Of a DNA stretch of 64,000 nt, positions 1 through 64,000 are shown piece after piece; the stretch's first letter is position 1, and each line of letters starts with the position of its first letter. Source of the DNA: Rugalucina vietnamica (Eukaryota; Mollusca; Bivalvia; Lucinida; Lucinidae). Below the pieces are notes generated by a model. It was not told where the DNA came from, made no database searches, and worked only from the letters and a program-made list of their open reading frames with translations. Position numbers and translations under genes: made by a program. Location: the NCBI GenBank assembly GCA_964017185.1, contig OZ024878.1, positions 14,889,351-14,953,350 of the forward strand, read 5' to 3'.

Positions 1-61
1 TATTTTCATTGCGTGAATAGCTTTCTATTCCATTGATATTGAAGTCGCCGTTCTAACCGAT

Positions 62-76
62 GTTTTGCTTTCACAG
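62..76 (+). promoter_or_regulatory. Candidate 3' splice acceptor before the GPCR coding exon
   Basis: A pyrimidine-rich tract ends in CACAG at 76, 16 bases before the chosen ATG at 93. This suggests that an upstream non-coding exon lies outside the window and that all of the GPCR coding sequence is in one exon. Inference from sequence only. Confidence 0.5.
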
Positions 77-92
77 GCATACCGTTAGACTG

Positions 93-1079
93 ATGGAAAA
101 TCTCACAACCGGAGTGCCATTCGACGATACCACATTTGTGGACAATGCGACTTCGGGTCCTGTCAACGAAGGCCTATCTCTTCCCGCTAAAATTACTTTC
201 GGGTTCCAGATTGTTGTAATGCTGGTAATTGTTTCTGGAAACGTTCTAGTTCTCGCGGCAGTGATTCGGTTCCGTCATTTACGGGATATTACTGGGATAT
301 TTGTGGCCAATCTGGCCACAGCGGATCTTGTAACGGGTCTTTCCCTGCCTTTCCAGATGGCGTTCTTCTTCCATCCAGACATGGAAAGGGACAAAGGATG
401 GTGTATAATGCGGTTCCAAGTAATATCATTTGCTTGTAACTTATCAGCGTATTCGTTGTTGTGTACTGTACTTGATAGATACATTGCTATTGCGTTTCCT
501 TTCAAATATGTGCGAATTATGACAGAAAAGGTCGCCTACATTATGATTGCCATAATTTGGACTGTGGATATTTTCTTGTGTCTTATTCCGATTTTAGGTG
601 CAAACAATTGGGAACAAGCACCAATGTGTCTTTACGAGTTCGTCATTGACAAGTATTTCAGATTGTTCAATTTTATTCACCAAATCGCTATCGCCCTCAT
701 TATATTCCTTATCTACGTGCGAATATTCTTCATAGTTCGCTCCCAACTGCGTCGTATTGCGGCGGATGCCGTATTCAACACTGGCGACACCACAAATCGA
801 CCCTCCAAACAGATGAACCGAGTCGTCGGCATGGTCGTACTATGTTTCCAAATTTCATGGATGCCTTTCTTCATACTACAACTGATGCTGGTTGCGGACG
901 TCACAGTTACAAAAGTCCTGGTAGCGAATTTCTTGGTGTTTCTTGGCATCCTAAATTCGACGTTGAATCCGTTCTTATACGCTTGGAAAAATAAACAATT
1001 CCGGAACGCGTTTAAGAAGTTGTTGTGCTTACATGTAAAGCCAGAGGACAATGAACAAACGCTGGTGTCAATTATCTAA
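93..1079 (+). CDS. Class A GPCR, adenosine-receptor-like, complete 7TM coding exon
   Basis: Predicted seven-transmembrane receptor of 328 residues, acting at the plasma membrane and probably coupling to G proteins. Family hallmarks, numbered from an in-frame upstream Met at 60 (subtract 11 for the chosen start): SGN in TM1 (N61), LATAD in TM2 (D89), extracellular Cys115 pairing with Cys190 of loop 2, DRY at 139-141, Trp167 in TM4, SWMP in TM6 (266-269, Ser where most receptors have Cys) and NPFLY in TM7 (303-307). The N-terminus has two N-glycosylation sequons. The stretch from ILGANNW through CLYEF to YVRIFF resembles adenosine receptors best; the ligand is not established. The Met at 93 is preferred because a good 3' splice site (TTGCTTTCACAG, ending at 76) lies just upstream, so the Met at 60 would be intronic. 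The 3' half is tandemly duplicated downstream as pseudogenes. Confidence 0.85.
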   Translation: MENLTTGVPFDDTTFVDNATSGPVNEGLSLPAKITFGFQIVVMLVIVSGNVLVLAAVIRFRHLRDITGIFVANLATADLVTGLSLPFQMAFFFHPDMERDKGWCIMRFQVISFACNLSAYSLLCTVLDRYIAIAFPFKYVRIMTEKVAYIMIAIIWTVDIFLCLIPILGANNWEQAPMCLYEFVIDKYFRLFNFIHQIAIALIIFLIYVRIFFIVRSQLRRIAADAVFNTGDTTNRPSKQMNRVVGMVVLCFQISWMPFFILQLMLVADVTVTKVLVANFLVFLGILNSTLNPFLYAWKNKQFRNAFKKLLCLHVKPEDNEQTLVSII

Positions 1080-1159
1080 TTGCGTTTACTAAAAAGAACG
1101 GAAAAGCGGACATTCAATAATTTCGAATATATTATTCTGTGAAGTAAAATAGAGATCAG

Positions 1160-1700
1160 ACTATAATATGGACAATGGATATTTCTCTGACTCTTATTCA
1201 GATATTAGGCGCCAAAACTGGGAGCAAGCGCCTATATGCCGTTACGAGTTTGTCATTGACAAGTATTTCTGATTTTTTTTTCAACCTTATCCAGCAAAAT
1301 CGCTATCACTCTCATTATATTGAAGTTCCTTATCTATGTGCGAATATTCTTCATAGTTCGCTCCCAACTGCGTCGTATTGCGGCGGATGCCGTATTCAAC
1401 ACTGGCGACACCACAAATCGACCCTCCAAACAGATGAACCGAGTCGTCGGCATGGTCGTACTATGTTTCCAAATATCGTGGATGCCTTTCTTCATACTAC
1501 AACTGATGCTAGTTGCGGACGTCACAGTTACAAAAGTCTTAGTAGCGAATTTCTTGGTGTTTCTTGGCATCCTAAATTCCACGTTGAATCCGTTCTTATA
1601 CGCTTGGAAAAATAAACAATTCCGGAACGCGTTTAAGAAGTTGTTATACTTACATGTAAAGCCCGAGGACAATGAACAAACGCTGGTGTCAATTATCTAA
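1160..1700 (+). pseudogene. GPCR partial copy B (TM4 to C-terminus), frameshifted
   Basis: Near-identical tandem copy of the GPCR 3' half, from the TM4 region through the stop and into the 3' flank. A one-base loss after ILGA shifts the frame, and an expanded T-run follows in the loop 2/TM5 region. From 1320 to 1700 the TM5-to-C-terminus frame is still fully open and almost identical to the parent, including the TM6 SWMP and TM7 NPFLY motifs. It lacks TM1-TM3 and cannot make a receptor. It could only yield a short two- to three-helix fragment if transcribed. This is the youngest of three copies. Confidence 0.85.
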
Positions 1701-1782
1701 TTGTGTTTTACTAAAACAAACGGAAAAACGGAAAAGCTTCGAATATATTCTTCTGTAAAGTAAAATAGAGATCAGACTAGTG

Positions 1783-2275
1783 TGGGCAGTGGATATTTCT
1801 CTGCGTCTTATTCAGATCTAAGGCGCCAAAACTGGGAGCAAGCACCTATATGCTTTTACGAGTTTGTCATTGATAAGTATTTCTGATTTTTCAACCTTAT
1901 CCAGCAAACTCGTTATAACTCTCAAGTGTATTCCTTATCTACGTAAGAATATTTTCGAAGCATCTGCGTCGCATTGGAGCGGAGGCCGTTTTCAACACTG
2001 GAGACACCACAAATGGACCCTCCAAACAGATGAACTGAGTCGTCGGCCTGGTCGTACTGTGTTTCCAATTATCATGGACGCCTTTCTTCATACTACAACT
2101 GATGTTATTAAAAATAGTTGGAGACGTCACTGTTCTGTGTATCCAAATTTCGACGTTGAATCCGTTCCTATACGCTTGAAAAGATACACAATACCGAAAC
2201 GCCATTGAGAGATTGTTATGCTTGCATGTCAAGCCTGGGGACAATGAACAATCATCTCTCGTGTCAATTATCTAA
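1783..2275 (+). pseudogene. GPCR partial copy C, decayed
   Basis: A second tandem copy, beginning with the same GTGG..GTGGATATTTCTCTG block about 610 bases after copy B and ending at the equivalent of the parental stop. Several deletions, including loss of much of the TM6-TM7 linker, and point changes have destroyed the frame. Segments encoding the VIDKYF, PSKQMN and HVKP equivalents are still recognisable across frames. Confidence 0.75.
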
Positions 2276-2359
2276 TTGTGTTTACTTAAACGAACGGAAA
2301 CGTGGAATAACTTCGAAATATTCGTCTGTGAAGTAACATAGTGAGATTGCTTCACTGTA

Positions 2360-2969
2360 ATGTACACTGTAGATGGCAGATATTTTCTCATTCACACCTT
2401 GGGCGCCTACAGCAGAGGGCAAGCGCTTATAAGCCTTTATGGGTTCGTCTTTGACAAATGCATGTATCTCAGATTGTTTAACTTTATCAATCATTGACAT
2501 CGTTCATTATACAGTGTATTCCTTAGCTACGTAAGAATATTTTTCATCGTCCGTCCTTATCTGCGTTGCCTTGAAGCGGAGGCCGTTTTCAACATTGGGG
2601 ACACCACAAATCGACCCTCTAAACAGATGAACCGAGTTGTCGGCATGGTCATACTGTATTTCCAAAATATTGTGAATGCTACAATTGATGCGGACGTCAC
2701 CTTTACAAACGTTTCTGTGATTCTGGGAATCTGAAATTCGACGTTGAGTACGTTCCTATACGCTTTGACCCCGGACGATCGTAGTACACTTACGTCACAG
2801 GTTTACCGCTATACATATGAATGAAATGAATGTATTTGACCAATAGGAACGGGCGTGCCGTTCATATTTATGACGGTAAATCTGTGACGAAAGCAGTCTA
2901 CTACGATCGTCCGGGATCTGTATCCTTGCATGTCAAACCCGAGGATAAATGCTCTTGTCAATTATCTAA
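2360..2969 (+). pseudogene. GPCR partial copy D, most decayed, interrupted by a MITE
   Basis: Third tandem copy with the lowest identity to the parent. The loop 3 block (ACACCACAAATCGACCCTC, followed by the AAACAGATGAACCGAGT equivalent) is well kept, but TM6-TM7 carries deletions. A 146-bp palindromic-ended insertion (2770-2915) splits the TM7/C-terminal part. The C-terminal end (GTCAATTATCTAA) is still visible after the insertion. Confidence 0.7.
2770..2915. mobile_element. 146-bp MITE with 17-bp perfect terminal inverted repeats
   Basis: The ends CCCGGACGATCGTAGTA and TACTACGATCGTCCGGG are perfect inverted repeats. The similarity continues inward (CGTCACAGGTTTACCG against CGGTAAATCTGTGACG), giving about 40 bp of imperfect inverted arms. 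No coding capacity. It sits inside GPCR pseudogene copy D, so it arrived after that duplication. No clear target-site duplication. Confidence 0.8.
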
Positions 2970-3085
2970 TTGCGTTTACTGAAACAGGAATCGAAACGCG
3001 GCGTTTGTATGGACAGCTTTGGAGTTGAATATTTTCCTATGTGATGTAGCATATCAGAATCGGCTCTTTTAACATAAACGCATAC

Positions 3086-3796
3086 GTGTGGCGGTCCTAA
3101 AAGCCTCCCGTACACCATCTATAGTGCAGATATTTTCCTTTTCGTCCTTTGAGATCAGCGAGGATATTTTGAGAAATCAGAAATTTATTATTGGTTTAGA
3201 TTCATTATCTAACCAAAGTTTAATATATTTTGCCCCATTTTGATAATTCTAGTCTTTGTACTGACAACCCTCTTGAAAGTTGCAAATTAACTGCAATTAT
3301 GTTTGGCTTCATGTTGCCAAATCTAAAGGGTCACTGATGAGGCTTGAGTAGCCAAAACCGCGGTATGACCCACCCTTTCTCATTAATATGTTCACTGCTC
3401 TTAAAGGATCTCAGTTTTAATTTGATTAGCTATAACTGCAGCTGGTGTTGTGCCGTGTGGCTGCCCTAAAAAAGTCTTTCCGTACACCATCCATAGAGCG
3501 GATTATAATTTTTTTTCGTCCTTTGAGATCAGCGAGGATATTCTGAGAAATCAGAAATTGATTTTTGGTTTAGATTCATTTTCTAGCAAACGTTTAATAT
3601 ATTTGGCCCCATTTGGATAATTCTAGTCTTTATATTGACTACCCTCTTGAAAATTGCAAATTAATTGCAATTCTCTTTGGCTTCATGTTGCCAAATCTAA
3701 AGGGTCACTGATGAGGCTTGAGTAGCCGAAACCGCGGCATGACAAACCCTTTCTAATTAATATCTTCACTGCTCTTAAAGGGCCTCAGTTTTAATG
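3086..3796. repeat. Tandem duplication of a ~340-bp non-coding unit
   Basis: The block at 3086-3424 recurs at 3455-3796 with scattered substitutions. Shared stretches include the TTTGAGATCAGCGAGGATATT and AAAGGGTCACTGATGAGGC regions. Neither copy has an open frame. Function unknown. Confidence 0.8.
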
Positions 3797-4930
3797 TTAT
3801 TTTCTATGAATTATATCAGTAAATCTGTTCTAGAAGGGTCATCACCATGGCATGTATGTATCATATCCAGCGCTGGCAAAGCCTTATGATACACATCTTA
3901 AAGAAGACACCCGCTTAAATCATCATATAGGTTTCATGCTTCCAAAAAGAATGGATTGTGTTGATAGACTTTAACAGTCTGTAGGCATGACAGCCATCTT
4001 GACCTTTTAGCCGTCAAACCGGACAACATGCCCTAATATATGAAGAAAAAAATCTTCGGAAACCTTGTATTTTAAACTTGGTTACCGGTTTTGACGCAAC
4101 ATCTTAATGTGTATCATTTAGGCTTGTAATGGATTTTATTTTTCAAATTGTGACCATCGGTGAGTTATCATCATGAAAATGGCAAGGTAAATTGTTTCAA
4201 CCTTTACTCAGATGTAGGTGTAGATGAATTCTTTGAACTGACGTGGACACTGGTATACTGAGTTCATCTACACATATGAACAATCAAATACAACAGCATT
4301 CAACAGTAATTCTATTTGAGTGCAACATGACATTTGGTCACCAGGTCCTCGATTATTTTACAATATAATTCCATGACAACCTTTTTTTTTCATCCAGCGC
4401 TATTCATATAAAATTACATTCCCTATTTCAATGAATTTTGTTGGCATTGGTTGGCGATGAATCATTCGAATGACGCCAATTAATAGACGCGCTTTAGCCG
4501 AATGATGTTAGCAAACCGGTATCAAAATAGTAAAACATAGTCTTAAACTAAGACTCACGTCGCGTCCCTATCTTAAAGACTATTAATACGAGATATTGTT
4601 TCTAATAGAGCATTTATATGAAATAGATACCATGTCATCAATTTTGTTTCCAAGAAAGGCGCCGTTTCTCGTAAGTTCTTAAACAGATAAGGTATCTCTT
4701 AATAAAGTGTTTATGTATTACTTTAAAGGCTATATCAGGAAAGACTGGTCCACTTTAAGCAAAAACCGGTTTTCATTTTCGTCTAATTGTATCCTGATTT
4801 CATAGAAGCAGTCTCGAATTCCCACAACAATGGTTTCTACCGGAAATTACCAACATGACACCACCGATTTTTAATAAGTTAATGATGAAAACTAAAGGCT
4901 TTAAACTTCACACAGTTCATCTGACGCAAA
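3797..4930. other. Intergenic, no recognisable gene
   Basis: AT-rich sequence without a supported gene. A short inverted pair (TGTAGATGAA near 4209 and TTCATCTACA near 4262) frames about 60 bases. Nothing else was recognised. Confidence 0.5.
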
Positions 4931-5075
4931 CTTGGTCCCAAGGTCATAAAACTTTTTTCATGCTCAACTCAGCTGAGCATGAAATTTTAAGTGCTCATAA
5001 ATACTGAAATAACCCAAATAAATTGAAATTTCAGGTTTAGAATGTCAAAGTCTGTAATTTATCCTGCTCATAATT
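4931..5075. mobile_element. Relic of the CTCAGCTGAG palindromic MITE
   Basis: Carries the central CTCAACTCAGCTGAGCATG palindrome and flanking TTGAAATTTCAGG block. Both also occur in the fuller elements at 27256-27540 and 63303-63587. Termini are degraded. Confidence 0.6.
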
Positions 5076-5299
5076 GTTAAAATGCCAACAATTGTCATAA
5101 ATCTAGCACTTGATTCTGTTCATTATGTGTCGAAATTAGAATTTAAATGGTTTAAAATGTTCAATAAAACGTAAATGCGAAATATAGAGTCGGTAATTTG
5201 TAGACTTTATTGTTTACTTTTACCTTTTATATGCTTCGTTGTTTATCACTTCTCGGCTGTTCTTTCGTCTCTCCTAAATGAGTTGCATGAGTTTCTTTT

Positions 5300-5690
5300 T
5301 TGTTTTGAGTATTGGTTGTTCACGTGTGTTGGAGAGTTCTTTGATCGCTAATTTAACATTAACCTGATGGTCACAAGACGAGCAAGTCAATGCCAAAGAA
5401 TCTGATAGTGGCCCGTTGGCTCTGGTTTTGCGTTCTCTGAACTTTCTTTCCGAGTTTCAAAAAAATCTTGTTTCGTAATTCTCAGCTGATAGATTTTGTG
5501 CAGCCTATTCCCAAGACTCTATTAGTATGTCAAAATCCTTCAGAGGGGCTTTGAGGGTGTCTTTGTAGCTGATCTTCTGGTCACCTTAAGAGCACTTTCC
5601 CTCCTGTAATTCTCCATGGAAAGCTTTCCTTATAAGTCGCTCAGCAGGCATTTTATAACATGGCCAGTCCACCTTAGCTGTCACAGTTTA
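5300..5690 (-). pseudogene. Non-LTR retrotransposon (LINE) ORF2 C-terminal relic
   Basis: Read on the minus strand across several frames, this matches the conserved tail of animal LINE ORF2 proteins. It starts with a WTGHV motif near 5680, continues through a KDTLKAPLKDFDIL-like block and an IESWE motif, and ends in a cysteine pair (LTCSSCDH near 5370) typical of the terminal zinc-finger remnant. In-frame stops and shifts make it dead. The upstream reverse transcriptase is absent. Confidence 0.65.
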
Positions 5691-5954
5691 AGACTGTAGC
5701 CATGCTTTGCATCCCTGCTTTTTTCGAATCTCTGTTTCTGGAAACTTGTTTTGCCACTTGATTTTCAACAGCTTTCTTAAATAGCATGATTTTAAAGTAT
5801 TCTATGCATAACGTCGAAGTATTATCCATTGTTGAAAATCGGCAAAAAATTCATGTAAGATCATGTAAGACTGCATCCGATGAGTACACATTGCGCCCCT
5901 CTTGTAACTGATTTGTTTTGTACCGATTCGAAAGAGTTGTCATGGACTGTCTAA

Positions 5955-6500
5955 ACCGTGTCATGTTTTGGAGGCTTTTAATTCGACTTTCAGGTACCTC
6001 GATGGCCTTTTGAACATTAACAACCGTTACTTTGAAGGTATGGTCAACCAAATTTATCCACCTGAACTACAGCTGAATACAGCTAGCACCACAGATACCG
6101 AAGCCCCATTTTTGGATTTATATTTTTCTGTTGCTATGGATTGGTTTCTTCTAACATTTATGATAAGCAAGACGACTTTGAGTTTGATATAGTAAATATA
6201 TAAGACGGTGACGTTCCTCGCCATGCTTATATTTTATTATTATGCATTTTGCAGCTAGTATTAGATTGCCTCTGCAAAAGTTTTACGGACATCAACGCGC
6301 GTAGTAAATATCTAACAGTAAAATTTCTGCAGCAGGGCTATTGGTATCATGAACTTCGAAAAACATTTTCTAAATTTTGTCGCAGACAAAATGAACTGAT
6401 TTTCAAATTTAATGGTGGGTTAAAGACGCTTTGCGGGCATTTCGGAACCAGAATTTTATGGTGACTTGGTATACTTTAAGAACCTTACAGGAAGGAATAA
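5955..6500 (+). pseudogene. Reverse transcriptase relic (Penelope- or DIRS-like, class unsettled)
   Basis: Fragments over three frames: FNSTFRYLDGLLNINN, YPPELQLN, DTEAPFLDL, then an IYDK..DF block, DGDVPR, KFLQQGYWYHELRKTFSKF and EPEFYGDLVY. This order is typical of a reverse transcriptase widespread in marine invertebrate genomes. The catalytic Y-x-D-D is Y-L-D-G here, and frameshifts near 6135, 6220 and 6440 confirm decay. Neighbouring sequence offers no LTR or terminal repeat to fix the class. Confidence 0.65.
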
Positions 6501-7321
6501 TTTTCATTTTAGTTTGTAAAAACCATTATCCGTTACAAACGTACTGGATCTAAATTAAATGTGATGCGACAGCCTGCATGCATAGTTTTAACCCAATCAC
6601 TGTTGATTACCATGCTTCCTTCTTTATTTTCTCGCCGGAAGTTCGGGCGTCAGACTCTTTGATAACACTGACTTAAAGCTATTCACTTTATTTGGTTGGG
6701 CCGGAGCTTTTTATCTTGGGGTCTCACTGGTGTTTTTTATTTTGCTCAAGTTTTTCAGTTATGTTGTTGGCTTTCCTTGTTCTCTCTCTCTCTTTCTCTC
6801 TCTCTCTTTTTTTATTCATCATGATGTTTATCGTAATTTATTTGTTTGTCCGTGATGATTCATTGACTAGTTATAAATTCACCACGAAGACCAAACGACT
6901 ACCTAATATGTTGATAACTACTGAAGAAGCTGTGCCGGATGTGTAAGGGCCCTGTAAAAAGGTTAAAAGATGCAATGATCAGGAAATTGCGCATTCAGAA
7001 AGAAATTCCCATTCAAACAATCGAAGTAGGAAAAAAGCAAACAAACAATACAAGGAGAACATATATAGTGTATAGCCAAATTAGCAGTTATTTCCCAAAA
7101 GGTGGTCACTCAGTTACCCGAACTTAACTGAATATGTGAAAACGTACATAAGGTGCGATCAGCACAAAAATGAACTCCAAAGCATAAAGCAATCCGAACC
7201 ACAATAGAATTATTGCCTTGAAACGATCAGTAATTTAAAATTACTTGGGTATTTAGAGCGTTTCATAAGATGTTTGCAAAATCTCGGTGCAAATAAGTTC
7301 AAGCCGCGGCACAGCTAATGT
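6501..7321. other. Intergenic; short CT-rich microsatellite
   Basis: No supported gene. A (TC)n-rich tract lies at about 6779-6812. Short frames here show no family signature. Confidence 0.5.
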
Positions 7322-7525
7322 TAACCTATATTTGACGAATGGATTCTCCCATCGTTATCAGTTGGGTGGGTCCACTTTCATTTTTCGGTGTGTTAGGAGT
7401 GATTTTTATTTTTATCTCATTTTTCAATGAAATTTCTCTGTGCAAACAGAATAGCCCCGGATGAGGCGCCGCGTTCTGCTATACAAACGCTGTTTGCTTA
7501 TGTCCCATAAAAAGGACACCAGGCT
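7322..7525 (-). repeat. Dispersed repeat shared with 34385-34606 (opposite orientation)
   Basis: Contains TTTGACGAATGGATTCTCCC, a GTGCAAACAGAATAGCCCC block and TTATGTCCCATAAAAA. All recur in reverse complement at 34385-34606, where the centre is a perfect AGCCCCAGAT hairpin. This copy has lost one hairpin arm. Probably a non-autonomous transposon. Confidence 0.7.
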
Positions 7526-7764
7526 TATATGAGTTAGTAAGCAGTATTAATGGAAATCCGTAAAAAAATGTCTCCAGAACTTATGATGTCATAACTGAGA
7601 CGCAGCATGGAAACGAACAACATGACATAAAAATTTGCGTCCAGACCGATCGATTACACGCTGTGCCGAATGAATCGCTTGGGACATAAAAATGAAGGGG
7701 TGGGGACATCTAGAGTTTATTATTCTGTTATTATTATCGTAGTTGGGTTGGTCTACTCTAAAAG

Positions 7765-7767
<3 letters not shown>

Positions 7768-7798
<31 letters not shown>

Positions 7799-7823
7799 TA
7801 ATTTTTTTTTTTTTGTAATTTTT
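7768..7823. repeat. Poly-T tract
   Basis: Long T homopolymers interrupted by GTAA. Flanks a family 1 hairpin MITE. Confidence 0.9.
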
Positions 7824-7849
7824 GAATTTAAAATCTGAGCCACTGCATA

Positions 7850-8062
7850 TTGCATAAGGAAACCAACAAAATGCTTGGGCGAAAACAAAGGCGCAGATCA
7901 GCTTCGCGGTAACCGCGAAGCTGGTCAGCGCCTTTGTTTTCGCTACATGTTCTACTTAAATACAAAATTTCAAGCCTCTAACCATCTCCTGAGACTGTAC
8001 AGGTCGGTTTGTGTCGGACATGGTCGCAACCGAAATTTTTGGTTTTCTCATGCTCAGGCTCA
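7850..8062. mobile_element. Hairpin MITE family 1 (TGAGCC...GGCTCA), partial left end
   Basis: Terminal GAAACCAACAA and GGTTTTCTCATGC arms surround a near-perfect ~65-base palindrome, GCGAAAACAAAGGCGC...GCGCCTTTGTTTTCGC. The inner stem reads CTTCGCGG/CCGCGAAG. It is followed by the family's CAGGTCGGTTTGTGTCGGAC block. Non-coding. Confidence 0.8.
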
Positions 8063-8349
8063 TCTGGCTTTGCGGAATCTAGAGACAACTTGTCTGTGTT
8101 ACAGGGTCTTCATTAGTTAAGCTCGTTGCAAATAAAATAAATTACGATCGGTGCAAATAGAATAAATATATCAGAAACTAGCAATTTTAATTGAGTTTAT
8201 GTTGACACAAAGAAAATGTCAGACAGAAAAAAGTTGGTGCGGTATCTCATCAGGATAACATGTCAGTAAAATCTATATCCCCTTATACCCCACTTAACTT
8301 AGAACTGGGGTTTACAGGGGCATTCTTAGATATTTGACTCTACCATATA

Positions 8350-8584
8350 TGAGCCTGTGCCTGAGAAAATCAACAATATGGGTTCTGACCAGGTCTGACA
8401 CAACCGGGCTGAACAGTCGCAGAAAATAGTTAGAGGCTGGAAATTTTGGATTTAGAAAGTAGAGGAATTGCACTATCCGTGTAGCGAAAACAAAGGCTCT
8501 GATCAGCTTCGCAGTTACTGCGAAGCTGATCTGCGCCTTTGTTTTTGCCTATACAAATTGTTGGTTTTCTCATGCAAAGGTTCA
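8350..8584. mobile_element. Hairpin MITE family 1, full length
   Basis: Starts TGAGCCTGTGCCTGAGAAAA and ends TTGGTTTTCTCATGCAAAGG then TTCA. The central palindrome has the inner stem CTTCGCAG/CTGCGAAG. Opposite in order to the 7850 copy relative to the hairpin. Confidence 0.85.
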
Positions 8585-8699
8585 TAATTATTCTTCTTAC
8601 TGAAACCAATAAAGTGTTATTACCATACTTACTATGTACATTAGCTGAAATACATGGCCCACTAAATCTGACTTTGATAGTAAGTAGTTGCATTCTGAA

Positions 8700-8970
8700 T
8701 ATGATGGACATTTCTTTACTTTTAAGTATTTGTCAAGTGATATTGTTTTATTAAGTGGACTGATATTCCTATTTTTCGTATTTTTGATCCAAAACATGGA
8801 TTATGGGTACTCGTTAGAACCTCCTCGGCGAGGCGGTTCTAACGTGTACCCACAATCACTGTTTTGAGCAAATATATGAAAAATATTTAATTTAAACATT
8901 TGCTGATGAAATTTTCATTTTTACAGCTGAAATATTCCCTGTATATTGCATGGGCATATTTTCGTAATGT
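8700..8970. mobile_element. Hairpin MITE family 2 (GTTCTAAC/CCGCCTCG hairpin)
   Basis: The central palindrome (GTTAGAACCTCCTCG/CGAGGCGGTTCTAAC) is flanked by GGGTAC..CACAATC..TTTGAGCAAA arms. The right end is GCATGGGCATATTTTCGTAA, matching the family's CATG..CC..GTTTTCGTAAT terminus. The left end is decayed. Confidence 0.75.
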
Positions 8971-8982
8971 AATATAATCAGA

Positions 8983-8983
8983 G

Positions 8984-9031
<48 letters not shown>
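8983..9031. repeat. Poly-A tract
   Basis: Nearly 50 A residues immediately before the CACTG terminus at 9032. This makes any short target-site duplication there unreadable. Confidence 0.9.
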
Positions 9032-9032
<1 letters not shown>

Positions 9033-9044
9033 ACTGCATGAAAA

Positions 9045-9900
9045 GGTCGATTTATGCACCATAGTAAAAGTGTTGCAAACATACTGAAATGCCAGAATTT
9101 ACTAAGGCTTGCTTCATATTTGACTTCATTTGAAGTTCATGCGCATTACATTTACCTATGTAAAATGTCTGTGTTTACACAAGTATACGGATGGTGGCGC
9201 ACATTTAGCTTGCCGCATTTACGTAATTGTGAGCGACCTGTGCATATGTTAAATGCATTATAAGATTCGAACCCTTATCGTGCAGTACGTAAATATTTTG
9301 TCAAATTTTATTGTTTACTTTAAACGTTTTACCAAATATTTGCATAGCATGTTATTTCCCGTTCATGTTAACCTTTACTACGTATGTGAATATTAATCTG
9401 CATGTAACATTTTACCGACTAATGCAAATAAAAACATGAGCAGTCATTTTGAATACGCTATGCAAATGTAAATCAAATTAAAAATTTGCCATGCAAATGC
9501 AATCCTTTTAAATGACTTGTTTAATGTATTTTCAAATTGTAGAGTAAATTGATTTCAAATATCTATTTTTCAACATGAATGGTACATGCAGCAAATATAA
9601 GAAAAATATAAGTATGTCAATCTCAATTCAGAATCATGTAAACATGTGCACATATTATTCTTGAATTCGATTTGCATATCTATGTAAAGGCTGCAGAAAT
9701 GAGATATTTTTATCTTTCAAACATATGCAAACATGTGACAAATACAAAAATGAGACCACGTTTGCAGGTGTCAAATATAAATATAATATTCATGTTTGCT
9801 TACGTATGTGCAGACTGCATACAAATATATTTACGTAGTATATTTGCTGTTGTATGATAGGGTAATATTTGCAATATATTTGCATAGGTTGGTATGCATA
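9045..9900. repeat. Left subterminal repeat region of the CACTG-ended element
   Basis: Degenerate repetition of TTTGCATA, TTTACGTA and ATGCAAA words in both orientations, mirroring the right-end array at 16985-19600. No gene. Confidence 0.55.
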
Positions 9901-9944
9901 TTGGGGTTATTGTGATTTGATCTGGTAGTGGGGTATGCTTTCTG

Positions 9945-10065
9945 GTAGGTTTGGTTGTTTGATTGGGGTTTAACGTCCCACCAACAGCTAAGGTCATATG
10001 GAGACGGGACCTCGGTTTATAGTCCCATCCGACGGACTGGAGAAGCCAGGGGTCGAACCTGCGAT
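9945..10065 (-). mobile_element. tRNA-derived SINE, partial
   Basis: On the minus strand it has a B-box-like sequence (complement of GGGTCGAACCTG near 10050) followed by a GGGACGTTAAACCCCAATCA tail with AAACAACC. Such tails are common on molluscan SINEs. The tRNA-like head is incomplete. Confidence 0.6.
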
Positions 10066-10189
10066 TGATTTAGGTCAAATTACATCTTTTCTCCCCTTAG
10101 ATCCATTAACTGTCATGATTGTCGATCCAGTGTTTCAAATCGCAGAACACGTACATTGTCGCCACCAATTAAAGTCCTTGACTAGTTAA

Positions 10190-11520
10190 TATCCTTTTGG
10201 TGTACAGTTAACTGAACATGCACGTGATATAATATGTGAATCATTGAGTTAGCAAAACAATATGTAGCCTCTTCAAGCCATAAATTAGAAATGGTATTTT
10301 TACTCAAATCCTTATTAATACATGCATTTCGGTTTATTAAAGAAACTCGTTCCTGTGCGCTTTATTTTGTTGAAATATTTAAACTTACAGCTCTCGAATT
10401 TCATATGTAACTGACTTATAGTTATGAAATTATTATTTTTAATAAAAAAGGGGCCTATTGGAGTGCAATTGCCCACATATTAACTTGAAATATTACACGT
10501 AGTTGCGATTAAACTAAATTGTATTTCGATAGCATGTTGGATATAAATTTTAGAAAATTGCGAGTTTTGTGGAAAATAAAATGTAACAAAAATCATTGAA
10601 GAATCGTACTTATATAATGTCAAAAACTATCCTGTCGACGCAAAATTTTGCTGGACATTTATGTTAAATATTAAATAACGCCGCTCGACAGTTTGAACTA
10701 AACGGTGGTTAAATTTTGATCACTATTGTCAATGTCATTACCCCGAGATGCAGAGTCATAATGTTATTTCTACATAATAATGATTTTTTTTTCACGCGGA
10801 TGATGCTTCAACGCTACGAATAACGAATATTTCCCGAAAACTTGCAGTTTGTTATAAATGATTTCCAAGAAATGTTGTCAATCCTCTTTGAAGCTACTCA
10901 AATCCTTTTATGAATAGCATACGATAAGATAAGAGGCGGGCGTGTTTACGCACATGTGTTCCGCGCACATCAAAAGAATGATTCCAGACGCATAGGTTAT
11001 TGCATAGCTAATTGGTTAATTAGCGCCTACATCAATCAAATGAAACTGGAATGTATTTTATCTTAAAAGACGGTCTTTTGAGACGCTATACATACAATTT
11101 ATTTATTTATTAGAAAAACGGACAATTCCCTAACATTATCGGATTGAATAACCACATCTTGATACGCCTTAAATTTTGTTTTATTAGATGCTAATGTTTA
11201 TATTATCCTTCAGATAGCATCAAAAACCTAATAATTAGTATCCTTTTACGATCAGGTACCATCAGGGTCAGGCCACGACGATTAAGTCGAATCTGTAATA
11301 CTCGCACACGCGCGCGAGCACACATCATGTACAGGCCGTGTACAGCATCACTACAAAGTAATATGCGGGAACGTTCTATATAATATTCTGCACAGACTCA
11401 AGCCATCCTACTGAAAACATATATCTGATCTTCCGTCCAGGTCCAACAAAAGCATTTCATGAAACATGATGTACGTGGAGCCTTGTTATCACTGCCCCGG
11501 TTTAACTGCCTGGTTCATCC
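10190..11520. other. No gene recognised (inside the 10.6 kb element)
   Basis: AT-rich non-coding sequence. A short CGCACACGCGCGCGAGCACA purine/pyrimidine-alternating run occurs near 11302. No coding signature in either strand. Confidence 0.5.
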
Positions 11521-11525
11521 CGGTT

Positions 11526-11700
11526 TAATTGTTTGTTTGTATTGAGGTTAAACGTCCCAGTCAACATTTTTTTCAGTCATGTCGGGACGGAGCCAATGCT
11601 CCCTAGGTATTTACCAGTACTGTAGGGAGTTAAACGAAACTCTCTTAGCTGTTATCCCGCATATCCGCCACATTTACTCAGTGGTAAAGTGAAAGCCGCG
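11526..11700 (-). mobile_element. SINE fragment
   Basis: Shares the TTTGTATTGAGGTTAAACGT..CCCAGTCAACA..GTCGGGACGG block with the fuller SINE at 15768. The promoter half is lost or too diverged to recognise. Confidence 0.55.
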
Positions 11701-11879
11701 TCCGGCACAATATATGGTGGGAATATGCCCGCCGCCCTTTGAGGCCTAAAGAAATAGATGGGCTGTTTGTGTCTTCAGTGAAAGCATATACATGTACGCT
11801 ACTGACTGACCATCGGATTACTGGTTAACTGCTCAGGCGGAGCTTGCTCAAGTTAATCCATACATATATGTCTTACTGG

Positions 11880-11995
11880 CTTGTTAATTTAGTTTTTCCC
11901 CCACCTCGGTTTTTGGAGTGAGAATCTTTTTTTCTGATTGCGCCTTTTCCTGATCGTTGCCTACTTGTACCTTTTTCTGTGGGTGGTTAGATTGA
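11880..11995. repeat. Dispersed repeat shared with 57470-57560 (inverted) and 35240-35290
   Basis: The block CCCACCTCGGTTTTTGGAGT ... GATTGCGCC ... GCCTACTTGTACCTTTTT recurs in reverse complement at 57470-57560. A shorter piece lies near 35250. Origin unknown; likely a transposon fragment. Confidence 0.55.
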
Positions 11996-12472
11996 GGCAC
12001 GTTTTGTACATTCTAATTTTGTGGATAGGAGTCCCATAAAATGAAGGCTACGTCCCTACATGATCATAGCTGTTGACTGGGATGTCTAGCATCAATTCAA
12101 ACAAACAAACATTAAATGCTAAACAGTCACGAGCAGACTGACATAACTACACCGAAGAGCTTTGAAAACGCAAAAGTTGTAATTCAAATGTTTTTCATAT
12201 TTATAAAAATTCGATTTAATAAATTTTGACACAATATAAGCATTCGTTTGTTGTGAATTTCGTATCAAAATAATTTGTAATGTGACTTAACAGTCCTAGA
12301 TATAGCAATTCCACTAAAATCCAAAACTGCAAATAATATCGAGCACGAAAACAATTTGCCCCTTGCCATACACAAAAAAGAAACATTGCTATCTCATTGA
12401 AAACATAAGTTTTTCCAGTTGCACTGATTGTCTGGCAATGATGCTAGCTTGTCTGAATGGTCATAGTCGACG

Positions 12473-12996
12473 TAATCGACCTAATATAGCGTATTTACGT
12501 CGAATCTGTAGAGGCATTAATGCATTGGCCTGCAAAGTTTTGTTTATCAGACCGCCGGGTGTCAACATAGCATGGGAGAGACTGCAGCAGTGCCGTATAG
12601 TTAAAAGATGGCAAATTTGAGGTCATGTGACGTCACATATACGTCATCAAGTTTGTAAAAATCCAATTGTGCCGGATAATTCATTTTCAAAGACCCGTAG
12701 GATGGTCAAAAATGAGACAAAACTAAAACTAAACTAATCGACCTAATATAGCGTATTTACGTCGAATCTGTAGAGGCATTAATGCATTGGCCTGCAAAGT
12801 TTTGTTTGTCAGACCGCCGGGTGTCAACATAGCATGGGAGAGACTGCAGCAGTGCCGTATAGTTAAAAGATGGCAAATTTGAGGTCATGTGACGTCACGT
12901 ATACGTCATCAAGTTTGTAAAAATCCAATTGTGCCGGATAATTCATTTTCAAAGACCCGTAGGATGGTCAAAAATGAGACAAAACTAAAACTAAAC
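12473..12996. repeat. Tandem pair of a 262-bp unit containing TGACGTCA
   Basis: 12473-12734 and 12735-12996 are almost identical. Each unit contains GGTCATGTGACGTCAC (a palindromic CRE-type 8-mer at 12628 and 12890), a ~60-base block from GCATTGGCC to CCGCCGGGTG, and an AAAACTAAAACTAAAC end. No conserved coding frame. The high identity implies a recent duplication. Confidence 0.85.
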
Positions 12997-13289
12997 TGTT
13001 TTTATATACGTATGAATATTTACATTTTTCTAAAACCTCCTTAGATGGACCATTAGATGTTCATCTGTGTTCATACTTCCATGAACAACATTGTGTCACG
13101 CGACGTGACGTAATCCAAACTTGACGTCAAAAAAACATGAATCTCGCTAATCTGATTGGACGTTGTAAACGTCGACGCCGTTCCGCTGTTTGAACACACA
13201 CTGTGTGTAGATTCTCTATTTGCTAGTAAATGTGACCGCCTTGGTGATTTTTCAACAAGCGATAGAGAGAGATGAATGTAAATATAAGC

Positions 13290-13437
13290 AATGAGTTTAA
13301 TTTTTCTGTTGTTCATGGAGCTATGAACCGCAGTGGGTCGCTAGCAAAGCTTACATGAACCCCTTCGGGGTTCATTCACTTTGCACGCGACCCACTGCGG
13401 TTCATAGCTCCATGAACACCAGAAAAATGAAATTCAT
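13290..13437. repeat. ~148-bp palindrome
   Basis: Long inverted arms: GTTCATGGAGCTATGAACCG...GTGGGTCGC against GCGACCCAC...CGGTTCATAGCTCCATGAAC. They extend outward through TTTTTCTG/CAGAAAAA, and a smaller GAACCCC/GGGGTTC hairpin forms the loop. Probably the centre of a foldback MITE whose termini were not resolved. Confidence 0.8.
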
Positions 13438-13439
13438 TT

Positions 13440-14200
13440 CTTAAATAACTACAAGCTTCGTGCGAAAATGGTAAAATAGTTTTCTTCATTAATTCAACTA
13501 GACGCCACATGGCAAAACGTGTAGAATGGCTTTTCATTGCTGTGGATGGTCAGTGACTTTAAAAATGCCGGTTTCATGTAAAAATAGAAGTGGAATACAG
13601 TTACCGACCCCTTTCACCTGTTAAGAAAGACTAAAAATGCCCTTGGTGTAAAAATACTATTTTTTTTTCTCATGTGTTTTCGTTTTTTAAAAGCTCTTCA
13701 GTGTATTAAGTATACACTTTATTGAAAATATGTATACATGTTATCTTTATATGTATGTTGCATGTTTACAGGCAACCTTACTCCATAGAGGACAATTTGT
13801 GAGAGAATTATTATTGTTATTATTATTGCCGAAAACCTGCAATAATCACAAATCGCAAATTTCACGTGAACAATTGGCACTTATTCATCTGTGAAGAACT
13901 GATATTCATTAATAGGTCATATGACACATCCAACCTGCACATGGTCTAAAAGCTGGTTTCAAGGTCTTTATTTTGATATATTTTGCATACCGCTACTTCA
14001 AAAAAAAAAAAAAATGGCAGCATTTAACATATAGCACCAAGAGCCCTGAAAAATCGCAAGTTGTGCCTGAACATCTGACCCGACGCATTGAATTCTTCAT
14101 GGGCTGTGCGAATTCTGTACCAATGATTTACATTGTAGCGACAAGCGGTCTTTAAAACAAAATTCCTAACCGAAAACCTGAATTTTCTAGGTCATTATTT
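13440..14200. other. No gene recognised
   Basis: AT-rich non-coding stretch with short A/T homopolymers. No coding or repeat signature found. Confidence 0.45.
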
Positions 14201-14204
14201 GCTC

Positions 14205-14542
14205 AAGTGCCTGTCCCACTGCGCTTAAGATAGCTTAAGATCGCTTTACGTTTGTGGGGTTCATTTCTTTGGACCCGATGTGCAGATGAAGAAAGCATAA
14301 ACACGTTGGAAAACATTCTACATAATTTGCATGCGCAGTCTAACCACAAAACTGGTGACTTAATTAACGATCGTAGGATTGCTTACGATTCCGTGGGACC
14401 GGTACTTTAAGTTCCAGTCCCACTGCGCTTACGATCGCAATACGATGGAAAACATTTACAAATGCATTCGCAGTCTTATCAATAATCTTATGATTAGACA
14501 ATCGTACGATTGCTTACGATTCAGCGGGACCGGCACTTTAGA
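14205..14542. mobile_element. Two abutting MITEs with GTCCCACTGCGCTTA ends
   Basis: A left element (about 14205-14408) and a right element (about 14409-14542) each begin with GTCCCACTGCGCTTA. Each ends with GATTGCTTACGATTC, then GTGGGACCGG or GCGGGACCGG and a CACTTT/TACTTT tail. These are inverted termini with subterminal TTACGAT words. Both are non-coding. Confidence 0.65.
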
Positions 14543-15765
14543 AAAGAAAATGTGTCTTTTGTGTTAATTAAAGCCAAATAAAATGCATTCAGAATTTTTC
14601 GATATTCAATGCCGTAAACAATGTACCGTAATTTATGCAAGGCAGCACAGCACATTTGACCACGGTCCGCTGCACACAGATATATTCCGTGATTCGTTCT
14701 TTTTAAACTAAGGAAAATTAATATTCTAACTCTTGGAAATGCACTTTCTGCAAAAAAAGTTCAGGCATAGTCGAAAAATATTCGGTTAGCAACATTCAAT
14801 GAAAAATAGGGGCGTGCTTAAAACTTTTGAGTATAATGACTGTAAAGTTTCGTTTTAAAATTTGTTGTTGCCGTTGTTTAGTATTTAGGATTGTTATAGG
14901 TAGATTTAATAAGATGCAGTTATATTTAATTTGAAAACAATCTGTTCTAACTATATTATTTTGGATGTTTCTTTGGCGAAAATAAAAACTATAATTATAT
15001 AAAATGCAACATTGTAACATTTTTGTTTTCGAAATTTTTACGCAATCAAGTTACCAAGTAGCTCACCAAGACTGCATAGAGTGTATGTAATCTTTGCTAC
15101 AATGAAGACATTTGTAAGCAAAATGCATGTTAGGTAATTGGTTGACAGGACTCTTTGAAACTGTATTTATTCGTGTTGCCAAAAGGTTGATTTATGTAAA
15201 TTGTGTTTGCTTGTATATCAATAAATTATGACTGAGACGTCATACATGTAGCTTATCATTCCCCTGCACCTTTGATTAATTATCTGACCGAACCCCATAT
15301 GTTGTCTGCAAATCTGTTTAATTAAACGTGGAGGGAAAACGAATGTTTCGTTTTGATCCTTATCATGAGAAAAACTGTCATCGGTTCTGGTCACACAACA
15401 GACTCGAAAGTGTATAATAATTTGTCGAACAGAATATCATATGATTAAATATGGTCTAATCACGGACTTAATAATTATGGTTAGACTATCATTACATATA
15501 CAACTCTATCACCGTCCAATGCCAACACCGAACATGAAACCTGAATTTAAATACCACGGGCGATGCCAGAAATGAATATTCATCAAATAATTCGAAAAAT
15601 CTGTTATATTGCACCATAACATGTTAAGCTGGTTTCACGGGATGGTCTCTGAACTGGTATTCCCCACTATAAGACATTCGGCTTTTTTACTGGAAAAGTC
15701 GGTGTTTTATTCCAAACACGATAGAAAACGCATTTCTGTTACACTTGTTATCGTTATGTAAAAAC
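14543..15765. other. No gene recognised
   Basis: AT-rich; scattered short frames only. Nothing with family signature, tRNA fold or clear repeat structure was identified. Confidence 0.45.
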
Positions 15766-15960
15766 AAATGGTTTTGTTTGTACTGAGGTTTAATGTTCCA
15801 GTCAACAATTTTCAGTCATTTCGGGACGGTCACCGCTTCTTGGGTATAAACCAGTGCTGTGGGGAGTCAACAGGGTGCCGCCACGGTGGGAATCGAACCC
15901 AGGACCTCTTGAATCGGAGTCCGAGTGTTCTCACGGTTATCACAGGAACTGTTATATTGC
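15766..15960 (-). mobile_element. tRNA-derived SINE
   Basis: On the minus strand a tRNA-like head with a B box (complement of GGAATCGAACCC at about 15889-15900) is preceded by an A-box-like GATAACCGTGAGAAC. A body with GACTGAAAATTGTTGACTGG follows, and a TTAAACCTCAGTACAAACAA tail. Pol III-type SINE; the tail presumably matches a partner LINE. Confidence 0.7.
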
Positions 15961-16188
15961 ACCTTAAGCTGGTTTCACAGCATGTTTGCCGACCGAGCGT
16001 CCAGTTCCCCACAGTAAGCTAGTCGGATTTTACATATACAGCTTAGTTTGTCAGCTTTAAACACTGTTAAAGTATCAATGGCCAATTGTGCAATATTTCA
16101 GCGACCAATATCGTATTTCAGTACATTTTAGTTGTGTATAACTGGTAATTAATATTTGTGTTACGTGTTTGTAGCAATTGATTTTTCG

Positions 16189-16452
16189 CATTACGAAAAC
16201 GTGTCCATGCAATATACAGATTTATTTTTCAGCTGTAAAAATTGAAAATAGCAGCAGAAAAACTTATATTATTAATATTATTGCTCAAATCATAGATCAT
16301 GGGTACACTTTAAAACCGCCTCGCCTAGGCGGCTCCACAATCTATGGTTTGGACCAAAGATAAGAAAAAATATGTATACCCCTGCATACCTAAGTTTTAC
16401 TGTATGAAAGTGGGGTTTAATTGGGTATTCATTGCACGGACATATTATCCGA
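16189..16452. mobile_element. Hairpin MITE family 2
   Basis: Left end CATTACGAAAACGTGTCCAT and inverted right end ATTGCACGGACATATTATCC. The central hairpin ACCGCCTCGCCTAGGCGGC is diverged from the usual form. Flanking ATAGATC/ATAGATT arms retained. Confidence 0.75.
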
Positions 16453-17267
16453 ACCGAACGCCACCTAAATGAAAAAGAAGTAATTATATCAGCTATATGT
16501 ATACAGGATTTTTGGTTTTGTACATTTAAAAGCCACTGCATTCCCAATACGTGCTAAACAAAAGCAAAACTGACACTGTATATGTGAAAACAATAGCAAG
16601 AAAAATACGTATACGATCACTTTATGTTTAATTATACCGGCCTTTCTTTAGGGTGGTTTAAGAATATTCAGTAACAGGCATGCAATCCGATGTCGGTGTG
16701 TCATCTGGCCTAGCATGAGTATTATTTTTGTATATTCCCCGCATACCCCTTATGTAATTTACGTATTACACGTTCTTTCACATGCTGAAAACACACCCTG
16801 AACCGATTAAAATGTTTCTCGAACGATATCGCAAAGATAACAGTCAGTGGCATAGATTTGATTCTGTAAAACGCTGTATGTTGAAGTGTGATCAAGGCGT
16901 AAGCAGTGTATTGTTATTTCAAAATATCATTTCTGTACATGTTTTAAATCAATCTGTGGTATAGTGCGATTACTAGTTATCAAAAATTATACATGTACCA
17001 TTGTAAATGCAGCAGTATATATGTATACGTAAGGGGTGCAAAAAGATTGCAAATGCCAGTCTTTGAACATGTAAAACAACGCAACGAAATGAAACAAACA
17101 TTCACGTTTACAGAAGCCTGATACGTGAATCAGTAAATATTAGCTTACTCAGTAATACACGTATCATTGTAAATGCGGTAAGCTAAAGGCATACACAAAG
17201 TATGCAAAACGAATGTTAATGCCAGACTTTGAACATGTACAGCAAAACAACCAACAAAACGGCCCCG

Positions 17268-17390
17268 GGTCATTTCGCCCGTGAGTTGTTTCGCCCGTGA
17301 GTCGTTTCGCCCGTGAGTGGTTTCGCCCTGGGTCGTTTCGCCCGTGAGTCGTTTCGCCCCTATTTGGTGAGTCGTTTCGCCCTTATTTTT
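17268..17390. repeat. Minisatellite with GTCGTTTCGCCCGTGA-type unit
   Basis: About seven copies of a ~16-base unit (GTTTCGCCCGTGAGTC and variants). They interrupt one unit of the ~165-bp array between the AACAAAACG and CCCATATTGCTAATGCC parts. Confidence 0.85.
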
Positions 17391-17556
17391 CTACCATGCC
17401 CATATTGCTAATGCCAGTTTTTGAACATGTACAACAGCGCAACCAAACGAAATAAACATTAATGTTTGCGGAAGATACGTAAATAAGCCATCAAATATTG
17501 ACATAGCTAGATGTATACATACCATTTTAAATGCGGCAAGCTAAAGGCATGCATAA

Positions 17557-18521
17557 GGCTGCGTTCACATAGAAATATACGGTATACTGTATACGGTATT
17601 CGCTATACGCTATTCGGTATTCGCTATACGCTATACGGGCACGGCGGTTCACATAGAAGTAGCATGTGCTTTCAATACGCTCTTTTTGTGAGTTTGAAAA
17701 AAGTTGCGAATTCGGTATTTTGAAAAAAAAAGTATGGCTTCTTCAGAAGAAGATACTAGCCGAGGAGGAGGAGGAGGCGGCAATACCAAGAAAAACAGAC
17801 GCATATTGGTTCGACAGCACTTTGAAATGCGGCCTGTGTTGGTCGAATTTAACACAACATTCCTGAATTTCATGTATTATTTCAGCCATTCACTCTCATT
17901 GAAAACGTGGAAACTTTCTGATATGCATGCCATTATTTATTATCAATACTAGTAAATTTATCCAAATTGAACCAACAGAAATTTGACATGTGACCTAGAC
18001 GACATTGTCCTTTCAAAATTAAATCCTCCAATGACACACCCGGGTCCCACCAATTTTGGTGATGAAACATGTAGGCACCTATAAACACCGGGGAGGAGTA
18101 TGGGGACAAACAAGCAAACAAACAAACAAAAAACAAAACAAACAAACGTTACTTGAATTATAGTATTATGAGAAGTTCGTTAAGTTATTTACGTTGTTTT
18201 ACATATTCATGAGGATTCAAATATATGACTTTATTGTGTTAAAATTATTTTAAACTTAGTTTTCTAACAAAACACTCTATAGCTTGTGTAAATGAAAAAT
18301 TCAGAACAGCAAAACCAGTATATGCTATACGAAAATCGAACATGTTCGATTCCCACTATACTATACTATACGCACCTATACGCGCCTATACGACCTTTTC
18401 GAATAGTGCCCTCTCATGTGACCTGTTGTATGGAAATCATAATGTTTGATTTCAAGTATTCGCGTGCCCTCAAAAACGTACACCGTATACCCGAATAGTC
18501 TACTCCTATGTGACCGCAGCC
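17557..18521 (+). mobile_element. PIF/Harbinger-like element, TSD TAA
   Basis: Termini GGCTGCGTTCACATAG and CTATGTGACCGCAGCC are inverted with one mismatch. They are flanked by TAA at 17554-17556 and 18522-18524. Uninterrupted units of the surrounding array read CATAAGGTATG, so the empty site is known. A TWA duplication with GG-starting ends fits PIF/Harbinger. A frame at 17733-17952 (Gly-run then RRILVRQHFEMRP) may be a remnant of the transposase N-terminus. Subterminal CTATACG words are repeated at both ends. Confidence 0.75.
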
Positions 18522-20179
18522 TAAGGTATGCAAAATGATTGGAAATGCCAGTCTTTTAACATGTACAACAACGCAATCAAAAGAAACAAAAATTAACGTT
18601 TACGGAAGATACGTAAATAAGTAATCAAATATTGGCATAACCAATATTATACATACCATTGTAAATGCGGCAAGCTAAAGGCATACATAGGGTATGCAAA
18701 ATGGTTGTAAATGCCAGTCTTTGAACATGTACAAAAACGCAACCAAACGAAACAAATATTTACGTTTACGGAAGATACGTAAATCAGCTATCAAATTTAG
18801 GCATAGCCAATAGTATACATACCATTGCAAATGCGGCAAGCTAAAGGCACACATAGGGTATGCAAAATGATTGCTAATGCCAGTCTTTGAATATATACAA
18901 CAACGCAATCAAAAGCAACAAAGATTAACGTTTACGGAAGATACGTAAATAAGTAATTAAATATTGGCATAGCCAATATTATACATACCATTGTAAATGC
19001 GGCAAGCTAAAGGCACACATAAGGTATGCAAAATGATTGCAAATGCCAGTCTTTGAACATGTACAAAAACGCAACCAAACGAAACAAATACTTACGTTTA
19101 CAGACGATACGTAAATCAGCTATCAAACTTAGGCATTGCCAATAGTATACATACCATTGTAAATGCGGCAAGATAAAGGCACACATAGGGTATGCAAAAT
19201 GATTGCTAATGCCAGTCTTTGGACATGTAAACAACGTTATCAAAAGAGACAAACATTCGCATTTACGGAAGATACGTAAATCAGATATCAAATATTGACA
19301 TTTCAATGATATGCATGCCTTGGTAAATGCGGCAAGCTAAATGCACACATAGGATATGTAAAATATTTGCAAATGTCAATATTTACACATGCAAAACAAC
19401 GCAAGAAAATAAAAGTCAAATTCATCGCAACATTTACCTGTCATGTAAATTCACAGCAAATTTCGACTCAACATTTGCCAAGTATTTTATTAATATGCAA
19501 GCACCAGTAAATTTTTGATACATTTACTTTTATGAAGAAACCATTGTAAATGATAAGCGCATGTAATTCCATAAATTTACCAAATATTTGCATATGTTTG
19601 TAAATTCGCGTAAATCGAGGTTTTCATGCAGTGAAACAAGGAAATAAAACTAAACTGACACCGTTAAAATATCCAATCCATTTAACCGTTACAAACTGTC
19701 AAGAAATAAGTTATTAAGTCGAATACAGTTCCATGCAATGAATCGAATTTATCCAAGCTAATCTGTATCAACATGATCAACTTTTTATGTTGACTACACT
19801 TCGAGTTTCTTCGAAATAAGATAAAAAAAAATACTGTCAGGAAATGAAGATTAATTGGAAACGAACTAACACAGCTTGTATTTAGTTGTAAAAGATCTTT
19901 GAACACCATTTACAAACTAACGGGAATAAAAAATGCACATAGGAAAAATGTATAATGTTCGAACCGTCGAACGACATGTGCAAATAAGCATGTTTCCGAT
20001 TTTCCGACATTTAATTATCTTTGAGTACAAACGTATCAGGGTGAAAATGTCGATCAGATTCAAACACCCAAAATGACCTACCTCAGACCAATAATGTGGG
20101 CAAGGACTATTCAACCTACTCATCAGACCTGCCTCCAGCTGAACAAGTGTTGCAAATTATGAGACAGTCTAATATAGTG

Positions 20180-20425
20180 GGCCCAGTTGTTCAAAACTTC
20201 GTTATTTTAATGCTGTCGTTAAGCCCTCAATTTGTTGACGATATATGTATATCTTCTTCAAAAGCAAATACACTATTATTTTTTGTTGAAAAAAAATGTG
20301 AGAATCCTTTGCAATGCAAAGGATTCTCACATTTTTTTTCAACAAAAAATAACAGTGTATTTGTACAATTGCCATTTGAAATTTTAACGAATCATTAACT
20401 AACGACATCGTTAATTTTGAACATA
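20180..20425. mobile_element. Hairpin MITE family 3 (GGGCCCAGTTGTTCAAAA), copy 1
   Basis: The left end is GGGCCCAGTTGTTCAAAACT. The centre is GTGAGAATCCTTTGCA, with its complement joined at the middle and poly-A/T shoulders. The right arm TTTTGAACA is truncated by about 14 bases relative to the copy at 21398. Confidence 0.8.
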
Positions 20426-21397
20426 CTCGCACCAAAGACTCTACAGGCTCATGATCTTCAGAGGGAAAGGATGCTCATTTTGCAGCACACAATTGTTCGT
20501 CGGACTAAAGAAATGTTGGCCGGTGGTTTACGGATGTTGCTGCCCCTGACACTGACTGGTGCCGGTGCAGAAAAAAAAACAGGACTACATGCCTCAACTG
20601 CTCGCTTCACTCGAAGCCTGAACTACTGCAAGTCAGATCAAAGGTCATTAAAGTGGGATAAGTGGTAGAATATGATGCTTTTGAAACAATTTTGACCCAG
20701 GATTTGTTTTCGCCCGCCAACGGCGGCATACGGGCGTTTTTAATAGCAATTATATAGATAGATCCATACCAGATTTTAGACGAGCGTTTACGAGACCAAT
20801 GGGTAACGGATCATTACGAAAACTTGCCCATGCAATATACACAAATTTTTTAAGTTGTAAAAAAATGAAAATTTTCAGTAGAAAATGTTTGCCTTTTTTC
20901 TTATTTTTGCTCAAAACATAGATTGTGGTACGTTAGAACCGCCTCGTCACTACAGTTCCATGCAATGAATCGAATTTATCCATGCTAATCTGTATCAACA
21001 TGATCAACTTTTTATGTTGACTACACTTCGAGTTTCTTCAGACTTAGATAAAAAAAAATACTGTCAGGAAATGAAGATTAATTGGAAACGAACTAACACA
21101 GCTTGTATTTAGTTGTAAAAGATCTTTAAAGCTCCGTTGACAAACTAACGGGAATCGAAAATGCACATAGGAAAAATGTATAATGTTCGAACCGTCGAAC
21201 GACAAGTAAGCATGTTTCCGATTTTCCGACGTTTAATTATCTTTGAGTACAAACGTATCAGGGTGAAAATGTCGATCAGATGCAAACACCCAAAATGACC
21301 TACCTCAGACCAATAATGTGGGCAAGGACTATTCAACCTACTCATCAGACCTGCCTCCAGCTGAACAAGTGTTGCAAATTATGAGACATTATAGATC

Positions 21398-21652
21398 TTT
21401 GGGCCCAGTTGTTCAAAACTTCGTTATTTTAATGCTGTCGTTAAGCCCTCAATTTGTTGACGATATATGTATATCTTCTTCAAAAGCAAATACACTATTA
21501 TTTTTTGTTGAAAAAATGTGAGAATCCTTTGCAATGCAAAGGATTCTCACATTTTTTTCAACAAAAAAAATAACAGTGTATTTGTACAATTGCCATTTGA
21601 AATTTTAACGAATCATTAACTAACGACATCGTTAATTTTGAACAACTGGCCC
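21398..21652. mobile_element. Hairpin MITE family 3, copy 2, complete
   Basis: Both termini are present: GGGCCCAGTTGTTCAAAACT and inverted TTTTGAACAACTGGCCCC. The central GTGAGAATCCTTTGCA palindrome is intact. A third family member lies at 35187-35448. Confidence 0.85.
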
Positions 21653-22045
21653 CTGGAATACTCGCACCAAAGACTCTACAGGCTCATGATCTTCAGAGGG
21701 AAAGGATGCTCATTTTGCAGCACACAATTGTTCGTCGGACTAAAGAAATGTTGGCCGGTGGTTTACGGATGTTGCTGCCCCTGACACTGACTGGTGCCGG
21801 TGCAAAAAAAAAAAAAAAAAAAAAAAAACAGGACTACATGCCTCAATTGCTCGCTTCATTCGAAGCCTGAACTACTGCAAGTCAGATCAAAGGTCATTAA
21901 AGTGGGATAAGTGGTAGAATATGATGCTTTTGAAACATTTGTTTTCGACTGCCAACGGCGGCATACGGGCGTTTTTATTAGCAATTATATAGATAGATCC
22001 ATACCAGATTTTAGACGAGCGTTTACGAGACCAATGGGTAACGGA

Positions 22046-22321
22046 TCATTACGAAAACTTGCCCATGCAATATACAGAAATTTTTTAAGTTGTAAAAAAA
22101 AAATGAAAATTTTCAGTAGAAAATGTTTGCCGTTTTTCTTATTTTTGCTCAAAACATAGATTGTGGGTAGACGTTAGAACCGCCTCGCCGAGGCGGTTCT
22201 AACGAGTATCCACAATCTATGTTTTGGAGTAAAAATAAGAAAAATAGGTACTAGTATACCCTATTGCTAAATAAAAGTGTGGTTCAAAGGGGTATACATT
22301 ACACGGTCATGTTTTCGTGAT
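22046..22321. mobile_element. Hairpin MITE family 2, complete
   Basis: Left end TCATTACGAAAACTTGCCCA; inverted right end ACACGGTCATGTTTTCGTGA. Perfect central GTTAGAACCGCCTCG/CGAGGCGGTTCTAAC hairpin. Confidence 0.85.
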
Positions 22322-22810
22322 GGTTCGTAATGGAATGCTCAGTAGCCTACGGTATTTTCCTGTGGCAGTCCACAACACCTTGACATTTCTGCATGTATAT
22401 AAAATTTGTATTTGCATCACAAATCCTTTTTTTTTTTCCCCTGAAAATTGTCAATTTGCACACCGCCGCGACGATACCTTTATCTTAAAATAAAAACAAA
22501 TTGGAAATTCGTTCTAATAATTTGTTCTTAGGAACTTTAAAAATAATATCTATAATAAACGTTTTTTTCTTAGTGCTTCCCGCAAACGTGCAGAAAAAGT
22601 AATTATTTACTATAATTGGCTTAAATGTGACCATAAGAGGCTATAGACTTGAATGAATTATTACACATATGCTTTTCAGTGCGGTTCAATTTTGTATTAT
22701 TATTTTCTAACCAAGACAAAATTACAGTCAGATAGTTTCATAGAGATTTTCACAGAAAAAAAAATGTTGTAATTAATTGACTTTGGAAAAATACTTCCTT
22801 ATTCAGTAAC

Positions 22811-23090
22811 CATCACGAAAACATGTCCGTGTCATGTATACCCCCTTGAACCGCACTTAAATATAGCAAAACTGGTGTGTGCTGGGGTATATCTATTTTT
22901 TCTTATTTTTGCTCCAAAACATAGATTGTGGGTAATCGTTAGAACCGCCTCGCCGAGGCGGTTCTAACACGTACCCACAATCTATGCTTTGAGCAAAAAT
23001 TAGAAAAATATAAAAAATTTTCACCTGATTTTTTTTTTTTATCTTTTTAAGCTAAAAATATCTGTTTATTGAATTGGCAAGTTTTCGTAA
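22811..23090. mobile_element. Hairpin MITE family 2
   Basis: Ends ATCACGAAAACATGTCCGTG and inverted TTGGCAAGTTTTCGTAAT; perfect central GTTAGAACCGCCTCG hairpin. Confidence 0.85.
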
Positions 23091-23370
23091 TTGCAAAGGA
23101 CGCGCATAAGCATATTTGAAATTATTTTAGATTTGTTTTGTATAAAATTCGATTTGGGTTGAAGAAACTGTGACTTTAGATGGTGAACGTTTCCAGCTAT
23201 AGACTTGTATGAATTATTACACATATGCTTTTCAGTGCGCTTCAATTTTGTATTATTATTTTCTAACCAAGACAAAATTATAGTCAGATAGTTTCATAGA
23301 GATTTTCACAGAAAAAAGAATGTTCTAATTAATTGACATTGGAAAAATACTTCCTTATTATTAAGTACCC

Positions 23371-23648
23371 ATCACGAAAACATGTCCGCGTCATGTATAC
23401 CCCCTTGAACCCCACATTGATATAGCAAAACTGGTGTATGCAGGGGTATCTCGTATTTTTCTTATTTTTGCTCTAAAACATAGATTGTGGGTACTCGTTA
23501 GAACCGCCTCGGCGAGGCGGTTCTAACTTGTACACACGATCTATGTTTTGAGCAAATATAAGAAAAATGTCAAAATTTTTCACCTGAACTTTTTTTTATC
23601 TTTTGAAGCTAAAAATTTCTGTTTATTTCATTGGCAAGTTTTCGTAAT
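23371..23648. mobile_element. Hairpin MITE family 2
   Basis: Ends ATCACGAAAACATGTCCGCG and inverted TTGGCAAGTTTTCGTAAT; central GTTAGAACCGCCTCG/CGAGGCGGTTCTAAC hairpin. Confidence 0.85.
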
Positions 23649-23743
23649 GCAAAGCATATTTGAAATTATTTTAGATTTGTTTTGTATAAAATTCGATTTG
23701 GGTTGAAGAAACTGTGACTTAATACTCTCTCGTAATTATTATT

Positions 23744-23960
23744 GCATCAGGATAACATGTCCATGAAATGTATACAGGGGTATACATACCTATTTTCTTA
23801 TTTTCTATCCAAAACATAGACTGTGAGTACTCATTAGAACCGCCGCAATGTTTTCGGCAGAACTATATAAAATATCAAATTCATTCCAATGAAAGTTTCA
23901 AATTTTACAGAGGAAAAACATCGGGCCTGTTTTCTGCATGAGCAATTTTCATAATTGCGC
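23744..23960. mobile_element. Family 2 MITE missing one hairpin arm; empty site of the 5.7 kb element
   Basis: Retains degenerate family ends (ATAACATGTCCATGAAATGT and GAGCAATTTTCATAATTG) and one hairpin arm (TTAGAACCGCC). The matching copy on the right (54099-54135 plus 59822-60005) is split by a 5.7 kb insertion at TATACAG, so this copy shows the uninterrupted sequence. Confidence 0.7.
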
Positions 23961-24380
23961 CACCTTGTCGCTCCATGCAAATTGCCCTCCGCCTAAGTAT
24001 CTGCTATAATTCACATTTGAACAAACCATATAGGTTGACATTATTTGTTTGTACGCAAAGATTACAGCCTTATTATTTTGATTTTAGAATTAATATAAAA
24101 ATCAGTATTTATATGTGTATTTATAAGTACTTCTTAACACACACCATTCATGTATTTACCTATTTTATTAAGGTATATTTTAAAATACTACGCTCTAGTT
24201 GTGAATGGATAATTGATAGGTACGGCTTGTTCTGGCCGGCAAGTCTAGGCTTGGTTACTCAAGCAATGAATAAATGGGAAAACTTAAACTGAATTGTTTA
24301 TTTTTAGGCATTATTTACCGTTTATGAAACCGCGACATCCTGAGAAGATTTCACCATTTCAAACAATAAACAAGTAAGAG

Positions 24381-26812
24381 ATGATCATGATTTTCTTCGT
24401 AAAATTTTACTTGTGTTTCGTGATATACGTTTCCTGTATGCTTTACTCCGCTGGGAGAGGTAAGTGCTTCATCTTACTGTCTTTATTCATTCTGACTTTG
24501 AATGGTGAAGCTGTCCTAAATAAAACAAAATGAGCCTGTGCGTGAGAAAACCAACGATTTTGGGTTCAGACCAGGTCCGACACAGAAGATGGCTAGAGGA
24601 TTAAGGAAGAAGAGGAATTGCACTATTCGTGCCAGCGAAAACAAAGGCGCGGATCAGCTTCGCAGTCTGCGCCTTTATTTTCGCCTGCTGCTCAGCTTCG
24701 CAGTTACTGCGAAGCTTATCCGCGCCTTTGTTTTCACCTAGGCATATTGTTGGTTTTCTATTAACAAAAATAGATGCATGTATTAGAAAAAAATGATATA
24801 AAAGCGCGTCTCGTTCATTGCAAGTCAATATAGTCTTATACATTTTATTTTCTGGTATTTTTAAAAACATGTAAAACATGCGCATATTTAACAAAGTCAA
24901 CTTACCTGAATTGCAAGTGAGCTGAAATTCCAGTTTGCTCTCAATGTGCAAGGGGTTTGGTTTTTGCCCTGTATTCAATCATTACTTTTCAGACGCTAGT
25001 GACGCACAGCAGGATATTCAGTTTGTAAGACTACGCCACCGCAGACAAGCTACCTCGAGTGATGAAACAAGTATACTCTCTTCAACAACCGCGGGTTCAC
25101 CGTTCACAACTCCTTCTTCAATAGGTGAAACAAGCACACTCTCTTCCGCGACCTCGGGTCCACAACTCACTTCAACTGACGTAAACAACACATTTTCATC
25201 AACGACAACGGGTCCACAAACCTCAGTTCCTACATCACATGACGAAAGCATTTCATTCTCATCAACGGCTACTGTTCCAAAATCGCTGATCTCTGAAACA
25301 TCTTATAGGTACTACACTTCCCGTGTTTACAAGACACCAGTATTAGTGGACACATTGTGGGAAGAGCTGGGCGAAACCAACATTATCGTTCCTTTGTCTG
25401 ATTCTTATAGAATCGCGATTACAGTTTATCCACCTTTTAATTACACATTTTACGGTCAAAGGGTAGGGAGCATTACCATAAACACTGGCGGGTTTCTTTA
25501 TGCGAGCGATTTTATACATCAGTGGCTTTCCGCCACAAACTATATTGCTCCTTTAATGGCGAATTTTGATACTAGGCTTGGGGGAGATCGGTCTGTGATC
25601 CTGTATAAAGCTTTTGACTCGAGGCTTGTTGTAGAATACAAAGACGTGTTCCTCCGTGAGCAGAATGAAACCAGCGACGAACCATTTCATTTTCAGTGTA
25701 TTTTACACCAAAATGGTACCATAGTTTTCCTGTATAAAAAGATACCTATCCCCGTGTCTGAAATCAGTGCTAGGAACCACCCAATGAAAATAGGACTATC
25801 TGATGCATATTATATTGATAGTAATATAACTGGTACCACACGAAGAACAATATATGAATACACTAGAATTGAAATAGACAAAAGTGTCATAGACGACGGT
25901 GTTGTTGTTATACTTACTCCGTTGCCAACTTGCAATACAGCAACTGATTGTGAAACTTGTTTAACAATGACAACTGACTTTACTTGCAAGTGGTGCTCTG
26001 CTGTTCGAAGATGCTCGAGCGGACTAGATAGGTACTTTGACGACTGGTTAAACGCTGACTGCGTTGGCACAGCCACATCGGAAACCTGTACCCAAAGTAC
26101 ATCATCGTCAACATATACAACAGAGCGATCAACAGAAGCTTTATATGGAAACGAAACAACGCTTGCTCAACCATCAAACTCCACATTGACTTCATCATTA
26201 CTCAGTGTAACAACGTCATATGCTGACACCCATGAAAACGGCACTACGTTTTCGCAAGGGTTAACGTCACTTATTACATCTTCTGTATCAGAAGAAACAT
26301 CAACGACGAAGCCGTCATCCATAGGAGTTTCAATATCATCGACAGAGAACACAACAACACTGTCTTTCGACAATGCTACGACGTCTCCGCAACGTACAGA
26401 ATCAACGGCGTCATATCCGGCATCAAACGCTTCAATAGAACCTTTGTCAACAGTAGCACATTCAACGACCAATAATGAAGCATCAACATCTAGTTCAACA
26501 GCATCTCAGTCAACAATTATACAAAAAACATCGGCCGATGCAACACTGTCGAAACTGTTATCCACAATCAAATCAACAACGCCAAAAGTGTCAGACAGAG
26601 CATCGACGATTTCACAAAGTGACGCCTCAACTACAATGCATCCTGCAACCCAGAATACTACGACATTGGCGAATCGTTTTTCTTCCACAATAGGGTTTAC
26701 AACATACGGTCCAATTTCAAAAGGACACAGAACTTTATCAATAATGTTCAATGTTTTTATATCCAGCAGTATATTGTTTGCTAGACTGATTTTAAACAGC
26801 GATCTTATCTAG
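24381..26812 (+). CDS. Plexin-domain-containing (PLXDC/TEM7-like) protein, copy 1, two exons
   Basis: Exon 1 (24381-24459) encodes a hydrophobic signal peptide starting MIMIFFVKFYLC. A GAG|GTAAGT donor and a TTACTTTTCAG acceptor bound a 533-base phase-1 intron (24460-24992). Exon 2 is 24993-26812; the spliced product is 632 residues. In order: an RLRHRR furin-type site (about 38-43), a Ser/Thr-rich mucin-like stretch (47-128), a PLXDC/nidogen-like region (about 165-335; landmarks NYTFYGQ, TINTGGFLY, NYIAPLMANF, HPMKIGLSDA) and a PSI cysteine module (340-383, ending CKWCSAVRRCSSGLDRY). A second mucin-like stretch follows, then a hydrophobic C-terminal tail with almost nothing after it. Vertebrate PLXDC1/2 are single-pass surface proteins with a cytoplasmic tail. 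Here a GPI anchor or tailless anchor is more likely. A near-identical copy lies at 60428-62859. Confidence 0.85.
24460..24992 (+). other. Intron of PLXDC-like copy 1
   Basis: GT-AG intron of 533 bases in phase 1: G of exon 1 plus AC of exon 2 gives Asp27. It contains a family 1 hairpin MITE (24531-24761), so intronic RNA could form a long stem. Confidence 0.8.
24531..24761. mobile_element. Hairpin MITE family 1 inside the PLXDC-like intron
   Basis: Starts TGAGCCTGTGCGTGAGAAAA. The hairpin region is expanded, with GCGAAAACAAAGGCGCGGAT, an inner CAGCTTCGCAG repeat and GCGCCTTTGTTTTCAC. The right end, TTGTTGGTTTTCT, is truncated before GGCTCA. Present at the same place in copy 2 (60578-60810), so it predates the duplication. 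Confidence 0.85.
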
Positions 26813-27255
26813 AAATTTTAGGATCTTCTAGTTTTATATACAGTAAGAGGTTTGCTTAATGGTCAGTCATATTATGATAGCTGAATTGTTATCAGTAGAA
26901 ATGGTGGAAATGAAAAGAAGAACGGTTTTATTTTTAATCTTTATTAATATAATTTCATGGGGACACAAAACATATAACGAACAAAATGCCATACGTGCAC
27001 ACCATGTACATTCTTGAAAACCACAGAATCATAACGTATGACGTAATTTATTGCGTCGTCCAAATAAGGATCACTTGTTAATGACATGATGACGAAATTG
27101 TAGAACAACACCTCTACCTTCAAAACACAACAGGATTTCCGGTGATTTTAGTAAATTCGCGGAATTTGTATTTAAATCCTTGTTTATAAAAATTTCATAA
27201 TCTAATGAGAAAAATATATTGCCGCATCTACCGAAAACATGAATTTAGCTGTGCT
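26813..27255. other. 3' flank of PLXDC-like copy 1
   Basis: AT-rich, with no canonical AATAAA close to the stop; TTTATTAATATAATTTC near 26939 is the nearest A/T-rich candidate end region. Homologous to 62860-63302. Confidence 0.5.
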
Positions 27256-27540
27256 CGACCAGATCCCGAGGTTATAAACTTTTTTCATGCTCAGCTCAGC
27301 TTAGACTAAAATTTATCCTGCCCATAAATGTTTAAATTTCCTATATACATGGGTACATCAAATATGTAACTGACCAGACTATTTTGTGGCACATATATTA
27401 GCAGGATAAATCACAGGCTTTTGTGATCTAAACCTGAAATTTCAATTTATTTTGGTCTATTTCAATACTTATGAGCAGTTTAAATTTCATGCTCAGCTGA
27501 GTTGAGCAAGAAAAAAATACAATTTCGGGACCTGGTCTGG
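27256..27540. mobile_element. CTCAGCTGAG MITE (family 4)
   Basis: About 50-bp inverted arms: CGACCAGATCCCGAGGTTAT..CATGCTCAGCTCAGC against CATGCTCAGCTGAGTTGAGC..TTTCGGGACCTGGTCTG. Non-coding. Same site occupied at 63303-63587; relics at 4931-5075 and 28498-28558. Confidence 0.8.
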
Positions 27541-28050
27541 TATATCCACGAAAGATTGCTTAGAGCATGAAAGCTCATACGTATTTCGTAACCAGAGAAA
27601 TGTTACCTTCTACGTAGCGAACGCAAATGCGCGTTTACTGCAAATGCGCGTTTACTGCGCACATGATAGATGCGTCTTTTTTCGAATGCTGACAAAGTAA
27701 AGTTTTCACTTGACGCGGGTCATTTTGATTTTTTATCATTTCACCATTTTAAAACATTCATTCATGACACTCAAACATGAAAATTAAAGTATATGATTAT
27801 TGCATGATACATGAACAAGTATAAATTATTGTCTAAAACAAAACATGAGATATGAGCAAAGTGATGCTGTATTTGAGCCACAAACATGACAAGGAGAAAA
27901 ACCATAACATCTTTTAACTAGAGAAAACATTAACCTGTATTGACTGGAATCTTAGTTTAGTTTTACTGAGAGGTCTTGGTAGATTATAGCTAATGAACTT
28001 CGGATAACGACCTGTCTGATCAGAATATGCAAATTCAGGTATTATTAATA
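27541..28050. other. No gene recognised
   Basis: Contains a direct repeat of GCAAATGCGCGTTTACTG at about 27628 and 27646. Otherwise AT-rich. The right-hand homolog runs to the window end and grows more diverged here. Confidence 0.5.
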
Positions 28051-28276
28051 TGAGCCGCGACGCGAGAAAACGGGGTATTCGCCTATGCGAAAACAAAGGC
28101 GCAGATCAGCTGTGTAGTAACTGCAAGTGCTTTTGTTTTCGCTACTCGGATAGTACAATCCACTTCTACTTATATAAAGAATTTCAAGCTTCTAGTCATT
28201 TTCTGTGACTGTACAGGCCGGTTTATGTTAGACCTGGTCGAAATCCAAATTGTTTGTTTTCTCACATCGCGGCTCA
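28051..28276. mobile_element. Hairpin MITE family 1, asymmetric hairpin
   Basis: Starts TGAGCCGCGACGCGAGAAAA and ends GTTTTCTCACATCGCGGCTC then A. Part of the hairpin arm is deleted (GCAGATCAGCTGTGTAGTAA then CTGCAAGTGC). Confidence 0.8.
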
Positions 28277-28497
28277 TTTAAGCTTCACAATGTTGTTCAT
28301 TTGTAATGAACGAGTTCAAAACACACAAATGCTATACAATAAGATGGCTTTGACAAATTAATACATGGGAAATATAGCATTAGTACTACATTGTAGTAAA
28401 TAAAACGAATGATGTTAATATTATGTAAAAGGAAGTTAAAATAATGATGCGTTTTATTTTATTTATATTTTGCTTAGATCATACATGCAGTTTCCCT

Positions 28498-28558
28498 CAT
28501 GGACCCTCAATGGTACATCAAATGTGTAACTGACCAGACTATTTTGTGGCACATGTAA
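28498..28558. repeat. Fragment of the family 4 MITE
   Basis: The TGGTACATCAAATGTGTAAC..CAGACTATTTTGTGGCACAT block matches the interior of 27256-27540. Ends absent. Confidence 0.7.
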
Positions 28559-28974
28559 CGAACCGAGGCTTCAGACTTAAACTAGAGTCAAATTTCAGTT
28601 AATCATTTAAGTTAATATTTTTACCATTTATTCTGAAAGGTTTGCTTTCTAGAAACTCTTAAAACATGGAACATATCGTATACTGTATATGGACGATTTT
28701 ATATAAAATGACGGTGGTATTTCTTAAATAACGACACACTATGTTAAGCTTAATAGTTTAGATCATATGCATAGATGTAAGAGAAATGATCAAAAGCAAA
28801 AACTACGAACACGACTGCAGCATATAAACAAACTGAATAATCTTTAACGTTTTCTAGTCAAAAAGCAAACAGAATAAAGTCAAGTGGTGCTACGATTTTC
28901 AGAGGCTATAGGTAAACACTGCGAAATGACCGAGAAACTACAATTTTGAGGTCTATACTGTCAGCAATATGATA
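28559..28974. other. No gene recognised
   Basis: AT-rich, no supported coding, RNA or repeat feature. Confidence 0.45.
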
Positions 28975-29242
28975 TGAGCATTCGCATGAAGAAAAAAACC
29001 ACAACATTTTAGGTTTCCGACAAGGTCTGACACAAACCAGCCTACACAGTCATAGAAGCAGGTTAGAAGCTCGAAATATTGGATTAAAACAAGAAGAGGG
29101 ATTGTTTTAGGGATTGTTTTATCTGTACTCGTATAGCGAAAACAAAGGCGCTTATCAGTTTCGCAGTTAATTCGAAGCTGATGATGATGTGCGTCTTTGT
29201 TTTCGCATATGCAAAGTGTTGGTTTTCTTATGCAGCGGCTCA
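28975..29242. mobile_element. Hairpin MITE family 1, diverged
   Basis: Starts TGAGCATTCGCATGAAGAAA and ends TTGGTTTTCTTATGCAGCGG then CTCA. The central palindrome is degraded (GTTTCGCAG against TTCGAAGCTGATGATGATG). Confidence 0.8.
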
Positions 29243-29686
29243 TATATATTGTAACATAACAATAACAATGTTTGAAGATAACATTCAAACATTTAATCTG
29301 AATTCGCTGCACGCCATGACAATGGTGTTACAAACAGTCCCTTTATGCTCATAAGTACAGTATCGCCTATACGGTATTGCTTATGCATTATCGCTTACAC
29401 ATGTTTGGTAACAAGGTATACATGTGCATTTCCGTCTTTAATTCCTTCTCCACATACTAGCTACAAACATAGTATAGGAATGTCCGTCGTTCGTACATGG
29501 CGAATGTAAGCAAGTACATTCCTAATAATATACGTGTAAGCAAACACGACTGTTCTTCGTCTCATAATACACGAGTGCCGGCGTATACCATGTTTGTCTG
29601 TAAGCCTTCATGATCCTGTAAAAACAAAATAACTCCGATATAGTATCCGACGCGGAGGTAGAAATTAAGCAGAAATAAACAGCATT

Positions 29687-29922
29687 TGAGCCGCCTCATG
29701 GGAAAACCAACAATCTGCATAGGCGAAAACAAAGGCGCAGATCAGCTTCGCAGTAACTGCGAAGCTGATCAGCGCCTTTGTTTTCGCTACTAGGATAGTA
29801 CAGTTCCTTCTCTACTTAACTCAAAAATTTTAAGCTTCTAGCCTGCTTCTGTAGCTGTACAGCCCGGTTTGTGTCGGACCTGTTCGGAAACCACATTGTT
29901 GGTTTTCCCACGAGGCGGCTCA
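29687..29922. mobile_element. Hairpin MITE family 1, full length
   Basis: Perfect ends TGAGCCGCCTCATGGGAAAA and GGTTTTCCCACGAGGCGGCT then CA. Near-perfect hairpin with inner stem CTTCGCAG/CTGCGAAG. Confidence 0.85.
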
Positions 29923-30219
29923 TTTAATCAAATCTCTTTCAGTGCAGACCAAGTCACAGATTTTAACGCCTTGTCACACCGTAGCAGACTTGCGAAAATG
30001 GCAAAACTGCTACTTTTTGCGTTTTATTGACGAAACTTGCATGAAAATGTGTTATATAATTACTCCTTTAATGAACGGTAAACGCAAGATTAAGCTTTGA
30101 TGCGAATAGTAAACGTATCATTACGTTAATTAGGAAAATAAGAGCTGCACTAGTAATATTTGTTTAATCCACCGGCGATAGGATGCGCTAAGGAGCGATT
30201 ATGATTATGAATATATATT

Positions 30220-30780
30220 TATCGTATGACGTCGCTGTTTTCCAGTGGATAACGTCATGTCATAAAAATCATATGACCACACGTGTATTAACACTTTTGC
30301 GGGAATACGTAACGTCCTTGACGACGTCCGTAACAACAATGTAAAGTTTCATTCAAAATATGCCCACTTCGAAGGCGATAAAATCCTATTTTAAAAGTCA
30401 TATGATAAAACGAATCTTACACTCGTGGTCATTTCATATGAAATTTATTAAACGAGCCACTCGTGTAAGATCCTCTATTTATCATATGACGTCGCTGTTT
30501 TCCAGTAGATAACGTCATGTCATAAAAAAATCGTATGACCACACGTGTATTAACACTTTTGCGGGAATACGTAACGTCATTGACGACGTCCGTAACAACA
30601 ATGTAAATTTTCATTGAAAATATGTCCACTTCGAAGGCGATGAAATCCTATTTTAAAAGTCGTATGATAAAACGAATCTTACACTCATGGTCATTTCATA
30701 TGTAATTTATTAAACTCGCCGAAGGCTCGTTTAATAAATTTCATATGAAATGACCACTCGTGTAAGATCCTCTATATTCA
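30220..30780. repeat. Duplicated ~260-bp unit plus terminal palindrome
   Basis: A unit starting TATGACGTCGCTGTTTTCCA occurs at 30225 and 30485. Each ends in AAACGAATCTTACACTC and a TTTCATATGAAATTTATTAA block. After the second unit, TTATTAAACTCGCCGAAGGC/TCGTTTAATAA forms a hairpin and the unit end is repeated in inverse. Confidence 0.75.
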
Positions 30781-30966
30781 TGCTATGGTATCCCACATTT
30801 ACCGCGATTACGGATAGAAGCGCTCGATGATATTTTAAATCATTTTTGGAGAAATCTAATATATTTTAGGATATTCAAAATATCGAAACACCCCTTTAAA
30901 ATATCCTAAAATGAAGTATCGATATCCTTAACTAGGGTCTACTCAAAAAGTGCTAATTTTTTTTTT

Positions 30967-30967
30967 T

Positions 30968-31024
<57 letters not shown>

Positions 31025-31100
31025 TTTCTTTCTTTCTTTCTTTTTTTCTTTCTTTCTTTCTTTCTTTCTTTCTTTATCTTATTACTTTCTTTCTTTCTTT
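30967..31100. repeat. (CTTT)n microsatellite
   Basis: About 30 CTTT repeats with a few interruptions. It produces spurious Phe/Leu/Ser and Lys/Glu/Arg frames on the two strands. Confidence 0.95.
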
Positions 31101-31922
31101 TGATAACTACTAAAAAGCGCTTAATGTATTTCTTCAAAGTGCTATATGTTTTTGCAACGCTACGATTCGCATGGATCCATTTGTTAAAGTTTCCCTGAAC
31201 GCATGAAAACGTATGCGTTCGTTGACTTGACGTTACAGTTCGCTTTCATGCGTCGGATTCGATTCGCTGCAATGCGCTAATATTCGGAACGGTGCGAACG
31301 CAAACAATCGTAGAGATTCGTCCTCGAAGCGCAAACCTTCGCTTGATGGGCAAATCTGCCTGATCGCATCGTGAAATTTTACTGTTTAACAGCTGCGAAC
31401 CCTTATGCACAATTACGAACGCTTTGCGAAGACGTGTGATTGATTAACGCAATGAAACGCACGTTTAACAAAAAATCGTTTTCCACACACATATTTGAAT
31501 TTTTTTTATCAGGTCAGACTTATCTGGACGAATGCAAATGCATTCATACGAACACAGCCAACGATCTACAACGTATTCAAACGCAATCAACCAAAATCGA
31601 AACGAATGTTGCTGAACTCAAATTCGCACCTCAGTTACGCAAGTGACTTTCGCATAGGTGTGACGAGGCCTTTACCGAGAATAAGTTTTTCATTCCTACA
31701 TATAAAGCTTTAAATGGGAGCCAGCTTGTAAAAGGTGTCATCTGCTCTTCTTTGTCGACATGATTGTTCAAAAAAGTGCATATAATAAAAAGAAAATTCA
31801 CATGCTTTCTGTTCAATATTGCTTAAGTTTCTCCCGGCTACGACGTAAAATAATAGAATCTTAATGCTATAAATACTAGTAAATTTCAGTTTACTCAACA
31901 GAAAACCTATATATCCTTTACA

Positions 31923-32140
31923 AAGGTCTCGTCACACATAAGCGTAGACTTGCGTTTAATAGCGAAAAACAGTTTAAAATGTGTGATTTATTGCTTTGCG
32001 TCCCTGTCAACAACTAGGGCCATGTCCGAACGTTAGTTGTTGAAAGGGACACAAATCAATAAATCAATCAAACAGAATCACTTTTCGCAATAAATGCAAG
32101 TCTATGTCGAGGGAATTTTGCTTATGTGTGACGACGCCTT
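31923..32140. mobile_element. 218-bp MITE, GTCACACATAAGC ends (family 5)
   Basis: AAGGTCTCGTCACACATAAG and inverted CTTATGTGTGACGACGCCTT are terminal repeats with two mismatches. Further inverted blocks lie inside (GCGTAGACTTGCG..AATGCAAGTC; TTGTTGACAGGG-type arms in the centre). Another terminus of the family abuts at 32141-32164. Confidence 0.8.
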
Positions 32141-32429
32141 AGACTTATGTGTGACGAGGCCTTTATGATATTTTTATATAAAACTTCATTGTAAGTGTGC
32201 ATTACATGTAGGTGGTTATCTAGCTTGCGATGTGCATGTGCAAAAGCATTTAATATGTTCTTATATTCCGGATAATCTGACCACCTAAAGGGAAATACAG
32301 GTCTGCCGAATGGTGTCATTTAATGCCCAGGGATCTCCATCTTCGGACAGCTTACTGAATCTGTGAGTCCTCGTTGTGTTAGGGTGCAATTGTATACACC
32401 AGGGACAGAGTATAATTAAAACAATGTTT

Positions 32430-34285
32430 TCTGAGGAAAACTATGTCCCCCCAACCGTTTAGTAATTGAAGTGTAGTTACCTTGTGATATGAAGTTTTTC
32501 TAGGGAAGACACCATGTAAGGTGTGATAGTTTAAACTTGTTTTGGACCCTGTCTAAAATTGGGTCACAATCACCAAATTCTTATAAACTCTGAACCTCCT
32601 CGCAACAATGCTTCTGAGCAAGTTTGGTCAAAATCCATCAATTAGTTTACAAGATATCGTATCGGAAAAACTAATTTCAACAGTTTTTATGGACCCGTGA
32701 CCTTGGAAATTAGGTCAAGGTCATCAAAATCTAATCAACTTTGAGCCTCCTCCAAACAATGCTTCTGTGCAAGTTTGGTCAAAATCCATCAACTGGTTTA
32801 CAAGATATTGCAGTGAAAAGACTAATTTCAACATTTTTTTATGGACTCGTGACCTTGAAAATTAGGTCAAGGTCACCGAAATCTAATCAACTCTGAGCCT
32901 TCTCGCAACAATGCTTCTGTGCAAGTTTGGTCAAAATCCATCAATTGGTTTACAAGTTATCGAGTTGGAAAGATTAATTTCAACATTTTTTATGGACTCG
33001 TGACCTTGAAAATTAGGTCAAGATCACCAAAATCTAATCAACTCTGAGCCTCCTCCCAACAATGCTTCTGTGCAAGTTTGGTCAAAATCCGTCAATTGAT
33101 TTACAAGATACTGCGTTGGAAAGACTAATTTCAACATTTTTTATGGACTTGTGACCTTGAAAATTAGGTCAAGGTCACCAAAATCTAGCCGACTCTGCGC
33201 CTTCTCGCAACAATGCTTCTGTACAAGTTTGGTCAAAATCCATCCATTCGTTTACAAGTTATCGCGTTGGAAAGACTAATTTTAACATTTTTTATGGACT
33301 TGTGACCTTGATTATTAGGTCAAGGTCACCAAAATATAATCAACTCTGAGCCTCCTCCCAACAATGCTTCTGTGCAAGTTTGGTCAAAATCCATTGATTG
33401 GTTTACAAGATACTGCATTGGAAAGACTAATTTCAACATTTTTTATGGACTCGTGACCTTGAAAATTAGATCAAGGTCACCAAAATCTAATCAACTCTGA
33501 GCCTTCTTGCAACAATGCTTCTGTGCAAGTTTGGTCAAAATCCATCTATTGGTTTACAAGTTATCGCGTTGGAAAGACTAATTTCAACATTTTTTATGGA
33601 CTCGTGACCTTGAAAATTCGGTCAAGGTCACCAAAATCTAATCAACTCTGAGCCTCCTCCCAACAATGCTTCTGTGCAAGTTTGGTCAAAATCCATCAAT
33701 AGGTTTACAAGATATTGCATTGGAAAGACTAATTTCAACAGTTTTTATGGACTCGTGACCTTGAAAATTAGGTCAAGGTCACCGAAATCTAATCAACTCT
33801 GAGCCTCCTCCCAACAATGCCCTTGTGCAAGTTTAGTCAAAATCCATTCATTTGTTCAGAAGATATCGCGTCGGAAAACCTAATTTGATCAGTTTTCATA
33901 GGCTGGTGACCTTGAAAATTAGGTCAAGGTCACCAAAATCTAATCAACTCTGAGCCTCCTCCCAACAATGCTCTTGTGCAAGTTTGCTCAAAATCCATTC
34001 ATTTGTTCAGAAGATATCGCGTCAGAAAACCTAATTTGATCAGTTTTCATGGGCTGGTGACCTTGAAAATGAGGTCAAGGTCACCAAAATCTAATCAACT
34101 CTTCCCCCCCTCCCAACCATGTATCTATGCAAGTTTGGTCAAAATCCATCCACTGGTTCAAAAGATATCGCGTAAGAAAGAAGCTACGCGGACGCGGACG
34201 CCGACGCGGACGCCGACGCCGACGCCGACGGGAACCGCACCAAAAACAATATGTCCCCCACCTTCGGTTGGGGGGACATAATTAT
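32430..34285. mobile_element. Pearl-like/Helitron-like tandem-array element, ~151-bp unit
   Basis: Eleven tandem units with period about 151 bp (GCAAGTTTGGTCAAAATCC at 32617, 32768, 32921 and on to 34130). They are followed by a GGACGC/CGACGC microsatellite (34186-34232) and a CCCCCACC..GGTTGGGGGG end hairpin next to GACATAAT. The left edge, near TATGTCCCCCCAACC, resembles the right hairpin arm. This array-plus-microsatellite order is known from bivalve pearl/HINE elements; the assignment rests on structure only. Each unit carries paired GTGACCTTGA and TCAAGGTCAC. Confidence 0.65.
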
Positions 34286-34384
34286 TATACTTTAAGTTCA
34301 GGTCTACCATCAAGCATTATTTCCGCGTTTCACCACGGTTCCTAATATAAGCACAGTTTTGGATATTGCCCCGTCTAAAAAACT

Positions 34385-34606
34385 GCATTAACTCATATTT
34401 TTATGGGACATAGGCAAACAACATAGCCCCAGATGTGACGCCGCAGGACGCGGCGTCCCATCTGGGGCTATTCTGTTTGCACAGAGAAATTTCATCGAAA
34501 AATGAGATAACAAAAATAAAAATCACTCATAACACCCCTAAAATTGAAAGTGGACTCATCCGATTGATAATGATGGGAGAATCAATTCGTCAAATATGGG
34601 TTAAGC
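34385..34606 (+). repeat. Dispersed hairpin repeat, partner of 7322-7525
   Basis: Central hairpin AGCCCCAGATGTGACGCCGC/..GCGGCGTCCCATCTGGGGCT, preceded by TTTTATGGGACATAGGCAAA. It ends with GGGAGAATCAATTCGTCAAA. Likely a non-autonomous transposon with unresolved ends. Confidence 0.7.
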
Positions 34607-34760
34607 AAACCAGTTTGTGGACAACTTACGGTTTATTCCCATCCCTGTACTACAATTTAACACCCATCCTCTTTAGCGCCAGCATGGCATTTACAGCTTT
34701 CTATAAGGAAAGAAAAACAACACAATACGTCATAACCACAACCTTCATGGAAACAGCATT

Positions 34761-34997
34761 TGAGCCTGTGCATGAGAAAACCAACAATTTGGGTTTCCGA
34801 CCAGGTCCGACACAAAACGGCCTGAACAGTAACAGAAGAAGGCTAGAAGCTTGAAATTTCGGATTTAAGAAGAAGAGCGATTGCAATACCTGTACAGCGA
34901 AAACAAAGGCGCTCATCAGCTGTGCAGTTACTGCACAGCTGATCTGCGCCTTTGTTTTCGCCTATGCAGATTATTGGTTTTCTCATGCGGCGGCTCA
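34761..34997. mobile_element. Hairpin MITE family 1, full length, compensated stem
   Basis: Ends TGAGCCTGTGCATGAGAAAA and GGTTTTCTCATGCGGCGGCT then CA. The hairpin inner stem is CTGTGCAG/CTGCACAG instead of CTTCGCAG/CTGCGAAG: both arms changed together. Confidence 0.85.
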
Positions 34998-35186
34998 TTT
35001 GTCCTGATAAAACGATTAATATAAATTTCAGATAAAAATAATTTTTCAAGATTAATTATTCTACATTTGCCCATAACATAGATGTCTGGTACACGTTAGA
35101 ACCGCCTCTTCCTTGGCGCTTATATTAACGAGTTTTAGTAGAGCAAAGTATGGAGAAAAAAGTTCCTTTACAAGTACACACTAGGG

Positions 35187-35448
35187 CCCAGTTGTTCAAA
35201 ACTTTGTTAGCTTAACGCTGTCGTTTACCCCTTAATTTGTTAACTATATTTCCTGATCTTTGCCTACTTGTACTCGTACCTTTTTAAAGAGCAAATACAC
35301 TGTTATTTCTTGAAAAAAAATGTGAGAATCATTGCAAAGGATTCTCGCATTTTGTAAACAAATAATAACAGTGTATTTGAAATATTGACATTTGAAATTT
35401 TAAAGAATCGTTAACTAACGGCATCGTTAATTTTGAACAACTGGCCCT
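35187..35448. mobile_element. Hairpin MITE family 3, copy 3
   Basis: Starts GGGCCCAGTTGTTCAAAACT, with central GTGAGAATC..GCAAAGGATTCTCGC (partly collapsed). Ends TTTTGAACAACTGGCCCT. Confidence 0.8.
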
Positions 35449-35450
35449 AA

Positions 35451-35940
35451 ATTTACTGCATACAAATGGAGTGTGATGGGGTCTTCGTTACATGGATATA
35501 CTATAGTTTTGCATGATAAAAAAGTATGAAATGGGCTCACTTCCCAATTTAGAATGCTCTACGTCTTTAGCCTTGACAAAAAGGTGAAAAACATATTTAT
35601 AAAGGCGATATCATGAATGTAACTGAAAATAGAAAACTTCAATCCACGAAACTGAAAACTTAAACAACAATGCGATCAAGTTTCGGTCTCAGATATCACA
35701 ATTAAAGAAAAACTGATTTGGTGTATTTGTAACTCATCTTCAATTTCAAGAAATATTATGTCTAGCGCAGTATTTTCAAATTAATTATTTCCTTTTTTAT
35801 AGCGTCTATGTGGGTGTTTGTTGTAATGCGTGCATCAAGCGCATTTTAAAATGTGTAAACGTCACCCACTTAACTTAAATAGTATGACTGAATGTAGGTG
35901 TGACCTTATTCATTTTCCTTTATTATTTTGCTTTAAATCC
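35451..35940. other. No gene recognised
   Basis: AT-rich non-coding sequence between a MITE and a SINE. Confidence 0.45.
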
Positions 35941-35944
35941 AGTT

Positions 35945-36135
35945 CAGTTAGTTTACGTCCCTTTCAACTTTATTTCGTCTCATATAAGACGGGCCAATCT
36001 CTAGGTGGGACGAATACGGGAGAACCCCGAGAAAAAACACTTGACACACCCGCAATCAGAACTTGGCTTGTCTCGCATGTGCCCAGTGCGGGTCTCGAAC
36101 CCACACAAGACAGCGGTGAGATGATCGAAATATTA
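35945..36135 (-). mobile_element. tRNA-derived SINE, GGGACGTAAA tail, minus strand
   Basis: Same family as 36303 and 43233. On the minus strand it carries a B box (complement of GGGTCTCGAACCC near 36089) and the conserved CACATGCGAGACAAGCC-type and GTCCCACC blocks. It ends in AAAGGGACGTAAAC. The head is truncated. Confidence 0.75.
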
Positions 36136-36302
36136 AATTTACTTTGTAGAACGTCTAGAACATTTGCCCTATGTAGTAAAAGATAACATCCACATTTTAA
36201 CGATCAGTCCATCAAGTATGGAGATTTCGCATTATTTCTCACGTTTTTGGATTGTTCGAGGTTGCCTTTGGAACAAACATCTCCACTGTTACTTTCTGTC
36301 TG

Positions 36303-36545
36303 AGGCGGCTCCGTGGCCGTTTGGTTAAGAGCGCTTATTTCACAAACACGCTTAATCATTCGACCATCTCACGGCTGTGTCTGGCGTGGGCTCGAGCCCC
36401 ACACGGGGCACATGTGAGACAAGCCGGTCTGCTTGGGGGTCTGTCAGGTGTTTTTTCTAGGGCTTCTCCTGTTTTCGTCCCACCTAATGATCCTTCTCAC
36501 ATGAGCTGAAATAATATTGAAAGGGACGTAAAAATAAAACATTCG
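36303..36545 (+). mobile_element. tRNA-derived SINE, full length
   Basis: tRNA-like head with A box (GTGGCCGTTTGGTTAAGAGC near 36312) and B box (GGCTCGAGCCCC near 36389). Body with CACATGTGAGACAAGCC and TTTTCGTCCCACCTAATGAT, tail GAAAGGGACGTAAAAATAAA. Transcribed by Pol III if active. Confidence 0.8.
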
Positions 36546-36945
36546 CTTAAACACAACTGTTACATGTAAGACAACTATGTAATAAATGGTCCCATGATTA
36601 TGTACCTGCCACTTTCTCCTGTATACAAATTTCTTGAGACGTTTGGTGGAAAGAGATCTCGTTGGAATGTTGACACGCTTGGCTGATCGCTAAAACAGGA
36701 AATGGAAATCCAAATTTAATATGAAAGGGCGTCACTGCAAAGATTCGTTGTTTTCATATCACAATCTACAACATGGTGGCATTTTAAGAACATCCCCTAG
36801 TGACTGAATACATAAATCCACAGTACTTATCCAAACCCTGTTCTATGGCGGCTAATATGAAAAAAAGTTTGTCATGTGTACAAATTTACCAATGCCTACT
36901 TTGTCTGGTTCATTATTTTGAATCTAATGTTCATTTTTAATCATC
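36546..36945. other. No gene recognised
   Basis: Non-coding, no family signature found. Confidence 0.45.
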
Positions 36946-36954
36946 TCGGAAAAG

Positions 36955-37025
36955 AGGGTTGGCATATCCTCGGTTACCCAGGTACACCGCAAGTAATGGC
37001 TCACACCTGGGTAACCGAGGATGGG
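36955..37025. repeat. Hairpin CATCCTCGGTTACCCAGGT-type
   Basis: ATCCTCGGTTACCCAGGT and ACCTGGGTAACCGAGGAT form 18-bp perfect inverted arms around about 30 bases. Probably the centre of another MITE. Confidence 0.8.
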
Positions 37026-37089
37026 GTTGGCTACGGGTCGTCAATTTGGTCTGGTTTTGAGGCTTCATACTTCTACATCAGATCAGATC

Positions 37090-37262
37090 AAAGGTAATTA
37101 AAGTGGGATAACTGGTAGAATATGGTGCTTTTGAAACAATTTTGACCCAGGATTGGATTTCGCCTGCCAACGGCGGCATACGGGCGTTTTTAATAGCAAT
37201 TATATAGATAGATCTATATACCAGATTTTAGACGAGCGTTCACGGGACCAATGGGTAACGGA
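37090..37262. repeat. Diverged copy of the 20640-20810 segment
   Basis: Matches the end of the 19724/20951 duplication unit (ATTAAAGTGGGATAA, GCCAACGGCGGCATACGGGC, AGACGAGCG). This is the left-most detectable homology between the left and right duplicated segments. Confidence 0.75.
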
Positions 37263-37690
37263 TATTATTGCATAAATACCTGTATCACACGATATTAACA
37301 GCCGTTTATTAATGAAGAGAAAACCATGCATTAATATTGCAATTTACGCGCGCACGTGCTGTTTATACATGGCTTTTACTTATGCTCGTTACCGGGTGCC
37401 ACGCAAAGCACGTGCTAACAATGAGAAACTTAAGTCATAAAAACGAAAGTTTTTACGCGTATGAAAATGTGATGAGGCTGTAAAATATAGTGCACCATTA
37501 TTTCTTTCTTTTGTGCAGAATTTATGCAATAATAGCGATCAAAAATGATTTTGTCTTTCATTAACATTCGCTAGGTCCCTCGGGTAGTGTTGAAAACTTC
37601 GGGCTACGCCCTTGGTTTTCAACACTCCCCTCGGGACCTAGCGAATGTTAATGAATGGAAAATCGTGTTTGATCCCTATATGCGTAATGG
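37262..37690. mobile_element. MITE with a 97-bp near-perfect palindrome
   Basis: Palindrome 37558-37654: TCATTAACATTCGCTAGGTC...GACCTAGCGAATGTTAATGA. It is nested in outer arms GATCAAA..GATTTT..CATT. Candidate termini are ATTGCATAAATA and TATATGCGTAAT. On the left homolog this position carries a family 2 MITE instead. Confidence 0.65.
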
Positions 37691-38059
37691 AAGGCTACGG
37701 TATTTTCATGTGGCAGTCCATAAGACCGTGACATTTCTGCATGTATATAAAATTTGTGTTTGCATCACAAATCCTTTTTTAGGTCAAAAAAGTTAGCAGC
37801 TTGGCAGCATGGCAGGACGAAATTAGTAAGTTAGCAGGATGGCCGTACGGCTGGTTAAGTAAGTTAACAGCATGGCAGTATGGCCGAAGGAAATGTCAAT
37901 TAACCAGTGTGGTCGTACAAAAGACAAAAACGTAACATTAATAAAATAACTAAAATGCTCACAAATAATTGAAAAAATATATCTTATTTGCAAAATTAGT
38001 CCTGTTCGCAGGATGAATATAATGGACAGATGGGATTTCTGGAGAACCGTCCAGTGTAG

Positions 38060-41000
38060 GAAAAAATACATGCGCTGGTAGGGCTAACTGTCGAGTAGTA
38101 TAGCAGTATGGATTTTCAAAGTCTTGGCGGAACGGTGTCGGCAAAAGGCAAATTTCATCCTACTAGCAGCACGAAAATGACCAGCAGCATGGGATTTCTG
38201 GAGAACCGTTCAATGTAGGAAAACGCTTTATATCTCTAAATGCATGCGCTGGTAGGGCTAACTGTCGAGTAGTATAGCAGTATGGATTTTCATCGTCTTG
38301 GCGGAACGGTATCGGCAAAAGGCAAATTTCGTCCTGCTAGCAGCACGAAAATGACCAGCAGCATGGGATTTCTGGAGAACCGTTCAATGTAGGAAAACGC
38401 TTTATATCTCTAAATGCATGCGCTGGTAGGGCTAACTGTCGAGTAGTATAGCAGTATGGAAACTATCGTCTTGGCAGAACAGTATCGGCAAAAGGCAAAT
38501 TTCGTCCTGCTAGCTGCATGAAAATGACCAGCAGCATGGGATTTCTGGAGAACCGTCAAATGTAGGAAAACGCTTTATATCTCTAAATACATGCGCTGGT
38601 AGGGCTGACTGTCGAGTAGTATAGCAGTATGGATTTTCATCGTCTTGGCGGAACGGTGTCGGCAAAAGGCAAATTTCATCCTGCTAGCAGCACGAAAATG
38701 ACCAGCAGCATGGGATTTCTGGAGAACCGTTCAATGTAGGAAAACGCTTTATATCTCTAAATGCATGCGCTGGTAGGGCTAACTGCCGAGTAGTATAGCA
38801 GTATGGATTTTCATCGTCTTGGCGGAACGGTATCGGCAAAAGGCAAATTTCGTCCTGCTAGCAGCATGAAAATGACCAGCAGCATGGGATTTCTGGAGAA
38901 CCGTCCAATGTAGGAAAACGCTTTATATCTCTAAATGCATGCGCTGGTAGGGCTAACTGTCGAGTAGTATAGCAGTATGGATTTTCATCGTCTTGGCGGA
39001 ACGGTATCGGCAAAAGGCAAATTTCGTCCTGCTAGCAGCATGAAAATGACCAGCAGCATGGGATTTCTGGAGAACCGTTCAATGTAGGAAAACGCTTTAT
39101 ATCTCTAAATACATGCGCTGGTAGGGCTAACTGTCGAGTAGTATAGCAGTAAGGATTTTCAAAGTCTTGGCGGAACGGTGTCGGCAAAAGGCAAATTTCA
39201 TCCTGCTAGCAGCACGAAAATGACCAGCAGCATGGGATTTCTTGAGAACCGTTCAATGTAGGAAAACGCTTTATATCTCTAAATGCATGCGCTGGTAGGG
39301 CTAACTGTCGAGTAGTATAGCAGTATGGATTTTCATCGTCTTGGCAGAACGGTATCGGCAAAAGGCAAATTTCGTCCTGCTAGCAGCATGAAAATGACCA
39401 GCAGCATGGGATTTCTGGAGAACCGTCCAATGTAGGAAAACGCTTTATATCTCTAAATACATGCGCTGGTAGGGCTAACTGTCGAGTAGTATAGCAGTAT
39501 GGATTTTCAAAGTCTAGGCGGAACGGTGTCGGCAAAAGGCAAATTTCATCCTGCTAGCAGCACGAAAATGACCAGCAGCATGGGATTTCTGGAGAACCGT
39601 TCAATGTAGGAAAACGCTTTATATCTCTAAATGCATGCGCTGGTAGGGCTAACTGTCGAGTAGTATAGCAGTATGGATTTTCATCATCTTGGCGGAACGG
39701 TATCGGCAAAAGGCAAATTTCGTCCTGCTAGCAGCATGAAAATGACCAGCAGCATGGGATTTCTGGAGAACCGTCCAATGTAGGAAAACGCTTTATATCT
39801 CTAAATGCATGCGCTGGTAGGGCTAACTGTCGAGTAGTATAGCAGTATGGATTTTCATCGTCTTGGCGGAACGGTATCGGCAAAAGGCAAATTTCGTCCT
39901 GCTAGCAGCATGAAAATGACCAGCAGCATGGGATTTCTGGAGAACCGTTCAATGTAGGAAAACGCTTTATATCTCTAAATACATGCGCTGGTAGGGCTAA
40001 CTGTCGGGTAGTATAGCAGTATGGATTTTCAAAGTCTTGGCGGAACGGTGTCGGCAAAAGGCAAATTTCATCCTGCTAGCAGCACGAAAATGACCAGCAG
40101 CATGGGATTTCTGGAGAACCGTTCAATGTAGGAAAACGCTTTATATCTCTAAATGCATGCGCTGGTAGGGCTAACTGTCGAGTAGTATAGCAGTATGGAT
40201 TTTCATCGTCTTGGCAGAACGGTATCGGCAAAAGGCAAATTTCGTCCTGCTAGCAGCATGAAAATGACAAGCAGCATGGGATTTCTGGAGAACCGTTCAA
40301 TGAAGGAAAACGCTTTATAACTCTAAATACATGCGCTGGTAGGGCTAAATGTCGAGTAGTATAGCAGTATGGATTTTCAACGTCTTGGCGGAACGGTGTC
40401 GGCAAAAGGCAAATTTCATCCTGCTAGCAGCACGAAAATGACCAGCAGCATGGGATTTCTGGAGAACCGTTCAATGTAGGAAAACGCTTTATATCTCTAA
40501 ATGCATGCGCTGGTAGGGCTAACTGTCGAGTAGTATAGCAGTATGGATTTTCATCGTCTTGGCGGAACAGTATCGGCAAAAGTCAAATTTCGTCCTGCTA
40601 GCAGCATGAAAATGACCAGCAGCATGGGATTTCTGGAGAACCGTCCAATGTAGGAAAACGCTTTATATCTCTAAATGCATGCGCTGGTAGGGCTAACTGT
40701 CGAGTAGTATAGCAGTATGGATTTTCATCGTCTTGGCGGAACGGTATCGACAAAAGGCAAATTTCGTCCTGCTTGCAGCATGAAAATGACCAGCAGCATG
40801 GGATTTCTGGAGAACCGTTCAATGTAGGAAAACGCTTTATATCTCTAAATACATGCGCTGGTAGGGCTAACTGTCGTGTAGTATAGCAGTATGGATTTTC
40901 AAAGTCTTGGCGGAACGGTGTCGGCAAAAGGCAAATTTCATCCTGCTAGCAGCACGAAAATGACCAGCAGCATGGGATTTCTGGAGAACCGTTCAATGTA

Positions 41001-42641
41001 GGAAAACGCTTTATATCTCTAAATGCATGCGCTGGTAGGGCTAATTGTCGAGTAGTATAGCAGTATGGATTTTCATCGTCTTGGCAGAATGGTATCGGCA
41101 AAAGGCAAATTTCGTCCTGCTAGCTGCATGAAAATGACCAGCAGCATTGGATTTCTGGAGAACCGTCCAATGTAGGAAAACGCTTTATATCTCTAAATAC
41201 ATGCGCTGGTAGGGCTAACTGTCGAGAAGTATAGCAGTATGGATTTTCATCGTCTTGGCGGAACGGTGTCGGCAAAAGGCAAATTTCATCCTGCTAGCAG
41301 CACGAAAATGACCAGCAGCATGGGATTTCTGGAGAACCGTTCAATGTAGGAAAATGCTTTATATCTCTAAATGCATGCGCTGGTAGGGCGAACTGTCGAG
41401 TAGTATAGCAGTATGGATTTTCATCGTCTTGGCGGAACGGTATCGGCAAAAGGCAAATTTCGTCCTGCTAGCAGCATGAAAATGACCAGCAGCATGGGAT
41501 TTCTGGAGAACCGTCCAATGTAGGAAAAAACTTTATATCTCTAAATGCATGCGCTGGTAGGGCTAACTGTCGAGTAGTATAGCAGTATGGATTTTCATCG
41601 TTTTGGCGGAACGGTATCGGCAAAAGGCAAATTTCGTCCTGCTAGCAGCATGAAAATGACCAGCAGCATGGGATTTCTGGAGAACCGTTCAATGTAGGAA
41701 AACGCTTTATATCTCTAAATACATGCGCTGGTAGGGCTAACTGTCGAGTAGTATAGCAGTATGGATTTTCAAAGTCTTGGCGGAACGGTGTCGGCAAAAG
41801 GCAAATTTCATCCTGCTAGCAGCACGAAAATGACCAGCAGCATGGGATTTCTGGAGAACCGTTCAATGTAGGAAAACGCTTTATATCTCTAAATGCATGC
41901 GCTGGTAGGGCTAACTGTCGAGTAGTATAGCAGTATGGATTTTCATCGTCTTGGCAGAACGGTATCGGCAAAAGGCAAATTTCGTCCTGCTAGCAGCATG
42001 AAAATGACCAGCAGCATGGGATTTCTGGAGAACCGTCCAATGTAGGAAAACGCTTTATATCTCTAAATACATGCGCTGGTAGGGCTAACTGTCGAGTAGT
42101 ATAGCAGTATGGATTTTCATCGTCTTAGCGGAACGGTATCGGCAAAAGGCAAATTTCGTCCTGCTAGCAGCATGAAAATGACCAGCAGCATGGGATTTCT
42201 GGAGAACCGTCCAATGTAGGAAAACGCTTTATATCTCTAAATGCATGCGCATGTAGGGCTAACTGTCGAGTAGTATAGCAGTATGGATTTTCATCGTCTT
42301 GGCGGAACGGTATCGGCAAAAGGCAAATTTCGTCCTGCTAGCAGCATGAAAATGACCAGCAGCATGGGATTTCTGGAGAACCGTCCAATGTAGGAAAACG
42401 CTTTATATCTCTTAATACATGCGCTGGTAGGGCTAACTGTCGAGTAGTATAGCAGTATGGATTTTCAAAGTCTTGGCGGAACGGTGTCGGCAAAAGGCAA
42501 ATTTCATCCTGCTAGCAGCACGAAAATGACCAGCAGCATGGGATTTCTGGAGAACCGTTCAATGTAGGAAAACGCTTTATATCTCTAAATGCATGCGCTG
42601 GTAGGGCTAACTGTCGAGTAGTATAGCAGTATGGATTTTCT
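38060..42641 (+). repeat. 174-bp satellite array, left arm, about 26 units
   Basis: Unit landmarks: ATGCGCTGGTAGGGCTAACT, GTCGAGTAGTATAGCAGTAT, TCTTGGCGGAACGG, CGGCAAAAGGCAAATTTC, ATGACCAGCAGCATGGGATT, CTGGAGAACCGT, AACGCTTTATATCTCTAAAT. Units fall into type A (AAAGTCTTGG..GTGTCGG..CACGAAAA) and type B (CATCGTCTTGG..GTATCGG..CATGAAAA). They recur in a five-unit order, an 870-bp higher-order repeat. Not coding; frames across it are artefacts. Confidence 0.95.
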
Positions 42642-43230
42642 ATATGACTTTTTTCTATACCTGGCTTAAAATTAATCAATGTTTGAAATATTGGTAACCC
42701 CGCACCATGACCTCAAAAGGGGTAGACGTGGGGGGATATGGTAATCTGTATTTCCAATATTGATTTTTTTGTAAGCTGGAAACCATCTGGTAATGCAAAA
42801 ATGGCGAATAAAACCATTTAAAAAAAATAAATAAAAAAAATACACCACATAAGATCCACCTTTTTGCCAAGGCCAACTGAGTGAGGCTCATATCTAATGT
42901 ATCAGCTTTAAAAATGCTTCCTATCAACTCATGCTGGTATTTCTGTGGAGGAGCTTTGGGTCATCTTTACTGGTTGCCGCTTTGCATGAGTGTACGTAGC
43001 TGTTAAATATCACTCCACTGTGTTACTCAGGAAAATAAGCAACAGATCAGTTGTACACCGCATATAAGGCATCTAGAGATCTAGGAAGGAATAAAAGCTT
43101 CTTGGATCTGCGACGGCAAACAAAACGGAAAAAATACAACATTATTCTCACTGCGAAGGTCTTCTCGGCCTCGGCAACAATGATGGTCATGTGACATGGA
43201 AACATTATTTAGTTTATCTTCTGAAAACAT
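42641..43230. other. Loop of the foldback element: unique sequence
   Basis: The satellite stops abruptly after GTATGGATTTTC. No gene was recognised. A short A-rich run lies near 42820. Confidence 0.5.
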
Positions 43231-43232
43231 TT

Positions 43233-43470
43233 GGCGGCCCCCGTGGCCGAGTTATTAAGGTCGCTGACTTCAGTGCTCTTGATCATTCGATCATCTCACC
43301 GCTGTGGGTTCGTCCTCGCACGGGGCACGAGTCACATGTGAGACAAGCCAAGTTCTGCTTGCGGGTGTGTCAGGTGGTTTTTCCCCGGGTATGCCGGGTT
43401 TCGTCCCACCTAATAATTGATTCGTCTCGATATGAGTGAAAAAGCTTGAAAGGGACGTAAAACTGAATCC
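43233..43470 (+). mobile_element. tRNA-derived SINE in the foldback loop
   Basis: Head GGCGGCCCCCGTGGCCGAGT; B box GGGTTCGTCCTC, diverged. Body CACATGTGAGACAAGCCAAG; tail GAAAGGGACGTAAAACTGAA. Same family as 36303. Confidence 0.75.
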
Positions 43471-43539
43471 AAAAAAAGAAAACTCCAAAAAGGACCAACA
43501 TGGCCCTGTTCGCTAGACTCATCATCAGGACTTTCATCT

Positions 43540-43740
43540 GTGCCGGGTCTTTGCCAGATAATGTCACAAAAGACTGGTCTCTTGCTAATACGTATTTGCG
43601 CCCTGTTGAAGAAAGGTGACAGGTCTCTGGCTCGCAATTACCACCCTGTTGCTTTGACTTGCAATCACTTGCATCCCAAGAAAGCTCCATGAAAAGAGTG
43701 TATGTTCAAATATTATGACCCATCAAAATGTTTGTGGGAC
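43540..43740 (+). pseudogene. LINE reverse transcriptase relic
   Basis: The plus-strand frame ICALLKKGDRSLARNYHPV-ALTC (about 43587-43665) matches the conserved KKGDRS..NYRPVSLT motif at the start of many non-LTR reverse transcriptase domains. A stop follows within about 30 codons and the catalytic core is missing. Lies just after a SINE. Confidence 0.65.
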
Positions 43741-43789
43741 AGCATCAGATTGCATTTGGTAGAAAAATGTAAAACTCGCGAAACGGGGT

Positions 43790-44290
43790 CTCCGACGAAA
43801 CCAAGTAGAGTTGCCCAGTGAGTGTGTTTCGGTGGCTTGGTGTGGCCTCTGGTACAGCAGCATGGATTTTTGGAAACTTGGCAGAACAGCAGGGCTCGAA
43901 GCGTTTCTTTTGGCTAAAAGAAAATACGAATACCACGCTCCAGCAGGATGAGATTAATACTGGAGAACCAAGTAGTTTTGGAAATCGCTGTATATCACTG
44001 GCTGTTTGCATTGGACAGATAAACAGACGAGTACCACAGCAGCATGGATCTTCTGAACGTTGCTTGGACAGTTTCCGTCCAAAAGTGGCATCGGACTGCT
44101 TTTGTTCAAAAAGTGCATAACTCGTGAAACGGGGTTTCCGACCAAACAAGCAGAGCTGAGAAACGGTTCTCAGCCCAATGAGTGTGTTTCTATGGCTTGG
44201 TGTGGTCTCTGGTACAACAGCATGGATTTTCGGAAACTTGGCAGAACTGCGGGTTCGAAGGGTTTCTTTTGGCTACAAGTAAATGCAAAT
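43790..44290 (+). repeat. Diverged ~178-bp satellite relatives, left part
   Basis: AGCAGCATGGATTTTTGGAA..CTTGGCAGAAC and CTGGAGAACCAAG correspond to landmarks of the 174-bp unit, in left-arm orientation. Units pair into a ~357-bp dimer (GTGTGTTTCGGTGGCTTGG near 43822; variant near 44181). Confidence 0.7.
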
Positions 44291-45325
44291 ATCCCAGTCA
44301 GCATTGCAATAGGGGACCGCTGACGGCCCGCTAATATTTGCATAGCGGCCCGCTAACTAGTTTTCTGCAGTGGCCCACCGGTGGATGTGAAAACTCGGCC
44401 CGCTGTCGGAAAAACGCTATGTTGCCGCGATGTTGCCCCCATTGTACCGACATGCAAAATATTAAGAAATTAGAAGTTTATTAATATCAAAAAATATCAC
44501 ATAGTTTTGCATTTGGAATTTTCGAAAACGAAGAATCGGTGTGTTTTAGGGCATGAATTAAGACATGCCCATGAACACGCAAGATGTACTCAACATCAGA
44601 GGCGTTTTTATGAATTAATTACTTTTCCATGTGTGTATATATATAATAAAAATTTATTTCGAAGATGAAGTGCCATGAGATTGACCGAAACAAGTAATAC
44701 ACTTAGAAAAGTTAAATAATTGATAGTCAGAATCACTCTCTGTTATGAATTATCATTTACATATTTATTTAAACACCTTTATTTAAGAACAATGTGTAAA
44801 ATAATGAAAATTCGATGTTATCGATTTTTGTTGTTTCCCTTTAATAAAGTGGCAGCCGTTGGGCCGACTTGACGGGCCGAGAGCGGGCCCTCTTGTGTTT
44901 TTGTTTGTTACATTTTGTGTTACGTTTGTGAAACACTCAATGATCCAGCACTCATTAAATAATTGAGTTATAGTTATATGAGGAAGCAAGGATTTATCGT
45001 TCAAGCATCAGCTTTTTGTAGGGCATTGTCCTATTTCGTGCCCCTGGCGGGCCGTCGTTGGGCCGATATGCCAAGATGTCGCTGACGGACCGCCAGCGGC
45101 CCGCTTTCTGCTCTAAGAGAATGTGAATTTCTTTCAGAGATCAAATAATTTTCTTTCTTTGCCATTTCTACCTAATGTAGAAATGCATTAATGTCAATTC
45201 CTGGAACTGAGATGTATTTTTGTCAGACAATTTGTTATTTCGGGCCCCTGACGGGCCGTCATGGGGCCGATATGCCGCGATGCCCACTTAATGCCGCTGA
45301 CGGGCCGATATATGCATGCTGGCTA
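44291..45325. mobile_element. 1.0 kb element nested in the foldback loop
   Basis: Candidate termini CCAGTCAGCATTGCAATA and inverted TATATGCATGCTGGCT share CAGCAT..GCA. Subterminal GACGGGCCGT/GGCCCGCTAA words repeat at both ends. It interrupts the diverged satellite between GCAAATA and ATACCAAGCTTCAGC, where the uninterrupted copy reads CGAATACCACGCTCCAGC. Confidence 0.55.
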
Positions 45326-45943
45326 TACCAAGCTTCAGCAGGATGTGATTACTGGAGAACCAAGAAGTGTTGAAAGTCGCTATTTATCACTGGCCTGTTT
45401 GGACAGATAAACTGGTGAGTACCATAGCAGCATGGATCTTTTTAACAGTGCCTGGACAGTAGCCGCCCGAAAGTGGCATCGGACTGCATTTGGTCGAAAA
45501 AGTGCAGAACTCGTGAAATGGGGTTTCTGAACCAAACCAAAGCTTCAAAACGGTTCTCAGCCCAATGAGTGTGTTTCGATGGCTTGGATTGTCCTCTGGT
45601 ACAGCAGCATGGATTTTCGGAAACTTGGCAGAACAGCAGGGCTCGAAGCGTTTTTTTTTGGCTACAAGAAAAGCGAATACCACGCTCCGGTAGGATGGGA
45701 TTACTGGAGAACCAAGTAGTTTTGGAAATCGCTGTATATCACTGGCTGTTCGCAATGGACAGATAAACAAGCGAGTACTATAGCAGGATGGATCTTTTGA
45801 ACGTTGCCTGAGCAGTAGCTATCCAAAAGTGGCTTCGGACTGCATTTGGTCGAAACGGGCAAAACTCGTGAACAGGGGTATCGGACCATACCAAGCAGAG
45901 TTATCAAACGGCCCTTAGCCAAGTGACCGTGTTTAGATGGCTT
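45326..45943 (+). repeat. Diverged satellite relatives, right part, up to the inversion point
   Basis: Continues the ~357-bp dimer in left-arm orientation (GTGTGTTTCGATGGCTTGG near 45568). At about 45943 the sequence flips directly into the inverted 174-bp array (TCTCCAGAAATCCCATGCTG). Confidence 0.7.
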
Positions 45944-48900
45944 CTCCAGAAATCCCATGCTGCTGGTCATTTTCGTGCTGCTAGCAGGATGAAATTTGCC
46001 TTTTGCCGACACCGTTCCGCCAAGACTTTGAAAATCCATACTGCTATACTACTCGACAGTTAGCCCTACCAGCGCATGCATTTAGAGATATAAACCGTTT
46101 TCCTACATTGGACGGTTCTCCAGAAATAGAGGAAAATGGTCATTTTCATGCTGCTAGCAGGACGAAATTTGCCTTTTGCCGATACCGTTCCGCCAAGACG
46201 ATGAAAATCCATACTGCTATACTACTCGACAGTTAGCCCTACCAGCGCATGCATTTAGAGATATAAAGCGTTTTCCTACATTGAACGGTTCTCCAGAAAT
46301 TCCATGCTGCTGGTCATTTTCGTGCTGCTAGCAGGATGAAATTTGCCTTTTGCCGACACCGTTCCGCCAAGACTTTGAAAATCCATACTGCTATACTACT
46401 CGACAGTTAGCCTAACCAGCGCATGTATTTAGAGATATAAAGCGTTTTCCTACATTGGACGGTTCTCCAGAAATCCCATGCTGCTGGTCATTTTCATGCT
46501 GCTAGCAGGACGAAATTTGCCTTTTGCCGATACCGATCCGCCAAGACGATGAAAATCCATACTGTTATACTACTCGACAGTTAGCCCTACCAGCGCATGT
46601 ATTTAGAAATATAAAGCGTTTTCCTACATTGGACGGTTCTCCAGAAAACCCATGCTGCTGGTCATTTTCATGCTGCTAGCAGGACGAAATTTGCCTTTTG
46701 CCGATACCGTTCCGCCAAGACGATGAAAATCCATACTGCTATACTACTCGACAGTTAGCCCTACCAGCGCATGTATTTAGAGATATAAAGCGTTTTCCTA
46801 CATTGGACGGTTCTCCAGAAATACCATGCTGCTGGTCATTTTCATGCTACTAGCAGGACGAAATTTGCCTTTTGCCGATACCGTTCCGCCAAGACTTTGA
46901 AAATCCATACTGCTATACTACTCGACAGTTAGCCCTACCAGCGCATGCATTTAGAGATATAAAGCGTTTTCCTACATTGAACGGTTCTCCAGAAATCCCA
47001 TGCTGCTGGTCATTTTCGTGCTGCTAGCAGGATGAAATTTGCCTTTTGCCGACACCGTTCCGCCAAGACTTTGAAAATCCATACTGCTATACTACTCGAC
47101 AGTTAGCCCTACCAGCGCATGTATTAAGAGATATAAAGCGTTTTCCTACATTGGACGGTTCTCCAGAAATCCCATGCTGCTGGTCATTTTCATGCTGCTA
47201 GAAGAACGAAATTTGCCTTTTGCCGATACCGTTCCGCCAAGACGATGAAAATCCATACTGCTATACTACTCGACAGTTAGCCCTACCAGCGCATGCATTT
47301 AGAGATATAAAGCGTTTTCCTACATTGAGCGGTTCTCCAGAAATCCCATACTGCTGGTCATTTTCGTGCTGCTAGCAGGATGAAATTTGCCTTTTGCCGA
47401 CACCGTTCCGCCAAGACTTTGAAAATCCATACTGCTATACTACTCGACAGTTAGCCCTACCAGCGCATGTATTTAGAGATATAAACCGTTTTCCTACATT
47501 GGACGTTTCTCCAGAAATCCCATGCTGCTGGTCATTTTCATGCTGCTAGCAGGACGAAATTTGCCTTTTGCCGATACCGTTCCGCCAAGACGATGAAAAT
47601 CCATACTGCTATACTACTCGACAGTTAGCCCTACCAGCGCATGCATTTAGAGATATAAAGCGTTTTCCTACATTGAACGGTTCTCCAGAAATCCCATGCT
47701 GCTGTTCATTTTCATGCTGCTAGCAGGACGAAATTCGCCTTTTGCCGACGCCGTTCCGCCAAGACGATGAAAATCCATACTGCTATACTACTCGACAGTT
47801 AGCCCTACCAGCGCATGCATTTAGAGATATAAAGCGTTTTCCTACATTGAACGGTTCTCCAGAAATCCCATGCTGCTGGTCATTTTCGTGCTGCTAGCAG
47901 GATGAAACTTGCCTTTTGCCGACACCGTTCCGCCAAGACTTTGAAAATCCATACTGCTATACTACTCGACAGTTAGCCCTACCAGCGCATGTATTTAGAG
48001 ATATAAAGCGTTTTCCTACACTGGACGGTTCTCGAGAAATCCCATGCTGCTGTTCATTTTCATGCTGCTAGCAGGACGAAATTTGCCTTTTGCCGATACC
48101 GTTCCGCCAAGACAATGAAAATCCATACTGCTATACTACTCGACAGTTAGCCCTACCAGCGCATGCATTTAGAGATATAAAGCGTTTTCCTACATTGAAC
48201 GGTTCTCCAGAAATCCCATGCTGCTGGTCATTTTCGTGCTGCTAGCAGGATGAAATTTGCCTTCTGCCGACACCGTTCCGCCAAGACTTTGAAAATCCAT
48301 ACTGCTATACTACTCGACAGTTAGCCCTACCAGCGCATGCATTTAGAGATATAAACCGTTTTCCTACGTTGGACGGTTCTCCAGAAATCCCATGCTGCTG
48401 GTCATTTTCATGCTGCTAGCAGGACGAAATTTGCCTTTTGCCGATACCGTTCCACCAAGACGATGAAAATCCATACTGCTATACTACTCGACAGTTAGCC
48501 CTACCAGCGCATGCATTTAGAGATATAAAGCGTTTTCCTACATTGAACGGTTCTCCAGAAATCCCATGCTGCTGGTCATTTTCGTGCTGCTAGCAGGATG
48601 AAATTTGCCTTTTGCCGACAACGTTCCGCCAAGACTTTGAAAATCCATACTGCAATACTACTCGACAGTTAGCCCTACCAGCGCATGCATTTAGAGATAT
48701 AAACCGTTTTCCTACATTGAACGGTTCTCCAGAAATCCCATGCTGCTGGTCATTTTCGTGCTGCTAGCAGGATGAAATTTGCCTTTTGCCGACACCGTTC
48801 CGCCAAGACTTTGAAAATCCATACTGCTATACTACTCGACAGTTCGCCCTACCAGCGCATGTATTTAGAGATATAAAGCGTTTTCCTACATTGGACGGTT

Positions 48901-50995
48901 CTCCAGAAATCCCATGCTGCTGGTCATTTTCATTCTGCTAGCAGGACGAAATTTGCCTTTTGCCGATACCGTTCCGCCAAGACTTTGAAAATCCATACTG
49001 CTATACTACTCGACAGTTCGCCCTACCAGCGCATGTATTTAGAGATATAAACCGTTTTCCTACATTGGACGTTTCTCCAAAAATCCCATGCTGCTGGTCA
49101 TTTTCATGCTGCTAGCAGGACGAAATTTGACTTTTGCCGATACCGTTCCGCCAAGACGATGAAAATCCATACTGCTATACTACTCGACAGTTAGCCCTAC
49201 CAGCGCATGCATTTAGAGATATAAAGCGTTTTCCTACATTGAACGGTTCTCCAGAAATCCCATGCTGCTGGTCATTTTCGTGCTGCTAGCAGGACGAAAT
49301 TTGCCTTTTGCCGACACCGTTCCGCCAAGACTTTGAAAATCCATACTGCTATACTACTCGACAGTTAGCCCTACCAGCGCATGTATTTAGAGATATAAAC
49401 CGTTTTCCTACATTGGACGGTTCTCCAGAAATCCCATGCTGCTGGTCATTTTCATGCTGCTAGCAGGACGAAATTTGACTTTTGCCGATACCGTTCCGCC
49501 AAGAAGATGAAAATCCATACTGCTATACTACTCGACAGTTAGCCCTACCAGCGCATGCATTTAGAGATATAAAGCGTTTTCCTACATTGAACGGTTCTCC
49601 AGAAATCCCATGCTGCTGGTCATTTTCATGCTGCTAGCAGGACGAAATTTGCCTTTTGCCGATACCGTTCCGCCAAGACTTTGAAAATCCATACTGCTAA
49701 ACTACTCGACAGTTAGCCCTACCAGCGCATGCAGTTAGAGATATAAAGCGTTTTCCTACATTGAACGGTTCTCCAGAAATCCCATGCTGCTGGTCATTTT
49801 CGTGCTGCTAGCAGGATGAAATTTGCCTTTTGCCGACACCGTTCCGCCAAGACTTTGAAAATCCATACTGCTATACTACTCGACAGTTAGCCCTACCAGC
49901 GCATGTATTTAGAGATATAAAGCGTTTTCCTACATTGGACGGTTCTCCAGAAATCCCATGCTGCTGGTCATTTTCATGCTGCTAGCAGGACAAAATTTGC
50001 CTTTTGCCGATACCGTTCCGCCAAGACGATGAAAATCCATACTGCTATACTACTCGACAGTTAGCCCTACCAGCGCATGCATTTAGAGATATAAAAGGTT
50101 TTCCTACATTGAACGGTTCTCCAGAAATCCCATGCTGCTGGTCATTTTCGTGCTGCTAGCAGGATGAAATTTGCCTTTTGCCGACACCGTTCCGCCAAGA
50201 CTTTGAAAATCCATACTGCTATACTACTCGACAGTTAGCCCTACCAGCGCATGCATTTAGAGATATAAAGCGTTTTCCTACATTGGACGGTTCTCCAGAA
50301 ATCCCATGCTGCTGGTCATTTTCGTGCTGCTAGCATGATGAAAATTGCCTTTTGCCGACACCGTTCCGCCAAGACTTTGAAAATCCATACTGCTATACTA
50401 CTCGACAGTTAGCCCTACCAGCGCATGTATTTAGAGATATAAACCGTTTTCCTACATTGGACGTTTCTCCAGAAATCCCATGCTGCTGGTCATTTTCATG
50501 CTGCTAGCAGGACGAAATTTGCCTTTTGCCTATACCGTTCCGCCAAGACGATGAAAATCCATACTGCTATACTACTCGACAGTTAGCCCTACCAGCGCAT
50601 GCATTTAGAGATATAAAGTGTTTTCCTACATTGAACGGTTCTCCAGAAATCCCATGCTGCTGGTCATTTTCGTGCTGCTAGCAGGATGAAATTTGCCTTT
50701 TGCCGACACCGTTCCGCCAAGACTTTGAAAATCCATACTGCTATACTACTCGACAGTTAGCCCTACCAGCGCATGTATTTAGAGATATAAACCGTTTTCC
50801 TACATTGGACGGTTCTCCAGAAATCCCATGCTGCTGGTCATTTTCATGCTGCTAGCAGGACGAAATTTGCCTTTTGCCGATACCGTTCCGCCAAGACTTT
50901 TAATATCCATACTGCTATACTACTCGACAGTTAGCCCTACCAGCGCATGTATTTAGAGATATAAACCGTTTTCCTACATTGAAAGATTCTCCAGA
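45944..50995 (-). repeat. 174-bp satellite array, right arm, about 28 units, inverted
   Basis: Same unit as the left arm in reverse complement (AGTTAGCCCTACCAGCGCAT, TTTGCCGATACCGTTCCGCC). A and B types are both present. The A-B-A-B-B order appears at 46024-46720 and again at 47067-47763, then becomes irregular. Confidence 0.95.
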
Positions 50996-51459
50996 AATCC
51001 CATCTTTCCGGATATTCATCCTGCGAAGAGGACGAATTTTGCAAATTAGATATATATTTTTTTTAATTTGTGAGCATTTTAGTTATTTTAATGGTACGTT
51101 TTTGTCTTTTGTACGACCACACTGGTTAAATGATATTTCATTCGGCCATACTGCCATGCTGCTTACTTACTAATTTCGTCCTGCCATGTTGCCAAGCTGC
51201 TAACTTTACCGAATTCATTCTGCCATGCTGCCATGCTGCTAACTTTACAAAATTCATTCTGCCATGCTGCTAACTTTTCGGCGCCTCCTTTTTTCTGAAA
51301 ATTGTCAATTTGCACACCGCCGCGACTATACCTTTATCTTAAATTAAAAAGAAATTGGAAATTCGTTCCAATAATTTGTTATTAGGAACTTTAAAAATAA
51401 TATCTATAATAAACGTTTTTTTCTTAGTGCTTCCCGCAAACGTGCAGAAAAAGTAATTA

Positions 51460-53503
51460 TCATACTATAATTTGAGCAACGTTTGTCTGTTTGTTTGTTT
51501 GTTTGTTTGTTCCCCTACTCCTCCCAGGTCCTTGGGCCGATCTTCACCAAACTTGGAGGGAAGGTGGAGGGCGGCCCCGGATATGACCTTGAGGGGTTCA
51601 TTATTTGAAAGGTCAAGGTCATCAAGGTCAAAGGTCAAATTTGTTTTTTTTTCTCTGTTTGTTCCCCTACTCCTCCCAGGTCCTTGGGCCGATCTTCACC
51701 AAACTTGGAGGGAAGGTTGAGGGCGGCCCCAGATATTAGCTCGAGGGGTTCATTTTTCCAAAGGTCAAGGTCATCGAGGTCAAAGGTCAAATTTCTGTAT
51801 CTCGGCAGTCCTTGGTCCGATTTGCATGAAACTTGGTGAGTGTATACAGGGCGGCCCCGGATATTAGCTCGATGGGTTAATTATTTAAAAGGTCAAGGTC
51901 ATCGAGGTCAAAGGTCAACTTTCTGTATCTCAGCAGTCCTTGGTCCGATTTGCATGAAAATTGCTGAGTGTATACAGGTTGATCCCTGATTAAGATTTAT
52001 GGGTCCAATTGCGTCAAAGGTCATCGAGGTCAAAGATCAAATTTATCGGGTTTTTTCTGTTGGTCATGTTTTTTTCTGTTTGTTCCCCTACTTCTCCCAG
52101 GTCCTTGGGCCGATCTTCAACGAACTTCCGGATATTAGCTCGAGGGATTCATTTATTTAAGGTCAAGGTCATCGAGGTCAAAGATCAAATTTCTATATCT
52201 CAGCAGTCCTTGGTCCGATTTACATAAAACTTGGTGAGTGTGTACAGGTTGATCCCTGATTAAGATTTATGGGTCCAATTGGGTCAAAGGTCATCGAGGT
52301 CAAAGGTCAAATTTATGGGTTTTTTCTGTTTGTTCCTCCCAGGTCCTTGGGCCAATCTTCACCAAACTTGGTGGGAAGGTTGAGGGCGGCCCAAGATATT
52401 AGCTGGAGGGGTTCATTTTTCCAAAGGTCAATATCATCGAGGTCAAAGGTCAAATTTCTGTATCTCGGCAGTCCATAGTCCGATTTGCATGAAACTTGGT
52501 GAGTGTATACAGGGCGGCCCCGGATATTAGCTCGATGGGTTAATTATTTAAAAGGACAAGGTCATCGAGGTCAAAGGTCAAATTTCTGTATCTCAGCAGT
52601 CCTTGGTCCGATTTGCATGAAACTTGCTGAGTGTATACAGGTTGATCCCTGATTAAGATTTATGGGTCCAATTGGGTCAAAGGTCATCGAGGTCAAAGGT
52701 CAAATTTATGGTTTTTTTCTGTTGGTCATGTTTCTTTTTCTGTTTGTTCCCCTACTTCTCCCAGGTCCTTGGGCCGATCTTCACCGAATTTCCGGATATT
52801 AGCTCGAGGGATTCATTTATTAAAGGTCAAGGTCATAGAGGTCAAATGTCAAATTTCTATATCTCAGCAGTCCTTGGTCCGATTTACATAAAACTTGGTG
52901 AGTGTATACAGGTTGATCCCTGATTAAGATTTATGGGTCCAATTGGGACAAAAGTCATCGAGGTCAAAGGTCAAATTTATGTTGTTTTTTTCTGTTTGTT
53001 TCTCCCAGGTCCTTGGGCCAATCTTCACCAAACTTGGTGGGAAGGTTGAGGGAGGCCCTGGATTTTAGCCGAAGGGTTCATTTTTTAAAGGTCAAGGTCA
53101 TCGAGGTCAAAGGTCAAATTTCTGTAACACGGCAGTCCTTGGTCTGATTTGCATGAAAGTTGGTTAGTGTACACGGGTTGATCCCTGATTAAGATTTATG
53201 GGTCCAATAGGGTCAAAGGTCAAATTTATGTTGTTTTTTTCTTTGTTCCTCCCAGGTCCTTGGGCCGATCTTCACCAAACTTGGAGGGAAGGTGGAGGGC
53301 AGCCCCGGATATTAGCTTGAGGGTTTCATTTTTTGAAAGGTCAAGGTCATCGAGGTCAAAGGTCAAATTTGTCATTTTTTTTCTCTTTTCCTCTGTGTAT
53401 GTCTTATTTGAGATTGTGTGAGTGTGTGTGTATGTGGGTATCTTATTTGTCTTCATCGCCGCAATCATCTTACTGCTACGTCGAGACGGGTAAAATTTAC
53501 TAG
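51460..53503 (+). mobile_element. Helitron-type element, 2,044 bp
   Basis: Begins TCATACTATAATTTGAG and ends TTTACTAG. A short CGTC-GA-GACG hairpin lies 11 bases before CTAG. It is inserted between A and T with no duplication. The homologous left site (22593-22615) reads GTAATTA|TTTACTATAATTGG, exactly the two flanks joined. TC..CTRR ends, a subterminal hairpin and A/T insertion are the Helitron hallmarks. The interior is tandem repeats of a ~130-bp and ~660-bp nested period, with GGTCCTTGGGCCGATCTTCA and ATCGAGGTCAAAGGTCAAAT. No Rep/helicase, so non-autonomous. Confidence 0.8.
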
Positions 53504-53722
53504 TTTACTATAATTGGCTTAAATGTGACCATAAGAGGGTGAACGTTTCCAGCTATAGACCTGTATGAATTATTACACATATGCTTTTCAGTGCGCTTCA
53601 ATTTTGTATTATTATTTTCTAACCAAGACAAAATTACAGTCAGATAGTTTCATAGAGATTTTCACAGAAAAAAGAACGTTCTAATTAATTGACATTGGAA
53701 AAATACTTCCTTATTTAGTACC

Positions 53723-53999
53723 CATCACGAAAACATGTCCGTGTCATGTATACCCCCTTGAACCCCACTTTGATATAGCAAAATTGGTGTATGCAGGGGT
53801 ATATCTATTTTTCTTATTTTTGCTCTAAAACATAGATTGTGAGTACTCGTTAGAACCGCCTCGGCGAGGCGGTTCTAACTTGTACACACGATCTATGTTT
53901 TGAGCAAATATAAGAAAAATATCAAAATTTTTCACCTGATTTTTTTTTATCTTTTTAAGCTAAAAATTTCTGTTTATTTCATTGGCAAGTTTTCGTAAT
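53723..53999. mobile_element. Hairpin MITE family 2
   Basis: Ends ATCACGAAAACATGTCCGTG and inverted TTGGCAAGTTTTCGTAAT; central GTTAGAACCGCCTCG hairpin. Orthologous to the 23371 copy. Confidence 0.85.
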
Positions 54000-55084
54000 G
54001 CAAAGCATATTTGAAATTATTTTAGATTTGTTTTGTATAAAATTCGATTTGGGTTGAAGAAACTGTGACTTAACTTAATACTCTCTCGTAATTATTATTG
54101 CATCAGAGGATAACATGTCCATGAAATGTATACAGCAGTCGGGAACGGAGATGGGCCTAGCGTAGGATTTTAAAAACAAAATTCACGTGCGTTTGTTCCC
54201 GGGAACTACTTCCAATTTTTGAAGCCCTCTTTCAGTTGATGCGTTTATCATCAAAGTTCTCGTTTATACTTCAAATTTGCGATCTGTCAGCGATGAAAAT
54301 AGAAAAAGCGAACATCATTCGGTTCAAAAAGAATTGCCGTATACGTGTATTTATCCCGGTGTCGCTGAAGAACCGCGTTAAAGTTGCGAGTTTTTTGCCG
54401 TTTGACAGTGCCCTCAGAAAAACCAAAAAAAGCATTAATTTGCGAATAAACTGGAAATTTTTCATCTTGACAACCAAACAGAGCATAAAATTTTCTGTCT
54501 GTGTGCCAATTTTCATCAAAAACTTTTTCTAGGCCCTAAATTTCTGCCACAATCTAAAATCTACTTTCGGTTTCAAAATGGTAAAACCGGAGAAAATGGC
54601 GACATTTCTGGGACAGTGTTTGGCTTGTTGTTGACATAAAATGTGAACAAAAACAAGTAATTTATCTTACCATAGGTCTTTGTTCTCGTCGTATAATTTC
54701 CAGAAGCACTATGATCAAATTCATATTTCATACAATGTCCAATTTCATTTATTTTCAAAAGAATCGTCTAAAAACAACGACAACAAAATGCAGGAGGAAG
54801 TGCAAATTTTCAGGTCTGTGAAATCATAAAATAAATGTGACGTAACAATAATCAGCTGCTGTCACCCCACTGCACTGACACTGGAAGGTAGCACACCACT
54901 GTAATTTGAACATCTTACTAGCAGGCTTATTTCAGTTTGTTTTGATTGAATGCACAACACATGAACAGGGTAGAGCTACCTGTAATCTAGATGACATACA
55001 TGTGTGTGCCAATAAATATTTGCACGTGCTGAATTTCTGTTTTAATGTTGTAATTGCTTTTCCTAACTGGGGACATTAATTGGA

Positions 55085-55099
55085 CACATACACACACGT

Positions 55100-55145
<46 letters not shown>

Positions 55146-55178
55146 GCACGCACGCACGCACGCACGCGCGCGCGCGTA
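55085..55178. repeat. (CA)n/(CGCA)n microsatellite
   Basis: About 45 bases of CA repeats pass into CGCA and CG repeats; alternating purine-pyrimidine, Z-DNA-prone. Confidence 0.95.
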
Positions 55179-57121
55179 CACGTGGATGCAGGATAGAATA
55201 AAAAGACCGTTTTATAGCATTTTAACACTCGGCACACTCGAAAAGTTTGACCTTGTCATTGCAATCATTAAAACACAGTTTTGCTGACATAAAAGCACAG
55301 TTTTGGTGGCATAAAGCACAGTTTTGCTGTTATTTCAATAATCAATTTCACTAATTTCAAGAATAATGATTGAGTCCAGACGAATCCCATTATTTAAAGA
55401 CAACCGCCACATGAACTTAGATTCTGAAAACAGTCATACATGTTATCTACGGTTTGATGTGCGCGTTTTCTGTCAGAAGCGAGACAGGGAGGCGATTCCA
55501 AGTCGTTAAAAATCATAGTATATAATCGGAGATGGTAGATCTAAATCGCTTTAAAAATAAAGCAAATGGTTCTCTGTGTGTAAGGTAACCGGCTAAAGCT
55601 TTTGGTCTAACGCGTCGAGCACGAGGACGAACCTGAACGAAATATCCATGCAATACTTTTTTTTTTTTTTTTTTTTTTTACCATATATGGGCATGACGGC
55701 AATCTTGGTAATGATACCTTGATTATTTATAAACACATTGTTTCCCTCTTCCCATAGTTGCTTCACTTAAAATTTGGCTTTGATTGGCGACGACAGACGG
55801 GCGAACGACAGCCAATCGTACAAGCTGGCTTGTGAGCCTTCGGATCCGGGCTTCGGATTAGGTGAGATAAAAACGTTAAACCACGGTTTTAGATCACGGT
55901 ACTTGGATAAGTAATCATATTGACGACTGGACCCAACGAATCGATAATGGGATGTCGGGGGTGGGATATTTGCATATTTTGAAACATTGTCCTTATTGGA
56001 AAAGGTCCCTCAGGACCTTTTCTACAGTGTTTACTTTGAATATGAAGAAAATTGTACCCATGATCGACTGCTCTCCCTCAATTACGCGTTTTGTCACATA
56101 AAGCGCTTACTAAAAACTAGTGAACCCGTCTATAGGGACTAGACAGTTCACCACAATCAATTTAATTTATCAATTGTTGGCACTCCCCGTCAAATAGCGG
56201 TAAATATCTAGCAAGCAACCTCGATCGTGGTGACTGCTTATCATAGCGCATCTAGGATTACATCGTATATACCCTGACGAGGGGTACAGAAACTACAGAA
56301 ACTCTATATGGCTGACTTTTAGTCCATCACATCGCACCATGGGTCTGTTTCTGGTAGTGTGGCTGCAGGTCAAAATTCAGAACTCTGTCACAAATTGACT
56401 GCACTGCAAAATGGTTTTCTACAAATCGACATATTGATTGTAATCGTGCTCCCTTTAGTATCGGCTTTGATTCCATAACATCAAAAAATTTTGTCATTAT
56501 CTTGAGCAACATATACACACACTGGTCAAGGGTCATTACAAGAAACGACATTCATGTATAGGAAACGAAACTGAAATGTATGAGAATCGAAATTAATGAC
56601 GAACCAGAGAATCAACAACACTGAAATTTAGAGCAAAAGGGAATATCTCTTATAACAAACGGCTGCTGACCTTTTCATTGGTTTCTTTTTAAAGAAGCCA
56701 ACTTGTTATTTACATGTTTTACACGTTAAATGCTCAATACAAGGCGCTGATGGTAAAAGGGAAGCAACTTCAAATGACAGAGCCATGACCTCGAAATAAT
56801 GAAGAAAGGTAACTCGTACGAGCTTATGAGAGATTTAAGCCATTGCATTTTTTGTTTGTTAAATGTGGTCTATCCATGTTAGCGCGCCACAGTCAACAAG
56901 GTAAAAGTCACGTCGAGACGGATATAAGATAATTGAACATGCAATCCCTGAACCGTCGGCTAAATACCAGAGCGGGTATGTCTATTCATGAATTACCGAA
57001 CTCCGGCAGTTCCGAACGATTTTTTATCAACTTCTTGTCCTAGCTCAGCGTTTGGTCATCCAAACTTATATTTGCAAATTACGTTTTTAAAAATATTTTC
57101 CTTTCTCTATGGGTAGCGTCA

Positions 57122-57309
57122 GGCTACCGATACAGAGAGTGGATATTCTGTAGATTTTACTAAAGCATTGTTAGTCAGGCCTATGCACTCGCCGGGCATA
57201 CCACCGCGGTTCAACTTGTGTTTTTCTTTTTCTCCGTATTTCAGTAAGTTATTCGGCGCCCATGGATCTCCATCGTCGGTGATGTATAACTTATTGTACG
57301 TTTTCATAG
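57122..57309 (-). other. Unrecognised short frame, possible exon remnant
   Basis: A minus-strand frame from the Met at 57309 to the stop at 57119-57121 (MKTYNKLYITDDGDPWAPN..LLKYGEKEKHKLNRGG) has protein-like composition, unlike its surroundings. I do not recognise a family. No convincing splice sites; a poly-T tract lies just upstream. Confidence 0.2.
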
Positions 57310-57687
57310 AATAAGTTACAAAAAAAAAAAAAAAAAAAAAAAAACATAAATATAAATATGCGCAGCACATTGCATTACTGCTATGGGCATCTCAACGAGA
57401 GCTATATATATGACTTGTCCGATGACAAGTGCCCTTTAACATGCATACGCTCTAAAAAGTACAAGTAAGCAATGATCGGAAAAAGGCGCAATCAAAGAAA
57501 TTCCCACTCCAAAACCCGAGGTGTTAATTCCCATTCCAAAACCCGAGGTGGGAAAAAACTAAATTGACAGAGAAGATGTTTTTAAAATACAACCCCTGGA
57601 AACATTTTTTCTTTCATAAACCAACCTTTTGTACGTTTGCTTATTCTGTACAATCTTTGCAACGATAATACATTCTATCTCCATTGA

Positions 57688-58624
57688 GCCTAGGTATAAG
57701 TGGATATCGTACGAAACCCGTGCGATGTCCGTACGGAGTCACTATACGTTTTGATACAAAACGCAAGGCGGTCGTACGATAGTCGTAGGGTCTTCGAGGA
57801 CTTTTAGTGGACATAGTACGGAGTCCCTTGGACTTCTGACTGATACCTTGGTAACAATTAGCTTGTGATGCCAATTTTTGCATTTTCGTGCGGTCTCCAC
57901 AGGGTGACCCGTGATGTTCCTACGATTCTACGACTTCCTACGATCTCCTTAGCCTCTAAAATTTTGTAATAGTTTGCACTATTACAAATTTAAAAGATTT
58001 CTGCGATTTTCCCTACGATATTTTAGACATCGTAGGCGATAATGGGCTACGACGGTAGGTGTTTACAATTCATGCGGGCATCGTACGATTTTTGTTCTGA
58101 TTTTCTTTGATGTTCCAAGTCAGAACCATACGGAGATCGTAGGGCAATCGTAGGGTCTCCGCACACTTTTAGTGGAAATCGTAAAGAGCCCGTGCGATGC
58201 CCGTGAGGAGTCCCTACGATTTCTGACTGAGCCCTTGCGGTCTCCGTACGATAGCCGTGCGATGTTAGGTGTCCGTCCGTCTTTAAAGTACTACCAACGT
58301 CTTCGTGTACTCCCAAACGTGTACACCATCACAGTCATGGCTCCCCCAAAAGGAAAAGGCAAGCAGTCATATTGAAACCAAATGGTGAAATGTAACCATA
58401 TCCCATCAAAAGTGCCCGTACGATACTAACTGCGATATGTCTACGGGCTACGGTCTTGCGATTTTTAGAACCTTGTAAAAGTGCAGACTACTACAAAATC
58501 GTAGAGGCTATGGAGATCGTAGTAAGCCGTAAAATCGTAGGGGTATCGTAGGGTCACCCTGCGGAGATGCAAAAATATGTATCGTATGATCATCGCTAAT
58601 CGTAGGCCAAATGTAACCTAGGCT
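57688..58624. mobile_element. ~0.94 kb nested element with CGTACGAT subterminal repeats
   Basis: Outer ends GCCTAGGTATAAGTGG and inverted CCAAATGTAACCTAGGC. Inner inverted arms are TCTCCACAGGGTGACCC (57894) and GGGTCACCCTGCGGAGA (58551). Dozens of CGTACGAT, TCGTAGGG and CCTACGAT words lie in both orientations. Non-coding. Confidence 0.65.
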
Positions 58625-59821
58625 TTAGAACCAAGATTTGTTGTCTGGATATATCATTGCCATTGTTGTTTGCAAAGAAGGCCTACAGTGCCGGTGGAGG
58701 GGGGGGGGGGGTACCGTGCCCCAACTCTAACACTTTCGAAATCATTTCACCCTTTCCAATAGTTTCCATGGCGTAAATTCAATATAAATGAAATCATTAT
58801 TACGTGGTTTTATAGCAGGAAAGCAATCACAAACTGAAAAAATAATATATAAAAAAAACGAGGATATGCGTATGCATTTAGTAGTGGTGTGAGACCAAAT
58901 TTGAAAAAAAAATCAATGGAAATCGAATACTTTTGTTCACCTTCTGTAGTAGTCACATGACGCATGATGTCACTCTGTTATGACGACATCATTATAAAGC
59001 TAAAAAGAAGAAGGCATGACAGTTTTATGTGCTTGTATTTTCAAGCTTTTTTCTTGCTTTTGGGAAATTTATCTTGCTTCATGTGGTTACAAATTTGAGA
59101 AGATATGCCGAGATACACACTGGAAAAATCGGTAAGTACGTTTATTTGATCGATTGCATTCGAAAAAGGAATAATGACAACTGATCATTCTAGGCCAACA
59201 GTCCCCCCCATGAAATCATTGAGCAATTGCCCGAATTTGTTTCAACGTCATTAAAAAAAAACTTGCTATAAAGCTTGGTTATTTATGCGTCTTTAGTCGT
59301 CCCTTGTTTTTTAAACACGTGTTGATGTTGTTTACTGCGACTGCGCAAATTGGTTTCGAGTGTCAAAATCTTGTCTTCATTTACGGTCAATTTTCTCCAA
59401 AACCGTGTAAACTGGAAATCACACGTTCGACCCAAAGTTAGATTGACATCTCTAGAACACGTTGTTAAAATATTTTTGAAAACTTTTTATAGGCCCTAAA
59501 TTTCTGCCACAATTTTCTGGAGGCACTGTCGTGAATTGGTCAACCGATCCGATTTTGGTGGTCAAATTCGAGCGCTAATTTCTAGGACATATCTGATTCG
59601 TCAGAATGCAAATTAGGCTCAAGTTGAAGATGAGAAACCAAATTATCCACTGCATACGCATTTCTGCAGTTTCAATAGTTTTATACTCAAATATAGTGAG
59701 TTTAAAACACCGGAACTAGAATGGCGATTTTGTAGATTTTTCAAAGACAAAATATAGTCCCAAATGGCGGAAGCACAAAAATATTAGAATACAGCTACCG
59801 CCCATAGTTACCGACCGACTG
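58625..59821. other. Right interior of the 5.7 kb element
   Basis: No gene recognised. A 14-G run lies near 58699. Confidence 0.45.
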
Positions 59822-60427
59822 CAGGGTTATATCTATTTTCTTATTTTCTATCCAAAACATAGATTGTGAGTACTCATTAGAACCGCCGCAATGTTTTCGA
59901 CAGAACTATATAAAATATCAAATTCATTCCAATGAAAGTTTCAAATTTTACAGAGGAAAAACATCGGGCCTGTTTTCTGCATGAGCAATTTTCCGATAAT
60001 GGCACCACCTTGTCGCTCCATGCAAATTGCCCTCCGCCTAAGAATCTACTATAATTCACATTTGAACAAACCATATAGGTTGACATGCAAAGATTACAGC
60101 CTTATTATTTTGATTTTAGAATTAATATACAAATCTCAGTATTTATATGTGTATTTTTAAGTACTTCTTAACACACACCATTCATGTATTTACCTATTTT
60201 ATTAAGTATATTTTAAAATACTACGCTCTAGTTTGCTGAATCACTGTGTGAATGGATAATGGATAGGTACGGCTTGTTCTGGCCGGCAAGTCTAGGCTTG
60301 GTTACTCAAGCAATGAATAAATGGGAAAACTTAAACTGAATTGTTTATTTTTAGGCATTATTTACCGTTTATGAAACAGCGACATCCTGAGAAGATTTCA
60401 CCATTTCAAACAATAAACAAGTAAGAG

Positions 60428-62859
60428 ATGATCATGATTTTCTTCGTAAAATTTTACTTGTGTTTCGTGATATACGTTTCCTGTATGCTTTACTCCGCTG
60501 GGAGAGGTAAGTGCTTCATCTTACTGTCTTTATTCATTCTGACTTTGAATGGTGAAGCTGTCCTAAATAAAACAAAATGAGCCTGTGCGTGAGAAAACCA
60601 ACGATTTTGGGTTCAGACCAGGTCCGACACAGAAGATGGCTAGAGGATTAAGGAAGAAGAGGAATTGCACTATTCGTGCCAGCGAAAACAAAGGCGCGGA
60701 TCAGCTTCGCAGTCTGCGCCTTTGTTTTCGCCTGCTGCTCAGCTTCGCAGTTACTGCGAAGCTTATCCGCGCCTTTGTTTTCACCTAGGCATATTGTTGG
60801 TTTTCTATTAACAAAAATAGATGCATGTATTAGAAAAAAATGACATAAAAGCGCGTCTCGTTCATTGCAAGTCAATATAGTCTTATACATTTTATTTTCT
60901 GGTATTTTTAAAAACATGTAAAACATGCGCATATTTAACAAAGTCAACTTACCTGAATTGCAAGTGAGCTGAAATTCCAGTTTGCTCTCAATGTGCAAGG
61001 GGTTTGGTTTTTGCCCTGTATTCAATCATTACTTTTCAGACGCTAGTGACGCACAGCAGGATATTCAGTTTGTAAGACTACGCCACCGCAGACAAGCTAC
61101 CTCGAGTGATGAAACAAGTATACTCTCTTCAACAACCGCGGGTTCACCGTTCACAACTCCTTCTTCAATAGGTGAAACAAGCACACTCTCTTCCGCGACC
61201 TCGGGTCCACAACTCACTTCAACTGACGTAAACAACACATTTTCATCAACGACAACGGGTCCACAAACCTCAGTTCCTACATCACATGACGAAAGCATTT
61301 CATTCTCATCAACGGCTACTGTTCCAAAATCGCTGATCTCTGAAACATCTTATAGGTACTACACTTCCCGTGTTTACAAGACACCAGTATTAGTGGACAC
61401 ATTGTGGGAAGAGCTGGGCGAAACCAACATTATCGTTCCTTTGTCTGATTCTTATAGAATCGCGATTACAGTTTATCCACCTTTTAATTACACATTTTAC
61501 GGTCAAAGGGTAGGGAGCATTACCATAAACACTGGCGGGTTTCTTTATACGAGCGATTTTATACATCAGTGGCTTTCCGCCACAAACTATATTGCTCCTT
61601 TAATGGCGAATTTTGATACTAGGCTTGGGGGAGATCGGTCTGTGATCCTGTATAAAGCTTTTGACTCGAGGCTTGTTGTAGAATACAAAGACGTGTTCCT
61701 CCGTGAGCAGAATGAAACCAGCGACGAACCATTTCATTTTCAGTGTATTTTACACCAAAATGGTACCATAGTTTTCCTGTATAAAAAGATACCTATCCCC
61801 GTGTCTGAAATCAGTGCTAGGAACCACCCAATGAAAATAGGACTATCTGATGCATATTATATTGATAGTAATATAACTGGTACCACACGAAGAACAATAT
61901 ATGAATACAGTAGAATTGAAATAGACAAAAGTGTCATAGACGACGGTGTTGTTGTTATACTTACTCCGTTGCCAACTTGCAATACAGCAACTGATTGTGA
62001 AACTTGTTTAACAATGACAACTGACTTTACTTGCAAGTGGTGCTCTGCTGTTCGAAGATGCTCGAGCGGACTAGATAGGTACTTTGACGACTGGTTAAAA
62101 GCTGACTGCGTTGGCACAGCCACATCGGAAACCTGTACCCAAAGTACATCATCGTCAACATATACAACAGAGCGATCTACAGAAGCTTTATATGGAAACG
62201 AAACAACGCTTGCTCAACCATCAAACTCCACATTGACTTCATCATTACTCAGTGTAACAACGTCATATGCTGACACCCATGAAAACGGCACTACGTTTTC
62301 GCAAGGGTTAACGTCACTTATTACATCTTCTGTATCAGAAGAAACATCAACGACGAAGCCGTCATCCATAGGAGTTTCAATATCATCGACAGAGAACACA
62401 ACAACACTGTCTTTCGACAATGCTACGACGTCTCCGCAACGTACAGAATCAACGGCGTCATATCCGGCATCAAACGCTTCAATAGAACCTTTGTCAACAG
62501 TAGCACATTCAACGACCAATAATGAAGCATCAACATCTAGTTCAACAGCATCTCAGTCAACAATTATACAAAAAACATCGGCCGATGCAACACTGTCGAA
62601 ACTGTTATCCACAATCAAATCAACAACGCCAAAAGTGTCAGACAGAGCATCGACGATTTCACAAAGTGACGCCTCAACTACAATGCATCCTGCAACCCAG
62701 AATACTACGACATTGGCGAATCGTTTTTCTTCCACAATAGGGTTTACAACATACGGTCCAATTTCAAAAGGACACAGAACTTTATCAATAATGTTCAATG
62801 TTTTTATATCCAGCAGTATATTGTTTGCTAGACTGATTTTAAACAGCGATCTTATCTAG
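60428..62859 (+). CDS. PLXDC/TEM7-like protein, copy 2, two exons
   Basis: Same structure and lengths as the copy at 24381: exon 1 60428-60506 (signal peptide), intron 60507-61039 (533 bases), exon 2 61040-62859, 632 residues. Differences found in the coding sequence: Ala197Thr, Thr317Ser, Asn380Lys and one silent TCA/TCT change near 62178. All PSI cysteines and the nidogen-like landmarks are kept, so both copies should be functional if expressed. Flanks diverge more than the exons. May be a paralog or the second allele. Confidence 0.85.
60578..60810. mobile_element. Hairpin MITE family 1 in the copy 2 intron
   Basis: Orthologous to 24531-24761, with a single visible hairpin change restoring pairing (CTTTGTTTTCGCC here, CTTTATTTTCGCC there). 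Confidence 0.85.
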
Positions 62860-63302
62860 AAATTTTAGGATCTTCTAGTTTTATATACAGTAAGAGGTTT
62901 GCTTAATGGTCAGTCATATTATGATAGCTGAATTGTTATCAGTAGAAATGGTGGAAATGAAAAGAAGAACGGTTTTATTTTTAATCTTTATTAATATAAT
63001 TTCATGGGGACACAAAACATATAACGAACAAAATGCCATACGTGCACACCATGTACATTCTTGAAAACCACAAAATCATAACGTATGACGTAATTTATTG
63101 CGTCGTCCAAATAAGGATCACTTGTTAATGACATGATGACGAAATTGTAGAACAACACCTCTACCTTCAAAACACAACAGGATTTCCGGTGACTTTAGTA
63201 AATTCGCGGAATTTGTATTTAAATCCTTGTTTATAAAAATTTCATAATCTAATGAGAAAAATATATTGCCGCATCTACTGAAAACATGAATTTAGCTGTG
63301 CT

Positions 63303-63587
63303 CGACCAGATCCCGAGGTTATAAACTTTTTTCATGCTCAGCTCAGCTTAGACTAAAATTTATCCTGCCCATAAATGTTTAAATTTCCTATATACATGGG
63401 TACATCAAATATGTAACTGACCAGACTATTTTGTGGCACATATATTAGCAGGATAAATCACAGGCTTTTGTGATCTAAACCTGAAATTTCAATTTATTTT
63501 GGTCTATTTCAATACTTATGAGCAGTTTAAATTTCATGCTCAGCTGAGTTGAGCAAGAAAAAAATACAATTTCGGGACCTGGTCTGG
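63303..63587. mobile_element. CTCAGCTGAG MITE (family 4), copy 2
   Basis: Same element at the same site as 27256-27540, with inverted CGACCAGATCCCG and GGGACCTGGTCTG arms. Confidence 0.8.
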
Positions 63588-64000
63588 TATATCCACGAAA
63601 GATTGCTTAGAGCATGAAAGCTCATACGTATTTCGTAACCAGAGAAATGTTACCTTCTACGTAGCGAACGCAAATGCGCGTTTACTGCAAATGCGCGTTT
63701 ACTGCGCACATGATAGATGCGTCTTTTTTCGAATGCTGACAAAGTAAAGTTTTCTCTTGACGCGGCTCATTTTGATTTTATATCATTTCACCATTTTAAA
63801 ACATTCATTCATGACACTCAAACATGAAAATTGAAGTATATGATTGTTGCATGATACATGAACAAGTATAAATCATTATCTAAAACAAAACATGAGATAT
63901 GAGCAAAGTGATTCTGTATTTGAGCCCCAAACATGGCAAGGAGAGAAAACATAACATCCGTTTTAACTAAAGAAAACCGTTGATTAACCTGTATTGAATT

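Follow-up and report, generated by a model that had tools for sequence, protein, structure and literature searches.

A block of satellite DNA in the lucinid bivalve Rugalucina vietnamica raises the question of whether a tandem satellite can form the arms of a mobile element. The block occupies positions 37781-51285 of a 64,000-nucleotide stretch of contig OZ024878.1 (hereafter the window), where two inverted arms surround a middle region. The arms measure 4,860 bp (left, 37781-42640) and 5,344 bp (right, 45942-51285), in agreement with the 4.9-5.3 kb of the original prediction, and 37789-42640 aligns to 51246-46377 at 94.7% identity. Each arm consists of a flanking domain of ~205-240 bp and 26-29 monomers of a 174-bp satellite. 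The period of 174 and the copy number of the left arm fall as predicted (26-28 copies per arm), whereas the right arm holds slightly more. The left flanking domain displays repeated AGCAGCATGG-like modules, and the right one contains ~39-bp tandem repeats at 51137-51270. The features, in window coordinates, are as follows:

22424..22432, + strand: paralogous empty site, TCCTTTTTT within TCC-T11-CCCC, located by flank matches
37772..37780, + strand: left target-site duplication (TSD), TCCTTTTTT
37781..37787, + strand: left end motif AGGTCAA, asymmetric, outside the inverted repeat; starts 27 of 30 copies
37788..37989, + strand: left flanking domain of the inverted repeat, from alignment to the right end
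37990..42640, + strand: left satellite array, 174-bp unit; TRF, 26.3 copies (38064-42640)
42641..43670, + strand: middle, left part, which the C2 copy lacks at the corresponding position
43671..45941, + strand: middle common to the window and the C2 copy, 97.8%
45942..51045, - strand: right satellite array, inverted; TRF, period 174, 29.1 copies (45942-51003)
51046..51278, - strand: right flanking domain, from alignment to the left end and TRF
51279..51285, + strand: right end motif CGGCGCC, asymmetric; ends 28 of 30 copies
51286..51294, + strand: right TSD, TCCTTTTTT

The claimed 9-bp duplication was found directly outside both ends of the block, and the proposed empty site was recovered on the homologous left segment near 22432. 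Its left flank (22344-22432) matches 37692-37780 at 93.3%, and its right flank (22432-22617) matches 51289-51472 at 94.7%. The site reads TCC, T11, CCCC and then CTGAAAA, a low-complexity tract 8 bases longer than a clean single TSD copy predicts. The TSD of the window copy is itself of low complexity, and the region of the window is locally duplicated.

Searching the same genome with the block's outer ends retrieved 41 matches for the left end (37781-37990) and 40 for the right (51046-51285), which pair at 30 loci, the window included. These elements range from 570 bp to 63.4 kb (63,434 bp; median 21.9 kb), with 27 of the 30 exceeding 13 kb, and among the copies read an arm holds from 1-2 to about 99 monomers. 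An exact 9-bp TSD borders 23 of the 30 loci and a near-TSD four more, while three copies have none; one copy shows an 8-bp TSD. The family thus displays the shared ends, 9-bp TSDs and variable arms that the original prediction had anticipated. The 23 exact duplications are mostly complex sequence, and none of 870 mismatched left/right pairings yielded an exact 9-bp TSD, which excludes chance. The local duplication and the simple TSD of the window could be taken to indicate an inverted satellite duplication at this site, or an assembly artefact, with no transposon involved, but 30 same-end loci with these TSDs and the empty control make either hardly tenable, and both were rejected. An artefact in particular is very unlikely because the loci are independent and lie on many contigs, so the absence of other loci, named beforehand as grounds for refutation, did not materialize. 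Inverted arms that are long, built of tandem repeats and variable in length among copies, together with shared ends and a fixed-length TSD at dispersed loci, characterize the family as foldback-type. A 22-base sequence taken from the end had no exact match in IMG/VR.

The explanation we consider highly probable is a cut-and-paste, non-autonomous foldback transposon with satellite arms, mobilized in trans, most likely by a Mutator-like (MULE) transposase. Such an enzyme would recognize the ends, insertion would generate the 9-bp TSD, and the 174-bp arrays, sitting inside the transposed unit, would move along with it. Array length would then be altered by unequal recombination. Against this explanation stand the three loci lacking a TSD, the failure to find a transposase in the copies read and the shuffle-level similarity of flanking domain and monomer described below. 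About thirty copies exist, the block among them, and through them transposition carries a satellite round a genome, a clear case, with TSDs as proof, of a satellite riding within a dispersing transposon. A single genome thereby offers a test of how satellites arise and spread, a matter of long debate.

The satellite itself seems confined to the elements. A conserved 30-mer of the monomer has 2,865 matches genome-wide (control, 0), the 100 listed among them all sitting at two element loci, and by rough scaling the genome-wide count comes close to the number expected from the elements alone. Monomers showed no clustering by copy, and likeness within a copy does not exceed likeness between copies. 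Compared in one orientation, the flanking domain and the monomer show no similarity beyond that of shuffled sequences (34/200 and 16/200 reach the score); in opposite orientation they share a 13-base module whose score none of 200 shuffles reaches. AGCAGBATGG-type modules, present in both, are candidate transposase-binding sites.

Because 27 of the 30 copies exceed 13 kb, the family is relevant to how large a cut-and-paste element can be, and units of 14-63 kb, if moved whole, would lie well above the presumed working size of such elements. The large units might instead have never moved, small insertions having expanded their arrays at fixed sites. Growth in place would account for monomer numbers that differ widely among copies and between arms and for the two or more copies that are essentially ends with few monomers, and cut-and-paste efficiency is said to drop above 6 kb of cargo (PMC6431247). 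We nevertheless find this account doubtful: each of the five copies of at least 36 kb is flanked by an exact TSD and matches another copy at its ends with 99% identity or more, four large copies share a core at about 95-99%, and monomers are undifferentiated among copies. The common core and the undifferentiated monomers argue that large structures were copied. Going further, we entertain tentatively, as possible though short of probable, that a non-coding transposon moves whole at 14-63 kb, that its arms are transposase-binding arrays and that the satellite is kept and dispersed by transposition only.

Examination of coding content did not reveal a mobilizing enzyme. The window's middle contains stop-to-stop ORFs of 175 and 143 aa without a Pfam match, and coding content there was rejected on this basis; the window also lacks Rfam matches. 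Fifteen ORFs selected from those of other copies included two matching GIY-YIG above its cut-off and four more with matches below the curated cut-off only. No transposase was found in any copy read, a set that takes in the insides of a minority of the large copies. The genome holds 59 MULE-domain matches, none inside the 30 elements, part of one large copy being N. The match nearest a copy is on C11, 5.9 kb outwards from a left end that has no right partner, and among 100 of 116 end-pattern sites listed none is nearer to a MULE match. We take this proximity as coincidence, since three further matches score equally and lie more than 100 kb from any listed end.

TSD length narrows the choice of superfamily. 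Duplications measure 7-8 bp in the P superfamily, to which Galileo (7 bp) belongs, and 8 bp in hAT elements, and Helitrons and Helentrons are not known to generate any. The 9 bp at 23 of 30 loci, with 8 bp once, depart from the P (Galileo-like) pattern, and TSDs together with inverted arms rule out a Helentron-type (HINE) element. The observed length falls within the MULE range of 8-11 bp (PMC6446971). We describe the family as non-autonomous and foldback-type, with a Mutator-like transposase probably acting in trans; the MULE assignment, as yet unproved, draws on TSD length and architecture. A different superfamily (P/Galileo-like, Merlin or hAT), or one not yet described, appears unlikely as the source of the transposase for this foldback element: foldback structures have arisen with different transposases, such as the P-type of Galileo (PMC3169594), and no MULE gene lies within the 30 copies, but neither the 7 bp of Galileo nor the 8 bp of hAT fits, and the end design is that of Tm1, whose transposase is described as a MULE (PMC3169594).

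A satellite as the arm of a mobile element, as originally proposed, holds, but with precedents in Tetris and oyster HINEs. Tetris, a Drosophila virilis foldback element, is described with flanking, tandem-repeat and inner domains in each inverted arm, an arm repeat related to a satellite, TSDs of 8-10 bp, no coding capacity and no transposase found, and was placed in Mutator by TSD size (PMC4079207); the likeness is one of description. The arms of Tetris are reported to be no longer than 1,735 bp and to contain few ~220-bp repeats, and arrays of its satellite are also found free of the element (PMC4079207), whereas here the arms extend to ~17 kb and the elements to 63 kb, with a satellite that seems element-bound. 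Tm1, a Mutator/Foldback element of root-knot nematodes, likewise displays 9-bp TSDs, MITE-like short forms, tandem repeats in its arms and, beyond the inverted repeat, asymmetric motifs of 7 bp, as AGGTCAA and CGGCGCC are here, but its length is about 1-2.3 kb, its repeats measure 13-15 bp, and one copy is reported to carry a Phantom-type MULE transposase (PMC3169594), of which we found no equivalent in the copies read. Mutator-related Rehavkus shares the 9-bp TSD, long inverted repeats and a minisatellite within the element, but its minisatellite is described only before the 3' end, its TIRs span 26-400 bp and it encodes a transposase with a PHD finger (PMC6446971). Galileo of Drosophila also has long, internally repetitive inverted arms, in which transposase-binding sites are described as repeated (PMC3688188), an arrangement to which we liken the arms here. 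The Pacific oyster Cg_HINE Helentrons are non-autonomous and spread satellite-like arrays, but as central repeats (PMC7492417) rather than as inverted arms with 9-bp TSDs. Titles and abstract openings of the open-access literature searched revealed no foldback element of comparable arms or lengths; by its size and satellite-only arms, the family is an extreme new variant beside Tetris, Tm1 and Rehavkus. Mirrored multi-kilobase arms built of nearly identical repeats lie on many chromosomes, where they are likely to serve as substrates in ectopic recombination and inversion and to give rise to hairpin RNA.

The middle region links the window to a larger copy, C2a. Both possess an identical middle-to-array junction with the same odd second monomer; past it, C2a continues into a short array, more DNA and a core, whereas the window copy proceeds to its right end. 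The window copy has the appearance of the larger C2 structure minus its core, as would arise if arrays in the same orientation recombined and the internal core was lost; core gain in C2a is the possible opposite. Three copies (C4d, C4c and C16c) have no middle at all. Diverged satellite relatives lie within the window's middle at 43742-44291 and 45325-45941, and a repeat in its left part (43233-43467) has two relatives, at 35943-36129 and 36304-36533.

The block at 37781-51285 in the window proved to be one copy of a dispersed family of foldback-type elements. Its parts are as follows.

Features of the block and its surroundings
37789-42640: left arm (aligned part), a flanking domain and then an array of a 174-bp satellite
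42641-45941: middle
44310-45330: segment interrupting the middle, perhaps a nested element, whose edges repeat GGCCCGC/GCGGGCC-like sequence (judged by eye)
51246-46377: right arm (aligned part), reverse orientation relative to the left arm
32555-34181: another tandem array, period about 151 bp
51488-53370: another tandem array, period about 128-271 bp, beginning about 200 bp beyond the right end

The original observation of inverted arms was borne out by the 94.7% identity between them. The described 174-bp unit was recovered, and the left array (26.3 copies by TRF) agrees with the proposed 26-28 copies; the right array, at 29.1, exceeds that range. The duplication of 9 bp, TCCTTTTTT, lies directly outside both ends, as claimed, and the proposed empty site was found in the paralogous segment at 22.3-22.6 kb, which has both flanks (93-95% identity) without the block. 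This site has an extended T-run and then CCCC, which makes it 8 bases longer than expected for a clean single target-site duplication (TSD); the additional bases fall in a low-complexity tract.

Searching the genome (1.09 Gb, 47 contigs) with the block ends retrieved at least 41 matches to the left 210 bp and at least 40 to the right 240 bp, counts that are lower bounds given that 40 of the first-look candidates (left 72, right 122) were scored. Pairing left and right ends on the same contig in the correct orientation yielded 30 elements, window copy included. The shortest measures 570 bp and the longest 63,434 bp; the median is 21.9 kb, and together they cover 749,780 bp. The same ends thus recur elsewhere, one of the signs proposed beforehand as support for an element family. 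Four additional ends are unpaired (one left, three right), and a variant end starting GGCGACG occurs at four loci. An end-core pattern (≤3 mismatches) matched 116 genome sites and its reversed pattern none; among the 100 sites listed, three lie outside known copies and variant ends (C2:40775101, C4:1721464, and C17:5570180). Two variant ends lying on different contigs (L038 on C16 and L040 on C13) have almost identical outer flanks over 60 bases, so here the element end appears to have been duplicated along with a larger repeat containing it.

The left end starts with AGGTCAA in 27 of 30 copies, while the right end finishes with CGGCGCC in 28 of 30. These seven unlike terminal bases lie outside the inverted repeat, which begins inside them. 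Mean identity is 97.2% for left ends and 97.6% for right ends (29 copies; C16c omitted). The same end design, comprising 9-bp TSDs, unlike outer 7-bp motifs, and tandem repeats within the inverted repeat, is described for Tm1 from root-knot nematodes in the passages of PMC3169594 drawn on here. Exact 9-bp TSDs flank 23 of the 30 paired elements and near-TSDs another four, with no TSD worth the name in the remaining three (C5b, C13d, and C12).

Paired elements with near-TSDs
C17: 9-bp TSD, 7 additional bases on the right
C14a: 9-bp TSD, left end short by one base
C4c: 9-bp TSD adjoining a shortened right end
C9: 8-bp TSD

When left flanks were combined with the right flanks of other loci, 0 of 870 pairings gave an exact duplication and 0 of 870 matched at ≥8 of 9 positions; the low complexity of the window TSD, earlier held to be a weakness, is therefore one no longer. 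Apart from A and T, the TSD letters display no clear preference.

Beyond the window copy, six large copies were read wholly or nearly so (C6 except for a part given as N), together with three short ones.

Satellite monomers per arm (large copies: approximate, partial matches included)
C13a: 72 and 36
C2a: 31 and 32
C8a: 54 and 99
C6: 31 and 68 (readable part)
C8b: 39 and 43
C12: 30 and 18
C4d: two arrays of 20 and 17 monomers, back to back without a middle
C4c: 1.65 kb, 8 monomers, hardly more than ends
C16c: 570 bp, hardly more than ends

Arm length is thus widely variable (compare C12 with C8a), another of the signs proposed for an element family. C13a, C2a, C8a, and C6 have a 5-7 kb core in common; it contains indels, is mostly 95-99% identical between copies, and terminates in an inner domain of diverged satellite relatives adjoining the right array. 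C2a is ordered as left array, middle, 7-monomer inverted array, nested insertion, core, inner domain, and right array. Its middle is 97.8% identical to window 43671-45941, and both copies have the same junction between middle and inverted array, the second monomer being odd in each; beyond it, the array of the window copy continues to the right end. In the simplest reading, recombination between two same-orientation arrays would have deleted the core to give the window copy; alternatively, the core may have been gained by C2a rather than lost from the window copy.

The insertion nested in the C2 copy (C2:65876866-65892979, read in L019-L021) spans 16 kb within an (AT)n tract. Its 230-bp inverted ends are 100% identical, and it contains tandem arrays with 128-bp and 210-bp units in both orientations, plus an ORF matching GIY-YIG (2.8e-09), a domain known from Penelope-like elements. 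It may be a further palindromic element that carries satellites. On C12, an unpaired copy has a GIY-YIG ORF (L037:5665-6147, 1e-07) that continues straight into monomer sequence.

Across nine copies, 615 full monomers display 95-97% identity whether compared inside one arm, between arms, or from copy to copy, and 35% have their nearest relative in the same copy; there is therefore no strong homogenization by copy. The five best-conserved monomer 30-mers all contain AGCAGTATGG. One of them is present in 99% of the 615 monomers (≤2 mismatches) and has 2,865 genome matches (control 0), 642 of which lie in ten copies. Rough scaling by the readable lengths (about 176 kb versus about 712 kb) would put near 2,600 in the 30 elements, excluding unpaired ends and variant loci. 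The 100 places listed of the 2,865 are all exact and all on C1, with 77 in a paired copy and 23 at an unpaired right end. As far as this count and these places go, most or all of the satellite in this assembly is carried by elements, since matches approach the expected number and the listed places are at element loci; arrays absent from the assembly may exist. A foldback with arms of ~220-bp tandem repeats was already linked to a satellite in Tetris of Drosophila virilis, according to the parts of PMC4079207 used here. Beside Tetris, the present family is a new, extreme variant: its arms extend to about 17 kb and its elements to 63 kb, young copies are numerous, and the satellite lies largely or entirely inside elements.

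The MULE domain PF10551 has 59 genome matches, 55 without an internal stop; none of the 59 lies inside the 30 elements, and the nearest lies beyond an unpaired left end, at a distance of 5.9 kb. Because, in addition, no transposase domain was detected among the ORFs scanned (a selection, with most large copies read at their ends alone and one part given as N), the family is considered non-autonomous as a working call. Assignment to MULEs is suggested by the length of the TSD, by ends that resemble those of Tm1, and by PMC4079207, which states that most foldbacks seem to be members of Mutator. Most likely, a MULE supplied in trans would bind repeated modules in the flanking domain (the outermost ~205-240 bp of each arm) and perhaps in the monomer as well, a proposal modeled on Galileo, whose THAP domain binds repeats within its long arms (PMC3688188, in the excerpt used). 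A candidate module, AGCAGBATGG, keeps a single orientation wherever it occurs: one flanking domain has one copy and the other three, each monomer has two, and the diverged repeats in the middle of the window copy have two and three. In 29.7 kb of flank it has 0 occurrences. As the motif was picked after inspecting the sequences, and as the flanking domain aligned to the monomer in its orientation did not exceed shuffles, these putative transposase-binding sites are a lead.

Element size is the surprising feature of the family. The relevant passages of a review (PMC6431247) report that one survey's Pack-MULEs included none above 7 kb and that transposition efficacy falls above 6 kb of cargo, and also that artificial systems moved cargoes of 100-200 kb. 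Copies may have transposed at their present size or grown after insertion; all five of ≥36 kb possess an exact TSD and ends ≥99% identical to another copy.

Elsewhere in the window, 19724-28000 and 35184-64000 constitute a diverged local duplication, within which 23786-27943 and 59829-63997 are 98.3% identical. Both duplicates contain a 628-aa open frame (24926-26812 and 60973-62859); the first gave no Pfam match. An open frame at 57-1079 matches GPCRs of the rhodopsin type (7tm_1, 1.4e-38) and has tandem duplicates close by, at 552-2768.
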